In this document: positions 1 to 64,000 of the stretch, one piece after another | How positions within the stretch are numbered: position 1 is the first letter of the stretch | Layout of the letters: each line of letters starts with the position of its first letter | From: a bacterium | Lineage (GTDB): Bacteria; CAIWAD01 | NCBI GenBank assembly: GCA_030429345.1 | Contig: JAUIFJ010000010.1 | Span: 1-64,000, forward strand | DNA length: 64,000 bases | Reading direction: 5' to 3' | Position numbers and translations under genes: made by a program | The notes under the pieces: model-generated | Told to the model about the DNA's origin: nothing | Seen by the model: only the letters and a program-made list of their open reading frames with translations | Databases searched by the model: none

Positions 1-248
1 TTCCACTGCGGGCTGGCGGCCTTGGCGAACGCTGCGGGCTGGCGGCCTTGGCGAACGCTGCGGGCTGGCGGCCGCAGCTACCCTGAATGGTCGCTTCGCG
101 ACCTTGTCTCTCGTTGTGCCACCCGTTTCGGTCTCACGGACCACATGGCCGCCCATGGCTGCTCAAGGATTCGTCCACCAGCACCGCAAGCCGCGAAGGC
201 GGCGGCTTAAGGTAGCTGCGGCCGCCAGCCCGCAGCGGACCTGTTCCG
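1..248. repeat. Structured intergenic repeat, copy A
   Basis: Bases 1-248 recur at 408-655 with only a few substitutions (for example at the TTTCGG/TTACAG site). The unit opens with tandem 26-base G+C-rich units (about 5-30 and 31-56, then a partial one from 57). A perfect 26-base inverted repeat follows (57-82 against 211-236). Two small hairpins lie between the arms: GGTCGC-TTC-GCGACC at 89-103 and a GCCGC/GCGGC stem at about 190-203. No credible protein is encoded. The copy may continue upstream of the window. It resembles a non-autonomous palindromic element; its class is unknown. Confidence 0.85.
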
Positions 249-390
249 TAGCACATCCTCCTTCGTTCCGCCGATCTGGACCGAGGCCTGGCACGTGGCC
301 GAGCTCGAACTGGAAGACGTGGATTCCCTGGTCGACCAGACCCGCGCCCTGTACGACGAACTGCAGGTCGTCTTCCTGCAGGCGGCGTAG
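211..390 (+). pseudogene. C-terminal remnant of an unidentified gene trapped between repeats
   Basis: One frame is open from just after a TAA at 208-210 to TAG at 388-390. The part outside the repeat (about 250-390) reads like real protein: it has an acidic, amphipathic segment containing AELELEDVDSLVDQ and ends ELQVVFLQAA. It has no start of its own and its upstream part is repeat sequence. The likeliest explanation is the tail of a gene cut off by repeat insertion or recombination. The family is not recognised. It is too short to assign a function. Confidence 0.45.
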
Positions 391-407
391 ATTCCCGAAT
401 CGTGTGT

Positions 408-655
408 TTCCACTGCGGGCTGGCGGCCTTGGCGAACGCTGCGGGCTGGCGGCCTTGGCGAACGCTGCGGGCTGGCGGCCGCAGCTACCCTGAATGGTCG
501 CTTCGCGACCTTGTCTCTCGTTGTGCCACCCGTTACAGTCTCACGGACCACATGGCCGCCCACGGCTGCTCAAGGATTCGTCCACCAGCACCGCAAGCCG
601 CGAAGGCGGCGGCTTAAGGTAGCTGCGGCCGCCAGCCCGCAGCGGACCTGTTCCG
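408..655. repeat. Structured intergenic repeat, copy B
   Basis: Near-identical to 1-248 with an offset of 407 bases. The 26-base inverted arms fall at 464-489 and 618-643. The two copies flank the gene remnant of about 250-390. This arrangement would arise from tandem duplication or from recombination between repeats. Confidence 0.85.
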
Positions 656-697
656 ACCAGCAAGCATTCCTTCCTTCACATCCTGATACCTGCTTTC

Positions 698-705
698 TAC
701 CTTGT
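698..705 (+). promoter_or_regulatory. Possible TANNTTTG-like promoter box for the MFS gene
   Basis: TACCTTGT lies 61 bases before the ATG at 767, in the short unique stretch between repeat copy B and the gene. It resembles the -7 box (TANNTTTG) of Bacteroidetes-type promoters. No clear TTG element is seen about 20 bases upstream, so the call is weak. Confidence 0.25.
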
Positions 706-766
706 ATGCGATCCGGAGAACCCTCTTCCGGCAACACGGCACCAGTGTGACAGCAAGGAATCCTCC

Positions 767-2413
767 ATGGCCGAGACCGCCGTCGAACGCTCCGGGGCCG
801 ATGGCTCCGTCGAAGACCCGAAGAAGGCCCGCGGCCTGAAGGCGCTCAAGCGGGTCTTCGCCCTCGAATATGTGCTGCAGGGTCTTGCCAATCCCTTCCA
901 GGGAATCACCTACCAGCCTTTCTTCCGTCACTTCACTTCGCATTACGGCCTGAGTGAAGCAGCGACCCAGGTCTACTTCAGCCAGAGCTATCTGGCCTGG
1001 AGCTTCAAGCCCGTGATCGGTTTCGTCATCGACGCCATCGGCCGCACGAAGACCATCATGCTGAGCCTGCTCACCGTTGCGGTCACCTGCTACCTGTTGA
1101 CACCCCTGGTCGATCTGAGCGCCCAGATCTTCTTCTACTTCATGTTCTTCCTCTCTGTCGTCCTCGCCTGCACGGATGTCGCCGTCGACCGTGCGACAGT
1201 CGTTGCCGGGGAGGAGGAGGCCCAGGCCACCGGAAAGAGCCGAGCGACAACGGTCGGCCTCAACCAGGCGATCTGCTGGACGGCGATCTATGGCACGGGC
1301 TTCGTGGCCGCCATCTCAGGCGGCTACCTGGCGGACAACCTGGATTTCCATTGGCTGATGATCGGCCTGGCCCTCGTGCCGGCGGCAGTGTTGTTTTCGG
1401 TCTGGCTGCTGCCGAAAGACGAAGCGCCGACAATACCGCTCAAACAGTCCGTGCTCAATTTCTGGAACGGCCTCAACACGGGACCCGTTCTCTGGATTAT
1501 CGTCTTCACCTTTCTCTTCCACTTCCAGCCGGCCATGGGCGCCTTGTGGAACAACTACCTGCTGACGGATCTGGGCTTCAGCCAGACCCAGGCCGGCATC
1601 GGTGACGGGGCGAGCAACGCGGGCCTCTTCGCGGGAGTGCTGCTCTTCGTCTTCCTGGGTGTGCGCTGGCAGGATCGAATCGGACTGCGCAACATCTTCA
1701 AGCTCTACATCCTGCTCAGCGTGCTGATCAACCTGAGCCAGTACATCGTCGTCGATCCCTGGTTCACTCGTGTGACAGACGGCCTGGCGGTCGTGCTGCC
1801 CTTCGAGAAGGAAAGCGTGAGACTCGGTTATCTCTGCGTCTACAACTTCATGCAGGCGACCATGCTGGGACTGATCCGCATGAGCACCTTCAGCCTCGTC
1901 GGCGCCGTGATCCCTGTCGCCGCCGCGGGCTCGCTCTTTGCCGGTTTCATGAGCGTCAACAACCTGGCCTACTCTTATTCATACTCGAGCGGCGCCTGGC
2001 TCTACGAGAACGGCCTGGGCTTCGGCCTGCTGCGCGGAGTGCAGGAAACGCTCTTCTCGATTCCGGCGGTGATCGGGCAAAGCATGAGCATCCAGATGCT
2101 GATCCTCTTCGGCTCGCTGGCCTACCTGCTCAGTTTCGCCACGGTCAGCATGCTGCCCGACCTGAAGCGCACACAGACCGGCCAGGTGCAGGCCTCCAAC
2201 GAGGTGGGCCCGAAAGAACACGCCGCCCTGCCGGCGGGCTTGCGCTCCGGCATCAACTGGGCCTTCCTGGGGAGTTGGCTGGGGCTGTTCCTGGTGGCCT
2301 GGTTCGTTCTGGGGCAGCACCCGATCAGCAGCCTGCTGGTCGGCTTCTTCCTGACAGCCTTTGTGCGCAAGGTGGTGATGGACCGGGCGGTGAGGGCGCG
2401 GCAAGCCTCGTAG
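767..2413 (+). CDS. MFS transporter, BT1 (folate/biopterin transporter)-like
   Basis: A 548-residue integral inner-membrane protein with about twelve to fourteen hydrophobic segments. After a charged cytoplasmic N-terminus (1-30), the segment around residues 50-95 (YFSQSYLAWSFKPVIGFVID) resembles the loop-2 region of the BT1 family, where a W-x-x-KP-x-x-G pattern precedes an acidic residue. Substrate cannot be read from sequence; folates, pterins or another small anion are possible by family. The ATG at 767 follows AAGGAATCCTCC, a reasonable ribosome-binding site. It stands alone between the repeat region and a 400-base gap. It could equally be annotated as a general MFS protein; membership of the superfamily is secure, BT1 is not. 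Confidence 0.7.
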   Translation: MAETAVERSGADGSVEDPKKARGLKALKRVFALEYVLQGLANPFQGITYQPFFRHFTSHYGLSEAATQVYFSQSYLAWSFKPVIGFVIDAIGRTKTIMLSLLTVAVTCYLLTPLVDLSAQIFFYFMFFLSVVLACTDVAVDRATVVAGEEEAQATGKSRATTVGLNQAICWTAIYGTGFVAAISGGYLADNLDFHWLMIGLALVPAAVLFSVWLLPKDEAPTIPLKQSVLNFWNGLNTGPVLWIIVFTFLFHFQPAMGALWNNYLLTDLGFSQTQAGIGDGASNAGLFAGVLLFVFLGVRWQDRIGLRNIFKLYILLSVLINLSQYIVVDPWFTRVTDGLAVVLPFEKESVRLGYLCVYNFMQATMLGLIRMSTFSLVGAVIPVAAAGSLFAGFMSVNNLAYSYSYSSGAWLYENGLGFGLLRGVQETLFSIPAVIGQSMSIQMLILFGSLAYLLSFATVSMLPDLKRTQTGQVQASNEVGPKEHAALPAGLRSGINWAFLGSWLGLFLVAWFVLGQHPISSLLVGFFLTAFVRKVVMDRAVRARQAS

Positions 2414-2454
2414 GGGGGTGCACTGGTGAGTTGGAGCAGAGTGTCTGGCGGTAT

Positions 2455-2504
2455 GGACTGATTTTTTTGGCAACAAAGCTGTGCACTGTGAGTAGGAGCG
2501 TGTA
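2455..2504 (+). repeat. Hairpin intergenic repeat, copy 1 of 4
   Basis: This 50-base core differs from copy 2 (7091-7140) at only two positions. Its right-hand 28 bases (AAAGCTGTGCACTG... to ...GGAGCGTG) are identical in all four copies. CTGTGCAC pairs with the downstream GTGTACAG across a 13-base loop, with one G-T wobble. Similarity with copy 2 resumes to about 2535 (a shared CCAT..TTCGTCCA). The rest of 2414-2818 holds no gene; 2600-2800 is noticeably richer in A+T than its surroundings. Confidence 0.85.
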
Positions 2505-2818
2505 CAGCCCCTTTCTTCCCATTTCGTCCAGTCTGCCGGAATTGTACTCCTGGTTGGTGGAGGATCCCTTTGCCTGGAGATCCTTAAGGTGAACTTCGTT
2601 GGTATACTGCAAACTGAATTCCGATTTCCGCACCGCGGCGCTTCGTGCCCAAACTGTATGAAGAAACTCTGCTCAGGTTTCCAAATCACTGTAATTGATT
2701 CGCATGCAAGTCCGGATCCGTCGGATTCTTCTATCCGCAAAGCTAGTGGAATTAATTTTCTGACAGCCATTTTTCGTTTCAATGAATAGACGATTCTGGC
2801 AACTTAGGGATGCACAGC

Positions 2819-2834
2819 TGGCCCGCTGATTGCC
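2819..2834 (+). promoter_or_regulatory. Sigma-54 (-24/-12) promoter
   Basis: TGGCCCGCTGATTGCC matches the consensus TGGCACG-N4-TTGCW, with GG and GC exactly 10 bases apart. Only the A of CACG and the final W differ. Transcription would start near 2845, 35 bases before the ATG at 2880. This rules out an in-frame TTG at 2835 as the start of the first gene. The third gene of the operon encodes a sigma-54 activator, so positive autoregulation is likely (inference). Confidence 0.7.
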
Positions 2835-2879
2835 TTGTCGCTTGCGGGAAAACACTCATCAGCTTTGGTTCCGTTCGAA

Positions 2880-3998
2880 ATGGCAAGACTTCTCACTCTT
2901 TTCCAGACACCGGTGTCCGCTTTGATGACATTGGTGACAGTGCTGGGCTTGTTCGGCCGATCGGCTTGGGGAATGCCTTCTGAATCGTTGGAGAGCTTCG
3001 AATCCGACGGTCGTTTCGAATCCCTGCAGGCAATACCATTTCAGGAGATTCGGGATGCCGAAGCCCGCAAGCGCGGCTTGAGCCCTTTACAGGCCGAGGA
3101 TTTGGTCTGGGAGGGAAACCGCCTGGAAGTTGCCGATCGTCTGATAGAGATCGAGGCAGATGATCCCTTCGAACGACTCATGCGTGTAGGGCCAGGACAG
3201 GAACTGGTTTTCCGCAACTGCTGGATCATCCGATGGTTTGCGCTTGGCGGTATGGAATGCAATAACGGCCGTCTTCGCTTCGAGAACTGCATTCTTTCCT
3301 TCTATCGGAATGCCGTTGAAGTGGAAGGCGACAGCTCGATCGTTGAACTCATTTCATGTGAGACCAATATGGCTAAAGTCGCAGTGCAGCAGTCAGGGGG
3401 ACAACTGATTCTCAGAGACTGTCTTTTCCTGACACATAAAAGCGCCATCCAGGCCAGCGGAAACACCGTTGTCGATGTAAGTCAATGCAGCTTCCAGGGA
3501 AACGGAGAATCCATCCTGTTGCAGGATGAGGCCAGTTGCACCATCCATGCATCGGATTTTCTTGGGGGGCGCACGTCACACATTGTCCTCGAGGGTACCG
3601 GTTCGGCTTCCGCGAGCATGAGCTACATGAGCCCTGTCATACCCCATGGGATGCAAGAGGCAAACATGTCCGCTATGCTGGCAGGCCCCCAGTTCCCCTT
3701 GAAGGAGTTCGTATGCACCCTGAGCATTTCCTACGGAAGCCACGAGTTCGAATGTAGACCTATTGACCGGACGATAGAGGGTTTTCCAATCTACCGGCTC
3801 TACCGGCGTGAAGTTCAGCGCAGTGTCCGGCCGGATGTATGGCCGGAAGAGCACTTCGATCGCGACATTCCGATGAATGCCACCCAGATCCGAATCGATC
3901 CCGATCTGCCCTTTGTCCGCTATCGGGGATTTCTGGATGCCTTCCCTGGCGAGATCGAATCCCTTACCAATACCGCACGCAACACGAACACAGAATAA
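2880..3998 (+). CDS. Exported right-handed beta-helix protein A
   Basis: 372 residues. The first 31 (basic MARLL, a hydrophobic core, ending SAWG) look like a signal peptide. Residues about 105-260 contain repeats of short beta-strand turns with regularly placed N, C and G (RFENCILSF, LILRDCLFL, VDVSQCSFQGN), typical of right-handed parallel beta-helix (pectate-lyase-like) folds. No catalytic motif was recognised, and the last 110 residues are a different, proline/arginine-rich segment. The ATG at 2880 is chosen because it follows the sigma-54 promoter; its ribosome-binding site is weak. The paralogue begins 10 bases downstream. The role is unknown; an adhesin, matrix component or polysaccharide-binding protein would fit. 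Confidence 0.6.
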   Translation: MARLLTLFQTPVSALMTLVTVLGLFGRSAWGMPSESLESFESDGRFESLQAIPFQEIRDAEARKRGLSPLQAEDLVWEGNRLEVADRLIEIEADDPFERLMRVGPGQELVFRNCWIIRWFALGGMECNNGRLRFENCILSFYRNAVEVEGDSSIVELISCETNMAKVAVQQSGGQLILRDCLFLTHKSAIQASGNTVVDVSQCSFQGNGESILLQDEASCTIHASDFLGGRTSHIVLEGTGSASASMSYMSPVIPHGMQEANMSAMLAGPQFPLKEFVCTLSISYGSHEFECRPIDRTIEGFPIYRLYRREVQRSVRPDVWPEEHFDRDIPMNATQIRIDPDLPFVRYRGFLDAFPGEIESLTNTARNTNTE

Positions 3999-4008
3999 GA
4001 GGGTTCTC

Positions 4009-5025
4009 ATGAATTGTCGATTGATCCTGCTTTCAGCCTTGGCCCTTTCCGGTGCCGCCTTTGCGGATAGCACTTCGCTGAGTACCGCCGAAGTACAGCA
4101 GCTGGGAAGCGTGTCGATTTCGGCGGGCGATACACTGCGCGTTTTCGGCGAGTCCTTCCATGCGCAGCTGGATCCAGCGGCCTTGCACCTCGAGAGTGGT
4201 GTGCTGGTACTGGAGAATCTTGTTCTGCAGGATGAATCCCCGCTGTCCTCGACCAGTTTTCCCTTGACGATCCAGCAGGGGCAGTCCATGTATCTCAATG
4301 ATGTGCAGGTCTACAATGCCACAGAAGCGCTGCATTGCGACGGTGGTGAACTGCACCTCAGCAATTCGCGGATTGCCGCCAGCTCAGTGGGTGTGCGCGT
4401 CAGCGGAGAGAGCTCCGTGGTGACGCTGGAAGAAAGCAGTTTCAGCGTGTCGAACACGGGGGTGCGGCATGAAGCCGGGAACCTGCAAGTGAATGACTGC
4501 ACCTTTCTGACACTGGATGAGGGACTGTACAGCACGGCTACCACTACCCTTGAGCTGCAGGATATCAGCTTCCAGGGCAACGAGGTCGCGCTGCGGCTGG
4601 AGGGCGCCGGAACGGCTGTTCTGGAATCCTGTGACTTCCGCCAGAGCCGCTACCATCATGTGGAGAATCTGGAAGGCCCCACGGTCGAGTTCCATTCGTG
4701 CTACATGGATTCCGCATGCCCGTCCAGCAGTGGAAGCGAGGAGATCATTGATCCCGTGTTTCAACCCCGGAAACCCGCCCAGACGCCCCTGCTCGAGATC
4801 TTTGCCGGATTCGACGAGGACGAGATCCTCGAGCTGATCCCCATGGGAACGGATGAGGGCATCCCCTACCAGGCTTCTCGCTATGTGGCGGAGTACAGCG
4901 CGGACCCCTATGATTTCAGCTCGGCGCAGCAGGTGGATCTTCCCGCCAATGCGACGACAGCCCCCTTCGATCCGCTTCGTCCCTTCGTGCGAGTCAACGT
5001 ATACATCGGGGACTGGGCCGAATGA
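4009..5025 (+). CDS. Exported right-handed beta-helix protein B
   Basis: 338 residues starting at ATG 4009 after AAGAGGG. A clean signal peptide (MNCRLILLSALALSGAAFAD, cleavage after AFA) is followed by beta-helix turns: LVLENLVLQDES, LHLSNSRIAAS, LQVNDCTFLTL, AVLESCDFRQS. It parallels gene A in length, fold and C-terminal extension (FDPLRPFVRVN here, DPDLPFVRYR in A), so the two are probably diverged duplicates. The stop overlaps the start of the activator gene (ATGA at 5022-5025), which indicates translational coupling. No enzymatic residues are evident. Confidence 0.65.
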   Translation: MNCRLILLSALALSGAAFADSTSLSTAEVQQLGSVSISAGDTLRVFGESFHAQLDPAALHLESGVLVLENLVLQDESPLSSTSFPLTIQQGQSMYLNDVQVYNATEALHCDGGELHLSNSRIAASSVGVRVSGESSVVTLEESSFSVSNTGVRHEAGNLQVNDCTFLTLDEGLYSTATTTLELQDISFQGNEVALRLEGAGTAVLESCDFRQSRYHHVENLEGPTVEFHSCYMDSACPSSSGSEEIIDPVFQPRKPAQTPLLEIFAGFDEDEILELIPMGTDEGIPYQASRYVAEYSADPYDFSSAQQVDLPANATTAPFDPLRPFVRVNVYIGDWAE

Positions 5026-6833
5026 GTGGATCAGCCTACGAACAGTCGCGCACCTTCAAGCTCTTCCAGCAGCATCGTTTTCATGAGGCTCTCAAGGCCT
5101 GTGACACGGAGATTCGCCAGGCGGATGAGGCGACATGCCAGTCCCTGAAGTATCTGCGCAGTCTTTGCCTGACGAGACTCGGCAGACTGGATGAGGCGCA
5201 AAGCATCCTTTGCGAGATTCCTGGTCATCCTCGTGCAAGCGATCGACTCAAGCGCATTTCCCTCCTGCGCATCGGGTTGCACAGCCTGCGCAACCAGGAC
5301 TTCGAGCTGTCCGCCGATTGCAATCGCCGCTATCGCGAACTCTGCGGAGACGATGCGACACTGGCGGAGTGCTGGTCCGGCTGTCTGGAGCTGCTGGAAG
5401 GCCACAGCGACAGCTGGGAGCATGTGCTCCAGCAGTTCTTCCTGGCACCTGAGCAGGAGAACATCCAGGGCTACCTGGGCTTCACGATCTGTCATACGGA
5501 GGAACTCGATGCGGTCGAGAAGGTCCTTCCCTTCTTCTCGGATCGCAAACGCCTCCACAGTGGCCTGCTGAAAACGGCGATCATCGAGTATTACCTGTCG
5601 CACGGGGATCTTTCAGCGGCACGCGAGTGGCTGGCGCTGAAACTCCCGATGGAGATCAACTCGCCGACCAGCGACGTGCATCACCGCTATTTCGAGCTGC
5701 GCATCGCCGAGCTGGCCAACATGGACGCGGAAGCCCTGGACAAGAAGGCACGCAGCCTGCTGGAGGACATCGCCCGCATTCAGGACTGCGTCCCGCGCGA
5801 GATCCAGCTTTACTGCCAGGGGCTGGCGCGCCAGGTGCGGAATCAATGGACTCCGCTCGTGCCCAGCCGCTACGGCATTGTCGGCAATTCGCCGGGTATC
5901 CGGATGCTGCGGGAGAAGATCGAGCGCTTCGCCCCCACCGAACTCGGCGTGCTGATCGTCGGGGAATCCGGCACGGGGAAGGAGCTTGTCGCACGCGCCC
6001 TGCACGCGGCAAGCCCTCGCAGGCGGCAGCGCTTCCTGGCCATCAACTGCGCCATGCTGGGCGGGGAACTGGCCGAATCCAGGCTCTTCGGCCATGTCAA
6101 GGGATCCTTCACCGGCGCGGTCGGGGATCACAGCGGCCTCTTGCATCACGCCCGCAGGGGAACGCTGTTCCTGGACGAGATTGGCGAATTGCCGCTGAGC
6201 GCGCAGGCGAAGCTCTTCCGATTTCTGGACACGGGCAGCTTCCGGCGCCTTGGCAGCGGCCGGGACGAGCCTGCTGACGTGCGTATCCTGGCGGCCAGCA
6301 ACCAGGACCTGGGGGATGCAAGCCTCTTCCGCCATGAGTTGTATTACAGGCTAAGCCAGGTCACTCTGCGTCTTCCCGCCCTTTCCGAACGCGGCGAGGA
6401 CATTCTGCACATCGCGCGTCGCGTACTGCGCGAAATGAACAGCCGCTTCGCCTGCTGCAAGGAATTGGGGCCGGGCTGCGAGGAGCTCTTGCTGGAGTAT
6501 CACTGGCCGGGCAATGTGCGTGAGCTGCGACAGACCATCGAGCGCGCCTGGCACGAGTCGCCCTACATCATCCGGCCACAGCATATCCACTTTGAACCTC
6601 ACGAGGAGCGCCCCGCCGAGGGCAGCGAATGGAGCCCCGACCTGGAGCAGGAAGGCCTGGACCTGGAGCGCGAGACCCAGCTTTTCAGCGCTCGCCTGGT
6701 CCAGCGCATGCTCGAGCGCACCGGTCGTGACACAGCCGAGGCCGCCCGCCGCCTGCGAATCAGCGAGCGCACCGTCTACCGCTGGATGGCCAGGGCGCAG
6801 GAACTGGGAATGGGGAAAACGCGGGAAGCCTGA
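5022..6833 (+). CDS. Sigma-54-dependent activator with N-terminal TPR-like region
   Basis: 603 residues. The central AAA+ domain has Walker A GESGTGKE (314-321), the sigma-54-contacting loop as GSFTGA (361-366; normally GAFTGA), Walker B TLFLDEIGE (about 380) and a WPGNVREL segment. A Fis-type helix-turn-helix closes the protein (about 565-600, AARRLRISERTVYRW). There is no receiver, PAS or GAF domain. Residues 1-280 are helical with paired-helix repeats like a tetratricopeptide array, suggesting control by a protein partner rather than phosphorylation. It overlaps the preceding gene by four bases and probably activates its own -24/-12 promoter at 2819. The sensor signal is unknown. Confidence 0.8.
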   Translation: MSGSAYEQSRTFKLFQQHRFHEALKACDTEIRQADEATCQSLKYLRSLCLTRLGRLDEAQSILCEIPGHPRASDRLKRISLLRIGLHSLRNQDFELSADCNRRYRELCGDDATLAECWSGCLELLEGHSDSWEHVLQQFFLAPEQENIQGYLGFTICHTEELDAVEKVLPFFSDRKRLHSGLLKTAIIEYYLSHGDLSAAREWLALKLPMEINSPTSDVHHRYFELRIAELANMDAEALDKKARSLLEDIARIQDCVPREIQLYCQGLARQVRNQWTPLVPSRYGIVGNSPGIRMLREKIERFAPTELGVLIVGESGTGKELVARALHAASPRRRQRFLAINCAMLGGELAESRLFGHVKGSFTGAVGDHSGLLHHARRGTLFLDEIGELPLSAQAKLFRFLDTGSFRRLGSGRDEPADVRILAASNQDLGDASLFRHELYYRLSQVTLRLPALSERGEDILHIARRVLREMNSRFACCKELGPGCEELLLEYHWPGNVRELRQTIERAWHESPYIIRPQHIHFEPHEERPAEGSEWSPDLEQEGLDLERETQLFSARLVQRMLERTGRDTAEAARRLRISERTVYRWMARAQELGMGKTREA

Positions 6834-6870
6834 GCTCGATCGCAACGCGAGTTCTCATACTGGATCACCA

Positions 6871-6895
6871 GGGGCGGAGTCGAAGACTTCGCCCC
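6871..6895 (+). terminator. Intrinsic terminator of the beta-helix/activator operon
   Basis: An 11-base-pair stem (GGGGCGGAGTC / GACTTCGCCCC, one G-T wobble) with loop GAA starts 38 bases after the stop codon. It is followed by TTCGCGTTTTG. Confidence 0.7.
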
Positions 6896-7090
6896 TTCGC
6901 GTTTTGTCCGTCCTCGTATCCCTCAAGGCGGCTCCAGGTGTCATATCCTGTTCAAGGGACAGTGCTGCAGGCCGTGTCCAAGCTTCGTTCCCCTTCAAGG
7001 TTTGCCTTGATTTGTGGGCCTGTGGAAGACCACTGGAAACTCAATGGGGGGGGAGTACCCCGAAGAACAGGCTTGTCCGTCCAGCGGCGA

Positions 7091-7140
7091 GGACTGATTT
7101 TTGTGGCAATAAAGCTGTGCACTGTGAGTAGGAGCGTGTA
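7091..7140 (+). repeat. Hairpin intergenic repeat, copy 2 of 4
   Basis: Two differences from copy 1 over 50 bases. It lies downstream of the operon terminator, in the gap 6834-7300 between convergent genes. The stem is partly degraded (CTGTGCAC against GTGTAGAC), while the loop and flanking core are untouched. Similarity to copy 1 continues to about 7172. Nothing else in 6896-7090 was recognised. Confidence 0.85.
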
Positions 7141-7244
7141 GACCTGCCATTTCCCATCTTCGTCCACCCTGTAGGACAGCACACCCTGAAAGTGACCATC
7201 GGTTGATCCAGGGATCCCCCTTCGTGTAGGACAAGAACAGCAAA

Positions 7245-7266
7245 GGGGGACACATCCATGTCCCCC
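7245..7266 (-). terminator. Probable terminator of the STAS-like gene
   Basis: GGGGGACA / TGTCCCCC forms an 8-base-pair stem 35 bases past the stop of the minus-strand gene. On the minus strand it is followed by TTTGCTGTTCTTG. It may work in both directions. Confidence 0.5.
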
Positions 7267-7300
7267 TCCGTATCTCAGCGTCGCTGCGCGGGCCTGTCTA

Positions 7301-7684
7301 CTATTCCCCCTTCACCCAGGCCAGCGCCGCGTCCACGGAATCGGCCATGGTGATTTCCCAGTCCGTGCCCAGGAGGCTCGCAGTGGCGCAGTAGTGGGCG
7401 AGGGTCTCGCGGGCTTCCTCGTTGTCCGGCGGAGGAACGATCGCCACTCGCTGGAAAGGGAGGTAGGTGCTGGCGCCGTTGTCCATGGCCGCGACATGGT
7501 CCATGTCTCGCCGCGTCATGTCCAGGGTCTGCGTGCCGGAGAAGTCGGCAATCTGGAACCGGGCCTGTTCCGAGCGCGCGTCGCTGTAGAAGGCATCCAG
7601 GGATGCCTGGATCTCGGTGCCGTTCACCGCGCCGTGATAGCGGAAGATGGCGCCCCGTTCGATCCACTCAAGTGAGTAGGCCAT
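7301..7684 (-). CDS. Small STAS/SpoIIAA-like cytosolic protein
   Basis: 127 residues from the ATG at 7684, which is preceded on its strand by GGCAAGGACACACA. The opening aromatic/acidic strand (YSLEWIERGAIFRYHG), an early acidic helix and a middle strand ending in RFQIADFSGT resemble the SpoIIAA-like/SEC14-STAS family of small ligand-binding or anti-anti-sigma-related proteins. No phosphorylatable serine motif of true SpoIIAA could be placed, so an anti-sigma role is only a guess. It is a single gene, convergent with the beta-helix operon. Confidence 0.45.
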   Translation of the reverse strand: MAYSLEWIERGAIFRYHGAVNGTEIQASLDAFYSDARSEQARFQIADFSGTQTLDMTRRDMDHVAAMDNGASTYLPFQRVAIVPPPDNEEARETLAHYCATASLLGTDWEITMADSVDAALAWVKGE

Positions 7685-7889
7685 TGTGTGTCCTTGCCAG
7701 GTCAGCCGTGTGTTTCCCGTTGGCCAGTATACTGAAATGAACAGCGCAACATGAGGTGCAGAACAGGTATCCCACAGGCTGTCCAAAGCTCTCACGCACG
7801 GAAACGTTCCGGTAGAGCAGCTCATCGTCGCGCTGCGGCGGATGAAATTCTTCCTCTTATCGCTCCCGCGTGGGTACATTCCCCACCCT

Positions 7890-8996
7890 ATGGCACAGAA
7901 AACCTGGACCCGGAAACGCCGGCAAAAGCGCCAGCGCGAAGAAAGCGACCGCCACCTGCAACGCCAGGAGGCCCGCAAGGCTCGCCAGCTGAAGCAGGGC
8001 AGCGACGAGCTGGACCTGGAAGAAAGCGACGCCCACCTGGACGAGAGCCTCGCCCGCAGCCGCCGTTCGAAGAGCTCCGAAGATGAGGCTCTCGGCGAAG
8101 CCCTGGACGGCCTGGTCCTGCGCTATCACCGCTCGTCCTTCGAGGTCGAAGCCGGCAAGCAGCGCTTTGATTGCCGCACCCGATCGACGACCAGGAGTCC
8201 GCACCCCGACAGCACCCTGGTCGCCGTCGGCGATCGCGTGCTCATCCAGCCCACTCCCGAAGAAGGCGAAGCCGTGATCGTCGAGGTCCTGCCCCGCCGC
8301 AACAAGCTGAGCCGCAGTTCAAAGCTGCACGAGGACATCGAACAGGTCATCGTGGCCAACGTGGACCAGCTGGTCATCATCAGCTCCCTGGCCGAACCCT
8401 ATCCAAAGCCGGGCCTGATCGACCGCTACCTGGTCACCGCTGCCGTCAACGGCTTCGAGCCGCTGATCTGCTTCAACAAGGCGGACCTGGACCCGGACAA
8501 TGTCTACCAGGAACTGCTCGACCTCTACCTGGACCTGGGCTACGCCTGCTTCCGCACCAGCGCCGATAGCGGCGAAGGCCTGGACCGGCTGCGCAAGGCC
8601 CTGGCGGGGAAAAGCTCGGTCTTCAGCGGCCAGTCCGGAGTGGGCAAGTCCAGTCTGCTCAACGCCCTCAACCCGGAACTGGGGCTCAAGGTGGGCGAGA
8701 TCAGTGCATACAATTCCAAGGGACGCCATACGACCACCAATTCCAGCCTGATTTCTTTCAACTTCGGCGGCCATGTCGTCGATACTCCGGGTATCAAGGA
8801 GCTCTCCCTGTGGAATGTGGATGCCGGCAACCTGCAGCAAGGCTTTCCGGAAATCCTCGAGCTGGCGGAGCAGTGCCGCTTCCGCAACTGCAGTCATCGG
8901 CACGAGCCGGACTGCGAGGTGCTGAAGGCACTCGACGAAGGCCGCCTGCATCCCCTGCGCTACCAGAACTACGAGAGCATCCTGGAAAGCCTGTGA
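7890..8996 (+). CDS. rsgA: Ribosome small-subunit-dependent GTPase A
   Basis: 368 residues. RsgA helps late maturation of the 30S subunit in a GTP-dependent way. The GTPase motifs occur in the family's circularly permuted order: NKAD (196-199), then GQSGVGKS (247-254), then DTPG (298-301). A C-terminal zinc knuckle (C-x4-C-x-H-x5-C, CRFRNCSHRHEPDC) follows. An OB-like domain precedes them (about 75-140). The first 65 residues are an unusually long, highly charged extension rich in R, K and E. ATG 7890 is preferred; an in-frame ATG at 7842 would add a hydrophobic stretch. Neither has a clear Shine-Dalgarno. A TACATTCC box at 7875 suggests a very short or absent leader. The next gene starts six bases downstream. 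Confidence 0.93.
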   Translation: MAQKTWTRKRRQKRQREESDRHLQRQEARKARQLKQGSDELDLEESDAHLDESLARSRRSKSSEDEALGEALDGLVLRYHRSSFEVEAGKQRFDCRTRSTTRSPHPDSTLVAVGDRVLIQPTPEEGEAVIVEVLPRRNKLSRSSKLHEDIEQVIVANVDQLVIISSLAEPYPKPGLIDRYLVTAAVNGFEPLICFNKADLDPDNVYQELLDLYLDLGYACFRTSADSGEGLDRLRKALAGKSSVFSGQSGVGKSSLLNALNPELGLKVGEISAYNSKGRHTTTNSSLISFNFGGHVVDTPGIKELSLWNVDAGNLQQGFPEILELAEQCRFRNCSHRHEPDCEVLKALDEGRLHPLRYQNYESILESL

Positions 8997-9002
8997 GGAA
9001 TC

Positions 9003-10402
<1,400 letters not shown>

Positions 10403-10406
<4 letters not shown>

Positions 10407-11818
10407 ACCTGCGCCCGCTCACGCGGATCCTCCTGATCGCCTCTGACCTGGGCATGATCGCGCTCTGTTTCCTCCTTTCCCCCTGCATCCTTTCCCTGCT
10501 CGAAGGCTCCGGACCTTGCCTGGCCAGCCTGGCCCCCGGAGATCCCCTCTTCAAGGTGGCGCTCTTCTGCGCGCTGCTCTGGCTGATTTTCGCCCTGCCC
10601 GAAGGCCTCTACCGCCTGGAGCGACAGCTCTTCTGGAGCGACGTGATGGCCGCGGTGCGCGCCCTGCTGAAGACCGGCGCCCTGCTGCTGGTCCTGCTCT
10701 TCCTTGCGCGGATCGACCTGGACTTCCCTCGTCCCGCCGCCGGCCTGGCCTGGCTGCTGGCGCTCTTCAGTCTGCCCGTGTTGCGCGGCCTGCTGCTCGA
10801 AAGGCTGCTGGCCAAGGGCGGCAAGGCCCTGCTCGTGGGACACGGCACCGGCCTGGCCGAGTTCTGCCAGGCGCGCCTCTCCGGTCGCCTGCGCCGCCGC
10901 CTGGGCGTGATCGGCGCCCTGCGCGAAGACGGTGACACGGCCGGGGAGCTGGAGCTTCCCCTGCCCGTCTTCGGTTCCACGGAGAGCTTCGCCGATCATG
11001 TGATACGCGAGGGCGTAGACACCCTGGTGCTCTGCACGGCGCACCTCTCGCGGGGCCGCCTGCAGGGCCTGCTCAAGCAGATGGCCGGCGCCACGCCGCG
11101 CCTGCTGCTGTATCCGGACGTGGCGGTCATGGAACTCGCCGAGCTGGAGGTGGAGCACCTGGGCGGGCGCACCGTGTTGTGCTACAACCAGAACCTGCAC
11201 AGCCCGGTCAACCAGGCGGTCAAGCGCGCCATCGACATTGCCGGCGCCCTGGTCGGCCTGCTGATCCTCGCCCCGCTGCTGCTCGGCGTCAGCCTGGCCA
11301 TTCGCCTGGATTCTCCGGGCTCGCCGATCTACCGGCATCGGCGCTACGGCCTGGGCCGCAAGTGGATCCACATGATCAAGTTCCGCTCGATGGTCACCAA
11401 CGGCGACGAAGTCCTGGAAAAGCACCTGGCGGAAAACCCCGCGGCCCGCGAGGAGTGGGACGCGCTCTGCAAGCTGAAGGATGATCCGCGTATCACGAAG
11501 ATCGGCGGCTTCATCCGCCGCTGGTCCATTGACGAGCTGCCGCAGATCCTCAACGTGCTCAAGGGCGACATGAGCCTGGTCGGACCGCGCCCGATCAACG
11601 ACGTGGAGTACGGCAAGTACGGCGCCTGGCAAAAGAACTTCATGAGTGTCCGTCCCGGCTTGACTGGTCTCTGGCAGGTCAGCGGCCGCAGCGACATCGA
11701 CTTCGAGGACCGCGTCAAGCTGGACATGTACTACATCCGCAACTGGACGATCTGGATGGACATCCGGATCCTCTTCAAGACGGTGGCGGTGGTGCTGAAG
11801 AGCGAAGGGGCATACTAG
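10403..11818 (+). CDS. WbaP-like undecaprenyl-phosphate sugar phosphotransferase
   Basis: 471 residues. Four hydrophobic segments in the first 135 residues are followed by a CoA-binding-like Rossmann region (about 140-255, KALLVGHGTG). A further membrane segment (about 275-300) leads into the bacterial sugar transferase catalytic domain, with the hallmark pieces KFRSM, RRWSIDELPQ and DMSLVGPRP followed by RPGLTGLWQVSGR. This architecture is that of polyisoprenyl-phosphate hexose-1-phosphate transferases, which start assembly of exopolysaccharide or O-antigen repeats at the inner membrane. It overlaps the NtrC-type regulator by four bases, so the two are made together. Sugar specificity (Glc or Gal) cannot be told. 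Confidence 0.88.
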
Positions 11819-11873
11819 GGAACCAGCGCAGCCACTGCGCGTTGGCGGAAGAGGAGTGGTTTTCTCGCCAGTG

Positions 11874-12014
11874 TCCGCAGCATTCTGCTGCGGCTAGATG
11901 CAAGCACCGCTACGCGGTGCCTTGAGTATCTCCCCTTTATGAACAGTAGTGGCCCCATGCCACACCCGCACCGCATCGCGGTGCTTGCCTGTAGCCGCAG
12001 CAGAATGCTGCGGA
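11874..12014. repeat. Long inverted repeat of nested hairpins (REP/BIME-like)
   Basis: Arms 11874-11920 and 11968-12014 (47 bases each) are inverted copies matching at roughly nine of ten positions. Each arm contains two small hairpins of its own: GCAGCA-TTC-TGCTGC and GCACCGC-TAC-GCGGTGC. Weaker inverted similarity continues outward (GCGTTGGC near 11839; GCCAACGC near 12042). It lies between convergent genes, in the gap 11819-12148, which holds no gene. Confidence 0.85.
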
Positions 12015-12090
12015 TATTGGTATAAGAACCAATACTCTCAAGCCAACGCAAAGCGGCTGGAGTGCCGGGTTGGTCCCCCAGGGGTGAAGA

Positions 12091-12128
12091 AAACGCCCCC
12101 CGCCTCCAATCGGAGGCGGGGGGCGTTT
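12091..12128. terminator. Strong bidirectional terminator
   Basis: A perfect 17-base-pair stem (AAACGCCCCCCGCCTCC and its complement) closes on loop AATC. Runs of A before and T after make it work for both the sugar transferase transcript and the convergent minus-strand gene that ends at 12149. Confidence 0.9.
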
Positions 12129-12148
12129 CGCTTGCGTGATACGCCGTG

Positions 12149-13693
12149 CTACTTCAGCAGCAGCAGGCGCGCGGTTTCCGTCGGGCGGCCTTCGGTACGG
12201 GCGTGCAGGAAGTAGACGCCGCCGGCCAGGTTGCCGGCATCGATCGTCAGGTCGTGCACGCCGGCGGGCAGCGTTTCATCCAGCGGGACAGCGGCCACCT
12301 GGCCGAGCACATTGACCAGGCTCAGCCTCAGCGGGGCGCTGCGGTCCATCGTGATCCGAACAGTCGTCGTCGGATTGAAGGGATTGGGGTGCACGCGCGT
12401 CAGCAGGGGAGTGGCGGGAGCCGGCGCGGGTTCCGTCACGCCGACGATCGGCGTGTTGTTCCGGTACCACTGCAGGGAACCGAATTCCTGGAAGCGCTCG
12501 ACGGTCAGAATGTCCTGGTCCCCGTCGCCGTCCAGGTCGGCCAGGATCTGGTCCAGGGGATACCAGTCCGTATTGGCCAGGATGTCCTGCAGGATGAAGG
12601 CGTCCAGGCTGTCGATGTTCATGTACCAGCCCACGTTCCGCTGCAGGTAGTCGCAAACGATGACGTCTGTCTCACCGTCTTCGTCCAGGTCTCCTGCCGT
12701 GGCGTGCAGCAGGCTTGCGCCCGTAGAGCTGATCAGCTCCTCCGCGCCGATCGGCGCGATGCCCGAGCGGTTCTCGTGCCACACAATGCGCCGCGCCTCC
12801 GCCCTGGCGTGCCGGCTGAGCAGGTCCGGGTCCCCGTCTCCGTCGAAATCCGCGAGTTCCAGCACCACGCCGCCGAAGCCCAGGCTGTCGCGGACTTCGC
12901 TCTGGGCCTCTGTGAAGCCGCCCAGTCCGTCCGGATTGTGATGCACGACCAGGCCGACCTCGGTCGAGAGCACGCTGACCAGCACATCCTGGTCCCCGTC
13001 CAGGTTGATGTCCAGGCACTGCAGGCCCAGCACCGAGGAGCTCGTGTCCGCAGGAATGCTGCTGACCAGGCTGAAGAGAGCCGCTTCGCGATCGACGAAG
13101 ACTCCGCCTTCCTCCTCGAACCAGTGCACATCCATGGCATAGCGCGTGGTGTCATCCACGACGAAGGAGTCCGCCAGGGCCACCAGCAGATCGCCCTGTG
13201 AGTCGCCATCCAGGTCGCCGACCTGCATGGCCGTAATGCGCGCTTCTCCCGGTGCGACGAAGACCGCCGGCTGCTGCGAGAAATTTCCCAGCCCGAAAAC
13301 GTTTTCGAACCAGAAAATGCTGTCGCGGTTCATGGCGATGATGTCGGGACTTTGATCCAGGTTCAAGTCTCCGAGCAGGACCAGGTGCAGCGAATCCAGC
13401 TCGCCGAAAGACGTCCCGATGTCGAAGACGCCCCCGCCTTCGTTGAGGAATTTCATGAAGCTGCCCGGCGCCTCGCTGCTGGCCCGCAGGTGCGCCAGGG
13501 CGTCCATGTCTCCGTCGCCGTCCAGGTCCTCGCAGAACAGGTCGACGATTCCCGTCGGCGTCTCGAAGGCATTGATGTCAAAGGGCCCGCTGAAGGAGAC
13601 GGACTGGGCCATCAGCCCGGAGACCGGCAGGAGGCAGGCCAGGGTCAGGGCGCCGACCGCCGGAAGCGGCAGGCGAAGGGGGGTGAAGTGCAT
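12149..13693 (-). CDS. Secreted VCBS/FG-GAP beta-propeller protein with sorting domain
   Basis: 514 residues from ATG 13693, preceded by GAGAGGAACC. The signal peptide ends near GLMAQ. About seven calcium-loop repeats of the DxDxDG type (DLDGDGDMD, DLDGDSQGD, DINLDGDQD, DFDGDGDPD, DLDEDGETD, DLDGDGDQD) are spaced as in an integrin-like seven-bladed beta-propeller. The last 85 residues start at HPNPFNPTTTVRITM and end RLLLLK, a FlgD-like/type IX-type C-terminal sorting domain. It should be exported across the outer membrane and held at or released from the surface. The ligand is unknown. It has its own terminator on each side. Confidence 0.8.
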   Translation of the reverse strand: MHFTPLRLPLPAVGALTLACLLPVSGLMAQSVSFSGPFDINAFETPTGIVDLFCEDLDGDGDMDALAHLRASSEAPGSFMKFLNEGGGVFDIGTSFGELDSLHLVLLGDLNLDQSPDIIAMNRDSIFWFENVFGLGNFSQQPAVFVAPGEARITAMQVGDLDGDSQGDLLVALADSFVVDDTTRYAMDVHWFEEEGGVFVDREAALFSLVSSIPADTSSSVLGLQCLDINLDGDQDVLVSVLSTEVGLVVHHNPDGLGGFTEAQSEVRDSLGFGGVVLELADFDGDGDPDLLSRHARAEARRIVWHENRSGIAPIGAEELISSTGASLLHATAGDLDEDGETDVIVCDYLQRNVGWYMNIDSLDAFILQDILANTDWYPLDQILADLDGDGDQDILTVERFQEFGSLQWYRNNTPIVGVTEPAPAPATPLLTRVHPNPFNPTTTVRITMDRSAPLRLSLVNVLGQVAAVPLDETLPAGVHDLTIDAGNLAGGVYFLHARTEGRPTETARLLLLK

Positions 13694-13800
13694 GACAGAT
13701 GGTTCCTCTCTGGTTATTGCGAGGGCCATTGTAAGACATTTCGTCCCGCCTTTTCTTGCTCCCAGGCAAGCGGGAGGATTCCAGACCCGGGAAGAGAGAA

Positions 13801-13834
13801 AATCCCCGCGCATCCCGAAGGATGCGCGGGGATT
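13801..13834 (-). terminator. Terminator of the Ig-like secreted protein gene
   Basis: A perfect 15-base-pair stem (AATCCCCGCGCATCC and its complement) with loop CGAA lies 25 bases past the stop at 13860. On the minus strand it is followed by TTTTCTCTCTT. Confidence 0.85.
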
Positions 13835-13859
13835 CGAAGCAGCGATTGTGCCGAAGGGC

Positions 13860-15416
13860 CTACTTGATCAGGACCAGCTTGCGGGTCTGGTTCAGGTCGC
13901 CCTGGCTCAGCGTATAGGTGTAGATGCCGGAGGCCAGCTGCTCGGCGTTGAAGGTCACGCTGTGCTGACCGGCGGCAGTCATTCCCTTCAGCAGGGTGGC
14001 GACCACGGCGCCGTTCAGGTTGCGAACGACCAGGCTGGTCTCGCCCGTTTCGGGCAGGCTGAAGTCAATGTTGGTCACCGGGTTGAAGGGGTTCGGGTAG
14101 TTCTGCGAAAGGCCGAATCCGCCCGGCAGATCGTTGGTCGAAGCGACGCGATCCCACTGGCACAGGGCCACGTTGCTGGTGGCGGGGTTGCCCTGGCTGT
14201 CCATGAAGGAAGCGACGGCACTGTCCAGCCCGACAACCAGACTGCTGTAGCTGAAGCTCGCCTGGCCGGCAGCATTCGTTACCAGCACGCCCGAATTCAG
14301 GCCCGCATTGGGACCGGCGAAGACCTCGATCTCCACGTCGCGGCCGACGACCGGGTTGCCGTCATCATCCTGCAGGGTGGCGGTGAAGGTGTGCGTGTCG
14401 CCGATGAAGCGGGTGTCGAAACCGGGCGTCAGCACGGCGCCTTCGTTGACCACGGCGGCAAAGGTGATCAGCATGTGGGCGGCGAAGATGTTGTCGTCGC
14501 CGGAAGGATTGATCGTATTGACCAGCATCGAGGTGTCGCCGTCGTTGACGAAGCTCGTCACATCGTAGAGCTCGTCGTCGGTGCCGATGCTGTTGGGAAT
14601 GCAGGGATCGCCCTCGAAGGGATCGGCGGGATTGGCGCGGCTGTCGCCGATGCCGCCCACGGTCAGCAGAGCGCCGTTGGCAAATTCGCCGTCATCCGTG
14701 TGGCCGGCGTCGGAGGTCAGGCGCAGGCCGTTGATGTTGACCTGGCTGTTCTGGCAGACCGCCTGGCCCTGGGCGCCGAAGGAAATCGCCAGACCCAGTT
14801 CCATGACTGTGTCCACATCGATGTCGACGGGAGCGCCGAAGCCGATGGAGAAGTTGTCGCCGGTGGTCGACTGGCCGCCGAAGGCCACCACGGCCGTGTT
14901 GACATTGGTCTCCTCGGGATCGTCGAAGATCACGTAGAGCGCGCTGCCGTCGACCTGGGCGCATTCGCCGAGGGTCAGGTCATGAATGCCGGCGGCCAGC
15001 GGGGCCATGATCGGGGCCACGATGCCCGTCACGTCCGCCCAGTGGTTGCTCTGGTTGATCGGTCCCGTGACGATGTTGTCCCAGGCGACGGGCATTCCTT
15101 CAATGGTCATGCAGCCATCGGCGAGCACGGCATTGCTGAAGCCCTGGCTGGCGGTCGCCAGGTAAGCGCCGCGCACGGTCGCGCCATCGCTGGGCTTTTC
15201 GACCTGGATCAAGCCGGTGGCGCTGGTCATGCCCAGGCCATCGGCGGAAATGCTGATGTTGCCGGTCTCGACAATCAGCACATCGCCCAGGCTGCGGTTG
15301 GAGTTCCCGTTCCAGTCCATGTCCGTGGCGCCTACGCCAACGGTGCGGGCGGCCACCAGGCTGCTCAGTCCGATGAGGCCGATGCCGATGCCACCAAGAA
15401 TCGTCTTCGTGTTCAT
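13860..15416 (-). CDS. Secreted protein with Ig-like domain and sorting domain
   Basis: 518 residues from ATG 15416, with AGGGGG six bases before it. An N-terminal signal segment (MNTKTILGGIGIGLIGLSSLVAA) is followed by a 300-residue region of unrecognised family rich in N, D and G with few charged pairs. An invasin/Big_1-like Ig domain follows (about 335-420; TFTATLQDDDGNPV, AAGQASFSYSS). The C-terminal sorting domain (about 430-518) begins NYPNPFNPVTNIDF and ends KLVLIK. This is a surface-exported protein, perhaps adhesive or structural. No enzyme motif is visible. It is transcribed alone, facing dapF across 255 bases without other features. Confidence 0.7.
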   Translation of the reverse strand: MNTKTILGGIGIGLIGLSSLVAARTVGVGATDMDWNGNSNRSLGDVLIVETGNISISADGLGMTSATGLIQVEKPSDGATVRGAYLATASQGFSNAVLADGCMTIEGMPVAWDNIVTGPINQSNHWADVTGIVAPIMAPLAAGIHDLTLGECAQVDGSALYVIFDDPEETNVNTAVVAFGGQSTTGDNFSIGFGAPVDIDVDTVMELGLAISFGAQGQAVCQNSQVNINGLRLTSDAGHTDDGEFANGALLTVGGIGDSRANPADPFEGDPCIPNSIGTDDELYDVTSFVNDGDTSMLVNTINPSGDDNIFAAHMLITFAAVVNEGAVLTPGFDTRFIGDTHTFTATLQDDDGNPVVGRDVEIEVFAGPNAGLNSGVLVTNAAGQASFSYSSLVVGLDSAVASFMDSQGNPATSNVALCQWDRVASTNDLPGGFGLSQNYPNPFNPVTNIDFSLPETGETSLVVRNLNGAVVATLLKGMTAAGQHSVTFNAEQLASGIYTYTLSQGDLNQTRKLVLIK

Positions 15417-15671
15417 GAATCCCCCTGTAGAAGAAATGCTTTGGACCCTTCGAGAGCTTCACTGTCTCCTGAAGGATCCTGTTGGATTAAGTCGGTTCGT
15501 GTCAGGTCACCCGCCAAAGGGGAGACCTTGATTTTGCTACGGGGGGAATCAGCAAAACTGATGCCATTCGCTAACTACTTCAAGAACAAAGCTGGAATCG
15601 CAGTTGTTTGCCAGATTTGACGATATCAAGACGAAGACGATGACGGATTCTGGACACTTCTTGTCTGGGCC

Positions 15672-16514
15672 TCAGTCGGAGAAGGCCGACGAAGCATTCG
15701 CAGGTGCAGTGCAGCGGCCTTCAAAGCTGCGATGGATGGAACCGCTGAAGGCCCATTGTCCGTCCAGCAGTTCCACAACCAAAGGACCTCCGGGCATGTG
15801 GCAGGTGACCGGCAGCTGAACCAGGCCCTGTTCGCGCAGCAGTACCGCGACCGCCACGCAGCCCGTTCCGCAGCCTTCTGTTTCGGCCTCGACGCCCTTT
15901 TCCCAGGCGCGCACGATCAGGTTCCCCGCATCCCTGCGTTCCACGAGGATCACATTGCTGCCCTCATCTCCGAAGGCCGGCCAGTGGCGCGCCGCGCTTC
16001 CGATTCGTGCCAGGTCCAGCTCCGCGGCGTGCTCCGTGTTCAGCACGCAATGCGGAACCCCCGCGCGCAGATAGCCCAGAAACTGCGCCGGACGGATGGC
16101 GGCGACGAAGGCCGCCGAAGCCTCCAGTTCCGCGCTGAGCTCCGTCTCACGCCGAATGTCGCCCAGGCGCAGCAGACTGCTTTCCTGGCGGAACTCCACG
16201 CGCTGCAGGCCGGCGCGCGTGCTGAAGGCGGTCTCCCTGTCACACAGCTTCAGCTCGCGGGCGAACTGGGCACAGGCCCGCGCCCCGTTGCCGCACATGA
16301 AGGCCTCGCTGCCGTCCGGGTTGAAGATCCGCATGTGGAAATCGGCCGTTTCGGAGGACTCGACCAGCAGCAGGCCATCGGCCCCGACGCCCCTCCGGCG
16401 GTCGCAGAGCGCCGTGATCCACGCCCGCTCTTCTCCCGACAGCAGCCGGCGACGGTTGTCGATGGCGATGAAATCGTTGCCGTTGGCGCAATACTTGGTG
16501 AAGGGGATCTTCAT
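15672..16514 (-). CDS. dapF: Diaminopimelate epimerase
   Basis: 280 residues. DapF interconverts LL- and meso-diaminopimelate, the last racemisation before lysine and peptidoglycan crosslink synthesis; it is cytosolic and cofactor-free. The two catalytic cysteines are present: Cys74 in MCGNGAR and Cys215 in EGCGTG. The N-terminal NGNDFI (11-16) is also present. Length is normal for the family. The start has GGAAGGCGAGAG upstream. It lies 31 bases after murC on the same strand, so the pair forms a cell-wall precursor operon. Confidence 0.95.
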   Translation of the reverse strand: MKIPFTKYCANGNDFIAIDNRRRLLSGEERAWITALCDRRRGVGADGLLLVESSETADFHMRIFNPDGSEAFMCGNGARACAQFARELKLCDRETAFSTRAGLQRVEFRQESSLLRLGDIRRETELSAELEASAAFVAAIRPAQFLGYLRAGVPHCVLNTEHAAELDLARIGSAARHWPAFGDEGSNVILVERRDAGNLIVRAWEKGVEAETEGCGTGCVAVAVLLREQGLVQLPVTCHMPGGPLVVELLDGQWAFSGSIHRSFEGRCTAPANASSAFSD

Positions 16515-16545
16515 GGCTCTCGCCTTCCGTGTGATATCCGGATGC

Positions 16546-17919
16546 TCAGGCGCGGGCCAGCAGGTCGGCCAGCCGCTGATGAATGTGGTACAGGTCCCCG
16601 GCGCCCGCCGTGACCACGACTTCGCTTTCCCCCAGCGGCAGCAGGGCCCGCGATAGCCCGTCCCAGTCGTCTACGGCGCGCGCGCAGGGGTGGTTCCCGA
16701 GCCAGGGGAGGAAGCTGCGGTGATCCACGCCGGGCAGCGGTCGTTCGCGCGCGGGGAAGACGGGCCAGGTGAAGACGCGGTCCGCCGCGGACAGGGCCCG
16801 GGCGGTCTCCTCGGCGAAGGCCTCGACCCGGCTGAAGGTGTGCGGCTGGTGGATCACCGTGACACGTCGATAGCCCATTTCGCGCACCGAGTCGATCAGC
16901 GCCGCCAGTTCGCTCGGATGATGGGCATAGTCGTCGATCAGGGTCCTGCGACCGTTGCTCCACAAGGTCTGCAGTCTTCTGCGCAGGCCGGGGAAGCTCT
17001 CCAGGCCGCGCACGACGGCGGCCATGTCCAGGCCCAGCTCCTCGTGCCGTTCGGCGCACCAGGCCAGGCAGAGGGCCGCGTTGAGCCGGTTGTGCTCGCC
17101 GGCCATCGGCGGGCGGAAGGCCCAGTCCAGGTCCGGCGTATCACGGTGTCTCAGCCGGCAGGCCTCGCCGTCTCCTGCGAGGATCCAGTCGCAGGAGGCG
17201 GCGCGTCCCACACACGCCGATCCCGCCCCCGGTCTCCAGGGAAGCGATTCGGGGTCTGCGTGGGCCTGCTGCAGGATCCTGCCCTCCGGCAGGCGGTCGG
17301 CCAGCTCCTGCATGGCCTCGTAGAGGTCCTCGGGCCGGGGGTAGATGTCCACGTGGTCCCAGTCGAGCCGTGTGACAAGCAGGTGGCCCGGATGCAGGGT
17401 CAGGAAGCTGCGGTCGTATTCGTCGGCCTCCAGCACCAGCAGGTCGCTCCCGCCCAGGTGTCCGGCGGGAAGCCCCTGCAGCTGGGCGCCCACGAACCAG
17501 CCCGGGTCGGCGCCGGCGGCGTGCAGCGTGTGCGCCAGCATGGCGCTGACGGTGGTCTTGCCGTGCGTGCCCGCGACGGCGATGCTGTGCGGGCGGCGTC
17601 CCAGCAGTCCAAGCAGCTCGCTGCGCTTGAGCAGCGGCAGGCCCCGGGAGAGGGCGTCGCGGATTTCCGGGTGGTCCAGGGGCATGGCGGCCGTGCGGAT
17701 CACGAGGCCCGGCGGCGGGCTTTGGGGCACGGCCTGCTGGACGAGGGCGAGCTCGATTCCCTTCTCGCGCAGTTCCCGTGTGACGGCGGTCTCCTCGCGG
17801 TCGGATCCTGTCACACGGAATCCGCGCTCGTGCAGCGCCAGGGCAAGGGCGCTCATGCCCGCGCCTCCGATGCCGCAGAAGTGGATGTGCCGGGGCAGCT
17901 GCTCCGGGGACTCGAACAT
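16546..17919 (-). CDS. murC: UDP-N-acetylmuramate--L-alanine ligase
   Basis: 457 residues from ATG 17919 (ribosome-binding site AAGGGAAG). It adds L-Ala to UDP-MurNAc using ATP, the first amino-acid step of peptidoglycan stem synthesis. The N-terminal Rossmann motif is GIGGAGMS (16-23), the ATP-binding loop is GTHGKT (117-122), and EADEYDRSF and a late DDYAHHPSE segment are typical of Mur ligases. The N-terminal motif favours MurC over the recycling ligase Mpl. It stands outside a classical dcw cluster, paired only with dapF. Confidence 0.93.
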   Translation of the reverse strand: MFESPEQLPRHIHFCGIGGAGMSALALALHERGFRVTGSDREETAVTRELREKGIELALVQQAVPQSPPPGLVIRTAAMPLDHPEIRDALSRGLPLLKRSELLGLLGRRPHSIAVAGTHGKTTVSAMLAHTLHAAGADPGWFVGAQLQGLPAGHLGGSDLLVLEADEYDRSFLTLHPGHLLVTRLDWDHVDIYPRPEDLYEAMQELADRLPEGRILQQAHADPESLPWRPGAGSACVGRAASCDWILAGDGEACRLRHRDTPDLDWAFRPPMAGEHNRLNAALCLAWCAERHEELGLDMAAVVRGLESFPGLRRRLQTLWSNGRRTLIDDYAHHPSELAALIDSVREMGYRRVTVIHQPHTFSRVEAFAEETARALSAADRVFTWPVFPARERPLPGVDHRSFLPWLGNHPCARAVDDWDGLSRALLPLGESEVVVTAGAGDLYHIHQRLADLLARA

Positions 17920-18108
17920 GGCTTCCCTTTCCGGATTACGGCCCAACTTATGGAAGAGGGATCACAGGCACACGGCCTGCCCGTCCTAACCGCTGGACAT
18001 TCCGGCAGAAGCCGCATCCTGTCTTCCGCACCAGCCGGCTCGGCGGCCAGGGGGCGCGGGGACCCTCATTCCGCTTCGATCGGCCCTCCCGGCTCCCTAG
18101 CTTGCGGC

Positions 18109-19713
18109 ATGCACTGCGCACTTGGCGATCCCCCCTTCGAGGAAAAAGAACTCCTGCGTCTGGCCAGAAACCCCGCACTCTGGCGGCCGGCGCTGGCGGA
18201 GGCGCTGCTTTCCCGCTTTCCCCTGCACGAGGCGCAGATCGCCCCGCTGCTCTGTGATACTCTTTCCGGCAGGGAGCAGCAGGTTCTGCAGCAGCTTCGC
18301 CTGGCGGGCCTGCTGCAGGGAATGCGGGAGGGCTCGTTTCCGCAGGAGCTGCCGGCGCTTTGCGAAAGCCAGGACAGCGCCCTGGCGCGTGGCGCCTTCG
18401 CGCTCTGCCGGCTGGAAACGCGTCCGCGGGAAGCGCTGGGAGCCTTGCAGTCCCTGTTGCCCGACTGGGCCCCCCTGCTGCGAACGCTCCCCCTTCTGGA
18501 AGCCTCCCGCTTCGCCAGCAGCCTTAAGGGATGGCAGGAGCAGCTGCCGGGCGCGTCGGCAGGCAGTCGGCTGCAGGCCTTGTGCCGCATGCAGATCCTG
18601 CTGCACGGCTGGCTGCTGAAAGACCCGGAGAGCTGGCGTGGCATGAAGCAGTGTGCGCGCTGCCTCCCGGCGGAACGGGAGATCCTGCAGCGGGCGGAAG
18701 CCCGCTTGGCTTGTTGCGAGCGCCTGGTGCTGGAGAAGGATTGGATCTTCTCGCTGGGCGAAGGAGAGCTGCTCGGGCATGCGCCAGGCTTCCTCGCAAC
18801 CCTGCGGGACCTGCGTGCCCTGGCGCCGGGGTCGGATCCGCTGCTGCTGCTGGGGGAAAGCGGCAGCGGGAAGGAGCTGGCGGCGCGGGCCTGTCACCGG
18901 CTCTCCGGAAACAGCGGTCCTTTCGTTCCGCTCAACTGCGCTGCGTTGCCGGCCAGCCTGGCAGAGGCCGAGCTCTTCGGCAGCAGCCGGGGAGCCTTCA
19001 CCGGAGCGGTGGATCGTCCGGGACTGGTCGAGCGCTGTGCAGGAGGAAGCCTTTTCCTGGACGAGGTCGGCGCTCTGCCTCTGCCGCTCCAGGCCAAGCT
19101 CCTGCGCGTGCTTGATTCCGGGGAGTTCTACCGCGTCGGTGAAACCCGCGCCCGCCATTCGGCCTTTCGCCTGCTCAGCGCCACCTGCGAGGACGACAAG
19201 CTGAAAGGCGAAGAGTTCCGGGCCGATCTTCTGCAACGCCTGGCCGGAGGAACCCTGCGATTGCCCCCGTTACGCGAGCGGTGCGAAGACCTTCCCCTGC
19301 TCACGGCAGCCTTTCTGCACGAGTCCGGCCTGCGCCTGCAGGCCGCCGACCTGCTGGAAAGCCACGCCCAGAGCTGCCTGCGTGCGTGTGCCTGGCCGGG
19401 AAATGTGCGCCAGTTGCGCTTCGCGGTGCGGCGCCTGGCCGGACTATCGCCTCTGCAACGGCGGCAGGCTGCAGAGGAGCTCATGACATCTCCCAGGCCC
19501 TCCGCCACCGCGAACCGACTGCCGATCCGCCTGCGGGAGGCGCGCGACCGGGCGGAGGAACTCTGCATCCGCCAGGCGCTCCAGGACTGCGGGGAGGACA
19601 AGCCTGAAGCCGCCCGGCGCCTGGGGATTTCCCTGCCGACTCTCTATGCCCGGCTGCGGCAGCTCCGGGAGTCTACCGGGACCGGCAGGCCGAGAACCGC
19701 GCAGGCCGGATGA
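18109..19713 (+). CDS. Sigma-54-dependent activator without a receiver domain
   Basis: 534 residues from the ATG at 18109; that start is uncertain because no good ribosome-binding site precedes it. The N-terminal 220 residues are helical, leucine- and arginine-rich and match no known sensor domain. The AAA+ domain has GESGSGKE (249-256), an intact GAFTGA (295-300), SLFLDEVGALP and FRADLLQRL. The C-terminal Fis-type HTH is AARRLGISLPTLYARLRQL. It is divergent from murC and 81 bases upstream of the wzz-like gene, so control of polysaccharide export is likely by position. Its sensor region shows no obvious similarity to that of the other TPR-like activator here. Confidence 0.82.
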   Translation: MHCALGDPPFEEKELLRLARNPALWRPALAEALLSRFPLHEAQIAPLLCDTLSGREQQVLQQLRLAGLLQGMREGSFPQELPALCESQDSALARGAFALCRLETRPREALGALQSLLPDWAPLLRTLPLLEASRFASSLKGWQEQLPGASAGSRLQALCRMQILLHGWLLKDPESWRGMKQCARCLPAEREILQRAEARLACCERLVLEKDWIFSLGEGELLGHAPGFLATLRDLRALAPGSDPLLLLGESGSGKELAARACHRLSGNSGPFVPLNCAALPASLAEAELFGSSRGAFTGAVDRPGLVERCAGGSLFLDEVGALPLPLQAKLLRVLDSGEFYRVGETRARHSAFRLLSATCEDDKLKGEEFRADLLQRLAGGTLRLPPLRERCEDLPLLTAAFLHESGLRLQAADLLESHAQSCLRACAWPGNVRQLRFAVRRLAGLSPLQRRQAAEELMTSPRPSATANRLPIRLREARDRAEELCIRQALQDCGEDKPEAARRLGISLPTLYARLRQLRESTGTGRPRTAQAG

Positions 19714-19726
19714 GAGCCTGCTTTCC

Positions 19727-19734
19727 TACATTTG
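19727..19734 (+). promoter_or_regulatory. TANNTTTG promoter box before the wzz-like gene
   Basis: TACATTTG matches the Bacteroidetes-type -7 box exactly, just after the activator's stop codon and 60 bases before the wzz-like ATG. No TTG was found at the expected -33 distance. It may let the polysaccharide genes be transcribed independently of the activator gene. Confidence 0.35.
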
Positions 19735-19794
19735 CCGCCGTTGGCGCGGCCCGGTCTGCGCTTCGTCGGATCCCCGAACCAGAACTAGGACCCC

Positions 19795-20970
19795 ATGGAA
19801 CACAAGGGCAATCTGCTGCTGGACTTCCTGCTCCTGCTGCTGCGCCGCAAGCGCCTGCTGCTGGGCATCGTGCTGCTGACCAGCGTCTCCACTGCCGTCT
19901 ACAGCCTGGTCATGGACAAGACCTGGGAATCGCGCGCCCTCATCTCGCCTCCCGCGGGCGGCGGCGACGGTATTGCCGGCCTGCTGGGAGACCTGCCGAT
20001 GGCGGGCCTGCTCGGCGGCCTGGCGGGCGAGTCCTCCGGCGGACAGTACTACATCGCCATCTTCAACAGCCGCGTGATGTACGACGCGCTCATCGAGACC
20101 TTCGACCTGCGGGTCCACTACGAGATGGAGGCGGACCAGGAGATCGAGGATGTATACGAGGTCCTCTCCTCGAACATTTCCGCCGATCTCGATTTCGAGT
20201 CCGGCCTGATCTCGCTGGCCGTCCAGGACAAGGACCCCGCTGTCGCACACCGAATGGCGCGGTTCATGATCGAAGAGCTCGAGCGCCTCAACCGTGTATA
20301 CAGCTCGCGCAAGGCCGGCGAGAACCGCCACTTCATCCGGGGCGAGGTGGACAAGATCTACTCCCGCATCGACAGCCTGGAACAGGAAATGCTCGCCTTC
20401 CAGGACCGCGAGAAGCTGCTCGAGCCCGAACGCCAGGCGGAGGTGATCCTCTCGGCCTACATGGAACTCAAGGCGCGCCACGAACTCAAGGACCTGGAAC
20501 TGGAGCTGGCCCGCCAGCAGTACGGCAGCGGCCACCCCGACGTGCTGCTTCTCGAGAGGGAAAAGGCGAGTCTCGAGCGCCGCCTGGACGAGGCCTACAA
20601 CGAGGGCGAGGAAGGCCTCTTCCTCTCGATCCGCGACCTGCCGCGCACCACAGTGGAGTACCTGGGCATTCGCCGCGAGCTGGAGATCGAGAACCAGAAG
20701 CTGACCTTCATGCTGCCCCAGCTGGAGCAGGCCAAGATCCAGGAAGTGCGTGATACCAAAGTGCTCGAGGTGCTCGACCCCCCGCGCCTGCCGGAGAAGC
20801 GCATCAGGCCGAAGCGCACGATGATGGTGGTCGTCAGCGCGCTGATCGCCTTCGTGATCGGCAGCCTGCTTGCCCTGGTGCTCGAGCGCGTGCAGCGCGA
20901 CGAGGAGCTCGCCTCCCAGCTGGGCGAGGTGGGCGCTCACCTGCGAGACATGCTGAGGTTCAAGTGGTAG
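19795..20970 (+). CDS. Wzz/chain-length-determinant-like polysaccharide co-polymerase
   Basis: 391 residues. It has the two-membrane-segment Wzz topology: a hydrophobic helix at about 20-40, a large periplasmic region with a long coiled coil (about 200-325, rich in E, L, R), and a second helix at about 342-362 preceded by a proline-rich PPRLPEKRIRPKR. Wzz-type proteins set the chain length of exopolysaccharide or O-antigen in the inner membrane. There is no C-terminal tyrosine-kinase domain, so any kinase is separate. With the WbaP-like gene 8 kb upstream, it argues for a dispersed capsule/exopolysaccharide pathway. The lipoprotein gene overlaps its end. Confidence 0.82.
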   Translation: MEHKGNLLLDFLLLLLRRKRLLLGIVLLTSVSTAVYSLVMDKTWESRALISPPAGGGDGIAGLLGDLPMAGLLGGLAGESSGGQYYIAIFNSRVMYDALIETFDLRVHYEMEADQEIEDVYEVLSSNISADLDFESGLISLAVQDKDPAVAHRMARFMIEELERLNRVYSSRKAGENRHFIRGEVDKIYSRIDSLEQEMLAFQDREKLLEPERQAEVILSAYMELKARHELKDLELELARQQYGSGHPDVLLLEREKASLERRLDEAYNEGEEGLFLSIRDLPRTTVEYLGIRRELEIENQKLTFMLPQLEQAKIQEVRDTKVLEVLDPPRLPEKRIRPKRTMMVVVSALIAFVIGSLLALVLERVQRDEELASQLGEVGAHLRDMLRFKW

Positions 20971-21842
20971 CACACACGCATATGCGGGCGGGACTGCTTG
21001 CGGCCCTCCTGGCTGCCGGATGCTCGGGGCCGGAACCCGCGGCGAGGGGCGAGGCGGTGGCGGTGTTCAAGGAGCTGCTGCCGCAGCGCGAGTATGTGAT
21101 CCAGGCGGAGACCGGCAGCGAGAGCCGCATGGAGACCGCCGCCAGCTCCGACTGGAAGGACCCTGTGACACAGGAGAACCTGCAGGGCTTCCGCAGCCTG
21201 CAGGTGCTGCGGACGGGGGAAGAGGAAGAGGGCGTGATCCCCCTGGAGCTGGAAACGCTGGAATACGTGATCCAGAGCGGGGATGCGCGCGAGCCGGTCG
21301 AGATCGCCGGCGCCGTCGGCCTGGCCGAGTACGACCGCCGAAGCCGGCAGATCACGCTGACCGGCCTGGAAGGGGAGTGGGCGGACAGCAGCCTCGACCG
21401 CCGAGGCATGGAGAGCTTCCTGCAGTCCTCCTACCAGGCGATCCAGTCCGTGGTCGGGGACACCCTGCGCAACTGGCGCCCGGGCGAAGCGGACACGACG
21501 CGCCTCGAGAGCCGGCAGGCCATCGGCCCCGTCGCCATCGACCTGGTGGAATCCACCATCACCGAGCTGGCGACGGTGACCGCGGACAGCCTGGTCTTCC
21601 GTGTGCGGCGCAAGGCGCTCCTCGTCGACGGCGAGCAGGCCCATGCAGGCAACACGACCCTGGTCGGCGACGGCGAGGGGACCATCGTATACGACAGGAA
21701 CGAGCACTATATCACCTCGAGCACTCTTCGCTCCAGCCTGCGGGTCGAGTACGAGTCGGAAGCCCTGCGTTTCCGCGCCGGTTCGCTGAGCACCATCGAC
21801 GTCAGCACCCGCATTGCACGCGCGGCGGAGAGTTCCCGGTGA
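20964..21842 (+). CDS. Lipoprotein of unknown function in the wzz operon
   Basis: 292 residues from GTG 20964, which has TGAGG upstream and overlaps the wzz-like stop. An in-frame ATG at 20982 is the alternative. The signal peptide ends in lipobox LLAAGC (Cys20 from the GTG), so it is predicted to be membrane-anchored. The body alternates short acidic strands (VFRVRRKALLVDG, GEGTIVYDRNEHYI), suggesting a beta-rich fold; no family was recognised. Position after wzz and overlap with the next exported protein suggest a role at the envelope in the same process. Confidence 0.6.
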   Translation: MVAHTHMRAGLLAALLAAGCSGPEPAARGEAVAVFKELLPQREYVIQAETGSESRMETAASSDWKDPVTQENLQGFRSLQVLRTGEEEEGVIPLELETLEYVIQSGDAREPVEIAGAVGLAEYDRRSRQITLTGLEGEWADSSLDRRGMESFLQSSYQAIQSVVGDTLRNWRPGEADTTRLESRQAIGPVAIDLVESTITELATVTADSLVFRVRRKALLVDGEQAHAGNTTLVGDGEGTIVYDRNEHYITSSTLRSSLRVEYESEALRFRAGSLSTIDVSTRIARAAESSR

Positions 21843-22597
21843 GACCGCGCGGGCCGGCCTTTCGCCTGCTCGCCTGCGCGGCCCTGGCCGGTGTCGTACA
21901 CGCCGCCCCCTGCCCGCCCGAATTGAGCCACCTGCCTCCCGGCAGCACCGCCGGCCGGCTGCTCGAATGGAGCTGCCAGCTGCGCTTCCTTCCGCCCGGC
22001 GCGGACTTCGATTCCCCCGGCCCCTTCTCCTTCGCGCCCTGGTTCGGGCGCATTCAGGAGAGCTATCACCTGCACTGGGAGCGCAACCGCGGCTTCGAGC
22101 TCCAGGTGGAGCTGCCGGAGGCCGGCGCGGACACTTCGCTCTATCGAGAACGCGTGGTCGAGCTGGCCGGTTTCCTGGAAGGCTTCCTGGACGTCTGGAA
22201 CCACAGCACCTACGCCGCGCCCTGCAGCTATGTGCCGGAAGATGCCGACTGGGAATGGGACGGAAGCCGCTGGAGCGCCTCCTGCGAGCTTCCCGGCGTG
22301 CGATTGTTTTTTGCCTGGAACGAGGCGGGTTTTCCCTTGCGCATGGAGGGCTGGCAGGGCTCCCTGCCGCTCTTCGAGGCCCGGCTGCTGCCGGAGCGCC
22401 GCCAGGGCTGCGAATTGCTGAAATCGGCCGAGATCTATCTGGAAAGCGGCCTGGTCAGCACGCACTATGACCTGGAGTACGCCCTGGTGGATCGTTTCCT
22501 GCTGCCCGCGCGGCTGGTCTGGAAAAGCAGCGCCTGGGGCGACGAGCAGGAGCTGCGCATCGAGTTCCGGCAGTACGCCTGGCGGGAAGGGCCCTGA
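21839..22597 (+). CDS. Exported protein of unknown function
   Basis: 252 residues beginning at GTG 21839 inside the stop of the lipoprotein gene (GTGA overlap). The basic N-terminus MRPRGPAFR and a hydrophobic run ending VVHAAP form a signal peptide. The mature protein has many tryptophans and several cysteines (CPPELSH, EWSCQL, CSYVPED, SASCELP), probably forming disulfides in the periplasm. No family match comes to mind. Coupling to the lipoprotein suggests they act as a pair. Confidence 0.6.
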   Translation: MRPRGPAFRLLACAALAGVVHAAPCPPELSHLPPGSTAGRLLEWSCQLRFLPPGADFDSPGPFSFAPWFGRIQESYHLHWERNRGFELQVELPEAGADTSLYRERVVELAGFLEGFLDVWNHSTYAAPCSYVPEDADWEWDGSRWSASCELPGVRLFFAWNEAGFPLRMEGWQGSLPLFEARLLPERRQGCELLKSAEIYLESGLVSTHYDLEYALVDRFLLPARLVWKSSAWGDEQELRIEFRQYAWREGP

Positions 22598-22667
22598 GCG
22601 GGGTTGATCGCCCTTTGGCGCATCAAGCTCTTCAAGTAAAGCGACCCGCGTCTTCGGTCGATGAAGC

Positions 22668-23753
22668 ATGGGAGAAGCAGCCGGATCACAGGATGGGGCG
22701 CAGGCTATGTGGCAGGAAATCAGCTGGCATTTTCGGGACTCGCTGGAAGGCAGTGTCTTCCTGCTTGCGACCTGTGCCCTGCTGCTGATTCTTTCGCCGG
22801 CCTTCTACAAGATCCTCAAGGACATGCTGGCCCGGCGCCGCAGGGAAGCGACCCTGATCAGCCAGTTGAACAGCAGTTCCCTGAGCCACGCCGAAAAGAA
22901 GCTGGTGGTGCGTGCCATCCACGAGCAAAGCCCGGGGAATCCGGAAGCCATCCTGCAGGATCCCCGCCTTTTCAATCGCTGGGTCGACAAGCTTCCTGAG
23001 ATACTCGAACCGCCCGCGGAACTGGTCGAGCAGCTGGCGCACATTCGCGAAGAGCTCTTCCGGGATGTCTTCGTCGTGCCCCCTCTGCGCAGCACCCGCG
23101 ATTTCCAACCCAACCTCTTCGTCAATATCTGCGCCGCACAGGGCGCGGATACCCTGCTGCCTTCGGTGCTGGTCGAACTGGATGATGGCGAGCTGGTCTT
23201 CCGCATCGCCCGCAAGGAACGCGTCTTCGAATACCAGCCGGGGGATGTGCTCCTGCTGCATGTGCCGCATCCCGAAGCGATGTACATCGCCAAGGTCAAG
23301 GTGCGCGCACTCAGTGCCGACCGCCGGCAGGTCACCGTCACTCATTCCTCCACGGGCGACTTCCAGGTGCGGCAGTATCGCGAGTTCTGGCGCGTCGACC
23401 TGACGATGGGCGTGCATTTCCAGCTCATCGACAAGGACGGTGAGGCCCAGCCTGGAAGGGAAGGCACCTGGGACGGCAAGCTGATCAACCTGAGCGGCGG
23501 CGGCGCGGCCATGGTCAGCGAACAGAAGGTGATCCGCGGAGATCATGTGCGCTTCCCGCTCTACCTGGCGGATCGCATTCTGAATCCGGTGGTGGCCAAG
23601 GTGCTGGAAGCGGCGGAGCTGCCCAGTGGCAAGTATCGCAGCCACATGATGTTCATCGGTTTGACGCCCGAAGAGCGGGACCAGATCATACGCAGCCTCT
23701 TCCAGTGGCAACGCGAGCGACTCCAGACCCAGACCCGCGAAGACCACGCCTAG
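22668..23753 (+). CDS. Membrane-anchored PilZ (c-di-GMP-binding) protein, YcgR-like
   Basis: 361 residues. One membrane helix (about 30-48) is followed by a cytoplasmic helical stretch. A YcgR-N/flagellar-brake-like beta domain comes next (about 145-230). The PilZ domain (about 235-355) has the two c-di-GMP contacts RQYREFWR (RxxxR type) and NLSGGG (N-x-S-x-x-G). It should bind cyclic-di-GMP at the inner membrane and modulate motility or polysaccharide synthesis; the nearby Wzz/WbaP genes favour the latter. ATG 22707, preceded by GGGGCGCAGG, is an equally good start. It is last in its transcription unit. Confidence 0.8.
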   Translation: MGEAAGSQDGAQAMWQEISWHFRDSLEGSVFLLATCALLLILSPAFYKILKDMLARRRREATLISQLNSSSLSHAEKKLVVRAIHEQSPGNPEAILQDPRLFNRWVDKLPEILEPPAELVEQLAHIREELFRDVFVVPPLRSTRDFQPNLFVNICAAQGADTLLPSVLVELDDGELVFRIARKERVFEYQPGDVLLLHVPHPEAMYIAKVKVRALSADRRQVTVTHSSTGDFQVRQYREFWRVDLTMGVHFQLIDKDGEAQPGREGTWDGKLINLSGGGAAMVSEQKVIRGDHVRFPLYLADRILNPVVAKVLEAAELPSGKYRSHMMFIGLTPEERDQIIRSLFQWQRERLQTQTREDHA

Positions 23754-24267
23754 TCCGCGCTTCCCTCCAGATCCCGCCATAAAGCGACGCGGCGTATACA
23801 GCGTAGAATCCATCCAGCGCCATTCCGGATGCTCATCCGGATTTCATCACTTTACAATTGAACCTTGCCTTTTACACACGATAAAGTTATTCATGCTTCA
23901 ATTGCTCAATGTTCCAATAAAATCAAGCTCTTAGCCTTTTGGCCCGGACTCTGCTACTGGAAGTTGATGCGGAAGCCCCGGGAAAACCCGTCCGTTTCGG
24001 GGCGATAACCCGGCCGATCGGCACCGAAGTGCCTTTCTTGACTGTGCTTGGGCAAATCCCTAGGTTGTGCCGGTTGCTAGGAACCTGTTCGATCTGCTTG
24101 TCAAGGCCGTCGGCAGAGCCATTTCCAGTACCCTGACTTCTGTTCCAGTTGGAGAGCGTCTTCCGCGGCCGCATGGCGGCATGCGGTTGCCTTTCCATAC
24201 CCTGGTCTTTACTCGCCGGTCACCAGGTTCCGAACCGGTATTCACTTCCTGTACTACGGAGGGTCAC
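23754..24267 (+). promoter_or_regulatory. A+T-rich regulatory gap with promoter before the surface operon
   Basis: This 514-base gap has no gene. 23841-23940 is strikingly A+T-rich and contains an inverted pair CAATTGAA (23855-23862) / TTCAATTG (23897-23904), an operator-like layout, next to a perfect CCGGATG-CT-CATCCGG hairpin (23825-23840). A promoter candidate lies at 24038-24068: TTGACT, 17 bases, then TAGGTTGT, fitting the FCB TTG/TANNTTTG pattern with 20 bases between TTG and TA. This leaves a leader of about 190 bases before the TonB receptor gene. Confidence 0.45.
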
Positions 24268-27200
24268 ATGAGAAACGCCACGCGTCCCCGTGGGTTCTCG
24301 TTCCCCGTCTTGCCCCTGCTCCTGGCCATCCTCATGGCCACTCCCGCCGCCTGGGCCCAGCGCGGCAAGATCAAGGGCAAAATCGTCGACAAAGAAAGCC
24401 GCGAGGCTGTGGTCAGTGCCCCCGTGACGGTCGAGGGCACCACCTATGGCGCCTACACGGACTTCGATGGCGAGTTTCTCATCGCCCAGGTGCCGCAGGG
24501 TCTGGTGACCATCAAAATCAGCGCCCTGAACTACCATGAGATCACGGTCCAGGAAATTCCGGTCGTGGCGGATGGTACCTACGACGTGGGCACGATCGAG
24601 ATGACCTCCTCTGCTGTCGAGCTGGAAACCCTGACCATCGTTGCCGACCGCAAAAAGGTCGACCTGACGGTTTCCAATCAAAAGACGACCGTGACGGAAG
24701 AAGACATCAGCCGCCAGGCCGTCGGTTCGGGCACGGAGCTGGTCTCCAACATTCCGGGCTTCAAGCTGAATGACGAGGGGCAGCTCACCGCTCGTGGCAG
24801 CCGTCCGGAAGAGATCAAGTTCGTCATCAACGGCATCGACGCCCGCGACCCGCTGGTCGGCGGCCAGAACTTCGTCAACCTGGACGTGGCCAACATCGAG
24901 CAGTTGGATGTGCTCTCCGGCGGCTTCGGTCCGGAATACGGCCAGGCCCAGGCCGCGATCATCCAGGTCAGCACCAAGGAGGGCGACCAGAGCGAGTACA
25001 ACGGCCGCTTCGAGTGGTCGACGGATCGCCTCTTCGACGACTACAGCTTCAATACGGACGGCTACAACCTGAGCATCGGCGGCCCGCTGCCCTTCCAGAC
25101 CAACCGTCCCGAGAGCCGGCGCGCCACCTTCTTCTTCACCGGCCGCGCCTATCTGACCGACACCTACCTGCCCTTCGACTTCGACCGCGGCAGCAGCGAC
25201 TATGTGGGCCTGGGCTTCGACCTGCCCGAGCGCCAGCGCAACGAGTACAGCGCCGCGCTGAACCTGGCGGTTCCCCTGTCCGACACACAGAAGCTGAAAC
25301 TCTACGGCGAGCACCACTTCCGCCGCTGGGACCTCTACCCGGATGGCGAGGGCCCGGTGAGCGGCAATTACGGCTACGCCTACCTCTTCAATCCCCGCAA
25401 CCGCCCGCGCGCCGAGAACGTGAGCACCAATTTCAGCCTGACCTATTCCAAGGTCTTTCCCGAGCTGGAATCGACCCTGGAAGTCCGCCTCTATCGCAGC
25501 CAGACGGACACGGAGATCCTGCCCGGCGGCCGCGCGCCGGACGAATTCGTGCTCGAGCTGCCGGCCCAGGAGCAGGCAAACGAGGACGACAAGGGCGCTT
25601 TCCTGGGCAACGGCTACCAGGACAACGACGGCAACGGCTACTACGACGGCTATGTGGACGCCAACAACAACGGCCAGTATGACGGCTACGTCTACGACAG
25701 CTACGGCAATCCGATCTACAGCGAGGGCTACGAGGACCTGAACCGCAACGGCCGCTATGACGCGGGCGAGGACTGGATCGACCTCAACGGCAACGGCATC
25801 TACGACACCGCCGAGCCCTGGACCAATGTGCCCAACCCGGTCAACGGCCTGGACAACCCCTGGTACGATCCCTGGGATCCCTACGAGGACCTGAACAACA
25901 ACGGCCGCTGGGACGACGCCGAGCCGCAGACGCCCGAGCAGGACATCAACCACAATGGCCGCTGGGACGGCGAGCGCTTCCAGGACGTCAATGGCGACGG
26001 CATCTGGAACGGCTGGAGCGAGGCCTTCACCGACGACAACGGCAACGGCGTCTGGGACGAGGGCGAGGATTACACCGACGAGAACGGCAACGGCCGCTGG
26101 GACATGGCGGAAGGCTACGACGACATCAACCTCGACGGCCGCATCAACTTCCGCGATGTGCGCGACACCAACGAGGACCTGGGCGAGCCCTACCTGGACG
26201 GCGACCTCTATTTCGACACCGGCGAGCCCTTCATCGACGAGCCCGATCCGGTGACCGGCGTCTACAACGGTATCTGGGACCAGGGCGAGATCTGGTTCGA
26301 CCTGCCCAGCACCTATGGCGGCTACCAGACCTGGATCCAGAACGGCGGCCTGCAGACTCCGGGGGCGACCCCGCCGCAGGCGACGCTCAACGGCCAGTAC
26401 GACGGCCCCAACAATATTTTCGACGAGTTCGAGCTCTTCACCTACTACGCCGATTTCGTCGAAGACCCCTTCCTGCAATTCCACTCAGGCAACAATACGC
26501 GCAGCGTGGGGCAGACCCCGGCCGAGCTGGTCTTCAACGAGCATTACCGCAGCTCGGTGATCGATGTCAGCCGTCCCGTGCTCTACACCTACAATCCGGA
26601 AGACAACGGCTCGGACTGGCCGGCCCAGATCTACCTGGCCAGCACTCCCGGCCGCACCTGGGAAGACCGCAGCAACGACCCGGACTACGAGGCCCGCTTC
26701 GATCCCCAGAACTACACCTGGGACGAGTGGGAGCCCTTCGTCGACTACAACTCCAACGGCCGCCAGGACGGCAACAACTGGGGCGGCAGCCTGACTTCGC
26801 CCTGGGGCCTGCAGTACAATTTCGAGGCCTACTACGACTTCTTCCTCAACCCGAACAACTTCGACGGCGACGCCATCTGGCAGGAGCGCCGTTCGGTGAG
26901 CTATTCCATGGAAACCGAGTACCAGTGGCAGGTCAACAAGCACCACGACGTGCTCACCGGCTTCCAGATCCTGGCCCGCGACCTGACGATGAACTCGATC
27001 CAGGGTCCGAACAAGTTGTATGACGGATCGGCTCCCCTGCCTCTCGGCAGCCCCTATCCGGATCGCGGCGACTACCGCGACTTCTACGACCGCCAGCCGG
27101 TCGAGGGCGCGGTCTTCTTCCGCGACCAGATGGAATTCGAGGGCATGAACGTGCTGATCGGCATGCGCTACGACTTCCTGCTGCACGAGGAGAGCCTGGT

Positions 27201-28242
27201 CAGCGAAACGGAAGAAGCGGCCAACGCCGGCGATCCCGCCGCCGTCGAAGCCAACCGCGGCACGGGACGCCTGAGCCCGCGCCTCGGCATCAGCCATCCG
27301 ATCACCGAATCGGCCAAGCTGTACTTCAACTACGGCCACTTCTACCAGGCCCCGCAGTACAGCTACTATTACCAGTCCGCCACGGGTAGCGCTGCCAACA
27401 ACACCCTGGTCGGCAATCCCAATCTGAAGTACGAGAAGACGGTCGAGTACCAGTTCGGCGTCGAGGCCCGCTGGCCGGAAATCGGCACGACGATCAACAT
27501 GCAGGGCTACTACCGCGACATTTTCGACCAGATCACCTCGACGGTCGTCCAGCTGGCTCCTGGCTACACGGTGGACCAGTACACCAACGGCGACTACGGC
27601 CGCGTCCGCGGAGTCAACCTGACCGTCGAGAAGGCGGCCAACAACATGAGCTTCCAGTTCAACTACGAGTTGAGCTTCGCCTACGGCAAGGCCAGCTCGG
27701 CCCGCGCCGCCGCCGAGGACCGCATCAACAACCAGCCGGTCAACCGCGACGAGCGGCCCCTGGACTGGGACCAGACCCACAACCTGAACGCCTACTGGTC
27801 GCTGTATTACGGCCCCGGCGAGAAGCCGCAGCTCTTCGGCATGCGCCTGCCCACGGACTGGCTCTTCACGGTGAGCAGCTCCTTCGCCACCGGTCGCCCG
27901 TATACGCCGTCGATCTACGACAAGGAGGTCGAGCATTCGGCGCTGATCGCCCGCAACTCCGAGCGCATGCCCTGGACGGAGAACACCAAGGTCAAGGTCG
28001 AGAAGTACTGGCGCTTCAAGTCCAGCCGCCACCACCTGGTGACCGGCCTGGAAGTCAGCAACCTCTTCAACCATCGCAATGTGCGCACCTACTACGGCGC
28101 GACGGGCACGACCTATCAGGCCATGCACGCGGAGAATCCGGATTATGTCCTGTACTACCCGGGCAAGAACGGCTATGACGCCAACCCGCGCAACATCGGA
28201 CCGGGACGCCAGGTGACCCTGCGGTTCGGGTACAAATTCTAG
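24268..28242 (+). CDS. TonB-dependent receptor with inserted calcium-loop repeats
   Basis: 1324 residues from ATG 24268 (ribosome-binding site GGAGGG). Signal peptide cleavage falls after Ala30. A carboxypeptidase-regulatory-like beta-sandwich (33-115) and a plug domain (about 140-250, with NIPGFKLNDEGQLTARGSR) precede a beta-barrel ending RQVTLRFGYKF. Within the barrel, residues about 450-640 carry ten short repeats of EF-hand/dockerin type (DNDGNGYYD, DLNRNGRYDAGED, DLNGNGIYD, DLNNNGRWDD, DVNGDGIWN, DENGNGRWD and similar). An eleventh (DYNSNGRQD) lies near 830. They would form an extracellular, calcium-binding loop. As first gene of a five-gene operon it probably takes up or exports a ligand with the partner lipoproteins. 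Substrate unknown. Confidence 0.85.
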   Translation: MRNATRPRGFSFPVLPLLLAILMATPAAWAQRGKIKGKIVDKESREAVVSAPVTVEGTTYGAYTDFDGEFLIAQVPQGLVTIKISALNYHEITVQEIPVVADGTYDVGTIEMTSSAVELETLTIVADRKKVDLTVSNQKTTVTEEDISRQAVGSGTELVSNIPGFKLNDEGQLTARGSRPEEIKFVINGIDARDPLVGGQNFVNLDVANIEQLDVLSGGFGPEYGQAQAAIIQVSTKEGDQSEYNGRFEWSTDRLFDDYSFNTDGYNLSIGGPLPFQTNRPESRRATFFFTGRAYLTDTYLPFDFDRGSSDYVGLGFDLPERQRNEYSAALNLAVPLSDTQKLKLYGEHHFRRWDLYPDGEGPVSGNYGYAYLFNPRNRPRAENVSTNFSLTYSKVFPELESTLEVRLYRSQTDTEILPGGRAPDEFVLELPAQEQANEDDKGAFLGNGYQDNDGNGYYDGYVDANNNGQYDGYVYDSYGNPIYSEGYEDLNRNGRYDAGEDWIDLNGNGIYDTAEPWTNVPNPVNGLDNPWYDPWDPYEDLNNNGRWDDAEPQTPEQDINHNGRWDGERFQDVNGDGIWNGWSEAFTDDNGNGVWDEGEDYTDENGNGRWDMAEGYDDINLDGRINFRDVRDTNEDLGEPYLDGDLYFDTGEPFIDEPDPVTGVYNGIWDQGEIWFDLPSTYGGYQTWIQNGGLQTPGATPPQATLNGQYDGPNNIFDEFELFTYYADFVEDPFLQFHSGNNTRSVGQTPAELVFNEHYRSSVIDVSRPVLYTYNPEDNGSDWPAQIYLASTPGRTWEDRSNDPDYEARFDPQNYTWDEWEPFVDYNSNGRQDGNNWGGSLTSPWGLQYNFEAYYDFFLNPNNFDGDAIWQERRSVSYSMETEYQWQVNKHHDVLTGFQILARDLTMNSIQGPNKLYDGSAPLPLGSPYPDRGDYRDFYDRQPVEGAVFFRDQMEFEGMNVLIGMRYDFLLHEESLVSETEEAANAGDPAAVEANRGTGRLSPRLGISHPITESAKLYFNYGHFYQAPQYSYYYQSATGSAANNTLVGNPNLKYEKTVEYQFGVEARWPEIGTTINMQGYYRDIFDQITSTVVQLAPGYTVDQYTNGDYGRVRGVNLTVEKAANNMSFQFNYELSFAYGKASSARAAAEDRINNQPVNRDERPLDWDQTHNLNAYWSLYYGPGEKPQLFGMRLPTDWLFTVSSSFATGRPYTPSIYDKEVEHSALIARNSERMPWTENTKVKVEKYWRFKSSRHHLVTGLEVSNLFNHRNVRTYYGATGTTYQAMHAENPDYVLYYPGKNGYDANPRNIGPGRQVTLRFGYKF

Positions 28243-28253
28243 CTGGAGCCCTC

Positions 28254-30362
28254 ATGAAGCGAAGCATTTACGGACTGTTCGCGCTGCTGCTGGTGGCGCT
28301 GGTCGCCTGCGAGGACGACCCGGTCGAGTACGATCGCTCGACGGTCGAGACAGTCCGCCCCTATACGACCCAGATCAGCGACAGCCTGGTCTCGGGCACC
28401 TGGGACCTGGCGGGATCGCCGTACTACGTCTCCACCTCCGTGGCCGTCGCCGCGGGGCAGACGCTGACGATCCAGCCCGGCGTCGAGGTCCACATGGACC
28501 GCAACACCTCCTTTTTCGTCGAGGGCACGCTGAACGCCGTCGGCGAGGCCGGCAACAACATCCGCTTCATCGGCCATATCTATGAAGAGGACTACGGCCT
28601 GTGGAACAGCATCGTCTTCCTGCCGGGAAGCGACGCCAGCCGGCTGGAATACTGCATGGTGGCCTACGGCGCGAAGTTCGACAACAGCGATCCCTACCGC
28701 AACGCGGCGATCGTGATCGATGACTGCAATCCGACCATCGCCCACAACCTGATCTACCTCAACCAGTACAACGGCATCACGATGATGCACGGCGCCATGC
28801 CCCGCGTCCATTCCAACATCGTCTACGAGAACGACGGTTCGGGCATCGTCTATGACACGACCCACGTGGGCACCACGAACATGCTGGACTGGACGGACAG
28901 TCTGGTGGTGCACAACAACGTGTCGCTCAACAGCTCGCTGGCCTTCCGCTACCCGGTCGAGTTCGGGCAGCTCCAGTGGGGCCTGACGGTGTACGACAGC
29001 GTCTTCGCAGGGGACACGCTCAACACCATCGACACTCTGGTCGTCGTCGATTCGCGTTTCGCCATTGGCGAGAACATCTACCAGAACGAGAACCGCGACC
29101 AGGTCGACCTCTTCGGCAACTGCCTCGACGACGCCAATTTCGACCAGATCAACGCCGACATCCAGGAATTCAATTCCTGCAGTCCCTGCATCGAGGCGGG
29201 CTACAATTATGCGGGAGGCAACCGCAGCGACGTGGGTCCCGTGCTCTACCAGGCCGATGCCCAGGAGCTGCGCAAGGCCTTCAAGGAGCACACGCTGAGC
29301 GGTACCTGGAAGGTCACCTGCGACGCCTTCAGCGACGAGCCGGTCGTGATCCAGCCGGGGACGCACATCGAGTTCTCCGGCTTCTACGGGCTGGAATTCA
29401 ATTCGGACCTGGAGATGGAAGGGGTCACCATGTCCCTGGGGCCGGAAGCCGAGTGGACGGTCCCGGAAGGCACCGCGCTGAGCAACTGGCGCAGCGTTCT
29501 CATCAAGCCCAAGACGGATGACCTGGCCCTGGATGCCGTGTTGCAGCAGATCGATGTCTCGATCAGCGACTGCCAGTTCTCGGAGGGCTCGGAATCCGGC
29601 TTCTTCGGCCAGGACTGGATCAACAACGGCGGTATCGTCGAATTGAGGGATCGTGACGCCTATTTCATCGAGGGCGACTCGCATCTCTACACCTTCTGGG
29701 CCGCCATCAACGCCACGGTGGAGAACTGCCAGTTCGACAACAGCATCTACTACGCGGTCGCGGCCCATGGTGATTTTGCCCACGTGGACGTGGACAACTG
29801 CACCTTCAACAACACGGGTCTCAGTGCCTTCTACCTGCACAACAACGCCGGCGGCTCGATCATCAACAGCCGTATCTCGGGCAGCCGCGCCAACGGCGTC
29901 TTCGTCTACAACACGAACCGGCCGGTGACGGTCTCCAACAACCTGGTGATGAGCGCCGATGTCTACGGCGTCAAGGTCCAGGCGGCGGGGGATGTCGCGG
30001 TGACACAGAACACGATCATCAACAACGGCTACGGCGGCATCAAGATCGAGAGCCAGTCCACCCCGGTGATCATGAACAACATTATCTCCGGAAATGACTT
30101 CAGCGGACACGAACTGGCCACCGGCATCGTCGGCAACCAGATCGGGGCCGTCAACGACACCAACAACCCGATGATCGACGAGAACTGGTTCTACGACAAT
30201 GGCGGCTCCGAAGAGAGCTTCCCGCAGAACTGGCAGGTGGGCGGTTGCAACCAGCAGGGTTCCGACCCGCAGCTGTCCGGGGACAACTACATGCCGGCCA
30301 CCGGAAGCTTCGACTGCGGCGGTCAGTCGATCTCGGTCGGCTGGAATCCCGGGGGGAACTAG
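28254..30362 (+). CDS. Surface/periplasmic beta-helix lipoprotein
   Basis: 702 residues starting 12 bases after the receptor. A lipobox LVALVAC places the lipidated Cys at residue 19. Much of the protein is repeats of beta-helix turns rich in N and I/V (PRVHSNIVYEND, VTVSNNLVMSADVYG, VAVTQNTIINNGYGG, PVIMNNIISGND), the NosD/pectate-lyase-like right-handed fold, in an N-terminal (50-240) and a C-terminal (about 500-640) block. No catalytic aspartates or lysine/arginine signature of lyases was recognised. As partner of the TonB receptor it may bind a polymer at the cell surface. Confidence 0.7.
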   Translation: MKRSIYGLFALLLVALVACEDDPVEYDRSTVETVRPYTTQISDSLVSGTWDLAGSPYYVSTSVAVAAGQTLTIQPGVEVHMDRNTSFFVEGTLNAVGEAGNNIRFIGHIYEEDYGLWNSIVFLPGSDASRLEYCMVAYGAKFDNSDPYRNAAIVIDDCNPTIAHNLIYLNQYNGITMMHGAMPRVHSNIVYENDGSGIVYDTTHVGTTNMLDWTDSLVVHNNVSLNSSLAFRYPVEFGQLQWGLTVYDSVFAGDTLNTIDTLVVVDSRFAIGENIYQNENRDQVDLFGNCLDDANFDQINADIQEFNSCSPCIEAGYNYAGGNRSDVGPVLYQADAQELRKAFKEHTLSGTWKVTCDAFSDEPVVIQPGTHIEFSGFYGLEFNSDLEMEGVTMSLGPEAEWTVPEGTALSNWRSVLIKPKTDDLALDAVLQQIDVSISDCQFSEGSESGFFGQDWINNGGIVELRDRDAYFIEGDSHLYTFWAAINATVENCQFDNSIYYAVAAHGDFAHVDVDNCTFNNTGLSAFYLHNNAGGSIINSRISGSRANGVFVYNTNRPVTVSNNLVMSADVYGVKVQAAGDVAVTQNTIINNGYGGIKIESQSTPVIMNNIISGNDFSGHELATGIVGNQIGAVNDTNNPMIDENWFYDNGGSEESFPQNWQVGGCNQQGSDPQLSGDNYMPATGSFDCGGQSISVGWNPGGN

Positions 30363-30367
30363 GAACA

Positions 30368-33300
30368 ATGATGAGCAAGGCACTCAAGAGCATTCCGGTC
30401 CTGCTGGGCTTCAGCCTGCTGGCCGGCAGCGTCCTCGCCAAGCACTCGGACGAATACTACGAACCCGTCGTGCGCAAGGACGTCAACGAGAATCTGATCG
30501 ACGCCGACTGCGAGAGGCCGACTCTTGACCTGCGCGTGCACCGCGTGGGCAAGATGTGGCTCACCTTCCGCAATGGTGGCACCTTCGGTCACGGCGACGA
30601 GGCGGGGGACACGGACCCCTGCACGGGAGAACGCGCGCCCCAGTGCGAGTACCCCGGCGGCAGCGGAGTGGAATACCTCTACCAGGGCAGCCTCTGGATC
30701 GGCGCGCTGATCGTCGACGACAGCGGCATCGAGACCCCGCGCGTCTCCTTCGGTTCCGAAGGCTGGGACCGCGACGTGCAGGAGCTCTGGCCCGGCTGCG
30801 GGGAGGAATTCGAGATCCAGGAAACGACCCTGCGTCCCAATGCCCTCGACTGCTTCGGCATGCAGATCTTCGACTCGCTGAGCGTTTCCGAGCAGGATTA
30901 CCACAGCACCTTCACGGACACGATCACCGACCTGTCGCTGCTGCCCACCGGTTCGCGCTGGGATCCCCAGGACAACAACCACATCCCGCTGGGCATCGAG
31001 GTGACGCAGGAAAGCCATTCCTGGTCCTACAGCTACGCCCAGGACTTCATCATCGTCGACTACAAGATCACCAACATCGGCAGCAAGTTCCTGAAGAACC
31101 TGTACGTCGGCCTCTACGTGGACGCCGACGTGGGGCACAGCCAGGAAGCCGGCCAGGGCCGCTCCTCGGACGACTTCACGGCCTTCCGCCGCGTGGCCAT
31201 CGACACGGTGAGCAACCAGGCGATCCAGATCAATTCGGCGATCATCGCCGACAACGACGCGCGTCCCGCCGACGAGCAGACAGGCACCAACTTCACCTGC
31301 CCCGACGTCACCGGCACCCGCATTCTGCGCGCCCCCAATCCTCAGCTGTCCACCACCTTCAACTGGTGGAACTCCAACCAGAGTTCCGACCGTGACTACG
31401 GTCCTGCCCTTGAAAAATGGCTGACGGAAACGGACGCCCGCGGGGACGACATGACCTGGACGCACATTCTTGGCACGCCGGAAACGGACCAGCGCAAGTA
31501 CCAGGTCATGTCCAACGGCGAGTTCGATCCCAACATGTACGACTGCGTCGTCGGCGACAACCCGCCCTGCATGCCGATCATCGATCCCGCTACGGGTGAC
31601 ACAACGGACTGTCTTGAGTGGGGCATTGTAGAAGACGCCGTGCAGCCCAACGGCGACGACACGCGCTACCTGATTTCCTGGGGCCCGATGGGCGTCTTCG
31701 ACTACACCGACGCCAACGGCCAGAACATCTTCCGCCTGAATCCGGGCGAAAGCTTCATCATGACCATCGCCTACGTGGCCGGGCAGAACCTGCACGACCG
31801 CTCGAATCCCCAGCCCAACGTGGCTACGGTCATCGACCCCGAGAAGTTCGACTGGACCGATTTCGACTTCAATGCCATCTGGTCGCAGCGCGTCTACGAC
31901 AACGAGATGTATGACACGCCGCTCTACGACACCGACGGCGACGGCTTCTACGACCTGGGCGACGGCTGGCCCGGCGAGGACGTCGGCCTGGACGGCCTCT
32001 GGGCCCCGGCCATCGGCGACACGGTCAAGTACTGGGGCCGTGTGATGACCGGACCCGACGGGCTGCCCGCCATCTACCAGGGACCGGACGAGGACGGCAC
32101 GGAGGCCAACGGCCTGCTGGACAGCGGTCCTTCCGCCTACTGGGGCGGCGCGAACGTCAACGAGGACGACTTCCTCTGGACCTTCCTGCGCGACCGCGGC
32201 AACCAGGAAATGGTGGAAGACAGCTTCCTGATCTACGCCGGTCCCAAGTTCTCCGACGGGGCGCGCGAAGACTGGTACATCGGCCACTTCAACAACAATG
32301 GCTTCCTCGACGCCGGCGACGGCATTCCCGATTTCCAGGGTCCGCCGCCCCCGCCCTGCCCGGACCTGGAAGTGGTCACGGGAGAAGGCTGGCTGGAACT
32401 GCGCTGGCAGCGCAACTCGATGACCGACGCCTACGTGGACCCCTTCAGCCGCGTGCAGGATTTCGAAGGCTACCGCATCTATTCGGCCAACGCCAATTTC
32501 GAAGGCGACTACGAGCTGATGGCCACCTTCGACAACATCAACTTCGCCTACTTCGACGAAGCGGACGGCGCCCTGCGCACCCTGCCCGATCCCGGGCCTT
32601 TCAACGCCCAGCCCCCGTCGGACCAGGTCCGCGGCTGGGAGCGCGCGCTGGTCGGCAACAACTCCGGCTTCCATGACATTGTCCACGTGGAAGGTGAACC
32701 CGAAGAGGAGCTGCTGAGCGACATCAACGGCAATGCCTGGGCCGACTGGGGAATCGCCGTCTGGGTCAATGCCCCCGGGGACACCACCTTCTGGGTCGAG
32801 GGGCGCGATGTGGAGCTGACCCGCGGCGGCAACGGCTACCTGACCTACACCAACGACGAGAACGAGCAGGTCGTCTACAACGGCGACTTCTTCCTGGACA
32901 CGAACGGCGACAAGCTGTGGACCCCCGGCGACTCGTATCACGTGGAGTTCCGCTATCGCATCGAGGGACTGGCCAGCCTCTACCCGCGCTACTATTCGGT
33001 GGCCGCCTATGACTTCGGCGACTACCAGACCGGCACCGAGCCCCTGGAGACGGCGCGCAGCTGCAACGCCATCCGCCAGGCGCCCAGCGGTTCGCCGCGC
33101 AACGAGGTGCGCGTGGTGCCCAACCCCTACCGCTTCGACCAGGACTACACGACGAGTTTCCGCCCCGGCAACAGCAACACGGGCCTGTCCTGGGAAAACC
33201 AGGACGACGGCTCGGTGGAGTTCCTGCCCAGCGAGGACCGCCGCATCGAGTTCATGAACCTGCCCCAGCAGTGCCTGATCCGCATCTACACCATCTCCGG

Positions 33301-33493
33301 GGACCTGGTGCAGATCGTGCCGCACAACGTGGAGGGGGATAATTCTCGCTGGAACTCGGACTTCTCCGAATCCTGGGACCTGAACAACCGCAACTTCCAG
33401 CAGGTCGCGAGTGGCCTGTATTACTTCAGCGTCGAAGACATGAGCCCCGGCGGCGGAGACATCGCCACCGGCAAGTTCGTGATCATGAAATAG
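30368..33493 (+). CDS. Large secreted protein with type IX-like C-terminal domain
   Basis: 1041 residues from ATG 30368 (AGGAAC upstream; a second ATG follows immediately). The signal peptide ends SVLAK. Calcium-loop motifs occur in the middle (DTDGDGFYDLGD, NNNGFLDAGDGIPD, DTNGDKLWTPGD). A fibronectin-III-like segment is at about 690-760 (PPPPCPDLEVV..GWLELRWQ). The C-terminal sorting domain runs from VVPNPYRFD to GKFVIMK. The remainder is an unrecognised beta-rich region with cysteine pairs. Its sorting domain makes it a likely type IX cargo, matching the PorV-like gene 21 bases downstream. Confidence 0.7.
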   Translation: MMSKALKSIPVLLGFSLLAGSVLAKHSDEYYEPVVRKDVNENLIDADCERPTLDLRVHRVGKMWLTFRNGGTFGHGDEAGDTDPCTGERAPQCEYPGGSGVEYLYQGSLWIGALIVDDSGIETPRVSFGSEGWDRDVQELWPGCGEEFEIQETTLRPNALDCFGMQIFDSLSVSEQDYHSTFTDTITDLSLLPTGSRWDPQDNNHIPLGIEVTQESHSWSYSYAQDFIIVDYKITNIGSKFLKNLYVGLYVDADVGHSQEAGQGRSSDDFTAFRRVAIDTVSNQAIQINSAIIADNDARPADEQTGTNFTCPDVTGTRILRAPNPQLSTTFNWWNSNQSSDRDYGPALEKWLTETDARGDDMTWTHILGTPETDQRKYQVMSNGEFDPNMYDCVVGDNPPCMPIIDPATGDTTDCLEWGIVEDAVQPNGDDTRYLISWGPMGVFDYTDANGQNIFRLNPGESFIMTIAYVAGQNLHDRSNPQPNVATVIDPEKFDWTDFDFNAIWSQRVYDNEMYDTPLYDTDGDGFYDLGDGWPGEDVGLDGLWAPAIGDTVKYWGRVMTGPDGLPAIYQGPDEDGTEANGLLDSGPSAYWGGANVNEDDFLWTFLRDRGNQEMVEDSFLIYAGPKFSDGAREDWYIGHFNNNGFLDAGDGIPDFQGPPPPPCPDLEVVTGEGWLELRWQRNSMTDAYVDPFSRVQDFEGYRIYSANANFEGDYELMATFDNINFAYFDEADGALRTLPDPGPFNAQPPSDQVRGWERALVGNNSGFHDIVHVEGEPEEELLSDINGNAWADWGIAVWVNAPGDTTFWVEGRDVELTRGGNGYLTYTNDENEQVVYNGDFFLDTNGDKLWTPGDSYHVEFRYRIEGLASLYPRYYSVAAYDFGDYQTGTEPLETARSCNAIRQAPSGSPRNEVRVVPNPYRFDQDYTTSFRPGNSNTGLSWENQDDGSVEFLPSEDRRIEFMNLPQQCLIRIYTISGDLVQIVPHNVEGDNSRWNSDFSESWDLNNRNFQQVASGLYYFSVEDMSPGGGDIATGKFVIMK

Positions 33494-33514
33494 CGTAGGA
33501 AGCGGAGCACAAAC

Positions 33515-34519
33515 ATGAGAACGATCCAGACCCTTAGCCTGTGCCTGCTGCTGTCCCTCGCGGGGACGGTCCTGGCGCAGAACAAGGCGGGCACGACGAC
33601 CGCTTCCTTCCTGGAGCTTTCGGCCAGCGCCCGCGGCATGGCCATGGCCGATGCCCTGCTGCCGATCGCCGACGACGTCTCGGCGCTGTACTACAACCCG
33701 GCCGGCCTGACCCTCTGCGAGAGCAGCCAGTACGGCTTTACGCACATGGAGCTACCGGTGGATGTGCGCCAGGAATGGTTCGGCTACGTGCGCTACCTGG
33801 AAGGCGTGAACGCCACCATCGGCTTCTCGGCCACGCACCTGCATACGGACCAGATGGACGAGACCACGCCCTGGGCCGTCAACGGCACGGGGAGAACCTT
33901 CGGTTGGACCTCGACCGCCGTCGGCCTCTCGGCCGCCAAGCGCCTGACCAACAAGTTCTCGACGGGACTGACTGTCAAATGGCTTCGCCAGTCCGCCATG
34001 GAAGAGAACTCTGACGGCTGGGCCGCGGACGTGGGCACGTATTACGACACCGGCTGGCGCAACCTGAAGGTGGCGATGATCATCAGCAACTTCGGCCCGG
34101 ACATGAAGTTCTTCGAGGAGGAGGATCCTCTTCCGATCCTCTTCAAGTTCGGCGTCTCGATGTACGTGATGAACACGCCGGAAGACGACCACTTCGTGCT
34201 CGGATCCTTCGAGTTCGGGCACCCTTCCGACAACATCGAGCAGATCAACCTGGGCTTCGAGTACGTCTACAACCAGGATTTCGCCTTCCGCCTGGGCAAG
34301 AAGATCAACGGAATCCAGCGTGACACATGGGACGAGTACCAGGAGGATTCCGGCAAGGATCCCTTCCTCGAGTATCCGCTCCTGTCCATGGACGGCTTCG
34401 CGGCCGGTTTCGGCTATACCTTCCACTCGAGCCTGGGCGCCAGCAGCATCGACGTTGCCTGGACGCCCAACGAGTTCCTGGAAGACTACTTCATGGTTAC
34501 CCTGTCCCTGAACCGCTAA
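33515..34519 (+). CDS. PorV/PorQ-family outer-membrane beta-barrel protein
   Basis: 334 residues. The signal peptide ends VLAQ. The N-terminal block SASARGMAMADALLPIADD followed by VSALYYNPAGL is the hallmark of the PorV/PorQ (UPF0164) family, related to FadL barrels. The rest shows alternating aromatic strands of a 14-stranded-type barrel, ending MVTLSLNR. PorV proteins shuttle type IX cargo from the translocon to the attachment machinery. Here the gene sits directly after a cargo-like protein, so a dedicated shuttle is plausible. It could also be a simple porin for a hydrophobic substrate. Confidence 0.78.
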   Translation: MRTIQTLSLCLLLSLAGTVLAQNKAGTTTASFLELSASARGMAMADALLPIADDVSALYYNPAGLTLCESSQYGFTHMELPVDVRQEWFGYVRYLEGVNATIGFSATHLHTDQMDETTPWAVNGTGRTFGWTSTAVGLSAAKRLTNKFSTGLTVKWLRQSAMEENSDGWAADVGTYYDTGWRNLKVAMIISNFGPDMKFFEEEDPLPILFKFGVSMYVMNTPEDDHFVLGSFEFGHPSDNIEQINLGFEYVYNQDFAFRLGKKINGIQRDTWDEYQEDSGKDPFLEYPLLSMDGFAAGFGYTFHSSLGASSIDVAWTPNEFLEDYFMVTLSLNR

Positions 34520-34529
34520 GAGGAAACGC

Positions 34530-37391
34530 ATGCGAGCAACCAAAAACCTCATCCGGCTCTTCCTTCTGGGCCTGACGGCGGCCTTCCTGCTGCAAGCCTG
34601 CAGCTCGATCGACGGGGACTTCGCGGAGAATGCCATTCCGCGGGTCAACTTCGTCAACAATGAGCCCGACGCGGACGAGAGCGAATTCCAGTTCCACATC
34701 GAACAGTACAATTTCGCCTTCCTCGACAGCCTGAGCGGCTTCAGCGAGGCCTCGCCGGCCCGCTTTCCGGCGCCCGGCGCCACGGCGACGGAGAACGTCC
34801 GTTTCCAGCTGATCAACTACCAGTACTTCCAGGTCGTGTCCATCGACTCGATCTACGTGCGCGACGAGAACGGCGACTACGCCATGACCGTCGACCCCTC
34901 GCTCTACCAGCTGGACCCGAACATCGGGCGCTACCTGTGGATCACGCAGCCCGCCGCCGCGGACCCCTTCCACTGGGCGCTGAACACGCACTACGTGATC
35001 GCCGGCGAGTTCAAGTACCAGCCGGTCTACTCCTTTTCGCCGATGATCTTCTGGGTCGGCAGCGATCCGGACGGTTTCGTCGAGCAGTACCGCTACATGA
35101 ATGTGGAGTACACGACGGATGCCGCCCTGCAGTCCCTGCTGAGCAGCCTGGCCGCGGACCCGGACATGGACCTGGAATGGTCGTATACGCAGAACACCCA
35201 GGCCGTCATCAACCTGGACACCTCGCTGGGCCAGATCCGCAAGCACGTGATGCTGGTGCAGGCCATCGACAACCTGGGCGCCGTCTCCGAACCGGACACG
35301 CGCATCTTCAACCGCTCCAACCGCGCTCCCAACACGCCGCGGCTGACCTACCAGAAGGACGGCTTCAGCTCCCTGGGCCAGCCCTCCGAGTATACGCGCC
35401 GCGTGATCAACTGGGATGACTTCATCGGCGACGCCTCGATTGCCAACAACCTGGCGAGCCAGACGCCCTACGCGACGCTGCCCAGCTTCTACCGTCCGGT
35501 CGATGCCTGGAACGGCATTCGCTTCCTGGTGGCCGGCGACGACCCCGACGACCAGGCCTTCGTCACGATTCCCCTGCAGTTCCGCTACCGGCTGGTCAAG
35601 TTCGACGAGAACAGCGACAGCCTGGACTACTTCCGCAGCTATGACGGCACCTGGGAGGACGACGGCCACTGGGTCGGCACCTATACGGACTCCACCGGCT
35701 GGGTCAGCGATCACGCGGAATGGATCACGCTCAGCGAATCCAACGTGATCGACTACGAGGACGCCTACGGCTTCGACGCGGACGGCTGGAGCGACAATTC
35801 GATCCTCGAGCTCTACAACCTGGACAGCGGCTGGTACCAACTGATGGTCTGGACCCGCGACGACGGCCTGGAAGCCTGCGCCACGCCGGCCTGGATGCGA
35901 TTCAAGGTCCAGCGCATGGAGCGCACGCCGGAAAAAGGCGTCCTGCTGATGAACTGGACGCCGACCAGCCTGCCGCCCGCCACGGCCTGGAATGTCTTCG
36001 GCGGTCGCAGCCATGGCGAACTGGGCGAGTGGTACCGCGACCTGATCGACGAATCCTATGTCAGCCTGGGAGCCAATCCGGCGGATCTGCGCTGGAACAC
36101 GGAGTTCCCCGACGATTTCACCCTGCGCTACTGGCAGCCCGGCGAGACTGCGGACAGCCTGGGGCACGAGGCCTTCCCGAGCTACATGCCCTTCGAGGAG
36201 ATGTGCCAGTACAAGGTGGTCATCTGCGTGGACGACGGCTACAAGGGCAACAGCAGCCGTATCACGGCGATCAACGACTACTTCCGCGTGATCGCCATGG
36301 ACTACCTGGACCTGGGCGGCAACCTCTTCTGGACCGGACACAGCAGCCTGGCCAAGTCCTTCGGCTACAATCCCACGGACATCAACAATACCCAGCAGTT
36401 CCTGACCACCAATTCCGGTGACTTCCTGGGCAACTACATGGGCATCCAGGATGTCTACATCGACCAGTTCCTGACCTTCCAGAACAGCATCGGCGACGGC
36501 ATGACCGCCGCGATTCCGGAATTCGACTTCCTGGACACGCTGCGGCTGAACCAGGCCGTGATCGACACCATGCGCGGCGACGGAAACACCTTTTTCGACG
36601 GTCGCTTCGATGACGGCGACGAGCAGACGCCCTTCGACTGGCGAAGCCCGCTGCCCGGCGACTGCGTGCCCTATATCGAGTCCTTCTCCGTGGACGACGA
36701 GTCGGGCACGGAATCGATGTATACCTACAACAGCTACTCGGCGAACGTGGAGCGGCGGCAGGTCTTCGACTTCTTCGAGGTCATCGACGCCAGCGATCCC
36801 AGCCGCGACTTCCTCTTCGCGCCCGTGTCCCAGGGAGGACTGGGGCTGAATTTCCCGCGCGAACCTGGACCGAACGGCTGCTGGATCTGGATCCCGAACA
36901 CCGAGCGCAACCTGCAGGACATGACGATCTTCAGCACCTTCGAGGCGCACAACATCAGTCGGCCGGACAACATGTGGGCCCAGGTGATCCAGGATGTGCA
37001 GGTACTGGATACCGACAACCGCTGGAAGGTGCACATGTACCTGCAGCACCAGACCATTTCGGATACGACGGACTACTGGGCCGTGGGCGACACGGTGAGC
37101 GTCGACCTGGAATGGGACCCCGTCCTGGACAAGCACCGCAAGGTGACCATGTGCTTCACGGAAAACACCAATTCCAGCGGCGGTTTCGGGCCCTTCGGCG
37201 GTTTCGCCACCTACACCAACTTCCGCACGGCCTTCAACACCGTGCCGCTCTATCTGATGGAAGAGGGCGGATTCGGCACTGTTGATCCCAGTTTCGGACT
37301 TCTGCCGGGCTCGGGCTACAAAGGCCTCATGGAAGCGGTGATCGCCTCCTTCTACGAGCCGAAGATCCAGGACCTGCTTGAAGGCAACTAG
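34530..37391 (+). CDS. Very large lipoprotein of unknown function
   Basis: 953 residues, 10 bases after the PorV-like gene. Lipobox LLQAC, with the lipidated Cys at 24. Segments resemble Ig/cadherin-like beta sandwiches (SFSPMIFWVGSDPDGFVEQYRY). The central part (about 565-610) has a run KVVICVDDGYKGN ... DYLDLGGNLFWTGHS that looks like an alpha/beta glutamine-amidotransferase-like or flavodoxin-like fold; that is a pattern impression only. It is last in the operon and followed by a terminator. Its constant company with the TonB receptor and PorV-like protein points to a surface complex. Confidence 0.6.
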   Translation: MRATKNLIRLFLLGLTAAFLLQACSSIDGDFAENAIPRVNFVNNEPDADESEFQFHIEQYNFAFLDSLSGFSEASPARFPAPGATATENVRFQLINYQYFQVVSIDSIYVRDENGDYAMTVDPSLYQLDPNIGRYLWITQPAAADPFHWALNTHYVIAGEFKYQPVYSFSPMIFWVGSDPDGFVEQYRYMNVEYTTDAALQSLLSSLAADPDMDLEWSYTQNTQAVINLDTSLGQIRKHVMLVQAIDNLGAVSEPDTRIFNRSNRAPNTPRLTYQKDGFSSLGQPSEYTRRVINWDDFIGDASIANNLASQTPYATLPSFYRPVDAWNGIRFLVAGDDPDDQAFVTIPLQFRYRLVKFDENSDSLDYFRSYDGTWEDDGHWVGTYTDSTGWVSDHAEWITLSESNVIDYEDAYGFDADGWSDNSILELYNLDSGWYQLMVWTRDDGLEACATPAWMRFKVQRMERTPEKGVLLMNWTPTSLPPATAWNVFGGRSHGELGEWYRDLIDESYVSLGANPADLRWNTEFPDDFTLRYWQPGETADSLGHEAFPSYMPFEEMCQYKVVICVDDGYKGNSSRITAINDYFRVIAMDYLDLGGNLFWTGHSSLAKSFGYNPTDINNTQQFLTTNSGDFLGNYMGIQDVYIDQFLTFQNSIGDGMTAAIPEFDFLDTLRLNQAVIDTMRGDGNTFFDGRFDDGDEQTPFDWRSPLPGDCVPYIESFSVDDESGTESMYTYNSYSANVERRQVFDFFEVIDASDPSRDFLFAPVSQGGLGLNFPREPGPNGCWIWIPNTERNLQDMTIFSTFEAHNISRPDNMWAQVIQDVQVLDTDNRWKVHMYLQHQTISDTTDYWAVGDTVSVDLEWDPVLDKHRKVTMCFTENTNSSGGFGPFGGFATYTNFRTAFNTVPLYLMEEGGFGTVDPSFGLLPGSGYKGLMEAVIASFYEPKIQDLLEGN

Positions 37392-37415
37392 GGTTCCTGC
37401 ATCGTGATCGATTGA

Positions 37416-37447
37416 AAACGCCCCGGTTCGAATGGATCGGGGCGTTT
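37416..37447 (+). terminator. Terminator of the five-gene surface operon
   Basis: A perfect 10-base-pair stem (AAACGCCCCG / CGGGGCGTTT) with a 12-base loop starts 25 bases after the last stop. It is flanked by A and T runs. Confidence 0.75.
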
Positions 37448-37468
37448 CTGGCACTTGGGGGGGGAGAA

Positions 37469-37513
37469 GAACTCGCACGGAGAGCACAGAGTAGACAGAG
37501 GGCACGGAGAAGA
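37469..37513 (-). repeat. Purine-rich 45-bp repeat (copy 1)
   Basis: The stretch built of CACGGAG, GCACAGAG and GACAGAGG words is the reverse complement of 48686-48730, with about nine of ten positions matching over 45 bases. Its right end (GGAGAAGA) serves as the Shine-Dalgarno of the mltG GTG start. Similar words are common in intergenic DNA of environmental bacteria (general knowledge). Confidence 0.8.
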
Positions 37514-38575
37514 GTGAATCAGGCGGAGCAGCAAGAGCGGGGACAAGAGAGGCGGAGCGGGGCAAGGCTTCGTCTGTTGCCGGCGGTGGCTCTTGCGGTT
37601 CTGCTGGTGTTCGCGGGGATGGGCGGATTCTTCTGGTGGTCCTTCGAGCGACTGCCGGCGGGAAAGCCGGAAGCGCGATTGGAGCTGCGTGTCGAGGCCG
37701 GCGATGGCCTGGCGCGCATTGCCCGGCGCCTGCAGGATGTGGAGGTGCTGCATCGGCCGCGTCTCTTCCAGGCGGGAGCCCGGCTCTACGGTCTGGATAC
37801 GGGCCTGCAACTGGGGCGTTTCGAGCTGAACGGCGCTATGAGCTGCCGCGAACTGCTCGATGCTCTGCATGTCTATTCCGTGCCCGGCCATTTCTTGACG
37901 GTGCCCGAAGGTCTGCGCCTGCGCGAAATCGCCGGGCGCGTCGCGGCGAAGAGCCATTTGGACAGCCTGCGCTTCCTGGAACTCTGCCGGCAGCCGGATT
38001 GGCTGGAGTGGCAGGAAGGCGATGCGCTGCCGGATCTGCAGGGATGGCTTTTTCCCGACAGCTACCGGGTCAGCGAAGCGGATCGCGAGGAAGACCTGAT
38101 CCGCCGCATGCTGGAGCGCGGCCGGCAGGTCGTCTGCGAGCTGCAGCCGGCCTGTGACACCCTGGACTGGAACCGCCTGCTGACCCTGGCTTCGATCGTC
38201 CAGGGGGAGTACCAGGTCGCCTCCGAAGCGGATACGATTGCCGGGGTCTACCTGAACCGCCTGGAAAAGGGCATGAAGCTGCAGGCCGATCCGACGGTGC
38301 AGTTCCTGTTGCCGGAACCGCGACGCCTGCTCTTCCGTGACCTGGAACTGGACAGTCCCTACAATACCTACAAAGTGTACGGCCTGCCGCCCGGTCCGAT
38401 CAACTCACCCGGGCGAGTGGCCCTGCAGGCGGTGCTCTTTCCGGCCCGAATGGACTACCTTTACTTCGTCGCCGACGGCACCGGCAAGCACCTCTTCGCG
38501 AAGGACGCCGCCGGCCACGCGGAGAACCGCAAGGTGCTTGATCGCCTGCGCCGTGAGCTGCGGCGGCGTCGGTAG
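37514..38575 (+). CDS. mltG: Endolytic murein transglycosylase, MltG/YceG
   Basis: 353 residues from GTG 37514, placed by the Shine-Dalgarno GGAGAAGA. The longer reading from a TTG at 37412 would run through a terminator. One membrane anchor (about 20-45) is followed by a LysM-like segment (VEAGDGLARIARRLQD) and the YceG domain (ASIV.., YLNRLEKGMKLQADPTVQFLL, SPYNTYKVYGLPPGPINSPG). MltG cuts nascent glycan strands to set their length at the inner membrane. In the catalytic motif, usually ASIVEKE, this protein has ASIVQGE, so the first of the two glutamates is Gln. It faces the periplasm. Confidence 0.88.
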   Translation: MNQAEQQERGQERRSGARLRLLPAVALAVLLVFAGMGGFFWWSFERLPAGKPEARLELRVEAGDGLARIARRLQDVEVLHRPRLFQAGARLYGLDTGLQLGRFELNGAMSCRELLDALHVYSVPGHFLTVPEGLRLREIAGRVAAKSHLDSLRFLELCRQPDWLEWQEGDALPDLQGWLFPDSYRVSEADREEDLIRRMLERGRQVVCELQPACDTLDWNRLLTLASIVQGEYQVASEADTIAGVYLNRLEKGMKLQADPTVQFLLPEPRRLLFRDLELDSPYNTYKVYGLPPGPINSPGRVALQAVLFPARMDYLYFVADGTGKHLFAKDAAGHAENRKVLDRLRRELRRRR

Positions 38576-38576
38576 T

Positions 38577-38750
38577 GGCAATCGCTATCGGGATCGCTAT
38601 CGCTATCGATGGTGGACGAAACAGGAAAGCCCAATCGCGGACACGCGCCAGACTTCCGGGCCGAGTCCGGGGGAAACCGGGCGAAAGTGTGAGACGTCGA
38701 TAGCGATAGCGATCGCGCACGCAAGCGTGCGCGGAGCGATAGCGATGAAG
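38577..38750. repeat. Palindromic ATCGCTATCG element between mltG and uvrD
   Basis: Repeated ATCGCTATCG words at 38580-38612 (ending ATCGCTATCGCTATCGA) are answered by inverted TCGATAGCGATAGCGAT at about 38697-38713 and again near 38736-38746. A CGCACGC/GCGTGCG hairpin lies between the two right-hand blocks. It fills nearly the whole gap between the two genes. Confidence 0.75.
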
Positions 38751-38758
38751 AGAGTAGA

Positions 38759-41104
38759 ATGAAAGTGAGTGGAATGAATCTGGACGGCCTGAATACCGAG
38801 CAGCAGAATGCCGTGACACGGACCGAAGGGCCGGTGCTGATCCTGGCCGGAGCGGGCAGCGGCAAGACGCGCGTGTTGACTCACCGCATCGCCTGGATGC
38901 TCGAGCAGCGCGTCTGTCGGCCCTGGCAGATCCTGGCCCTGACCTTCACCAACAAGGCCGCCCGCGAGATGAAGGATCGCATTGCCCAGCTGGTCGGCGA
39001 GCGAGTCGACGAGATGTGGGTCGGGACCTTCCACTCCATCTTCGCCCGCATCCTGCGCCGGGAGGCCGAGCTGCTGGGCTACGACCGCAACTACAGCATC
39101 TACGACAGCGACGACCAGCTGCGTCTGCTCAAGGACATCATGAAGCGGCGCGAGATCAGCACCAACCAGCTGAATCCCAAGCGCGTGCGCTCCGTGATCA
39201 GTTCGGCGAAGAACGCCATGCTGGACCCGGAAAGCTTCGCCAACAGCGACAGCGGCTACCTGCATGAGCTGTATACGGACATCTTCCGCGACTACAGCGC
39301 CGGCCTGAAGAAGGCCAACGCCATGGACTTCGACGACCTGCTGCTCCTGCCGATCGAGCTCTTCCGCAAATTCCCGGAACGGCTCCACTATTGGCGGGAC
39401 CGCTTCCGCCACGTGATGATCGACGAGTACCAGGACACCAACCGCGCCCAGTTCACCGTGACACAGATGCTGGCCGAGGAGCACAACAACATCTGCGTCG
39501 TCGGCGACGACGACCAGAGCATCTACGGCTGGCGCGGGGCGGACATCTCCAACATTCTCGACTTCGAGGACCACTGGCCGCAGACGGCGGTCTTCAAGCT
39601 CGAGCAGAACTACCGCTCCAGCGAAACGATCCTCGAGACCGCGCATTCCATCGTGTCGCACAACGCCGGCCGCAAGCCCAAGAAGCTGTGGACCGACAAG
39701 GGCAAGGGCGAACTTGTGACCCTGCTCGCCGGCGAGGACGAGGCCATGGAGGCGGCGCTGATCTGCGACCGCATACAACAGGCCAACCGGGCCGGGCAGG
39801 GCTACGGCGATTTCGCCGTGCTCTACCGCACCAATGCCCAGTCCCGCGCCCTGGAAGAAGCGCTGATCCGCAATGGTGTACGCTATCAGATCATCGGTGG
39901 CCTGCGCTTCTACGAGCGGCGGGAGGTCAAGGACCTTTTGGCCTACCTGCGGCTGCTGGTCAATCCGCGGGATACGATCAGCCTGCTGCGCGTGATCAAC
40001 TACCCGAAGCGCGGCCTGGGAGACGTGGCCGTCGGCCGCATCCGCCAGCTGGCGGTCGAGGAGAACCTGGATTTCTACGATGCCCTGCCAGTGGCCGCCC
40101 AGCGCCTGTCCGGCGCCGCGGGCCAGCGCGCGGGGGAACTCCACGCCCTGCTGGAAGAGCTGCGCGGGCGCCTGCAGGAGGAAAGCGCGGACGCCGTGAT
40201 GCAGGAACTGATGGACCGCATCCGCCTGCTGGAACACCTGGAGGCCGAAGGCCCCGAAGGACAGCCGCGCATCGAGAACGTGCGCGAGCTGCAGAGCGCC
40301 CTGGCGCGCTACTCGGACAACAGCGAGCTGGGACTGGAGGGCTTCCTGCAGGAAGTGGCCCTGGTGGCGGATGTAGACGGCCTGCAGGACGCCGGCGACC
40401 AGGTCACGCTGATGACCGTGCACAGCGCCAAGGGCCTGGAATTCGACACGGTCTTCGTCAGCGGCCTGGAAGAAGGACTCTTCCCGCTGGGCAACAGCTT
40501 CGCCGACGAAGACGACCTGGAGGAGGAGCGGCGCCTGTTCTACGTTGCGGCGACCCGCGCCGAGCGCAAGCTCTACCTGAGCATGGCCCGCTATCGCCGA
40601 CGCTATGGCGGAGGCGGCGGAGGTCCGAGTCCCTTTCTCTCCCAGCTTCCGCCGGAACTGCTCGACCAGGCCGACGACTTCGGCGGAGGGCGCTTCCGCG
40701 GACGGGACGAGCGGGCCGGAGGACGGGATGGACGCTGGCAGGGCGGCGGCGAAACGCGTGAGACAATCCGCCGGCCGGGCCGTCCCGCGTCCAGGCCGAA
40801 GCGGAGCGGACGTGTTCCGTTGAGCGGCAGCGAGGCCCTGCTGAACAAGGTCAGCCCCTTCCGCGACGGCGCGCCCGCCGCCGATCCGATGCCGGACTAC
40901 GAGAACGAGAGCCAGGAGTTCGAAGGTCCCAGCGATCCGAGGGAGATCCACGTGCGGGCCGTCGTGCTGCACAGCAAGTACGGCCGCGGCATCGTGATCC
41001 ACAAGGCGGGTTTCGACGAGGACATGCGGATCACGGTCCGCTTCGACAGCGTGGGCGTCAAGAAGCTGGTGGCACGCTTCGCCAAGCTGCAGGTGGTCGG
41101 CTGA
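38759..41104 (+). CDS. uvrD: UvrD/PcrA-type superfamily 1A DNA helicase
   Basis: 781 residues. An ATP-driven 3'-5' helicase used in nucleotide-excision and mismatch repair and in clearing RNA polymerase or recombinase. Motif I is GAGSGKT (31-37), motif II DEYQDTN, motif III GDDDQSIYGWRGA, motif IV QNYRS, motif V LMTVHSAKGLEFD and motif VI VAATRA. The C-terminus (YGRGIVI..) resembles the PcrA/UvrD Tudor-like domain that binds RNA polymerase. An RG-rich linker (about 640-685) precedes it. ATG 38774 (MNLDGLNTEQQ) is an alternative start. Its stop overlaps the TPR gene by one base (TGATG). mutS lies 13 kb downstream. Confidence 0.95.
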   Translation: MKVSGMNLDGLNTEQQNAVTRTEGPVLILAGAGSGKTRVLTHRIAWMLEQRVCRPWQILALTFTNKAAREMKDRIAQLVGERVDEMWVGTFHSIFARILRREAELLGYDRNYSIYDSDDQLRLLKDIMKRREISTNQLNPKRVRSVISSAKNAMLDPESFANSDSGYLHELYTDIFRDYSAGLKKANAMDFDDLLLLPIELFRKFPERLHYWRDRFRHVMIDEYQDTNRAQFTVTQMLAEEHNNICVVGDDDQSIYGWRGADISNILDFEDHWPQTAVFKLEQNYRSSETILETAHSIVSHNAGRKPKKLWTDKGKGELVTLLAGEDEAMEAALICDRIQQANRAGQGYGDFAVLYRTNAQSRALEEALIRNGVRYQIIGGLRFYERREVKDLLAYLRLLVNPRDTISLLRVINYPKRGLGDVAVGRIRQLAVEENLDFYDALPVAAQRLSGAAGQRAGELHALLEELRGRLQEESADAVMQELMDRIRLLEHLEAEGPEGQPRIENVRELQSALARYSDNSELGLEGFLQEVALVADVDGLQDAGDQVTLMTVHSAKGLEFDTVFVSGLEEGLFPLGNSFADEDDLEEERRLFYVAATRAERKLYLSMARYRRRYGGGGGGPSPFLSQLPPELLDQADDFGGGRFRGRDERAGGRDGRWQGGGETRETIRRPGRPASRPKRSGRVPLSGSEALLNKVSPFRDGAPAADPMPDYENESQEFEGPSDPREIHVRAVVLHSKYGRGIVIHKAGFDEDMRITVRFDSVGVKKLVARFAKLQVVG

Positions 41105-44100
41105 TGCGCCGCCTGGTCGCCCTGCTCCTGCTGCTGCTCGTGGCCGGAAGCGCCTTCGCCGGCGAGCGGGAGGAGTTCGACTACGCGCTGCGCCTGCACC
41201 AGGAGGGCGTGTACGACATCGCCATCGAGCAATGCGAGGCCTTCCGCCGCGATTATCCCGACAGCTACCGCCTGGACCGCATTCTCTTCCTGCAGGGCGA
41301 ATGCGCCTGGGCACTGGGGGACTGGGAAGCGGCGCGCGCCGTCTGGCTGCGGCTGAGCCTGAACCACCCGAAGAGCGATCACGCCGCCGAGGCCCTTCTG
41401 CGCACCGCCGATTGCCTGGAGCGGCTCGAAAGGCCCCAGGACGCCCTGCGTGGCCTGCTCCGCGTATACGACTACTATCCGGAATCGCCCCTGGCCCCGC
41501 AGGCCCTCTTGAAGGCCGCGCGGCTGCAGGCCGCGAACCCCGTCGAGCAGCGTGAGACACTGCAGATCCTGCTGCGCGCCTTCCCCGCCCACCGCCTGGC
41601 CCGGGAAGCGGAGCTGGAACTGGCGCTCGGGTGGCTGCGCGCCGGTGAGTCGAGGCGGGGCATCCAGGGACTGCGGCGGCTGCTGCAGGAAGAGCTAGGG
41701 GACAGCCTGCGCCTGCGCGTGGTGCTCGACCTGGGGCAGGCTCTCGCAGGCCCCGACGGAGCGGCCGAGCTGGTGCAGCTCTTCGAAAGCGAACGCCCGC
41801 GCTTGCAGCATCTTCCCGGAGTGCTGCGCACGCACCTGCTGGAAGGCCGTTCCCGCCTGGAGGCCGCGGATCGGCAGGGCGCCATGGACTGCCTGCAGGC
41901 TGCCGTCGCATCGTCGCTGTTGCCATCCCTTGAACAGGCTCCGCGGGATTCCCTGCACTTGCTGCTGGGGGATGCCCGCTGCATGACCGGAGACTTTGCC
42001 GGGGCCGGTCAGGCCTGGAGCTCGATGGCGGCACAGGATGCAAGCGTTGTCCTGCGTCGCGCCCTGGCCGCCGAATGGGGCGGGAAGCCGGAAGACGCAT
42101 TGGACCTTCACCTTCAGGTGTTGCGGGACGAGGACGCGGATCCGGATCTGCGCCTGGAAGCGCTGGATCACGCCCTGGGCCTTGCAAGCGCCGGCTCCCT
42201 TCCCGAACTGGGCCGTGTCCTGCAGCAGCTGGACCTGGGGCGGGCGGCCCCCGAGGCCCTGCTTTCCGTGTGTGACGGCCTGCTGGCCCATGGCCGTACG
42301 GAGGCCGCGGGACGGCTGCTGGAGTCCCTTTCGTTGGAGGGCGAGGAACTTGCGGACGACCTGCTGGCCCTCGAGATCCGCCTGGCGGCGGCGCGGGAGG
42401 ATGATCGTCGCGCCAGCCGCCTGTGGAACACCTTCCTGCAGGATTACCCGCTGAGTCCCCTGCGTCCGGAACTGGAAGTGCTGTACGACAACCAGGTGCG
42501 TCCCCGAGCCGAGGCCGTCGAGATGAACCGCCGCCTGCTCGAACTGATGAGCACGCGCGGTCAACGCGACGAGGCGGAGGAAGCGCTTGCCTTCGGCCGC
42601 CTCTACCTGGAACACCTGGGCGATTCGACTGCCGCTCTTTCCCAGTTCGACCAGTCCCTTGCCGCCGGAGGCAGTCCGGCCACGAGGCTGCAGGCGGCAA
42701 TCGGCCGCATTCGCGCCGGTTGGTCCAGTCTTTCCATGGAAGAGCGTGTACGACAGAGTCGCCAGTTCCAGGCAGCTGCTTCCGCGGAAGATCCCGCCAG
42801 GGCCGGGAAGCTGCGCGACCTGGAACTGCAGGCCCTGCTGGAGGATGCGCCGGAACAGGACCTGGAGCTGCTGCAGGGACTGCGCCGCGGTGCCGAAGAG
42901 GACCCGATTCTCCTGCGGCGCCTGCTGCTGGCGGCCGTCGAAAGCCTGCCGGATCCGCCCGCCGAAGACACTCTACTGGCCCGACGGGCACTGGCCTGGG
43001 GCGACACGCTGCAGATCCTCAGCGGCCTGGATGCTCCCTGTCTGCTGGGAATGGCCCGCGCCGCGACCCTACTGCCGGACCAGGCCGCCCGCGCGGCCAT
43101 GCTGGCCCGCGAGCTGCTGCAAGGATACCCGGCGGCACCGGAGGTGGTCGAAGCGGAGATCCTGTTGTCTTCCCTGGAGAGCACCAGCGACGAGGAGCGC
43201 GTCGCCCTGCTGGAGCGTATACAGCAGGAACGGGCCTATCATCCCGTGGCGCGCGAAGCCGGTCACCTGCTGGTGGTCCTGCGGCAGCGGGAGGGACGCT
43301 GGCAGGAGGCCCTGTCCCTGTGCGACAGCCTGCTGGCGGGGTCGATGGTCCGTCCCGCGCCCCTGCCGATCCTTCCGGCCCGCGTCGATCCCCTGGTCTA
43401 CAATCGCGGGCGCAGCCTGCAGGAACTGGGCCGTGCCCGCGAGGCCGTCGAGGCCTACCGCCTGCTGCTCTCGGCCGCGCCGCAGGGCGACCGGGCGGCG
43501 GACCTGCTGCTGCGCCTGGGGCAGTGCAGCGAAGCGCTCGGCGAAAGCGAGCAGGCGCTGCTGTATTACCGCAACCTCAACGCCTTCTATCCGCGGACTC
43601 CGGCCAACGCCCGCGGCCTGGTGCGCATGGCTTCCATCTATGCGGAAAGCGGCCGTGAGACGCAGGCCCTCAAGGTGTATGACAACCTCAAGGAGGAGCG
43701 CCGCGGGGATCCGCTGGTCGGCTACGGCTGGATCCGGGCGCTCTATGCCGCCGGGCAGCTCGAGCTGGGCCGCGAGCAGATGTCGGCCTACCTGAAGCGG
43801 CACGAGGCGGTGATCGACAAGGACACGGTCAGCGCGGCCTTCAACCTGGAAAAGGGGCGCTTCCTGCTGCGCCGCGGCCGCCTGGACGACGCGCAGAAAT
43901 CGCTGAAGGTTGTGACACGCCGCTACGACGAGACGCGCTTTGCCGCCCCGGCGCGGCTGGAACTGGCACGCGTGGCCCTGCGCGCCGGCCGTGAGGACGA
44001 TGCCCTCGAACTGCTCGAGGGCCTGGAAAAGGATCCGCGCCTGGCGGCCCCTGCCAGCCTGGAGCGCGGCTGGATCTTCCAGCGCCGCGGCGAAGGCGCG

Positions 44101-44661
44101 CGGGCGATCGCCGAAGTGCGCCGCGCCGTGGACGCGGCTACGGATCCGGCCAGCCGCAAGCTGGCTCTCGGACGACTGATCGTGCTCTACCGCGAGCTGG
44201 GGTTCCACGACGGAGCCCTGCTCGGCGTGAGACAGTACCTGGACGAGTTCCCGGAGGCCCCGGACGCCTTCAGCAAGCGCATCGAGGTCGGCCTGCTGCT
44301 CAAGGAACTGGGCGACCTGCCCGCGGCCCGCGAGCAGTTCCGCCGTCTGCTGCCCCTTGCCGATGCCGAACAGGAAGCGGCGCTGCAGTTCTACATAGGA
44401 GAATGCTCCTTCATGGAAAAGGACTATCGCCAGGCGGTGCTCGAATTCATGAAGGTGCCGGCGATCGCCCGCGACAGCAAGCTCGACTGGGGTGTGACGG
44501 CCCGCTACCAGGTCGGACAGGCCTGGGAGAAGCTCGGGGACACGGAGCGCGCCATCGAGGCCTACCAGCAGATCGTCCGCGAACGCGGCTCCGGATCGAG
44601 CTACGGCCTGGCGGCGCAGGAACGGATCAACCAGCTGCGTTTCCGCGGCGAAGGAGGCTGA
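41104..44661 (+). CDS. Giant periplasmic tetratricopeptide-repeat protein
   Basis: 1185 residues. The signal peptide (MRRLVALLLLLLVAGSAFAG) is followed by helical pairs of TPR type through to the end (for example YDIAIEQCEAFRRDYPDS, ALLYYRNLNAFYPRTPANA, AREQFRRLLPLADAEQE, AIEAYQQIVRERGSGS). It resembles the YbgF/CpoB and BamD-like periplasmic TPR scaffolds but is far longer. The likely role is a scaffold in envelope assembly. It overlaps uvrD by one base and nadC by one base, an odd functional mixture that implies shared translation rather than shared pathway. Confidence 0.7.
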   Translation: MRRLVALLLLLLVAGSAFAGEREEFDYALRLHQEGVYDIAIEQCEAFRRDYPDSYRLDRILFLQGECAWALGDWEAARAVWLRLSLNHPKSDHAAEALLRTADCLERLERPQDALRGLLRVYDYYPESPLAPQALLKAARLQAANPVEQRETLQILLRAFPAHRLAREAELELALGWLRAGESRRGIQGLRRLLQEELGDSLRLRVVLDLGQALAGPDGAAELVQLFESERPRLQHLPGVLRTHLLEGRSRLEAADRQGAMDCLQAAVASSLLPSLEQAPRDSLHLLLGDARCMTGDFAGAGQAWSSMAAQDASVVLRRALAAEWGGKPEDALDLHLQVLRDEDADPDLRLEALDHALGLASAGSLPELGRVLQQLDLGRAAPEALLSVCDGLLAHGRTEAAGRLLESLSLEGEELADDLLALEIRLAAAREDDRRASRLWNTFLQDYPLSPLRPELEVLYDNQVRPRAEAVEMNRRLLELMSTRGQRDEAEEALAFGRLYLEHLGDSTAALSQFDQSLAAGGSPATRLQAAIGRIRAGWSSLSMEERVRQSRQFQAAASAEDPARAGKLRDLELQALLEDAPEQDLELLQGLRRGAEEDPILLRRLLLAAVESLPDPPAEDTLLARRALAWGDTLQILSGLDAPCLLGMARAATLLPDQAARAAMLARELLQGYPAAPEVVEAEILLSSLESTSDEERVALLERIQQERAYHPVAREAGHLLVVLRQREGRWQEALSLCDSLLAGSMVRPAPLPILPARVDPLVYNRGRSLQELGRAREAVEAYRLLLSAAPQGDRAADLLLRLGQCSEALGESEQALLYYRNLNAFYPRTPANARGLVRMASIYAESGRETQALKVYDNLKEERRGDPLVGYGWIRALYAAGQLELGREQMSAYLKRHEAVIDKDTVSAAFNLEKGRFLLRRGRLDDAQKSLKVVTRRYDETRFAAPARLELARVALRAGREDDALELLEGLEKDPRLAAPASLERGWIFQRRGEGARAIAEVRRAVDAATDPASRKLALGRLIVLYRELGFHDGALLGVRQYLDEFPEAPDAFSKRIEVGLLLKELGDLPAAREQFRRLLPLADAEQEAALQFYIGECSFMEKDYRQAVLEFMKVPAIARDSKLDWGVTARYQVGQAWEKLGDTERAIEAYQQIVRERGSGSSYGLAAQERINQLRFRGEGG

Positions 44662-45521
44662 TGGACGCGAATCGCGTGACACAGCTGATCGGGATGGCCC
44701 TGGAGGAAGACCTGGGGGATCGCGGGGACATCACCGCCCGCGCATGCATTCCGGCCGGACGGGAAGGACAGGCGCGCATCGAGGCGCGCCAGGCAGGCGT
44801 GGTCTGCGGGCTTCAGATCCTGCAGCAGGTATTCGAGCGGGTTGCCGGGGAGCGGCCGCTTTCCGTAATACACCTGGTCAAGGACGGGGACGCAGTGCAA
44901 CCCATGCAGCGGCTGGTCGAGATACGCGGCAGCCTGGCGGCGATCCTGGAGGCCGAGCGCACGGCCCTCAATTTCTTCCAGCGGCTCTCGGGGATCGCCA
45001 GTGCGACGGCGGAGCTCGTGGCCTGCGCGGGCGAGGGCGGGACCAGGGTGCTCGATACGCGCAAGACCCTGCCCGGCTGGCGTTCCCTCGACAAGTACGC
45101 CGTCGCCTGCGGAGGCGGACACAACCACCGCCAGGGCCTGTACGACATGTTCCTGATCAAGGAGAACCACATTCGCGGCGCGGGCGGCATTGCGCAAGCC
45201 GTCGAGCGGGCGCGCGAACTGCGCGGGCGGGAAGGCCTGGACTGCCGCATCGAGATCGAGGTCGAATCCCTCGACGAGCTGGAGCAGGCCCTGGCCGCCC
45301 GGGCGGAGATCGTCATGCTGGACAACTTCGCGCCCCGGGACGTGGACCGGGCGGTGGAGCACGCGGCCGGACGGGCGCAGCTCGAGGTCAGCGGAGGGAT
45401 CACGAAAGAGAGCCTGGCGAGCTACGCGCGCCGTGGTGTGGACTTCATCAGTGTCGGTGCCCTGACTCACAGTGTGCGCGCCTTCGACTGCAGTCTGCTG
45501 GTCGAGGAGGTGCAGGCATGA
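44661..45521 (+). CDS. nadC: Quinolinate phosphoribosyltransferase
   Basis: 286 residues from the ATG at 44661 (TGATG overlap; Shine-Dalgarno AAGGAGG inside the TPR gene). It converts quinolinate and PRPP to nicotinate mononucleotide in de novo NAD synthesis. The diagnostic block DTRKTLPGWRSLDKYAV with GGGHNHRQGLYDM and KENHI is complete, as are the C-terminal barrel pieces IEIEVESLDEL, VMLDNF and EVSGGIT. No nadA or nadB is nearby. The next gene starts inside its stop (ATGA). Confidence 0.95.
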   Translation: MDANRVTQLIGMALEEDLGDRGDITARACIPAGREGQARIEARQAGVVCGLQILQQVFERVAGERPLSVIHLVKDGDAVQPMQRLVEIRGSLAAILEAERTALNFFQRLSGIASATAELVACAGEGGTRVLDTRKTLPGWRSLDKYAVACGGGHNHRQGLYDMFLIKENHIRGAGGIAQAVERARELRGREGLDCRIEIEVESLDELEQALAARAEIVMLDNFAPRDVDRAVEHAAGRAQLEVSGGITKESLASYARRGVDFISVGALTHSVRAFDCSLLVEEVQA

Positions 45522-47281
45522 AGCGGATTCCCCTGTGGCTGCTGGCGCTGATCCTTGTCGCCTGGGCGGGCGAGCCCGTGGTCAAGGGACGCCTCTTCTT
45601 CACCGATGCCGATTTCAGCCAGTCCTTCGAGGAGGAGGACTGGGACCTGGGCTGGACCGTGGTCGACGGGGACAGTTCGGGCAGCAGCTGGACCCGCTTC
45701 AGCCTGCTGGACTACTTCGATCCCTATGCCGGAGACTGGTCGCTTGGAGTACGCTACAACGCGGACGGCCGTCCCAACGACGACTGGCTGATCACGCCCG
45801 CGCTGCAGGCGGACAGTAGCGATTTCGTTTTCCGCTTCCGTTTCCGCAGCCAGGACGTGGACTACCTGGAACACCTGCAGATCTACACCTGGCGCGGCTC
45901 GAATCCGCCCGACTTCAGCAGCATGGGTTCCTCGGAGCTGGAAAGCGTCTTCACCCTGGAGGAGGGGTTCTCCTCCGTGCCGACATCCTGGCTGGAGTAC
46001 GAACGCGAGCTTCCCCTGAACCCGGACGAGGTCTGGCATTTCGCCCTGCGCTGCGTCAGCGTGGATCGTTATGTGCTCCTGGTGGACGGATTCGATGGCC
46101 TGAAGACGATTGCGGGCCCGGGGTATTTCCGGCAGTCGGTTTTCGCGGAAACCGACTTCGGCGTCGTACATGTCGACAGCATCGGGCAGCGCGACCTGCG
46201 CGTCTGGAACCTGAGTGACACGGACACCCTGCAGGTCTGGGCGCGATTCGCCGGGTCGCCCGACGCCTGGCTCGATCCGCCTTTCGCGCTCTTCGAGAGT
46301 GATCCCGAAACCCTGCAGGTGCTGCCGGAGCAGAGCCTGGAACTCGAATCCTGGATCATTCCCGTCTGGGCGGCGGGGGACGAGGATTCCGTCTTCGTCG
46401 GGGATTGGCACAGCACGCTCCTGGTGGAGTACAGCACGAATCCGGATTCGGCCTGGAGCAGGGACAGCCTGCAGCTGAGCGCGTTGGTCTGGCAGCCCGA
46501 TGCGCCGCTCGACGCCGCCTGGTCGGAGGATTTCCACGTGGATTCGACGGGCACCCTGGAGGGCTGGACCCTTGGAGGAGCCTGGGCGCCGGGCGAGTTC
46601 ATCAGCTCGCTCAACTTCACCGTTCCCTGGCGCGAGGAAGGCCAGGGCTTCGTCTACATCAACAGCGACGGCGAGGGGGCAGAGGCGATCCAGCAGGACA
46701 CGCTGCTCTCCTCACAGATCGCCCTGGATGCCGGCCAGGACTGGTCCCTGGTAATGAACCTCTTCCTGCAGAAACGGATCGGGGACGATTTCCAGGTCCT
46801 GGCCCGGGGCAGCGACGGGGCATGGGAGCTTCTGGCGCGCCCCGAGGCGGCAGACGCCTGGGAACTGCACCGCGTCGGCCTGCCGCCGGGGATCGCGAGC
46901 ACGGAACTGGCCTTCGTCTACAGCGCGAACTGGTCCTTCGGCGTGGCCCTGGACGATCTGGCGCTGATCGCCGGGGACAGCGGCGCGCCGGAGGAGATTC
47001 CGCCCGCGCCGCGCCTGCCGGAAACGATCGAGCTGAAGGTCGCCCCGAACCCCTTCAATCCCTCGACCCTGGTGCGCTTCGACTCGCCCCGCGCCGGCAT
47101 GGCGCGCCTGGGTGTCTACAATCTGCTGGGGCAGCAGGTATACGATTCCGGCCCGCAGCGCATCCAGCGCGGGCCGAACCTGAGCCCGATCCAGCTCGAT
47201 GCCCACAGCGCCGGCGTCTACATCCTGGTCCTGGAAGGGCCGGGTTTTGCCACGGAACGGAAGATCACCCTGCTGAAATGA
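45518..47281 (+). CDS. Secreted protein with two cleaved-adhesin-like domains and sorting domain
   Basis: 587 residues from ATG 45518. The signal peptide ends VAWAG. Two beta-jelly-roll segments of the choice-of-anchor/cleaved-adhesin type are visible: residues 28-145 (FSQSFEEEDWDLGWTVVDGD with NDDWLITPAL) and about 345-490 (WSEDFHVDSTGTLEGWTLGG). Between them lies a spacer of Ig-like character. The last 85 residues form the sorting domain (VAPNPFNPSTLVRF to RKITLLK). It is presumably a surface adhesin exported by a type IX-like system. It overlaps nadC and the protease gene by four bases each. Confidence 0.75.
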   Translation: MKRIPLWLLALILVAWAGEPVVKGRLFFTDADFSQSFEEEDWDLGWTVVDGDSSGSSWTRFSLLDYFDPYAGDWSLGVRYNADGRPNDDWLITPALQADSSDFVFRFRFRSQDVDYLEHLQIYTWRGSNPPDFSSMGSSELESVFTLEEGFSSVPTSWLEYERELPLNPDEVWHFALRCVSVDRYVLLVDGFDGLKTIAGPGYFRQSVFAETDFGVVHVDSIGQRDLRVWNLSDTDTLQVWARFAGSPDAWLDPPFALFESDPETLQVLPEQSLELESWIIPVWAAGDEDSVFVGDWHSTLLVEYSTNPDSAWSRDSLQLSALVWQPDAPLDAAWSEDFHVDSTGTLEGWTLGGAWAPGEFISSLNFTVPWREEGQGFVYINSDGEGAEAIQQDTLLSSQIALDAGQDWSLVMNLFLQKRIGDDFQVLARGSDGAWELLARPEAADAWELHRVGLPPGIASTELAFVYSANWSFGVALDDLALIAGDSGAPEEIPPAPRLPETIELKVAPNPFNPSTLVRFDSPRAGMARLGVYNLLGQQVYDSGPQRIQRGPNLSPIQLDAHSAGVYILVLEGPGFATERKITLLK

Positions 47282-48672
47282 ACGCCTCTTGCCTGATCCT
47301 GCTGCTGCTGGCCTGCAGTGTGACACAGGCCCGGGAGGGGGATGGCTGCTTCCTCCACACGGCGGAGAAGGGCGTCTGGATCTCCGCCGACTGGCAGGAA
47401 CAGCTGGAGGATGCGAACGGGCATTTCCGCGTGCTGTACAACAGCGTCGGCGACAGTTCCACTCGCGAGGACACCGCGCTGGATGCGCTGTTCTACCTGC
47501 TGCATGCGCGAGAGCGCTACGGGGAGCTGGGTTTCCTGTTGCCGGGGCCGGAGCATGAGCCGGTGGAAGTCATGCTGGCTCCCTTCGGCGGAATGGGAGC
47601 GACGATTCCGGGCGACCCGGTTGGAGAGGGCTTTCGCAGCAGCATCCTGCTCGACAACGACTTCACCAACTGGGGCAGCAACACGGACGAGCTGCTGCAG
47701 GTCACGACGGCACACGAGTATTTCCATGTGTTGCAGTTCCTTCATGGCTACTCCGTCGATGATCTGGCGTATTACGAAGCGACCGCCGTGTGGGCGGAAG
47801 ACCAGGTCCACCCGGAGGTGAATGACTGGGTCACGCGCTATGCCCCGCTCTTCCTGGAGAACGCCTTCCTGCCTCTCGACACCTGGGGAGGCCTTCGTCC
47901 CTACGGGCTGGTGATCCTGATCAAGATGCTGCTGGCCCGGGAGGACGGACCGGAGGCCCTGCAGCTGCTGGAGGGCGACAGCCCGCGCTGGATCACACTG
48001 CTCGATCGTTTCAACGACCCGGGGATCGTGCTCTGTGACCTGTACAGGGCATTGGGATTTCTTGGGACGGAGCATCTGGACGTGCTTCCCGGCAGCGATG
48101 AATGGGATTGGCCCAGATTCCCGGAGTGGGACCTCCTGTCCCCGATTACCGGCTACTCGGATTTCAGGTCGATCGATGGCATGGACGGGCTGTCCGTTGT
48201 CGGAATGCGATCCGGCGGATCCGCATACCAGCTCGAATGGCAGCAGGGTGTGGTTCAGCACTATTTCGTCAGCTACGGAGAGAGTGAAGGGGGTGTTCAT
48301 TCCCCGGAGCTGATCGTACGCAACAATCCGGATCTTGGGGACTGCCGCCCGTACTCCCGGTTCGGGACCGTTCTGATCAGCAATCCCGGTGCGGCTTCGC
48401 TGGATGTGCAGTTCACAGCCGCCCCCTGCGAAACCCGGGATGAACTTGTCGTACGCCGATCGGCGGACGGCCATTGGGTGGAAATCACCTGCGACGCGGT
48501 TCTCGCGGGTGGTGACGGCAGCGCCTGCCTGTACGACATCCGCGGTGCCCGCATCGCCTGCGAGCCCTTCCGCGGCAACACCCTGCGCTTCCGCCTCGAC
48601 GGCCTGGCCTACGGCATGTACATCCTCGACTCCCCCGCCTGCGGCATGTCCACAACCTTCACCTATCCATAA
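47278..48672 (+). CDS. Secreted HExxH (gluzincin-like) metalloprotease
   Basis: 464 residues, coupled to the adhesin-like gene by ATGA. The signal peptide ends VTQAR. Residues 145-150 read AHEYFH, a zinc-binding HExxH (His146, Glu147, His150). Glu167 in YYEATAVWAED is a good third ligand, as in gluzincins. The overall pattern recalls putative secreted proteases of the MXAN_6640 type (inference). The C-terminal 85 residues (LYDIRGARIAC..LRFRLDGLAYGMYIL) look like a sorting domain that has lost the NPFNP opening. The likely job is processing of surface proteins, perhaps its neighbour. Confidence 0.68.
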   Translation: MNASCLILLLLACSVTQAREGDGCFLHTAEKGVWISADWQEQLEDANGHFRVLYNSVGDSSTREDTALDALFYLLHARERYGELGFLLPGPEHEPVEVMLAPFGGMGATIPGDPVGEGFRSSILLDNDFTNWGSNTDELLQVTTAHEYFHVLQFLHGYSVDDLAYYEATAVWAEDQVHPEVNDWVTRYAPLFLENAFLPLDTWGGLRPYGLVILIKMLLAREDGPEALQLLEGDSPRWITLLDRFNDPGIVLCDLYRALGFLGTEHLDVLPGSDEWDWPRFPEWDLLSPITGYSDFRSIDGMDGLSVVGMRSGGSAYQLEWQQGVVQHYFVSYGESEGGVHSPELIVRNNPDLGDCRPYSRFGTVLISNPGAASLDVQFTAAPCETRDELVVRRSADGHWVEITCDAVLAGGDGSACLYDIRGARIACEPFRGNTLRFRLDGLAYGMYILDSPACGMSTTFTYP

Positions 48673-48685
48673 CTTCCAATGAACT

Positions 48686-48730
48686 CTTCTTCCCTGTGCC
48701 CTCTGTCTGCTCCGTGCTCTCCGTGCGAGG
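48686..48730 (+). repeat. Pyrimidine-rich 45-bp repeat (copy 2) inserted before trmH
   Basis: Reverse complement of 37469-37513. It is flanked by a perfect 12-base direct repeat, CTTCCAATGAAC at 48673-48684 and 48732-48743, the second of which contains the trmH start codon. The first ATG opens a 20-codon frame ending in TGA that overlaps the trmH ATG. Confidence 0.85.
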
Positions 48731-48737
48731 TCTTCCA

Positions 48738-49493
48738 ATGAACCCATCCCGATCCAAAGCCCTGGCCGACCACCTGGAGAGCTTCATCACCGACGAGCGC
48801 CGCGAGCGCATCCACGAGGTGCTTCGCTGGCGCACGCGCTGGCTGCGGGTCGGGCTGGAGGACATCTTCAATCCGCACAACTCGAGCGCCGTAATGCGCA
48901 GCTGCGAGATCTTCGGCGTGCAGCAGCTCTACACCATCGAGAACCGCAACGAGTTCCGCCGCAACACGGAAATCGACATGGGCGCCAGCAAGTGGATCGA
49001 GCTGAGCCGCTTCAACGATCCGGAAGGCGGGAACACGGAAGCCTGCCTGGCCCACCTGAAGAGCGAGGGCCTGCGCGTGGTCGCCACCAGCCTGCGCGAG
49101 GGCTGCGTCCCGCTCGACGAGCTGGACCTGTCCACACCTTTCGCGCTGCTATTCGGCACGGAGGAACTCGGCCTGAGCGACACGGCCCACGAGGGCGCCG
49201 ACGAGTTCGTGCAGATCCCCATGTACGGTTTCACGCGCAGTTTCAACATCAGCGTCAGCTGCGCGCTGGCCCTGCGCGCCCTGCGCGAGCGGCTCAACGC
49301 CAGCGACCTGCCCTGGCGGCTGGATCCGGCGGATCGGGAGGCCCTGCGCCTGCTTTGGCTGCGCAAATCCATCGGGAAACGACAGCAGGAAATCGTCGCC
49401 GACTGGTTGCGGGGAGAGGGGCTGCCGGCCGACCTTGTTCCGCCTCTGCCGAAGGAGCTTCCCTGCGAGGCGAGGGAGCAGAAGCGGCGGTAG
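48738..49493 (+). CDS. trmH: tRNA/rRNA 2'-O-ribose methyltransferase, SpoU family (TrmH-like)
   Basis: 251 residues from ATG 48738. The SPOUT-fold motifs are in order: motif 1 (LEDIFNPHNSSAVMRSCEIFG), motif 2 (FALLFGTEELGLS) and motif 3 (IPMYGFTRSFNISVSCALAL). The N-terminal helix pair and RW-x-RW fit TrmH, which methylates G18 of tRNA. A 23S-type activity is possible but no L30e-like N-terminal domain is present. Translation may be coupled to a 20-codon upstream frame created by the inserted repeat. Confidence 0.88.
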   Translation: MNPSRSKALADHLESFITDERRERIHEVLRWRTRWLRVGLEDIFNPHNSSAVMRSCEIFGVQQLYTIENRNEFRRNTEIDMGASKWIELSRFNDPEGGNTEACLAHLKSEGLRVVATSLREGCVPLDELDLSTPFALLFGTEELGLSDTAHEGADEFVQIPMYGFTRSFNISVSCALALRALRERLNASDLPWRLDPADREALRLLWLRKSIGKRQQEIVADWLRGEGLPADLVPPLPKELPCEAREQKRR

Positions 49494-49583
49494 GGGCTGG
49501 CAGGTCCAGGCGGGCAACTTGGCGGGTCGGTCCTTTGCCCCATCCATACTATACTGTCCGGCCACTAGTTAGGGACGGCGAAC

Positions 49584-50975
49584 ATGCATCGAGAACTGAA
49601 GATCTACATCGAGACCTACGGCTGCCAGATGAATCTCTACGATTCGGAACTGGTCGGGGGCATGCTCCAGGACGACCACCACCGCATGGTGGAGGACCTG
49701 GCCGAAGCCGATGTGGTGCTGGTCAACACCTGCGCCGTGCGCGAGAACGCCGAGCAGCGCGTCTTCGCCCAGCTGGCGAGATACAGGAAGGCCAAGGAGG
49801 CCCGCGAGGGCGACATGACGATCGGGATCCTTGGCTGCATGAGCCAGCACCTGAAGGACAAGATTACCGATGCCCATCCCTATGTCGACCTGGTCTGCGG
49901 CCCCGACCAGTACCGCGAGCTGCCCCGCGTGATCCGTGACCTGACCGTGAGCCGCGAGAAGCAGTTCATCCTCTGCCGCAAGGACAAGACGGAGAACTAC
50001 GACGAGATCTACCCCAGCCGCAAGAGCGGGGTCAACGCCTGGGTCACGATCATGCGCGGGTGTGACAACATGTGTTCCTTCTGCATCGTGCCTTTCACGC
50101 GGGGCCGCGAGCGCAGCCGCAGCGTGGAATCTGTCGTACGCGAGTGCGAGAAACTGGCCGCGGAGGGCTTCCGCGAAGTGACCCTGCTGGGCCAGAACGT
50201 CAACAGCTACAAGGACGGCGAGCAGCGCTTTGACGCGCTGCTTCAGGCTGTATCACAAGTCGAGGGCATCGGTCGCATCCGCTTCACCAGCCCGCATCCC
50301 AAGGATTTCAGCGAAGGCATGATGGCCCAGATGGCCGACAATCCCAAGGTCTGCAAGCACATGCACCTGCCGATGCAGGCCGGCAACAACCGCGTGCTGG
50401 AGGTGATGCGCCGCGGGTATACGCGCGAGGACTTCGCCGCCCTGGTGCGCAAGGCCCGCGAGCGCGTGCCGGGCATCGGCTTCTCCACGGACATCATCGT
50501 CGGCTTCCCCACGGAAACCGCAGAGGAGTTCGAGCAGACCCTGGAACTGGTGCAGGACGTGCGCTTCGAGAGCGCCTTCACCTTCGAGTACAGTCCCCGC
50601 GAGGGTGCGCCTTCGGCGAAGTGGGAAGACGATGTATCACCGGTGGAGAAGAACCGCCGGCTGCGGGCGCTGATCGAGGCCCAGCAGAGAATCACCCACG
50701 AGAAGGCCGCCGCCTGCGTTGGAGGTTCCTTCGAAGTGCTGCTGGAAAACGAGAGCCGCCGGGACGCCGGAGAGTTGATGGGCCGCAGCAGCTGCAACCG
50801 GGTGGTGGTGGTCGGGCGCGATCCCCGCTGGGATACGGGCACGATGGTGCAGGTGGAAATCGAACGCGCGGTGAATTTCACGCTGCGCGGCAGAGTGACC
50901 CATGTGGAAGGCACTCCTCTGGAGGATCTGTCTGCCGACTGGCAACCACCACGGGCAGCCAAGGTCGCCGGATAA
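49584..50975 (+). CDS. miaB: tRNA-2-methylthio-N6-isopentenyladenosine synthase
   Basis: 463 residues. A radical-SAM methylthiotransferase that adds the 2-methylthio group to i6A37 of tRNA. The N-terminal UPF0004 domain has three cluster cysteines (Cys14 in TYGCQMN, Cys50 in NTCAV, Cys85 in GCM). The radical-SAM triad is Cys160/164/167 (CDNMCSFC). A C-terminal TRAM domain (about 385-450) is present. Length and motif wording (GCQMN, MRGCDNMC) favour MiaB over MtaB or RimO. Its ATG follows GGGACGGCGAAC. Copies 3 and 4 of the hairpin repeat follow it. Confidence 0.95.
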   Translation: MHRELKIYIETYGCQMNLYDSELVGGMLQDDHHRMVEDLAEADVVLVNTCAVRENAEQRVFAQLARYRKAKEAREGDMTIGILGCMSQHLKDKITDAHPYVDLVCGPDQYRELPRVIRDLTVSREKQFILCRKDKTENYDEIYPSRKSGVNAWVTIMRGCDNMCSFCIVPFTRGRERSRSVESVVRECEKLAAEGFREVTLLGQNVNSYKDGEQRFDALLQAVSQVEGIGRIRFTSPHPKDFSEGMMAQMADNPKVCKHMHLPMQAGNNRVLEVMRRGYTREDFAALVRKARERVPGIGFSTDIIVGFPTETAEEFEQTLELVQDVRFESAFTFEYSPREGAPSAKWEDDVSPVEKNRRLRALIEAQQRITHEKAAACVGGSFEVLLENESRRDAGELMGRSSCNRVVVVGRDPRWDTGTMVQVEIERAVNFTLRGRVTHVEGTPLEDLSADWQPPRAAKVAG

Positions 50976-51009
50976 CGACACTCTTGGGAAATCCACTATA
51001 TAGACGGAT

Positions 51010-51084
51010 CTGTCTGGAATGGTGGAAGGAGTGTTAGCGACTTTTGTGGCATTAAAGCTGTGCACTGTGAGTAGGAGCGTGCAC
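51010..51084 (+). repeat. Hairpin intergenic repeat, copy 3 of 4
   Basis: Core 51039-51084, with extended left similarity to copy 4 from 51010 (..GGAATGGTGGAA.GAGTGTTAGC). This copy has the best hairpin: CTGTGCAC pairs perfectly with GTGCACAG around the 13-base loop TGTGAGTAGGAGC. It begins 35 bases after the miaB stop. Confidence 0.88.
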
Positions 51085-51186
51085 AGTTTCCAGTCCATCC
51101 AGAATACTGCCCACTGTTCAACCTCCTGCTGCTGCAAGAGTCGCCGAAACTGGACACCCTGTGAAAAGTCCGTTGCCTGGCTGCAT

Positions 51187-51261
51187 CTGTCCAGAATGGT
51201 GGAATGAGTGTTAGCGACTTTTGTGGCATTAAAGCTGTGCACTGTGAGTAGGAGCGTGCAC
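51187..51261 (+). repeat. Hairpin intergenic repeat, copy 4 of 4
   Basis: Core 51216-51261, in tandem with copy 3 at a spacing of 177 bases and the same orientation. It is identical to copy 3 over the whole 46-base core. The stem is shortened to six pairs (GTGCAC/GTGCAC) because the right flank differs. Confidence 0.88.
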
Positions 51262-51270
51262 CCACCCACC

Positions 51271-51315
51271 CCTTCTCCCCGCACCCCTTCTCCCCGCACC
51301 CCTTCTCCCCGCGCC
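51271..51315. repeat. Three tandem 15-base units
   Basis: CCTTCTCCCCGCACC occurs at 51271-51285 and 51286-51300 exactly, and at 51301-51315 with one change (A to G). It directly follows hairpin repeat copy 4. The rest of the gap 50976-51602 contains no gene. Confidence 0.9.
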
Positions 51316-51533
51316 ACCCCATCAGCAAGCACCCGCTTCCATCCACAAGCAGGATCTGGTCTGCAGAGTATCCTGGGACAAGCGAAATCAGTTCCGCCAC
51401 AAGCCTGCCTCCCGAGCCAGAAGCCTTGGACCTGTTTGCAATATCTGCCAAGGCGTCGGTCATTGCGATGCAAATGCTTCCTGCGCACACTCCGCGACCC
51501 TGACTCTGGAATAGTCTAGCCCGGCGACTTTGC

Positions 51534-51541
51534 TACCTTCC
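51534..51541 (+). promoter_or_regulatory. Possible TANNTTTG-like box before lapA
   Basis: TACCTTCC lies 61 bases before the lapA ATG at the end of the 627-base gap. It resembles boxes before the MFS (TACCTTGT), wzz-like (TACATTTG) and TonB (TAGGTTGT) genes. No -33 TTG is evident. Confidence 0.25.
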
Positions 51542-51602
51542 CGGCCTGTTCCGCAGGGCCGCCTGGGCCTGCGCACTGATCCCGATTCCCGGAGGCCGGC
51601 CG

Positions 51603-51983
51603 ATGGCGTTTCTTCGCATGACCCTGTTGATCCTGCTGCTGATCGCGGCATTCCTCTTCGCGACGGAAAACCTTGATCCGGTGGTGATCAACAATCCCTT
51701 CAACGACCACTTCTATACCTATCCCCTGGCGGTGGTCACGCTGGCCTCGATCGCGGCAGGTGTCGTCCTCTGGGGAATCGTCTCCTTCTTCGGCAGCCTG
51801 GGACTCCGCGCGGAGATCCGCCGCCTGCAGCGCTTGAACCGGGAGTTGAAGGATGAACTGACTCGCCTGCGCAACCTCAGCGTCCTGGAAGACCACGAGC
51901 TCTATCGCGGAGAGGACGCCGGCAGCGAGAAGAGTGCCCCCGGCAACGCACTCGCGGTCCAGACCGGGGAGGAGGACAAATGA
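51603..51983 (+). CDS. lapA: LapA-domain (DUF1049) inner-membrane protein
   Basis: 126 residues. Two membrane helices (about 5-22 and 38-62) flank a short loop containing NPFNDHFYTYPLA, then comes a cytoplasmic coiled coil (LRAEIRRLQRLNRELKDELTRL). This is the layout of LapA/YciS, which works with LapB in balancing lipopolysaccharide synthesis by controlling LpxC turnover. Its stop overlaps the lapB-like start (ATGA at 51980), supporting the pairing. Confidence 0.75.
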   Translation: MAFLRMTLLILLLIAAFLFATENLDPVVINNPFNDHFYTYPLAVVTLASIAAGVVLWGIVSFFGSLGLRAEIRRLQRLNRELKDELTRLRNLSVLEDHELYRGEDAGSEKSAPGNALAVQTGEEDK

Positions 51984-53089
51984 ACACTACCCTTCTCTTC
52001 GCCGGCCTGCTGCTGATCATCATCGTTCTGGTCGTTGTATACAATCTGCTTGACCGCCGCCTGGACAAGCCCAGCCGCGACTACTATGTCGACGGGCTCG
52101 ACGCCATGGTGCGCAAGGATTTCCGCCAGGCGGCCCATGCCTTCCGTCGCGCCGTGGAGGCCGACAGCGACAATGTCCTGGCCTACGAGAAGCTGGGACA
52201 TGTATACCGCGAGCTGGGCGACTTGCAGCGCGCCGCCAAGATCCACCGCGAGCTGACCGTGCGCGGCGGCATCAGCCCCGAGGATCGCGCGCGCATCCTG
52301 CTGAGCCTGAGCGACGACCTGATCCGGATGGGCCGGGAGGACGAGGCCCGCCAGGCGGCCGAGAAAGCGGCCCTGGAGGACAAGCGCAACATCAACTCTT
52401 TCATCACCCTGCTGGGGCTGCACGAACGGGCCGGCCGCTGGGAAGACGCCCTGGCGGCGCTGAAGAAGGCCGAGTCCCTTGGCGGGCAGCCCCTGAAGGA
52501 GCGCCGCGCCCGTATCACAGTTGAGCTTGCCCGGGCGCAGATCGCGGCGGGCAAGGGCCGGCAGGGTCGCGTAATGCTCAAGGACGCCCTCAAGGAGGAT
52601 CCCTGCTGCGTGCCGGCGATGGTGCTGATGGGCGACTCCTACAAGGACGAGGGGCGCGACGAGGAGGCGATCCGGTACTGGGAGCGCGTTCCCTTCGAGG
52701 TGCCCGCCAGCGCCTGGCAGGTCTTCGACCGCATCGAGAGCCTGTACTTCGAGAAGGGCCGGTTCGGCGACGTCGAGGCGCTCTACCAGCGCGTGATCCA
52801 TTCAAATCCCGAGAACCCGGACGCCTGGGTCGCCCTGGCGCAGTTCCATGAACGAAAAGGGGAGCTCGAGCAGGCGATTTCCATGTGTCACGAAGGCCTG
52901 CAGAAGACGGGCGAAAGCATCGATGTCGCACGCATGCTGATCCGGCTGCTGGGACGCAAGGGCGACAGCCGGGAACTGATCTCCTTCACCTCCCGCCTTG
53001 TCGATCGGCTGATGGAGGACGATCGCCGCGAACGCGAGCGCCGGGTCCGCACGACTGCCCTGGAGGAAGACCTGGAGGAGGGCGCTTGA
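51980..53089 (+). CDS. lapB: LapB/YciM-like membrane-anchored TPR protein
   Basis: 369 residues. An N-terminal membrane helix (4-22) is followed by RRLDKPSRDYYVDGLDAMVRKD and about eight TPR repeats (FRQAAHAFRRAVEADSDN, LGDLQRAAKIHREL, NPENPDAWVALAQFHERK). This is the arrangement of LapB, the adaptor linking LpxC to FtsH. The usual C-terminal rubredoxin-like zinc knuckle (paired CxxC) is missing: the protein ends in a charged RRERERR tail. It may therefore be a shortened LapB or a different TPR adaptor; its position after lapA favours the former. Confidence 0.72.
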   Translation: MNTTLLFAGLLLIIIVLVVVYNLLDRRLDKPSRDYYVDGLDAMVRKDFRQAAHAFRRAVEADSDNVLAYEKLGHVYRELGDLQRAAKIHRELTVRGGISPEDRARILLSLSDDLIRMGREDEARQAAEKAALEDKRNINSFITLLGLHERAGRWEDALAALKKAESLGGQPLKERRARITVELARAQIAAGKGRQGRVMLKDALKEDPCCVPAMVLMGDSYKDEGRDEEAIRYWERVPFEVPASAWQVFDRIESLYFEKGRFGDVEALYQRVIHSNPENPDAWVALAQFHERKGELEQAISMCHEGLQKTGESIDVARMLIRLLGRKGDSRELISFTSRLVDRLMEDDRRERERRVRTTALEEDLEEGA

Positions 53090-53145
53090 TCGCCCTTTCT
53101 GCCACACGACCCGAAACGGGAACCCAGAGCGGCAGCGTCTCACGG

Positions 53146-53723
53146 ATGGCTGCCGCTTTCCTCTCCATTCTGCTGCTGGCGACGGCTGCGACGGCGGCCC
53201 TGAAGGAGAGCGATGTGCTGCAGGGCAACCTTGACGCCCTCGCCGAAGCCCAGGCTTCCGCCAGCGCCGCCGAACGCCTGCTGGTCGCCAGCCTGCTCGC
53301 CGAGGATCCCGTCGAGGCGCTTTCCGGAGCGCGCCGGGCGCTGCAACTGCCGGCGGAGGACTGGCTGCATCGCGAGGCCCTGCGTCGGCTGATGGATGCC
53401 TGGTGCATCACGAACCAGGCCGACTCCCTTGCCGCCTGGCGCGCACGCTTCGAGACCCTGGCCGGCGAGCCCTATGCCTGCGTCGGAGTGCCCGAAGAGA
53501 CCCGCCCCTGGTGGGTCCAGGTGGGCGCCTTCTCCAGCCTGGAGAACGCGCGCCGCTCCCTGTCCGGACTGGACAGCCGCGGAGTGCCGATCCGCGTGCT
53601 GCGCGAAGGAAGCCTCTACCGGGCCCTGGCCGGGGGCTATGCCTCGAAGCGCGAAGCGAAACGCGCCGGCGGGGACTGGCAGGAGCGGGGCTGGATCACG
53701 GACTACAGCACGAAGAAGCTTCC

Positions 53724-53727
<4 letters not shown>
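53146..53727 (+). CDS. Exported SPOR-domain protein
   Basis: 193 residues from ATG 53146; a TTG at 53086 overlapping the lapB-like stop is a possible alternative. A signal peptide (MAAAFLSILLLATAATAA) is followed by a short helical region (about 20-115). A C-terminal SPOR domain (about 125-190; WWVQVGAFSSLENARRSL, LYRALAGGYASKREA) follows. SPOR domains bind glycan strands stripped of stem peptides, typically at division sites, so a role in septal peptidoglycan is likely. The stop overlaps the mutS start (ATGA). Confidence 0.75.
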
Positions 53728-56333
<2,606 letters not shown>

Positions 56334-56484
56334 GCTCTATCCGAAGGTCCGCAGGAATGCTGTTTCCTGTCTAGCGCTTCTTCCCGATGTTGCCCGGGCA
56401 CACGGTTTCCGGAACATACTGGAGTCCCGCCTGCGGCACGAGGTCCGCAGAAGGGTTCTTCGACAGATCAGAAAGAATGCTTCC

Positions 56485-59400
<2,916 letters not shown>

Positions 59401-59431
59401 TCCCTTCGCGCGCCGGCCGGCGGGGCGGCGC

Positions 59432-62314
59432 CTACACCGCCTGCAGTTTCTCCCAGCCCGCGAGATCCGCGGAAGCGGACAGCGCTTCCGAGCTGACGAG
59501 CACAGCCGCCGCGTGTTCCATTCCAGGCAACAGGTGCTCTTCGACCACCCGCCGCAGGTCCGCCAGGGTAGCCTGTTGGATCACGCGGAACTCGCGCTCG
59601 CGCACCTCGGCCGTTCTCCCCGCCCGCTCTTCCGCTTCCTGCTTGAGGATTCCCGCAATGGGGCTGTGGCTGGAGATCAGCTGTCCCAGCTGGGTCAACG
59701 CCGCCTCCTCGACCCAGGCTTGCGGAATCCTCGATCCCATGAACCAGTCCAGCGCGCCTCGCAGATCCTCCAATGAGGCAAGCAGGCGCGGATCCCGGTA
59801 GGTCTGCAAGAGGAAGGCCCCGTTGCCCGAGTTGGCGTAGGCGCTGTAGGCGCCGTGTTCTTCGCGGATCACGGGCAGCAGGTACTTGAAGGTCAGGATG
59901 CCCGCCACCAGCTTCAGCAGAGGCGCGTCCGCGTGATCCGCGGGCAGGCCGGGTAGGGACAGGCCGGCATAGTGGACCTGCGTGTTGCAAAGCCAGACCC
60001 GGTCGCGGCGCTCGATCGGCTCCGGCGCCAGGCACTTGGCCGGAGCCGTCCAGGCGCCTTCACCGGCCAGCACATCGGCCAGGGCCGATCCGGGCAGCTC
60101 GTCGGAAATGTAGAGCGCACGCAGCGGGCGCGACGCGAGATCCGCCAGCGCGTCCTGGAGCGTTTTCGTCTCACGCTGCAGCAGGTCCCCGTCTTCCAGC
60201 AGGCCTTTCATGTAGGACAAGCTGCGGAAACCGTCGAGGCGGGCGTTGAGCGCGCCGCTTGCCGTGTGCTGGGCCGTCAGCTCCAGCATCAGGCCCTGGG
60301 CCACGCCATGGCCGAAGAGGTGCTGACGGCGCCGCGTATACACGCTTCCCAGCAGCTCGCGCCAGCGTTCCGGATCCTCCAGTCGCGCCCGCCAGAGACT
60401 GTCGCGCAGCATGTGCGCGCAGCCGGCCAGCTTCTCCGGCCGCAGGTCCACGCTGGCGCGCAGGGTCAGGCGGACACGGTCCGGATCCTCGCGCAGGGTC
60501 TCGTGGACCAGGGCCACGCTGGTGCCTGTGCCCAGCTCCCGGCGGATCTTCTGCGCCTGTTCGTAGTCGTAGTCGCCGTAGCCCATGTTGGGCAGCAGGC
60601 CGGTCAGCGCCAGGCGTGGAATCCAGCCTTCCTCGGCGTGATCCGGTGCCTGCTCGAGACGCAGGCTCGCCATGCCGTTGCAGGCGGCCAGGTAGCTGAC
60701 CTGCCGGAAGCGTCCGTGATCCACGCGTGTAGCCGGGAAGGACTCCTGCACCGGTTCGATGTCCGCGGGTCGGGGACGCAGGATCAGGTGATCCCGGCTG
60801 CTGTCGGCGCGCCGGAGCTCGATGGCCGCCTTCAGCGAGGGCAGGGCCTGCTTCTCGGCCGCCTTCATGCCGGCCAGGCGCCGCGCGAGCCAGTCGGCTT
60901 CCTGTTTCTCTTCCGCGGCGGCGAGATCCGGGTCCGGATGCATCACCAGGTCGACCCGTTTCGGATTCTCCAGCAGGCGTTCCCGGACCAGGGCCTGCAG
61001 CCGCTCCGGCTCCTGCAGCTCCCCGCGCAGTCGCTGGAACAGCGAGATCGGGTTGAGGCAGAGCGCCAGCGGATCCTTCAGGGGCAGCGCTTCCAGGGCT
61101 CGTTCGACGAGCTGGATCGGGAAGGAGTCCAGGCCGCCGCCCGCATCCTCTGTATCACGGAGTTCCAGTTCGAGGCTGTCGCCGACTGCCTGCAGGTCGC
61201 GCGCCGGAAGGCCCTCGCGGACGATGCGCTCCAGTTCGCGATCCAGCAGGGCGAAGGTTTCCTGCGCGTCCGCCTCGCCCGTGTTCATGCGACCGATCAC
61301 GGGGCGCGTGCAGCCGTCCAGGATCGAGAGGTAGGGCGCGCCCTTTCCCGTGGCCAGCAGCGCCTGCTGCAAGGGAGTCGCCGCACCCCAGGCAATGCAC
61401 TTCAGCAGGTAGTGCATGCGCAGTTCCTCTTCCAGGCGCAGCGGGTTGCCGGCGACCCAGGCCCGCGCCTGCCACCAGGCCTTGTCCGTGTCACCATCGC
61501 GGAAAGGGTAGGGAAAGGAGTGTGTTCGGGTTCCGGTCAGCCGGCCCTCGCGCCCCGGATCCCGCGGGGGCGTGATCCCCTGCCAGTTCCCCGGCTGGAT
61601 CACATGCTCCTCGAGCAGGCCCAGCAGGTCCCCTGCGGAAAGGGGGCCGCAGTAGCAGCTGACGGCATTGGAGGGGTGGTAGTGCTCGCGGTGGAAAGTC
61701 CGGAACTGCTCGAGGTTCAGCTCGCGGATGGCCGCCGGATCGCCGCCCGAATCACGGGCGAAGGCCGTTCCGGGAAGAGCCTGCTGCTGCAGGGCCCTGT
61801 GGAAGCGCTGTCCGGGCTCGGAGTAGGAGCCCTTCATCTCGTTGTATACGATGCCGACGATCTTCAGGCCTTTGGATGGATCCGCGGGATCCTTCCACTC
61901 GAGATGGTGCCCTTCCTGCTGGAAGACCTCCTTCTCGAGCAGCGGAAAGAAGCAGGCATCGACATAGAGCTGGAACATCTGCTCGAAGTCGGCGCGGCTG
62001 GCGCTGGTGAAGAGGTAGCGCGTCCATTCCCGGGAAGTATAGGCATTGCACTGCCCGAGCAGGCTGGGGTAGCGCTTGAAGAAGATGCCCGGCACGGGGA
62101 AGCGGCGGCTGCCCTGGAGCACGCTGTGCTCGAGAATGTGCGCCACGCCGCTGTCGTCTTCCGGGAAGGTGGCGAACTGCATGGCCCAGGAATGCTGGGG
62201 CCGCGCGTGAGACAGGTGCACATGGCGCAGGCCCAGGGTCGGGTGCCGGTATACATCGCAGTGGATCCCGAAGGCGGGGACCTCCTCGGAGCTGATCTTC
62301 TCGAAGCCAGTCAT
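59432..62314 (-). CDS. M16C-family zinc metalloprotease (presequence-protease-like)
   Basis: 960 residues from ATG 62314 (Shine-Dalgarno GGGAGAAGG). The inverted zinc motif HILEH (His59, Glu62, His63) and the third ligand Glu159 in YNEMKG define M16. The single long chain of four alpha/beta domains (about 960 residues) and the wording ILEHSVLQGS and SREWTRYLF match subfamily M16C (PreP/Cym1-like). Such enzymes degrade short unfolded peptides in a closed chamber. No signal peptide is seen, so it should be cytosolic. It is convergent with the CheB-CheR gene across 31 bases. Confidence 0.9.
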   Translation of the reverse strand: MTGFEKISSEEVPAFGIHCDVYRHPTLGLRHVHLSHARPQHSWAMQFATFPEDDSGVAHILEHSVLQGSRRFPVPGIFFKRYPSLLGQCNAYTSREWTRYLFTSASRADFEQMFQLYVDACFFPLLEKEVFQQEGHHLEWKDPADPSKGLKIVGIVYNEMKGSYSEPGQRFHRALQQQALPGTAFARDSGGDPAAIRELNLEQFRTFHREHYHPSNAVSCYCGPLSAGDLLGLLEEHVIQPGNWQGITPPRDPGREGRLTGTRTHSFPYPFRDGDTDKAWWQARAWVAGNPLRLEEELRMHYLLKCIAWGAATPLQQALLATGKGAPYLSILDGCTRPVIGRMNTGEADAQETFALLDRELERIVREGLPARDLQAVGDSLELELRDTEDAGGGLDSFPIQLVERALEALPLKDPLALCLNPISLFQRLRGELQEPERLQALVRERLLENPKRVDLVMHPDPDLAAAEEKQEADWLARRLAGMKAAEKQALPSLKAAIELRRADSSRDHLILRPRPADIEPVQESFPATRVDHGRFRQVSYLAACNGMASLRLEQAPDHAEEGWIPRLALTGLLPNMGYGDYDYEQAQKIRRELGTGTSVALVHETLREDPDRVRLTLRASVDLRPEKLAGCAHMLRDSLWRARLEDPERWRELLGSVYTRRRQHLFGHGVAQGLMLELTAQHTASGALNARLDGFRSLSYMKGLLEDGDLLQRETKTLQDALADLASRPLRALYISDELPGSALADVLAGEGAWTAPAKCLAPEPIERRDRVWLCNTQVHYAGLSLPGLPADHADAPLLKLVAGILTFKYLLPVIREEHGAYSAYANSGNGAFLLQTYRDPRLLASLEDLRGALDWFMGSRIPQAWVEEAALTQLGQLISSHSPIAGILKQEAEERAGRTAEVREREFRVIQQATLADLRRVVEEHLLPGMEHAAAVLVSSEALSASADLAGWEKLQAV

Positions 62315-62374
62315 GCCTTCTCCCGATTGATTGATTGTAGTGCAAGGAAGCATTTTCCGGGTACTTGGGAGGCG

Positions 62375-62481
62375 TTCTCACGCAGAGACGCAGAGACGCG
62401 GAAGAGACCGAAGAATCATGCAAGGAAGAATGCCGGGAGTCCACGACCTGCTTTCGGCGCCTCTGCGTCTCCGCGCGAGAA
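62375..62481. repeat. Inverted CGCAGAGACG element
   Basis: Arm TTCTCACGCAGAGACGCAGA... (62375-62400) is matched by its inverted copy at 62456-62481 (22 of 26 bases). Between the arms is a 55-base spacer. It fills the gap 62315-62528 between the divergent M16 protease and phosphatase genes and must lie in or near their promoters. Similar words are widespread in intergenic DNA of unrelated bacteria (general knowledge). Confidence 0.8.
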
Positions 62482-62528
62482 TCTTATGCTGTTGTGGATC
62501 CACCTTCGGCACTCAACAGGAGCCCCCT

Positions 62529-63026
62529 ATGGAACGCGTCCTTTTCGTCTGTTCGGGAAACATCTGCCGCAGTCCGGCGGGGCAGGAGATCTGCAAGCTG
62601 GAAGCCCGGCGCATGGGACTGGAGCTGGAGGTGGGCAGCTGCGGCACCCTTCGTCTTCCCGGCGAACCGGCGGCGCCCTTTACCATAAAAGCCCTGGAGG
62701 AACGGGGCGTGGACATGAGCGCCTTCCGCTCCCGGGCGCTGAGCTACTTCCTGCTGCGCGAGGCGGACCACATCCTCTGCATGGAACAGCACCACCTGGA
62801 AGAAGTGCTGCACGAACTGGGCGGCGACCGGGACCTGGTCAAGACCCTTGCCGTGATCACCGAGTTCCACCCCGACGAGACCTTCCGCAATGATGCCGGC
62901 ATCTACGATTTCGTCCGCGCCGAGTGGCCCGAGTACCGCGAAGGAATTGCCGAAGTCGAAGCCTGCGTGCGGCACTTCCTCCACTTCCTTGACCGATCTG
63001 CCGATAGAAGCTCCGAAGAATCCTGA
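62529..63026 (+). CDS. Low-molecular-weight protein phosphatase (Tyr/Arg type)
   Basis: 165 residues from ATG 62529 with AGGAG upstream. The phosphatase loop C-x5-R is at the N-terminus: VCSGNICRSP (Cys8, Arg14). The C-terminal general-acid loop, usually DP in this family, reads DAG (NDAGIYDF). Members dephosphorylate tyrosine-phosphorylated Wzc-like kinases or phosphoarginine. The Wzz-like gene here lacks a kinase domain, so the partner is unclear. It could alternatively be an arsenate-reductase-like member, though arsenate enzymes need extra cysteines not obvious here. Confidence 0.8.
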   Translation: MERVLFVCSGNICRSPAGQEICKLEARRMGLELEVGSCGTLRLPGEPAAPFTIKALEERGVDMSAFRSRALSYFLLREADHILCMEQHHLEEVLHELGGDRDLVKTLAVITEFHPDETFRNDAGIYDFVRAEWPEYREGIAEVEACVRHFLHFLDRSADRSSEES

Positions 63027-63071
63027 ATCCGGGCTGTATTGTCGCCGGAATCAGGGAAACCCGGAGGCGGC

Positions 63072-64000
63072 ATGAGCGATCTGAGCGGCACTCTGCACTG
63101 TGCCCTGGTGGACGTACAGGCGGAGGCGATCCGCAATACGGAAGAGTCCCTGCGGCCCTTCGGGGTCGAAGTCCGCGCCTGCAACGACTTCGACGCTCTG
63201 CTGGAGCTGATCGGGGCGCACTCCGTGGACGCCGTGCTGCTGGACATCGCCCGCATGGTGCGTGAACCGCTGCAACGCCTGCTCGACCTGCGCGAAGGCC
63301 ACCCGGACCTGCCGATCATCCTGCTGGGCAACATGCCCGTCGACAACGAAAAGGTCGAGGATTGTCTGCGCCATGGCGCTGACAGCTTCCAGGTCAAGCC
63401 GATCCTGGGATTGAACCTGGAACGGGCGATCCGCAACCAGCGCCGACGCAAACGGGATTCCCGCCTGCTGGACAACCAGTCGGATGGCGCGGACCAGGCC
63501 CTGCTCAGCCAGGTCATCAAGGCCAAGCGCGAATTCGAGGACATCTTCGACGCCATGCCCTGGCCGATGGTGCTGGTCAATCCGGAAGGCAGCATCCTGC
63601 GCGCCAATCTGGCGACCACGGGGAATGATCCGGCCTGGTTCCGCCGCATCATCGGACGTCCGGCGCACAAGGATGTGCTCAAGGCCGGCGCGGAAGTGCT
63701 CAAGGAAGGATCCACCCGACGCCGCATCCTGCAGAATGCCTGCACGGTGCAGGAGCTGCCGGGCTCTCCCGTTTTCGAGGTGGCGGAGCTGATCAGCTGG
63801 CCGGTGCACAACGAGCGCGAGGAATGTTCGGGCAGTGTGCACATGCTTGTCGATCGTTCGCGCATCGAGCGACTGGAAACCCTGCTGCGAAGCCAGGAGA
63901 AGCAGTCCACCATCGGCCTGCTCGCTTCCGGGCTGGCCCACAACCTGAGCAGTCCGCTGCAGGCGATCCAGGGCAAGCTGCAGCTGATGGAACTGGCCGA
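63072..64000 (+). CDS. Receiver-PAS-histidine kinase, truncated by window end
   Basis: At least 309 codons, open to the last base. ATG 63072 follows CCGGAGGCGG. A receiver domain (1-125; Asp14, phosphoacceptor in AVLLDIAR, FQVKPI lysine) comes first. A PAS-like segment (about 150-265; EFEDIFDAMPWPMVLVNPEGSI) and then the start of a HisKA dimerisation domain with the phosphorylatable His in ASGLAHNLSSPLQAI follow. It would be a hybrid kinase whose ATPase domain lies beyond the window. Its receiver-first order means another kinase may feed signals into it. It is 45 bases after the phosphatase gene, probably the same transcript. Confidence 0.8.
   Translation, partial: MSDLSGTLHCALVDVQAEAIRNTEESLRPFGVEVRACNDFDALLELIGAHSVDAVLLDIARMVREPLQRLLDLREGHPDLPIILLGNMPVDNEKVEDCLRHGADSFQVKPILGLNLERAIRNQRRRKRDSRLLDNQSDGADQALLSQVIKAKREFEDIFDAMPWPMVLVNPEGSILRANLATTGNDPAWFRRIIGRPAHKDVLKAGAEVLKEGSTRRRILQNACTVQELPGSPVFEVAELISWPVHNEREECSGSVHMLVDRSRIERLETLLRSQEKQSTIGLLASGLAHNLSSPLQAIQGKLQLMELA

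Follow-up and report, generated by a model that had tools for sequence, protein, structure and literature searches.

Five adjacent genes on one strand of a contig from an uncultured bacterium constitute, as judged by sequence comparison, a conserved unit in which a TonB-dependent receptor is combined with a type IX surface-protein cargo, a barrel of the PorV/PorQ family and two lipoproteins. The individual parts follow known logics, and the new point is their union as a conserved operon. We lean towards the view that the five products form one surface complex, consisting of the TonB receptor, an outer part that reaches the surface by type IX export and stays on its cognate PorV-family barrel, and the two lipoproteins.

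Organization of the unit

The window, i.e., the whole stretch of 64,000 nucleotides that was analysed, was previously interpreted from its sequence alone (hereafter, the sequence-only reading). The five genes that it placed at 24268-37391 are all found there, on the same strand:

24268..28242, +, TonB-dependent receptor, 1324 aa
28254..30362, +, right-handed beta-helix lipoprotein, 702 aa
30368..33493, +, surface-protein cargo, 1041 aa
33095..33493, +, C-terminal sorting domain of the cargo (alignment A5)
33515..34519, +, PorV/PorQ-family outer membrane barrel, 334 aa
34530..37391, +, large lipoprotein, 953 aa
37416..37447, +, terminator-like hairpin with a 14-bp stem and a 4-base loop

The intergenic gaps measure 11, 5, 21 and 10 bases, in agreement with the 5-21 bases given earlier, and from this spacing the genes are probably transcribed as a single unit. 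The open frame of the receptor gene extends from a GTG at 24067, while the ATG at 24268 has the sequence GGAGGG 4 bases upstream. Downstream of the stop codon of the last gene is the strong 14-bp hairpin (MFE -26.6 for a 71-base stretch; z -1.9), which fits the terminator that had been proposed to end the operon. A simple terminator scan did not list this hairpin, its T-run being short, and found terminator-like sites to be no commoner than in shuffled sequence. The product of the last gene had been described as a giant lipoprotein; it is a lipoprotein, but "giant" is generous for 953 aa.

Within the window, the unit is flanked by a PilZ-domain gene upstream, and by a YceG-like gene and a UvrD-like helicase gene downstream. 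The end of the helicase gene overlaps by 1 base with a gene (41104-44661) for a 1185-aa protein made up mainly of TPR repeats. The products of the gene at 44744-47281 and of an ORF starting at 13860 both carry ordinary type A-like domains at their C-termini.

Conservation in relatives

A contig scan with a single PorV sequence found no relatives. With the cargo alignment as query, 141 relatives were retrieved and 80 of them kept; the record labels are Delongbacteria, LCP-89, KSB1, Calditrichota, Electryonea, Tariuqbacter, Hatepunaea and Zixibacteria. For some loci with the unit or the cargo family (L043, L045, L057, L082, L085 and L092), the record names Acetofilamentum, Puniceispirillum and Ignavibacterium appear doubtful.

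Two genomes of the same family (L021 and L023) have all five genes in the identical order, TonB receptor, beta-helix lipoprotein, cargo, PorV-family barrel and lipoprotein. The order is kept across several phylum-level groups of uncultured bacteria that are only distantly related, with insertions or with loss of the helix gene. Many versions of the Calditrichota and LCP-89 type have extra genes inside the unit, including one for a protein of 1300-1460 aa with an ordinary C-terminal domain, and the Zixibacteria versions are missing the beta-helix gene. Homologues of the last lipoprotein stand last in the unit in the relatives as well. The TonB receptor and the PorV barrel co-occur in records with Delongbacteria, LCP-89, KSB1, Calditrichota, Electryonea and Zixibacteria labels. 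The sequence-only reading had made its case depend on the gene order recurring in relatives, and the order is indeed conserved in many of them. Chance adjacency of the genes is rejected by this recurrence.

Enough flanking sequence is available on both sides of 35 cargo loci. The TonB receptor, PorV barrel and last lipoprotein accompany the cargo at 20 of these, the TonB receptor and PorV barrel at 3, and at 12 the cargo stands alone; there are no loci with only the receptor and none with only the barrel. When counted from one side, mutual presence of the TonB receptor and PorV barrel around the cargo is found in 25/25 and 26/26 cases, and in all of these counts (35; 25/25; 26/26) the loci are interrelated and hence are not independent trials.

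These counts bear on the idea that the unit is no more than an operon for TonB uptake, the cargo and barrel being distinct surface proteins whose only link is co-expression. The TonB domains of the receptor are clear, and passages of one source describe Bacteroidota TonB receptors as commonly accompanied by surface lipoproteins (PMC12578637). Nevertheless, we regard the idea as rather improbable, because, wherever both flanks of the cargo are visible, TonB and PorV are present or absent together without exception, and because divergent versions of the trio of TonB receptor, cargo and PorV barrel are found several times within a single genome.

The cognate barrel is not always nearby, since cargo-family genes are also found where PorV and TonB are missing, both at the 12/35 loci and in tandem arrays. 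The arrays consist of two to four cargo-family genes with no TonB or PorV gene near them (L085, L090, L097, L099, L113, L115-L117 and L120), and are mostly Zixibacteria-labelled. At four other loci (L053, L066, L073 and L080), an isocitrate dehydrogenase-like gene, named from its sequence, is situated just upstream of the unit, and its recurrence suggests a stable chromosomal place.

The barrel

The barrel scores 154.4 bits over positions 27-333 with the PorV/PorQ family model NF033709 (PorV_fam), whose cut-off is 90, and the barrels of 23/23 unit orthologues match this model at E <= 0.001. Scores for the two equivalog models are far lower, with 54.8 bits against a cut-off of 250 for PorV proper (NF033710) and 90.6 bits against 220 for PorQ proper (NF033711). 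Going by these models, the barrel is a member of the PorV/PorQ family that is itself neither PorV nor PorQ. A profile of its relatives matched F. johnsoniae PorV among solved structures (6h3i_F) at 1.6e-24, and the outer membrane protein 3dwo at 0.0015 over a short stretch only. A tree of 79 sequences unites the unit barrels of the different groups in one clade (support 0.95) and places F. johnsoniae PorV with barrels encoded beside PorU; its deeper branches are weakly supported.

In Pfam, FadL and PorV are both below cut-off for the barrel. The sequence-only reading had allowed that its PorV-like protein might cluster with ordinary FadL-type porins, but NF033709, the profile and the tree all place it with PorV/PorQ. 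An ordinary FadL porin is rejected, with Toluene_X under its cut-off and PorV_fam over.

The unit could alternatively be an accessory for assembly or secretion, rather than for uptake, comparable to FadL-type BamG and surface BamH on the BAM complex of Bacteroidota. According to parts of one source, the B. thetaiotaomicron BAM includes a FadL-family barrel that holds an extracellular partner at the surface (PMC12578637), and the unit adjoins a housekeeping-like gene in several relatives. We consider such a role very unlikely, because there is no BamA-related gene within the unit, the barrel is of the PorV/PorQ family and is paired with type IX C-terminal domains, and a TonB receptor would be an odd part for a BAM accessory.

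The cargo and its sorting domain

From the sequence, a 41-member alignment and a structure model (mean pLDDT 76), the cargo is built of a signal peptide, an N-terminal beta-rich domain and a C-terminal sorting domain. It belongs to no Pfam or NCBIfam family, and searches of solved structures with the cargo and lipoprotein profiles gave no match at E <= 0.1. Foldseek with the cargo model returned weak matches to GH65/GH94/GH116-type proteins and aldose epimerases, and to PorU and PorZ (query TM-scores <0.2). The GH65/GH94/GH116-type proteins and aldose epimerases have the beta-supersandwich fold in common, which is at most a hint in the model of a sugar-binding fold. None of the operon genes encodes a known ligand or enzyme pointing to a substrate.

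The sorting domain has the motif PNPY ... NLP..C.IRIYT..GDLV ... WDL.NRN.Q.V.SGLY ... GKFVI.K (alignment A5), and the signal peptide and PNP...SGxY...K architecture of type A cargo can be read from the sequence. Even so, the window's cargo domain has no match to TIGR04183, the type A model, at E <= 1. Among 20 C-terminal domains of units, NCBIfam matches were to PorZ in 17/20, PorU in 15/20 and TIGR04183 in 10/20 (best 2.4e-5). The window's own domain matches PorZ alone, at E = 0.0056, and the resemblance to PorZ and PorU therefore rests mainly on the orthologues. When an HMM of the unit domains was compared with a general HMM, it was preferred by 0/46 ordinary domains and 0/9 PorU domains, and by three C31-type partners. 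These comparisons indicate that the C-terminal domain of the cargo is a subtype apart from ordinary type A and nearer to PorZ/PorU. The type IX sorting domain of the sequence-only reading is thus present, but in the form of this distinct subtype rather than ordinary type A. A PorU subtype is rejected, since the general model outscores the unit model for 9/9 PorU domains from these phyla.

Of the proteins whose genes immediately precede a PorV-family gene, 52/56 share an ending of the form G[KR]-hydrophobic...K, as against 5/51 other C-terminal-domain proteins (Fisher 9e-20); with the unit's own family removed, the count is 15/18 (1.7e-8). These p-values overstate the case, because the motif was picked after viewing the sequences and because families were counted repeatedly.

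Passages of two sources describe the C-terminal domain of PorU as uncleavable and PorU as held on PorV, and the PorZ domain as likewise uncleaved, with PorZ held on PorQ (PMC5562754, PMC8545088). A cargo domain of a subtype nearer to PorZ/PorU would therefore favour retention on the barrel over plain secretion. The main rival explanation is that the PorV-family protein is a mere dedicated shuttle from SprA to PorU, with PorU cleaving the domain and anchoring the cargo covalently, and the barrel then being recycled. Carrying type A cargo as a shuttle is the established role of PorV in the parts of two sources that treat it (PMC5562754, PMC12618676), and PorU is present in the genome. However, F. 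johnsoniae manages with a single PorV for all of its type A cargo, and a fixed 1:1 pairing would be unneeded for shuttling; the domain subtype is unlike ordinary type A and resembles the uncleaved domains of PorZ and PorU. The 1:1 layout instead resembles type B cargo with SprF, whose barrel also anchors: in passages on F. johnsoniae SprB and SprF, a cargo gene is followed by that of its own FadL-family barrel, which acts as cognate shuttle and anchor (PMC12618676, PMC9143113). The present unit differs from the type B arrangement with its SprF/PorP-like barrel, in that the barrel belongs to the PorV/PorQ family and the C-terminal domain has its relatives in type A/PorZ rather than in type B. 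We judge the shuttle explanation to be unlikely, though worth keeping in mind, and prefer retention of the uncleaved cargo on its barrel.

The receptor and the lipoproteins

The receptor has a signal peptide and, in Pfam, a carboxypeptidase-regulatory-like domain (35-122; PF13715) and a plug (136-229), followed by the barrel, and its scores are above cut-off for both PF07715 (44.1 bits) and PF00593 (83.1 bits), which identifies it as a TonB-dependent receptor. It contains an insertion of ~375 residues with 11 calcium-type motifs, D-x-[DN]-x-[DN]-G. Such motifs are calcium binders, and calcium binding by the unit receptors is a prediction from the motif. Receptors of orthologous units have 5-14 of these motifs, mostly within the insertion at ~residues 440-800; none was found in the receptors of the genome's other TonB/PorV sets.

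The beta-helix lipoprotein (PF13229, 82.7 bits) has the lipobox ALVA|C followed by EDD. The last lipoprotein has the lipobox LLQA|C followed by SSI, and the residues after the lipobox are conserved among its relatives. It matches no Pfam or NCBIfam family; its model (pLDDT 74) is a chain of Ig/FN3-like domains, for which Foldseek gave generic Ig/FN3 matches only. An acid-rich stretch after the lipobox cysteine is a mark for surface export in Bacteroidota, a rule that may not hold in these phyla. At least two acidic residues just past the lipid-bearing cysteine are found in 17/29 relatives of the beta-helix lipoprotein, and in 2/29 of the last lipoprotein.

The sequence-only reading compared the unit with SusCD systems. 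The likeness is a loose one, of a TonB receptor with a carboxypeptidase-regulatory domain and lipoproteins after it. The differences are that a type IX cargo and a PorV barrel occupy the middle of the operon, that the receptor scores 49.6 bits with the SusC/RagA model TIGR04056 against a cut-off of 368, and that the SusD family is absent from both lipoproteins at E <= 0.1 (Pfam, NCBIfam). Classification as SusCD is rejected on these grounds.

Type IX components and related gene sets in the genome

The genome from which the window derives has the SprA translocon (SprA_N at G000:C44, E 2.4e-35) and a PorU sortase (NF033707, 561.5 bits against a cut-off of 420), and at least 150 domains of the TIGR04183 type. 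SprA and C25 peptidases were found together in 9/9 relatives with the trio (or its part on the contig), as well as in this genome. Models for the GldL/GldM motor and for PorP gave no match in the genome, and were silent in the controls too.

There are 11 places in the genome that match the barrel. Three further trios of TonB receptor, cargo and PorV barrel (C31, C65 and C11) have cargo proteins that share little outside the C-terminal domain, and C47 has the same parts in a different order. The cargo-domain subtype occurs at 7 places at E <= 1e-6; five are in TonB/PorV sets (C40, C65, C31, C11 and C47), and the remaining two (C20 and C92) are lone cargo relatives without partners.

A possible mechanism

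A dedicated TonB/type IX unit, as put forward in the sequence-only reading, is well supported because the order is conserved in many relatives and the barrel is of the PorV/PorQ family, not an ordinary FadL. Building on the observed gene set and its conserved order, the protein families, the C-terminal-domain subtype, and the SprA and PorU of the genome, we infer the following route of export, retention, complex formation and uptake. The cargo would cross the outer membrane via the SprA translocon; through its special C-terminal domain it would be captured by the PorV/PorQ-family barrel encoded by the adjacent gene and held there non-covalently and uncleaved, much as PorV retains PorU and PorQ retains PorZ. 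The held cargo and both lipoproteins might then work together with the TonB receptor, whose loop insertion is of the calcium type, as an energised uptake gate, in which the cargo would fill the role played elsewhere by SusD-type lipoproteins.

Among the closest parallels are PorU-PorV and PorZ-PorQ of the type IX attachment complex of P. gingivalis, in which a type IX C-terminal-domain protein is likewise paired with a PorV/PorQ-family barrel, and whose domains are nearest to the subtype described here; the PorU gene itself adjoins a PorV gene in relatives. The present cargo differs in having neither a C25 peptidase nor PorZ propellers; moreover, cargo and barrel are linked here to a TonB receptor and two lipoproteins, and the unit barrels make up a separate clade. 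We found no description of such a unit in the open-access literature (titles, abstracts and passages), which is not proof of absence. Type IX secretion has been studied almost exclusively in Bacteroidota, and here its barrel-plus-cargo logic appears with a TonB receptor as a conserved operon in several poorly known phyla. Two testable questions arise from this, namely whether C-terminal-domain subtypes have their cognate partners among the PorV-family paralogues, and whether a TonB uptake gate can receive its outer part through type IX export.

A more speculative scenario, to which we assign little probability, is that TonB-ExbB-ExbD energy acts directly on the type IX-delivered cargo, the receptor and barrel-held cargo being a TonB-driven surface machine that possibly replaces part of the GldL/GldM energy supply in those phyla for which the GldL/GldM models gave no match. 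At one locus (G034:C47; L158:2482-10126), the gene order is TonB receptor, ExbB, ExbD, TonB and cargo-family protein. This gene row suggests that the cargo family is coupled to TonB energy, and the order is compatible with such energy acting on a type IX-delivered protein.

A further pairing with PorV-like barrels was noted at three loci (L128:3237-6661, L147:1-6765 and L151:3597-6921), where a C-terminal-domain protein of ~500 aa ending in WGK... has two PorV-like barrels close by; a pdxJ-like gene is near in 2/3 of these loci.
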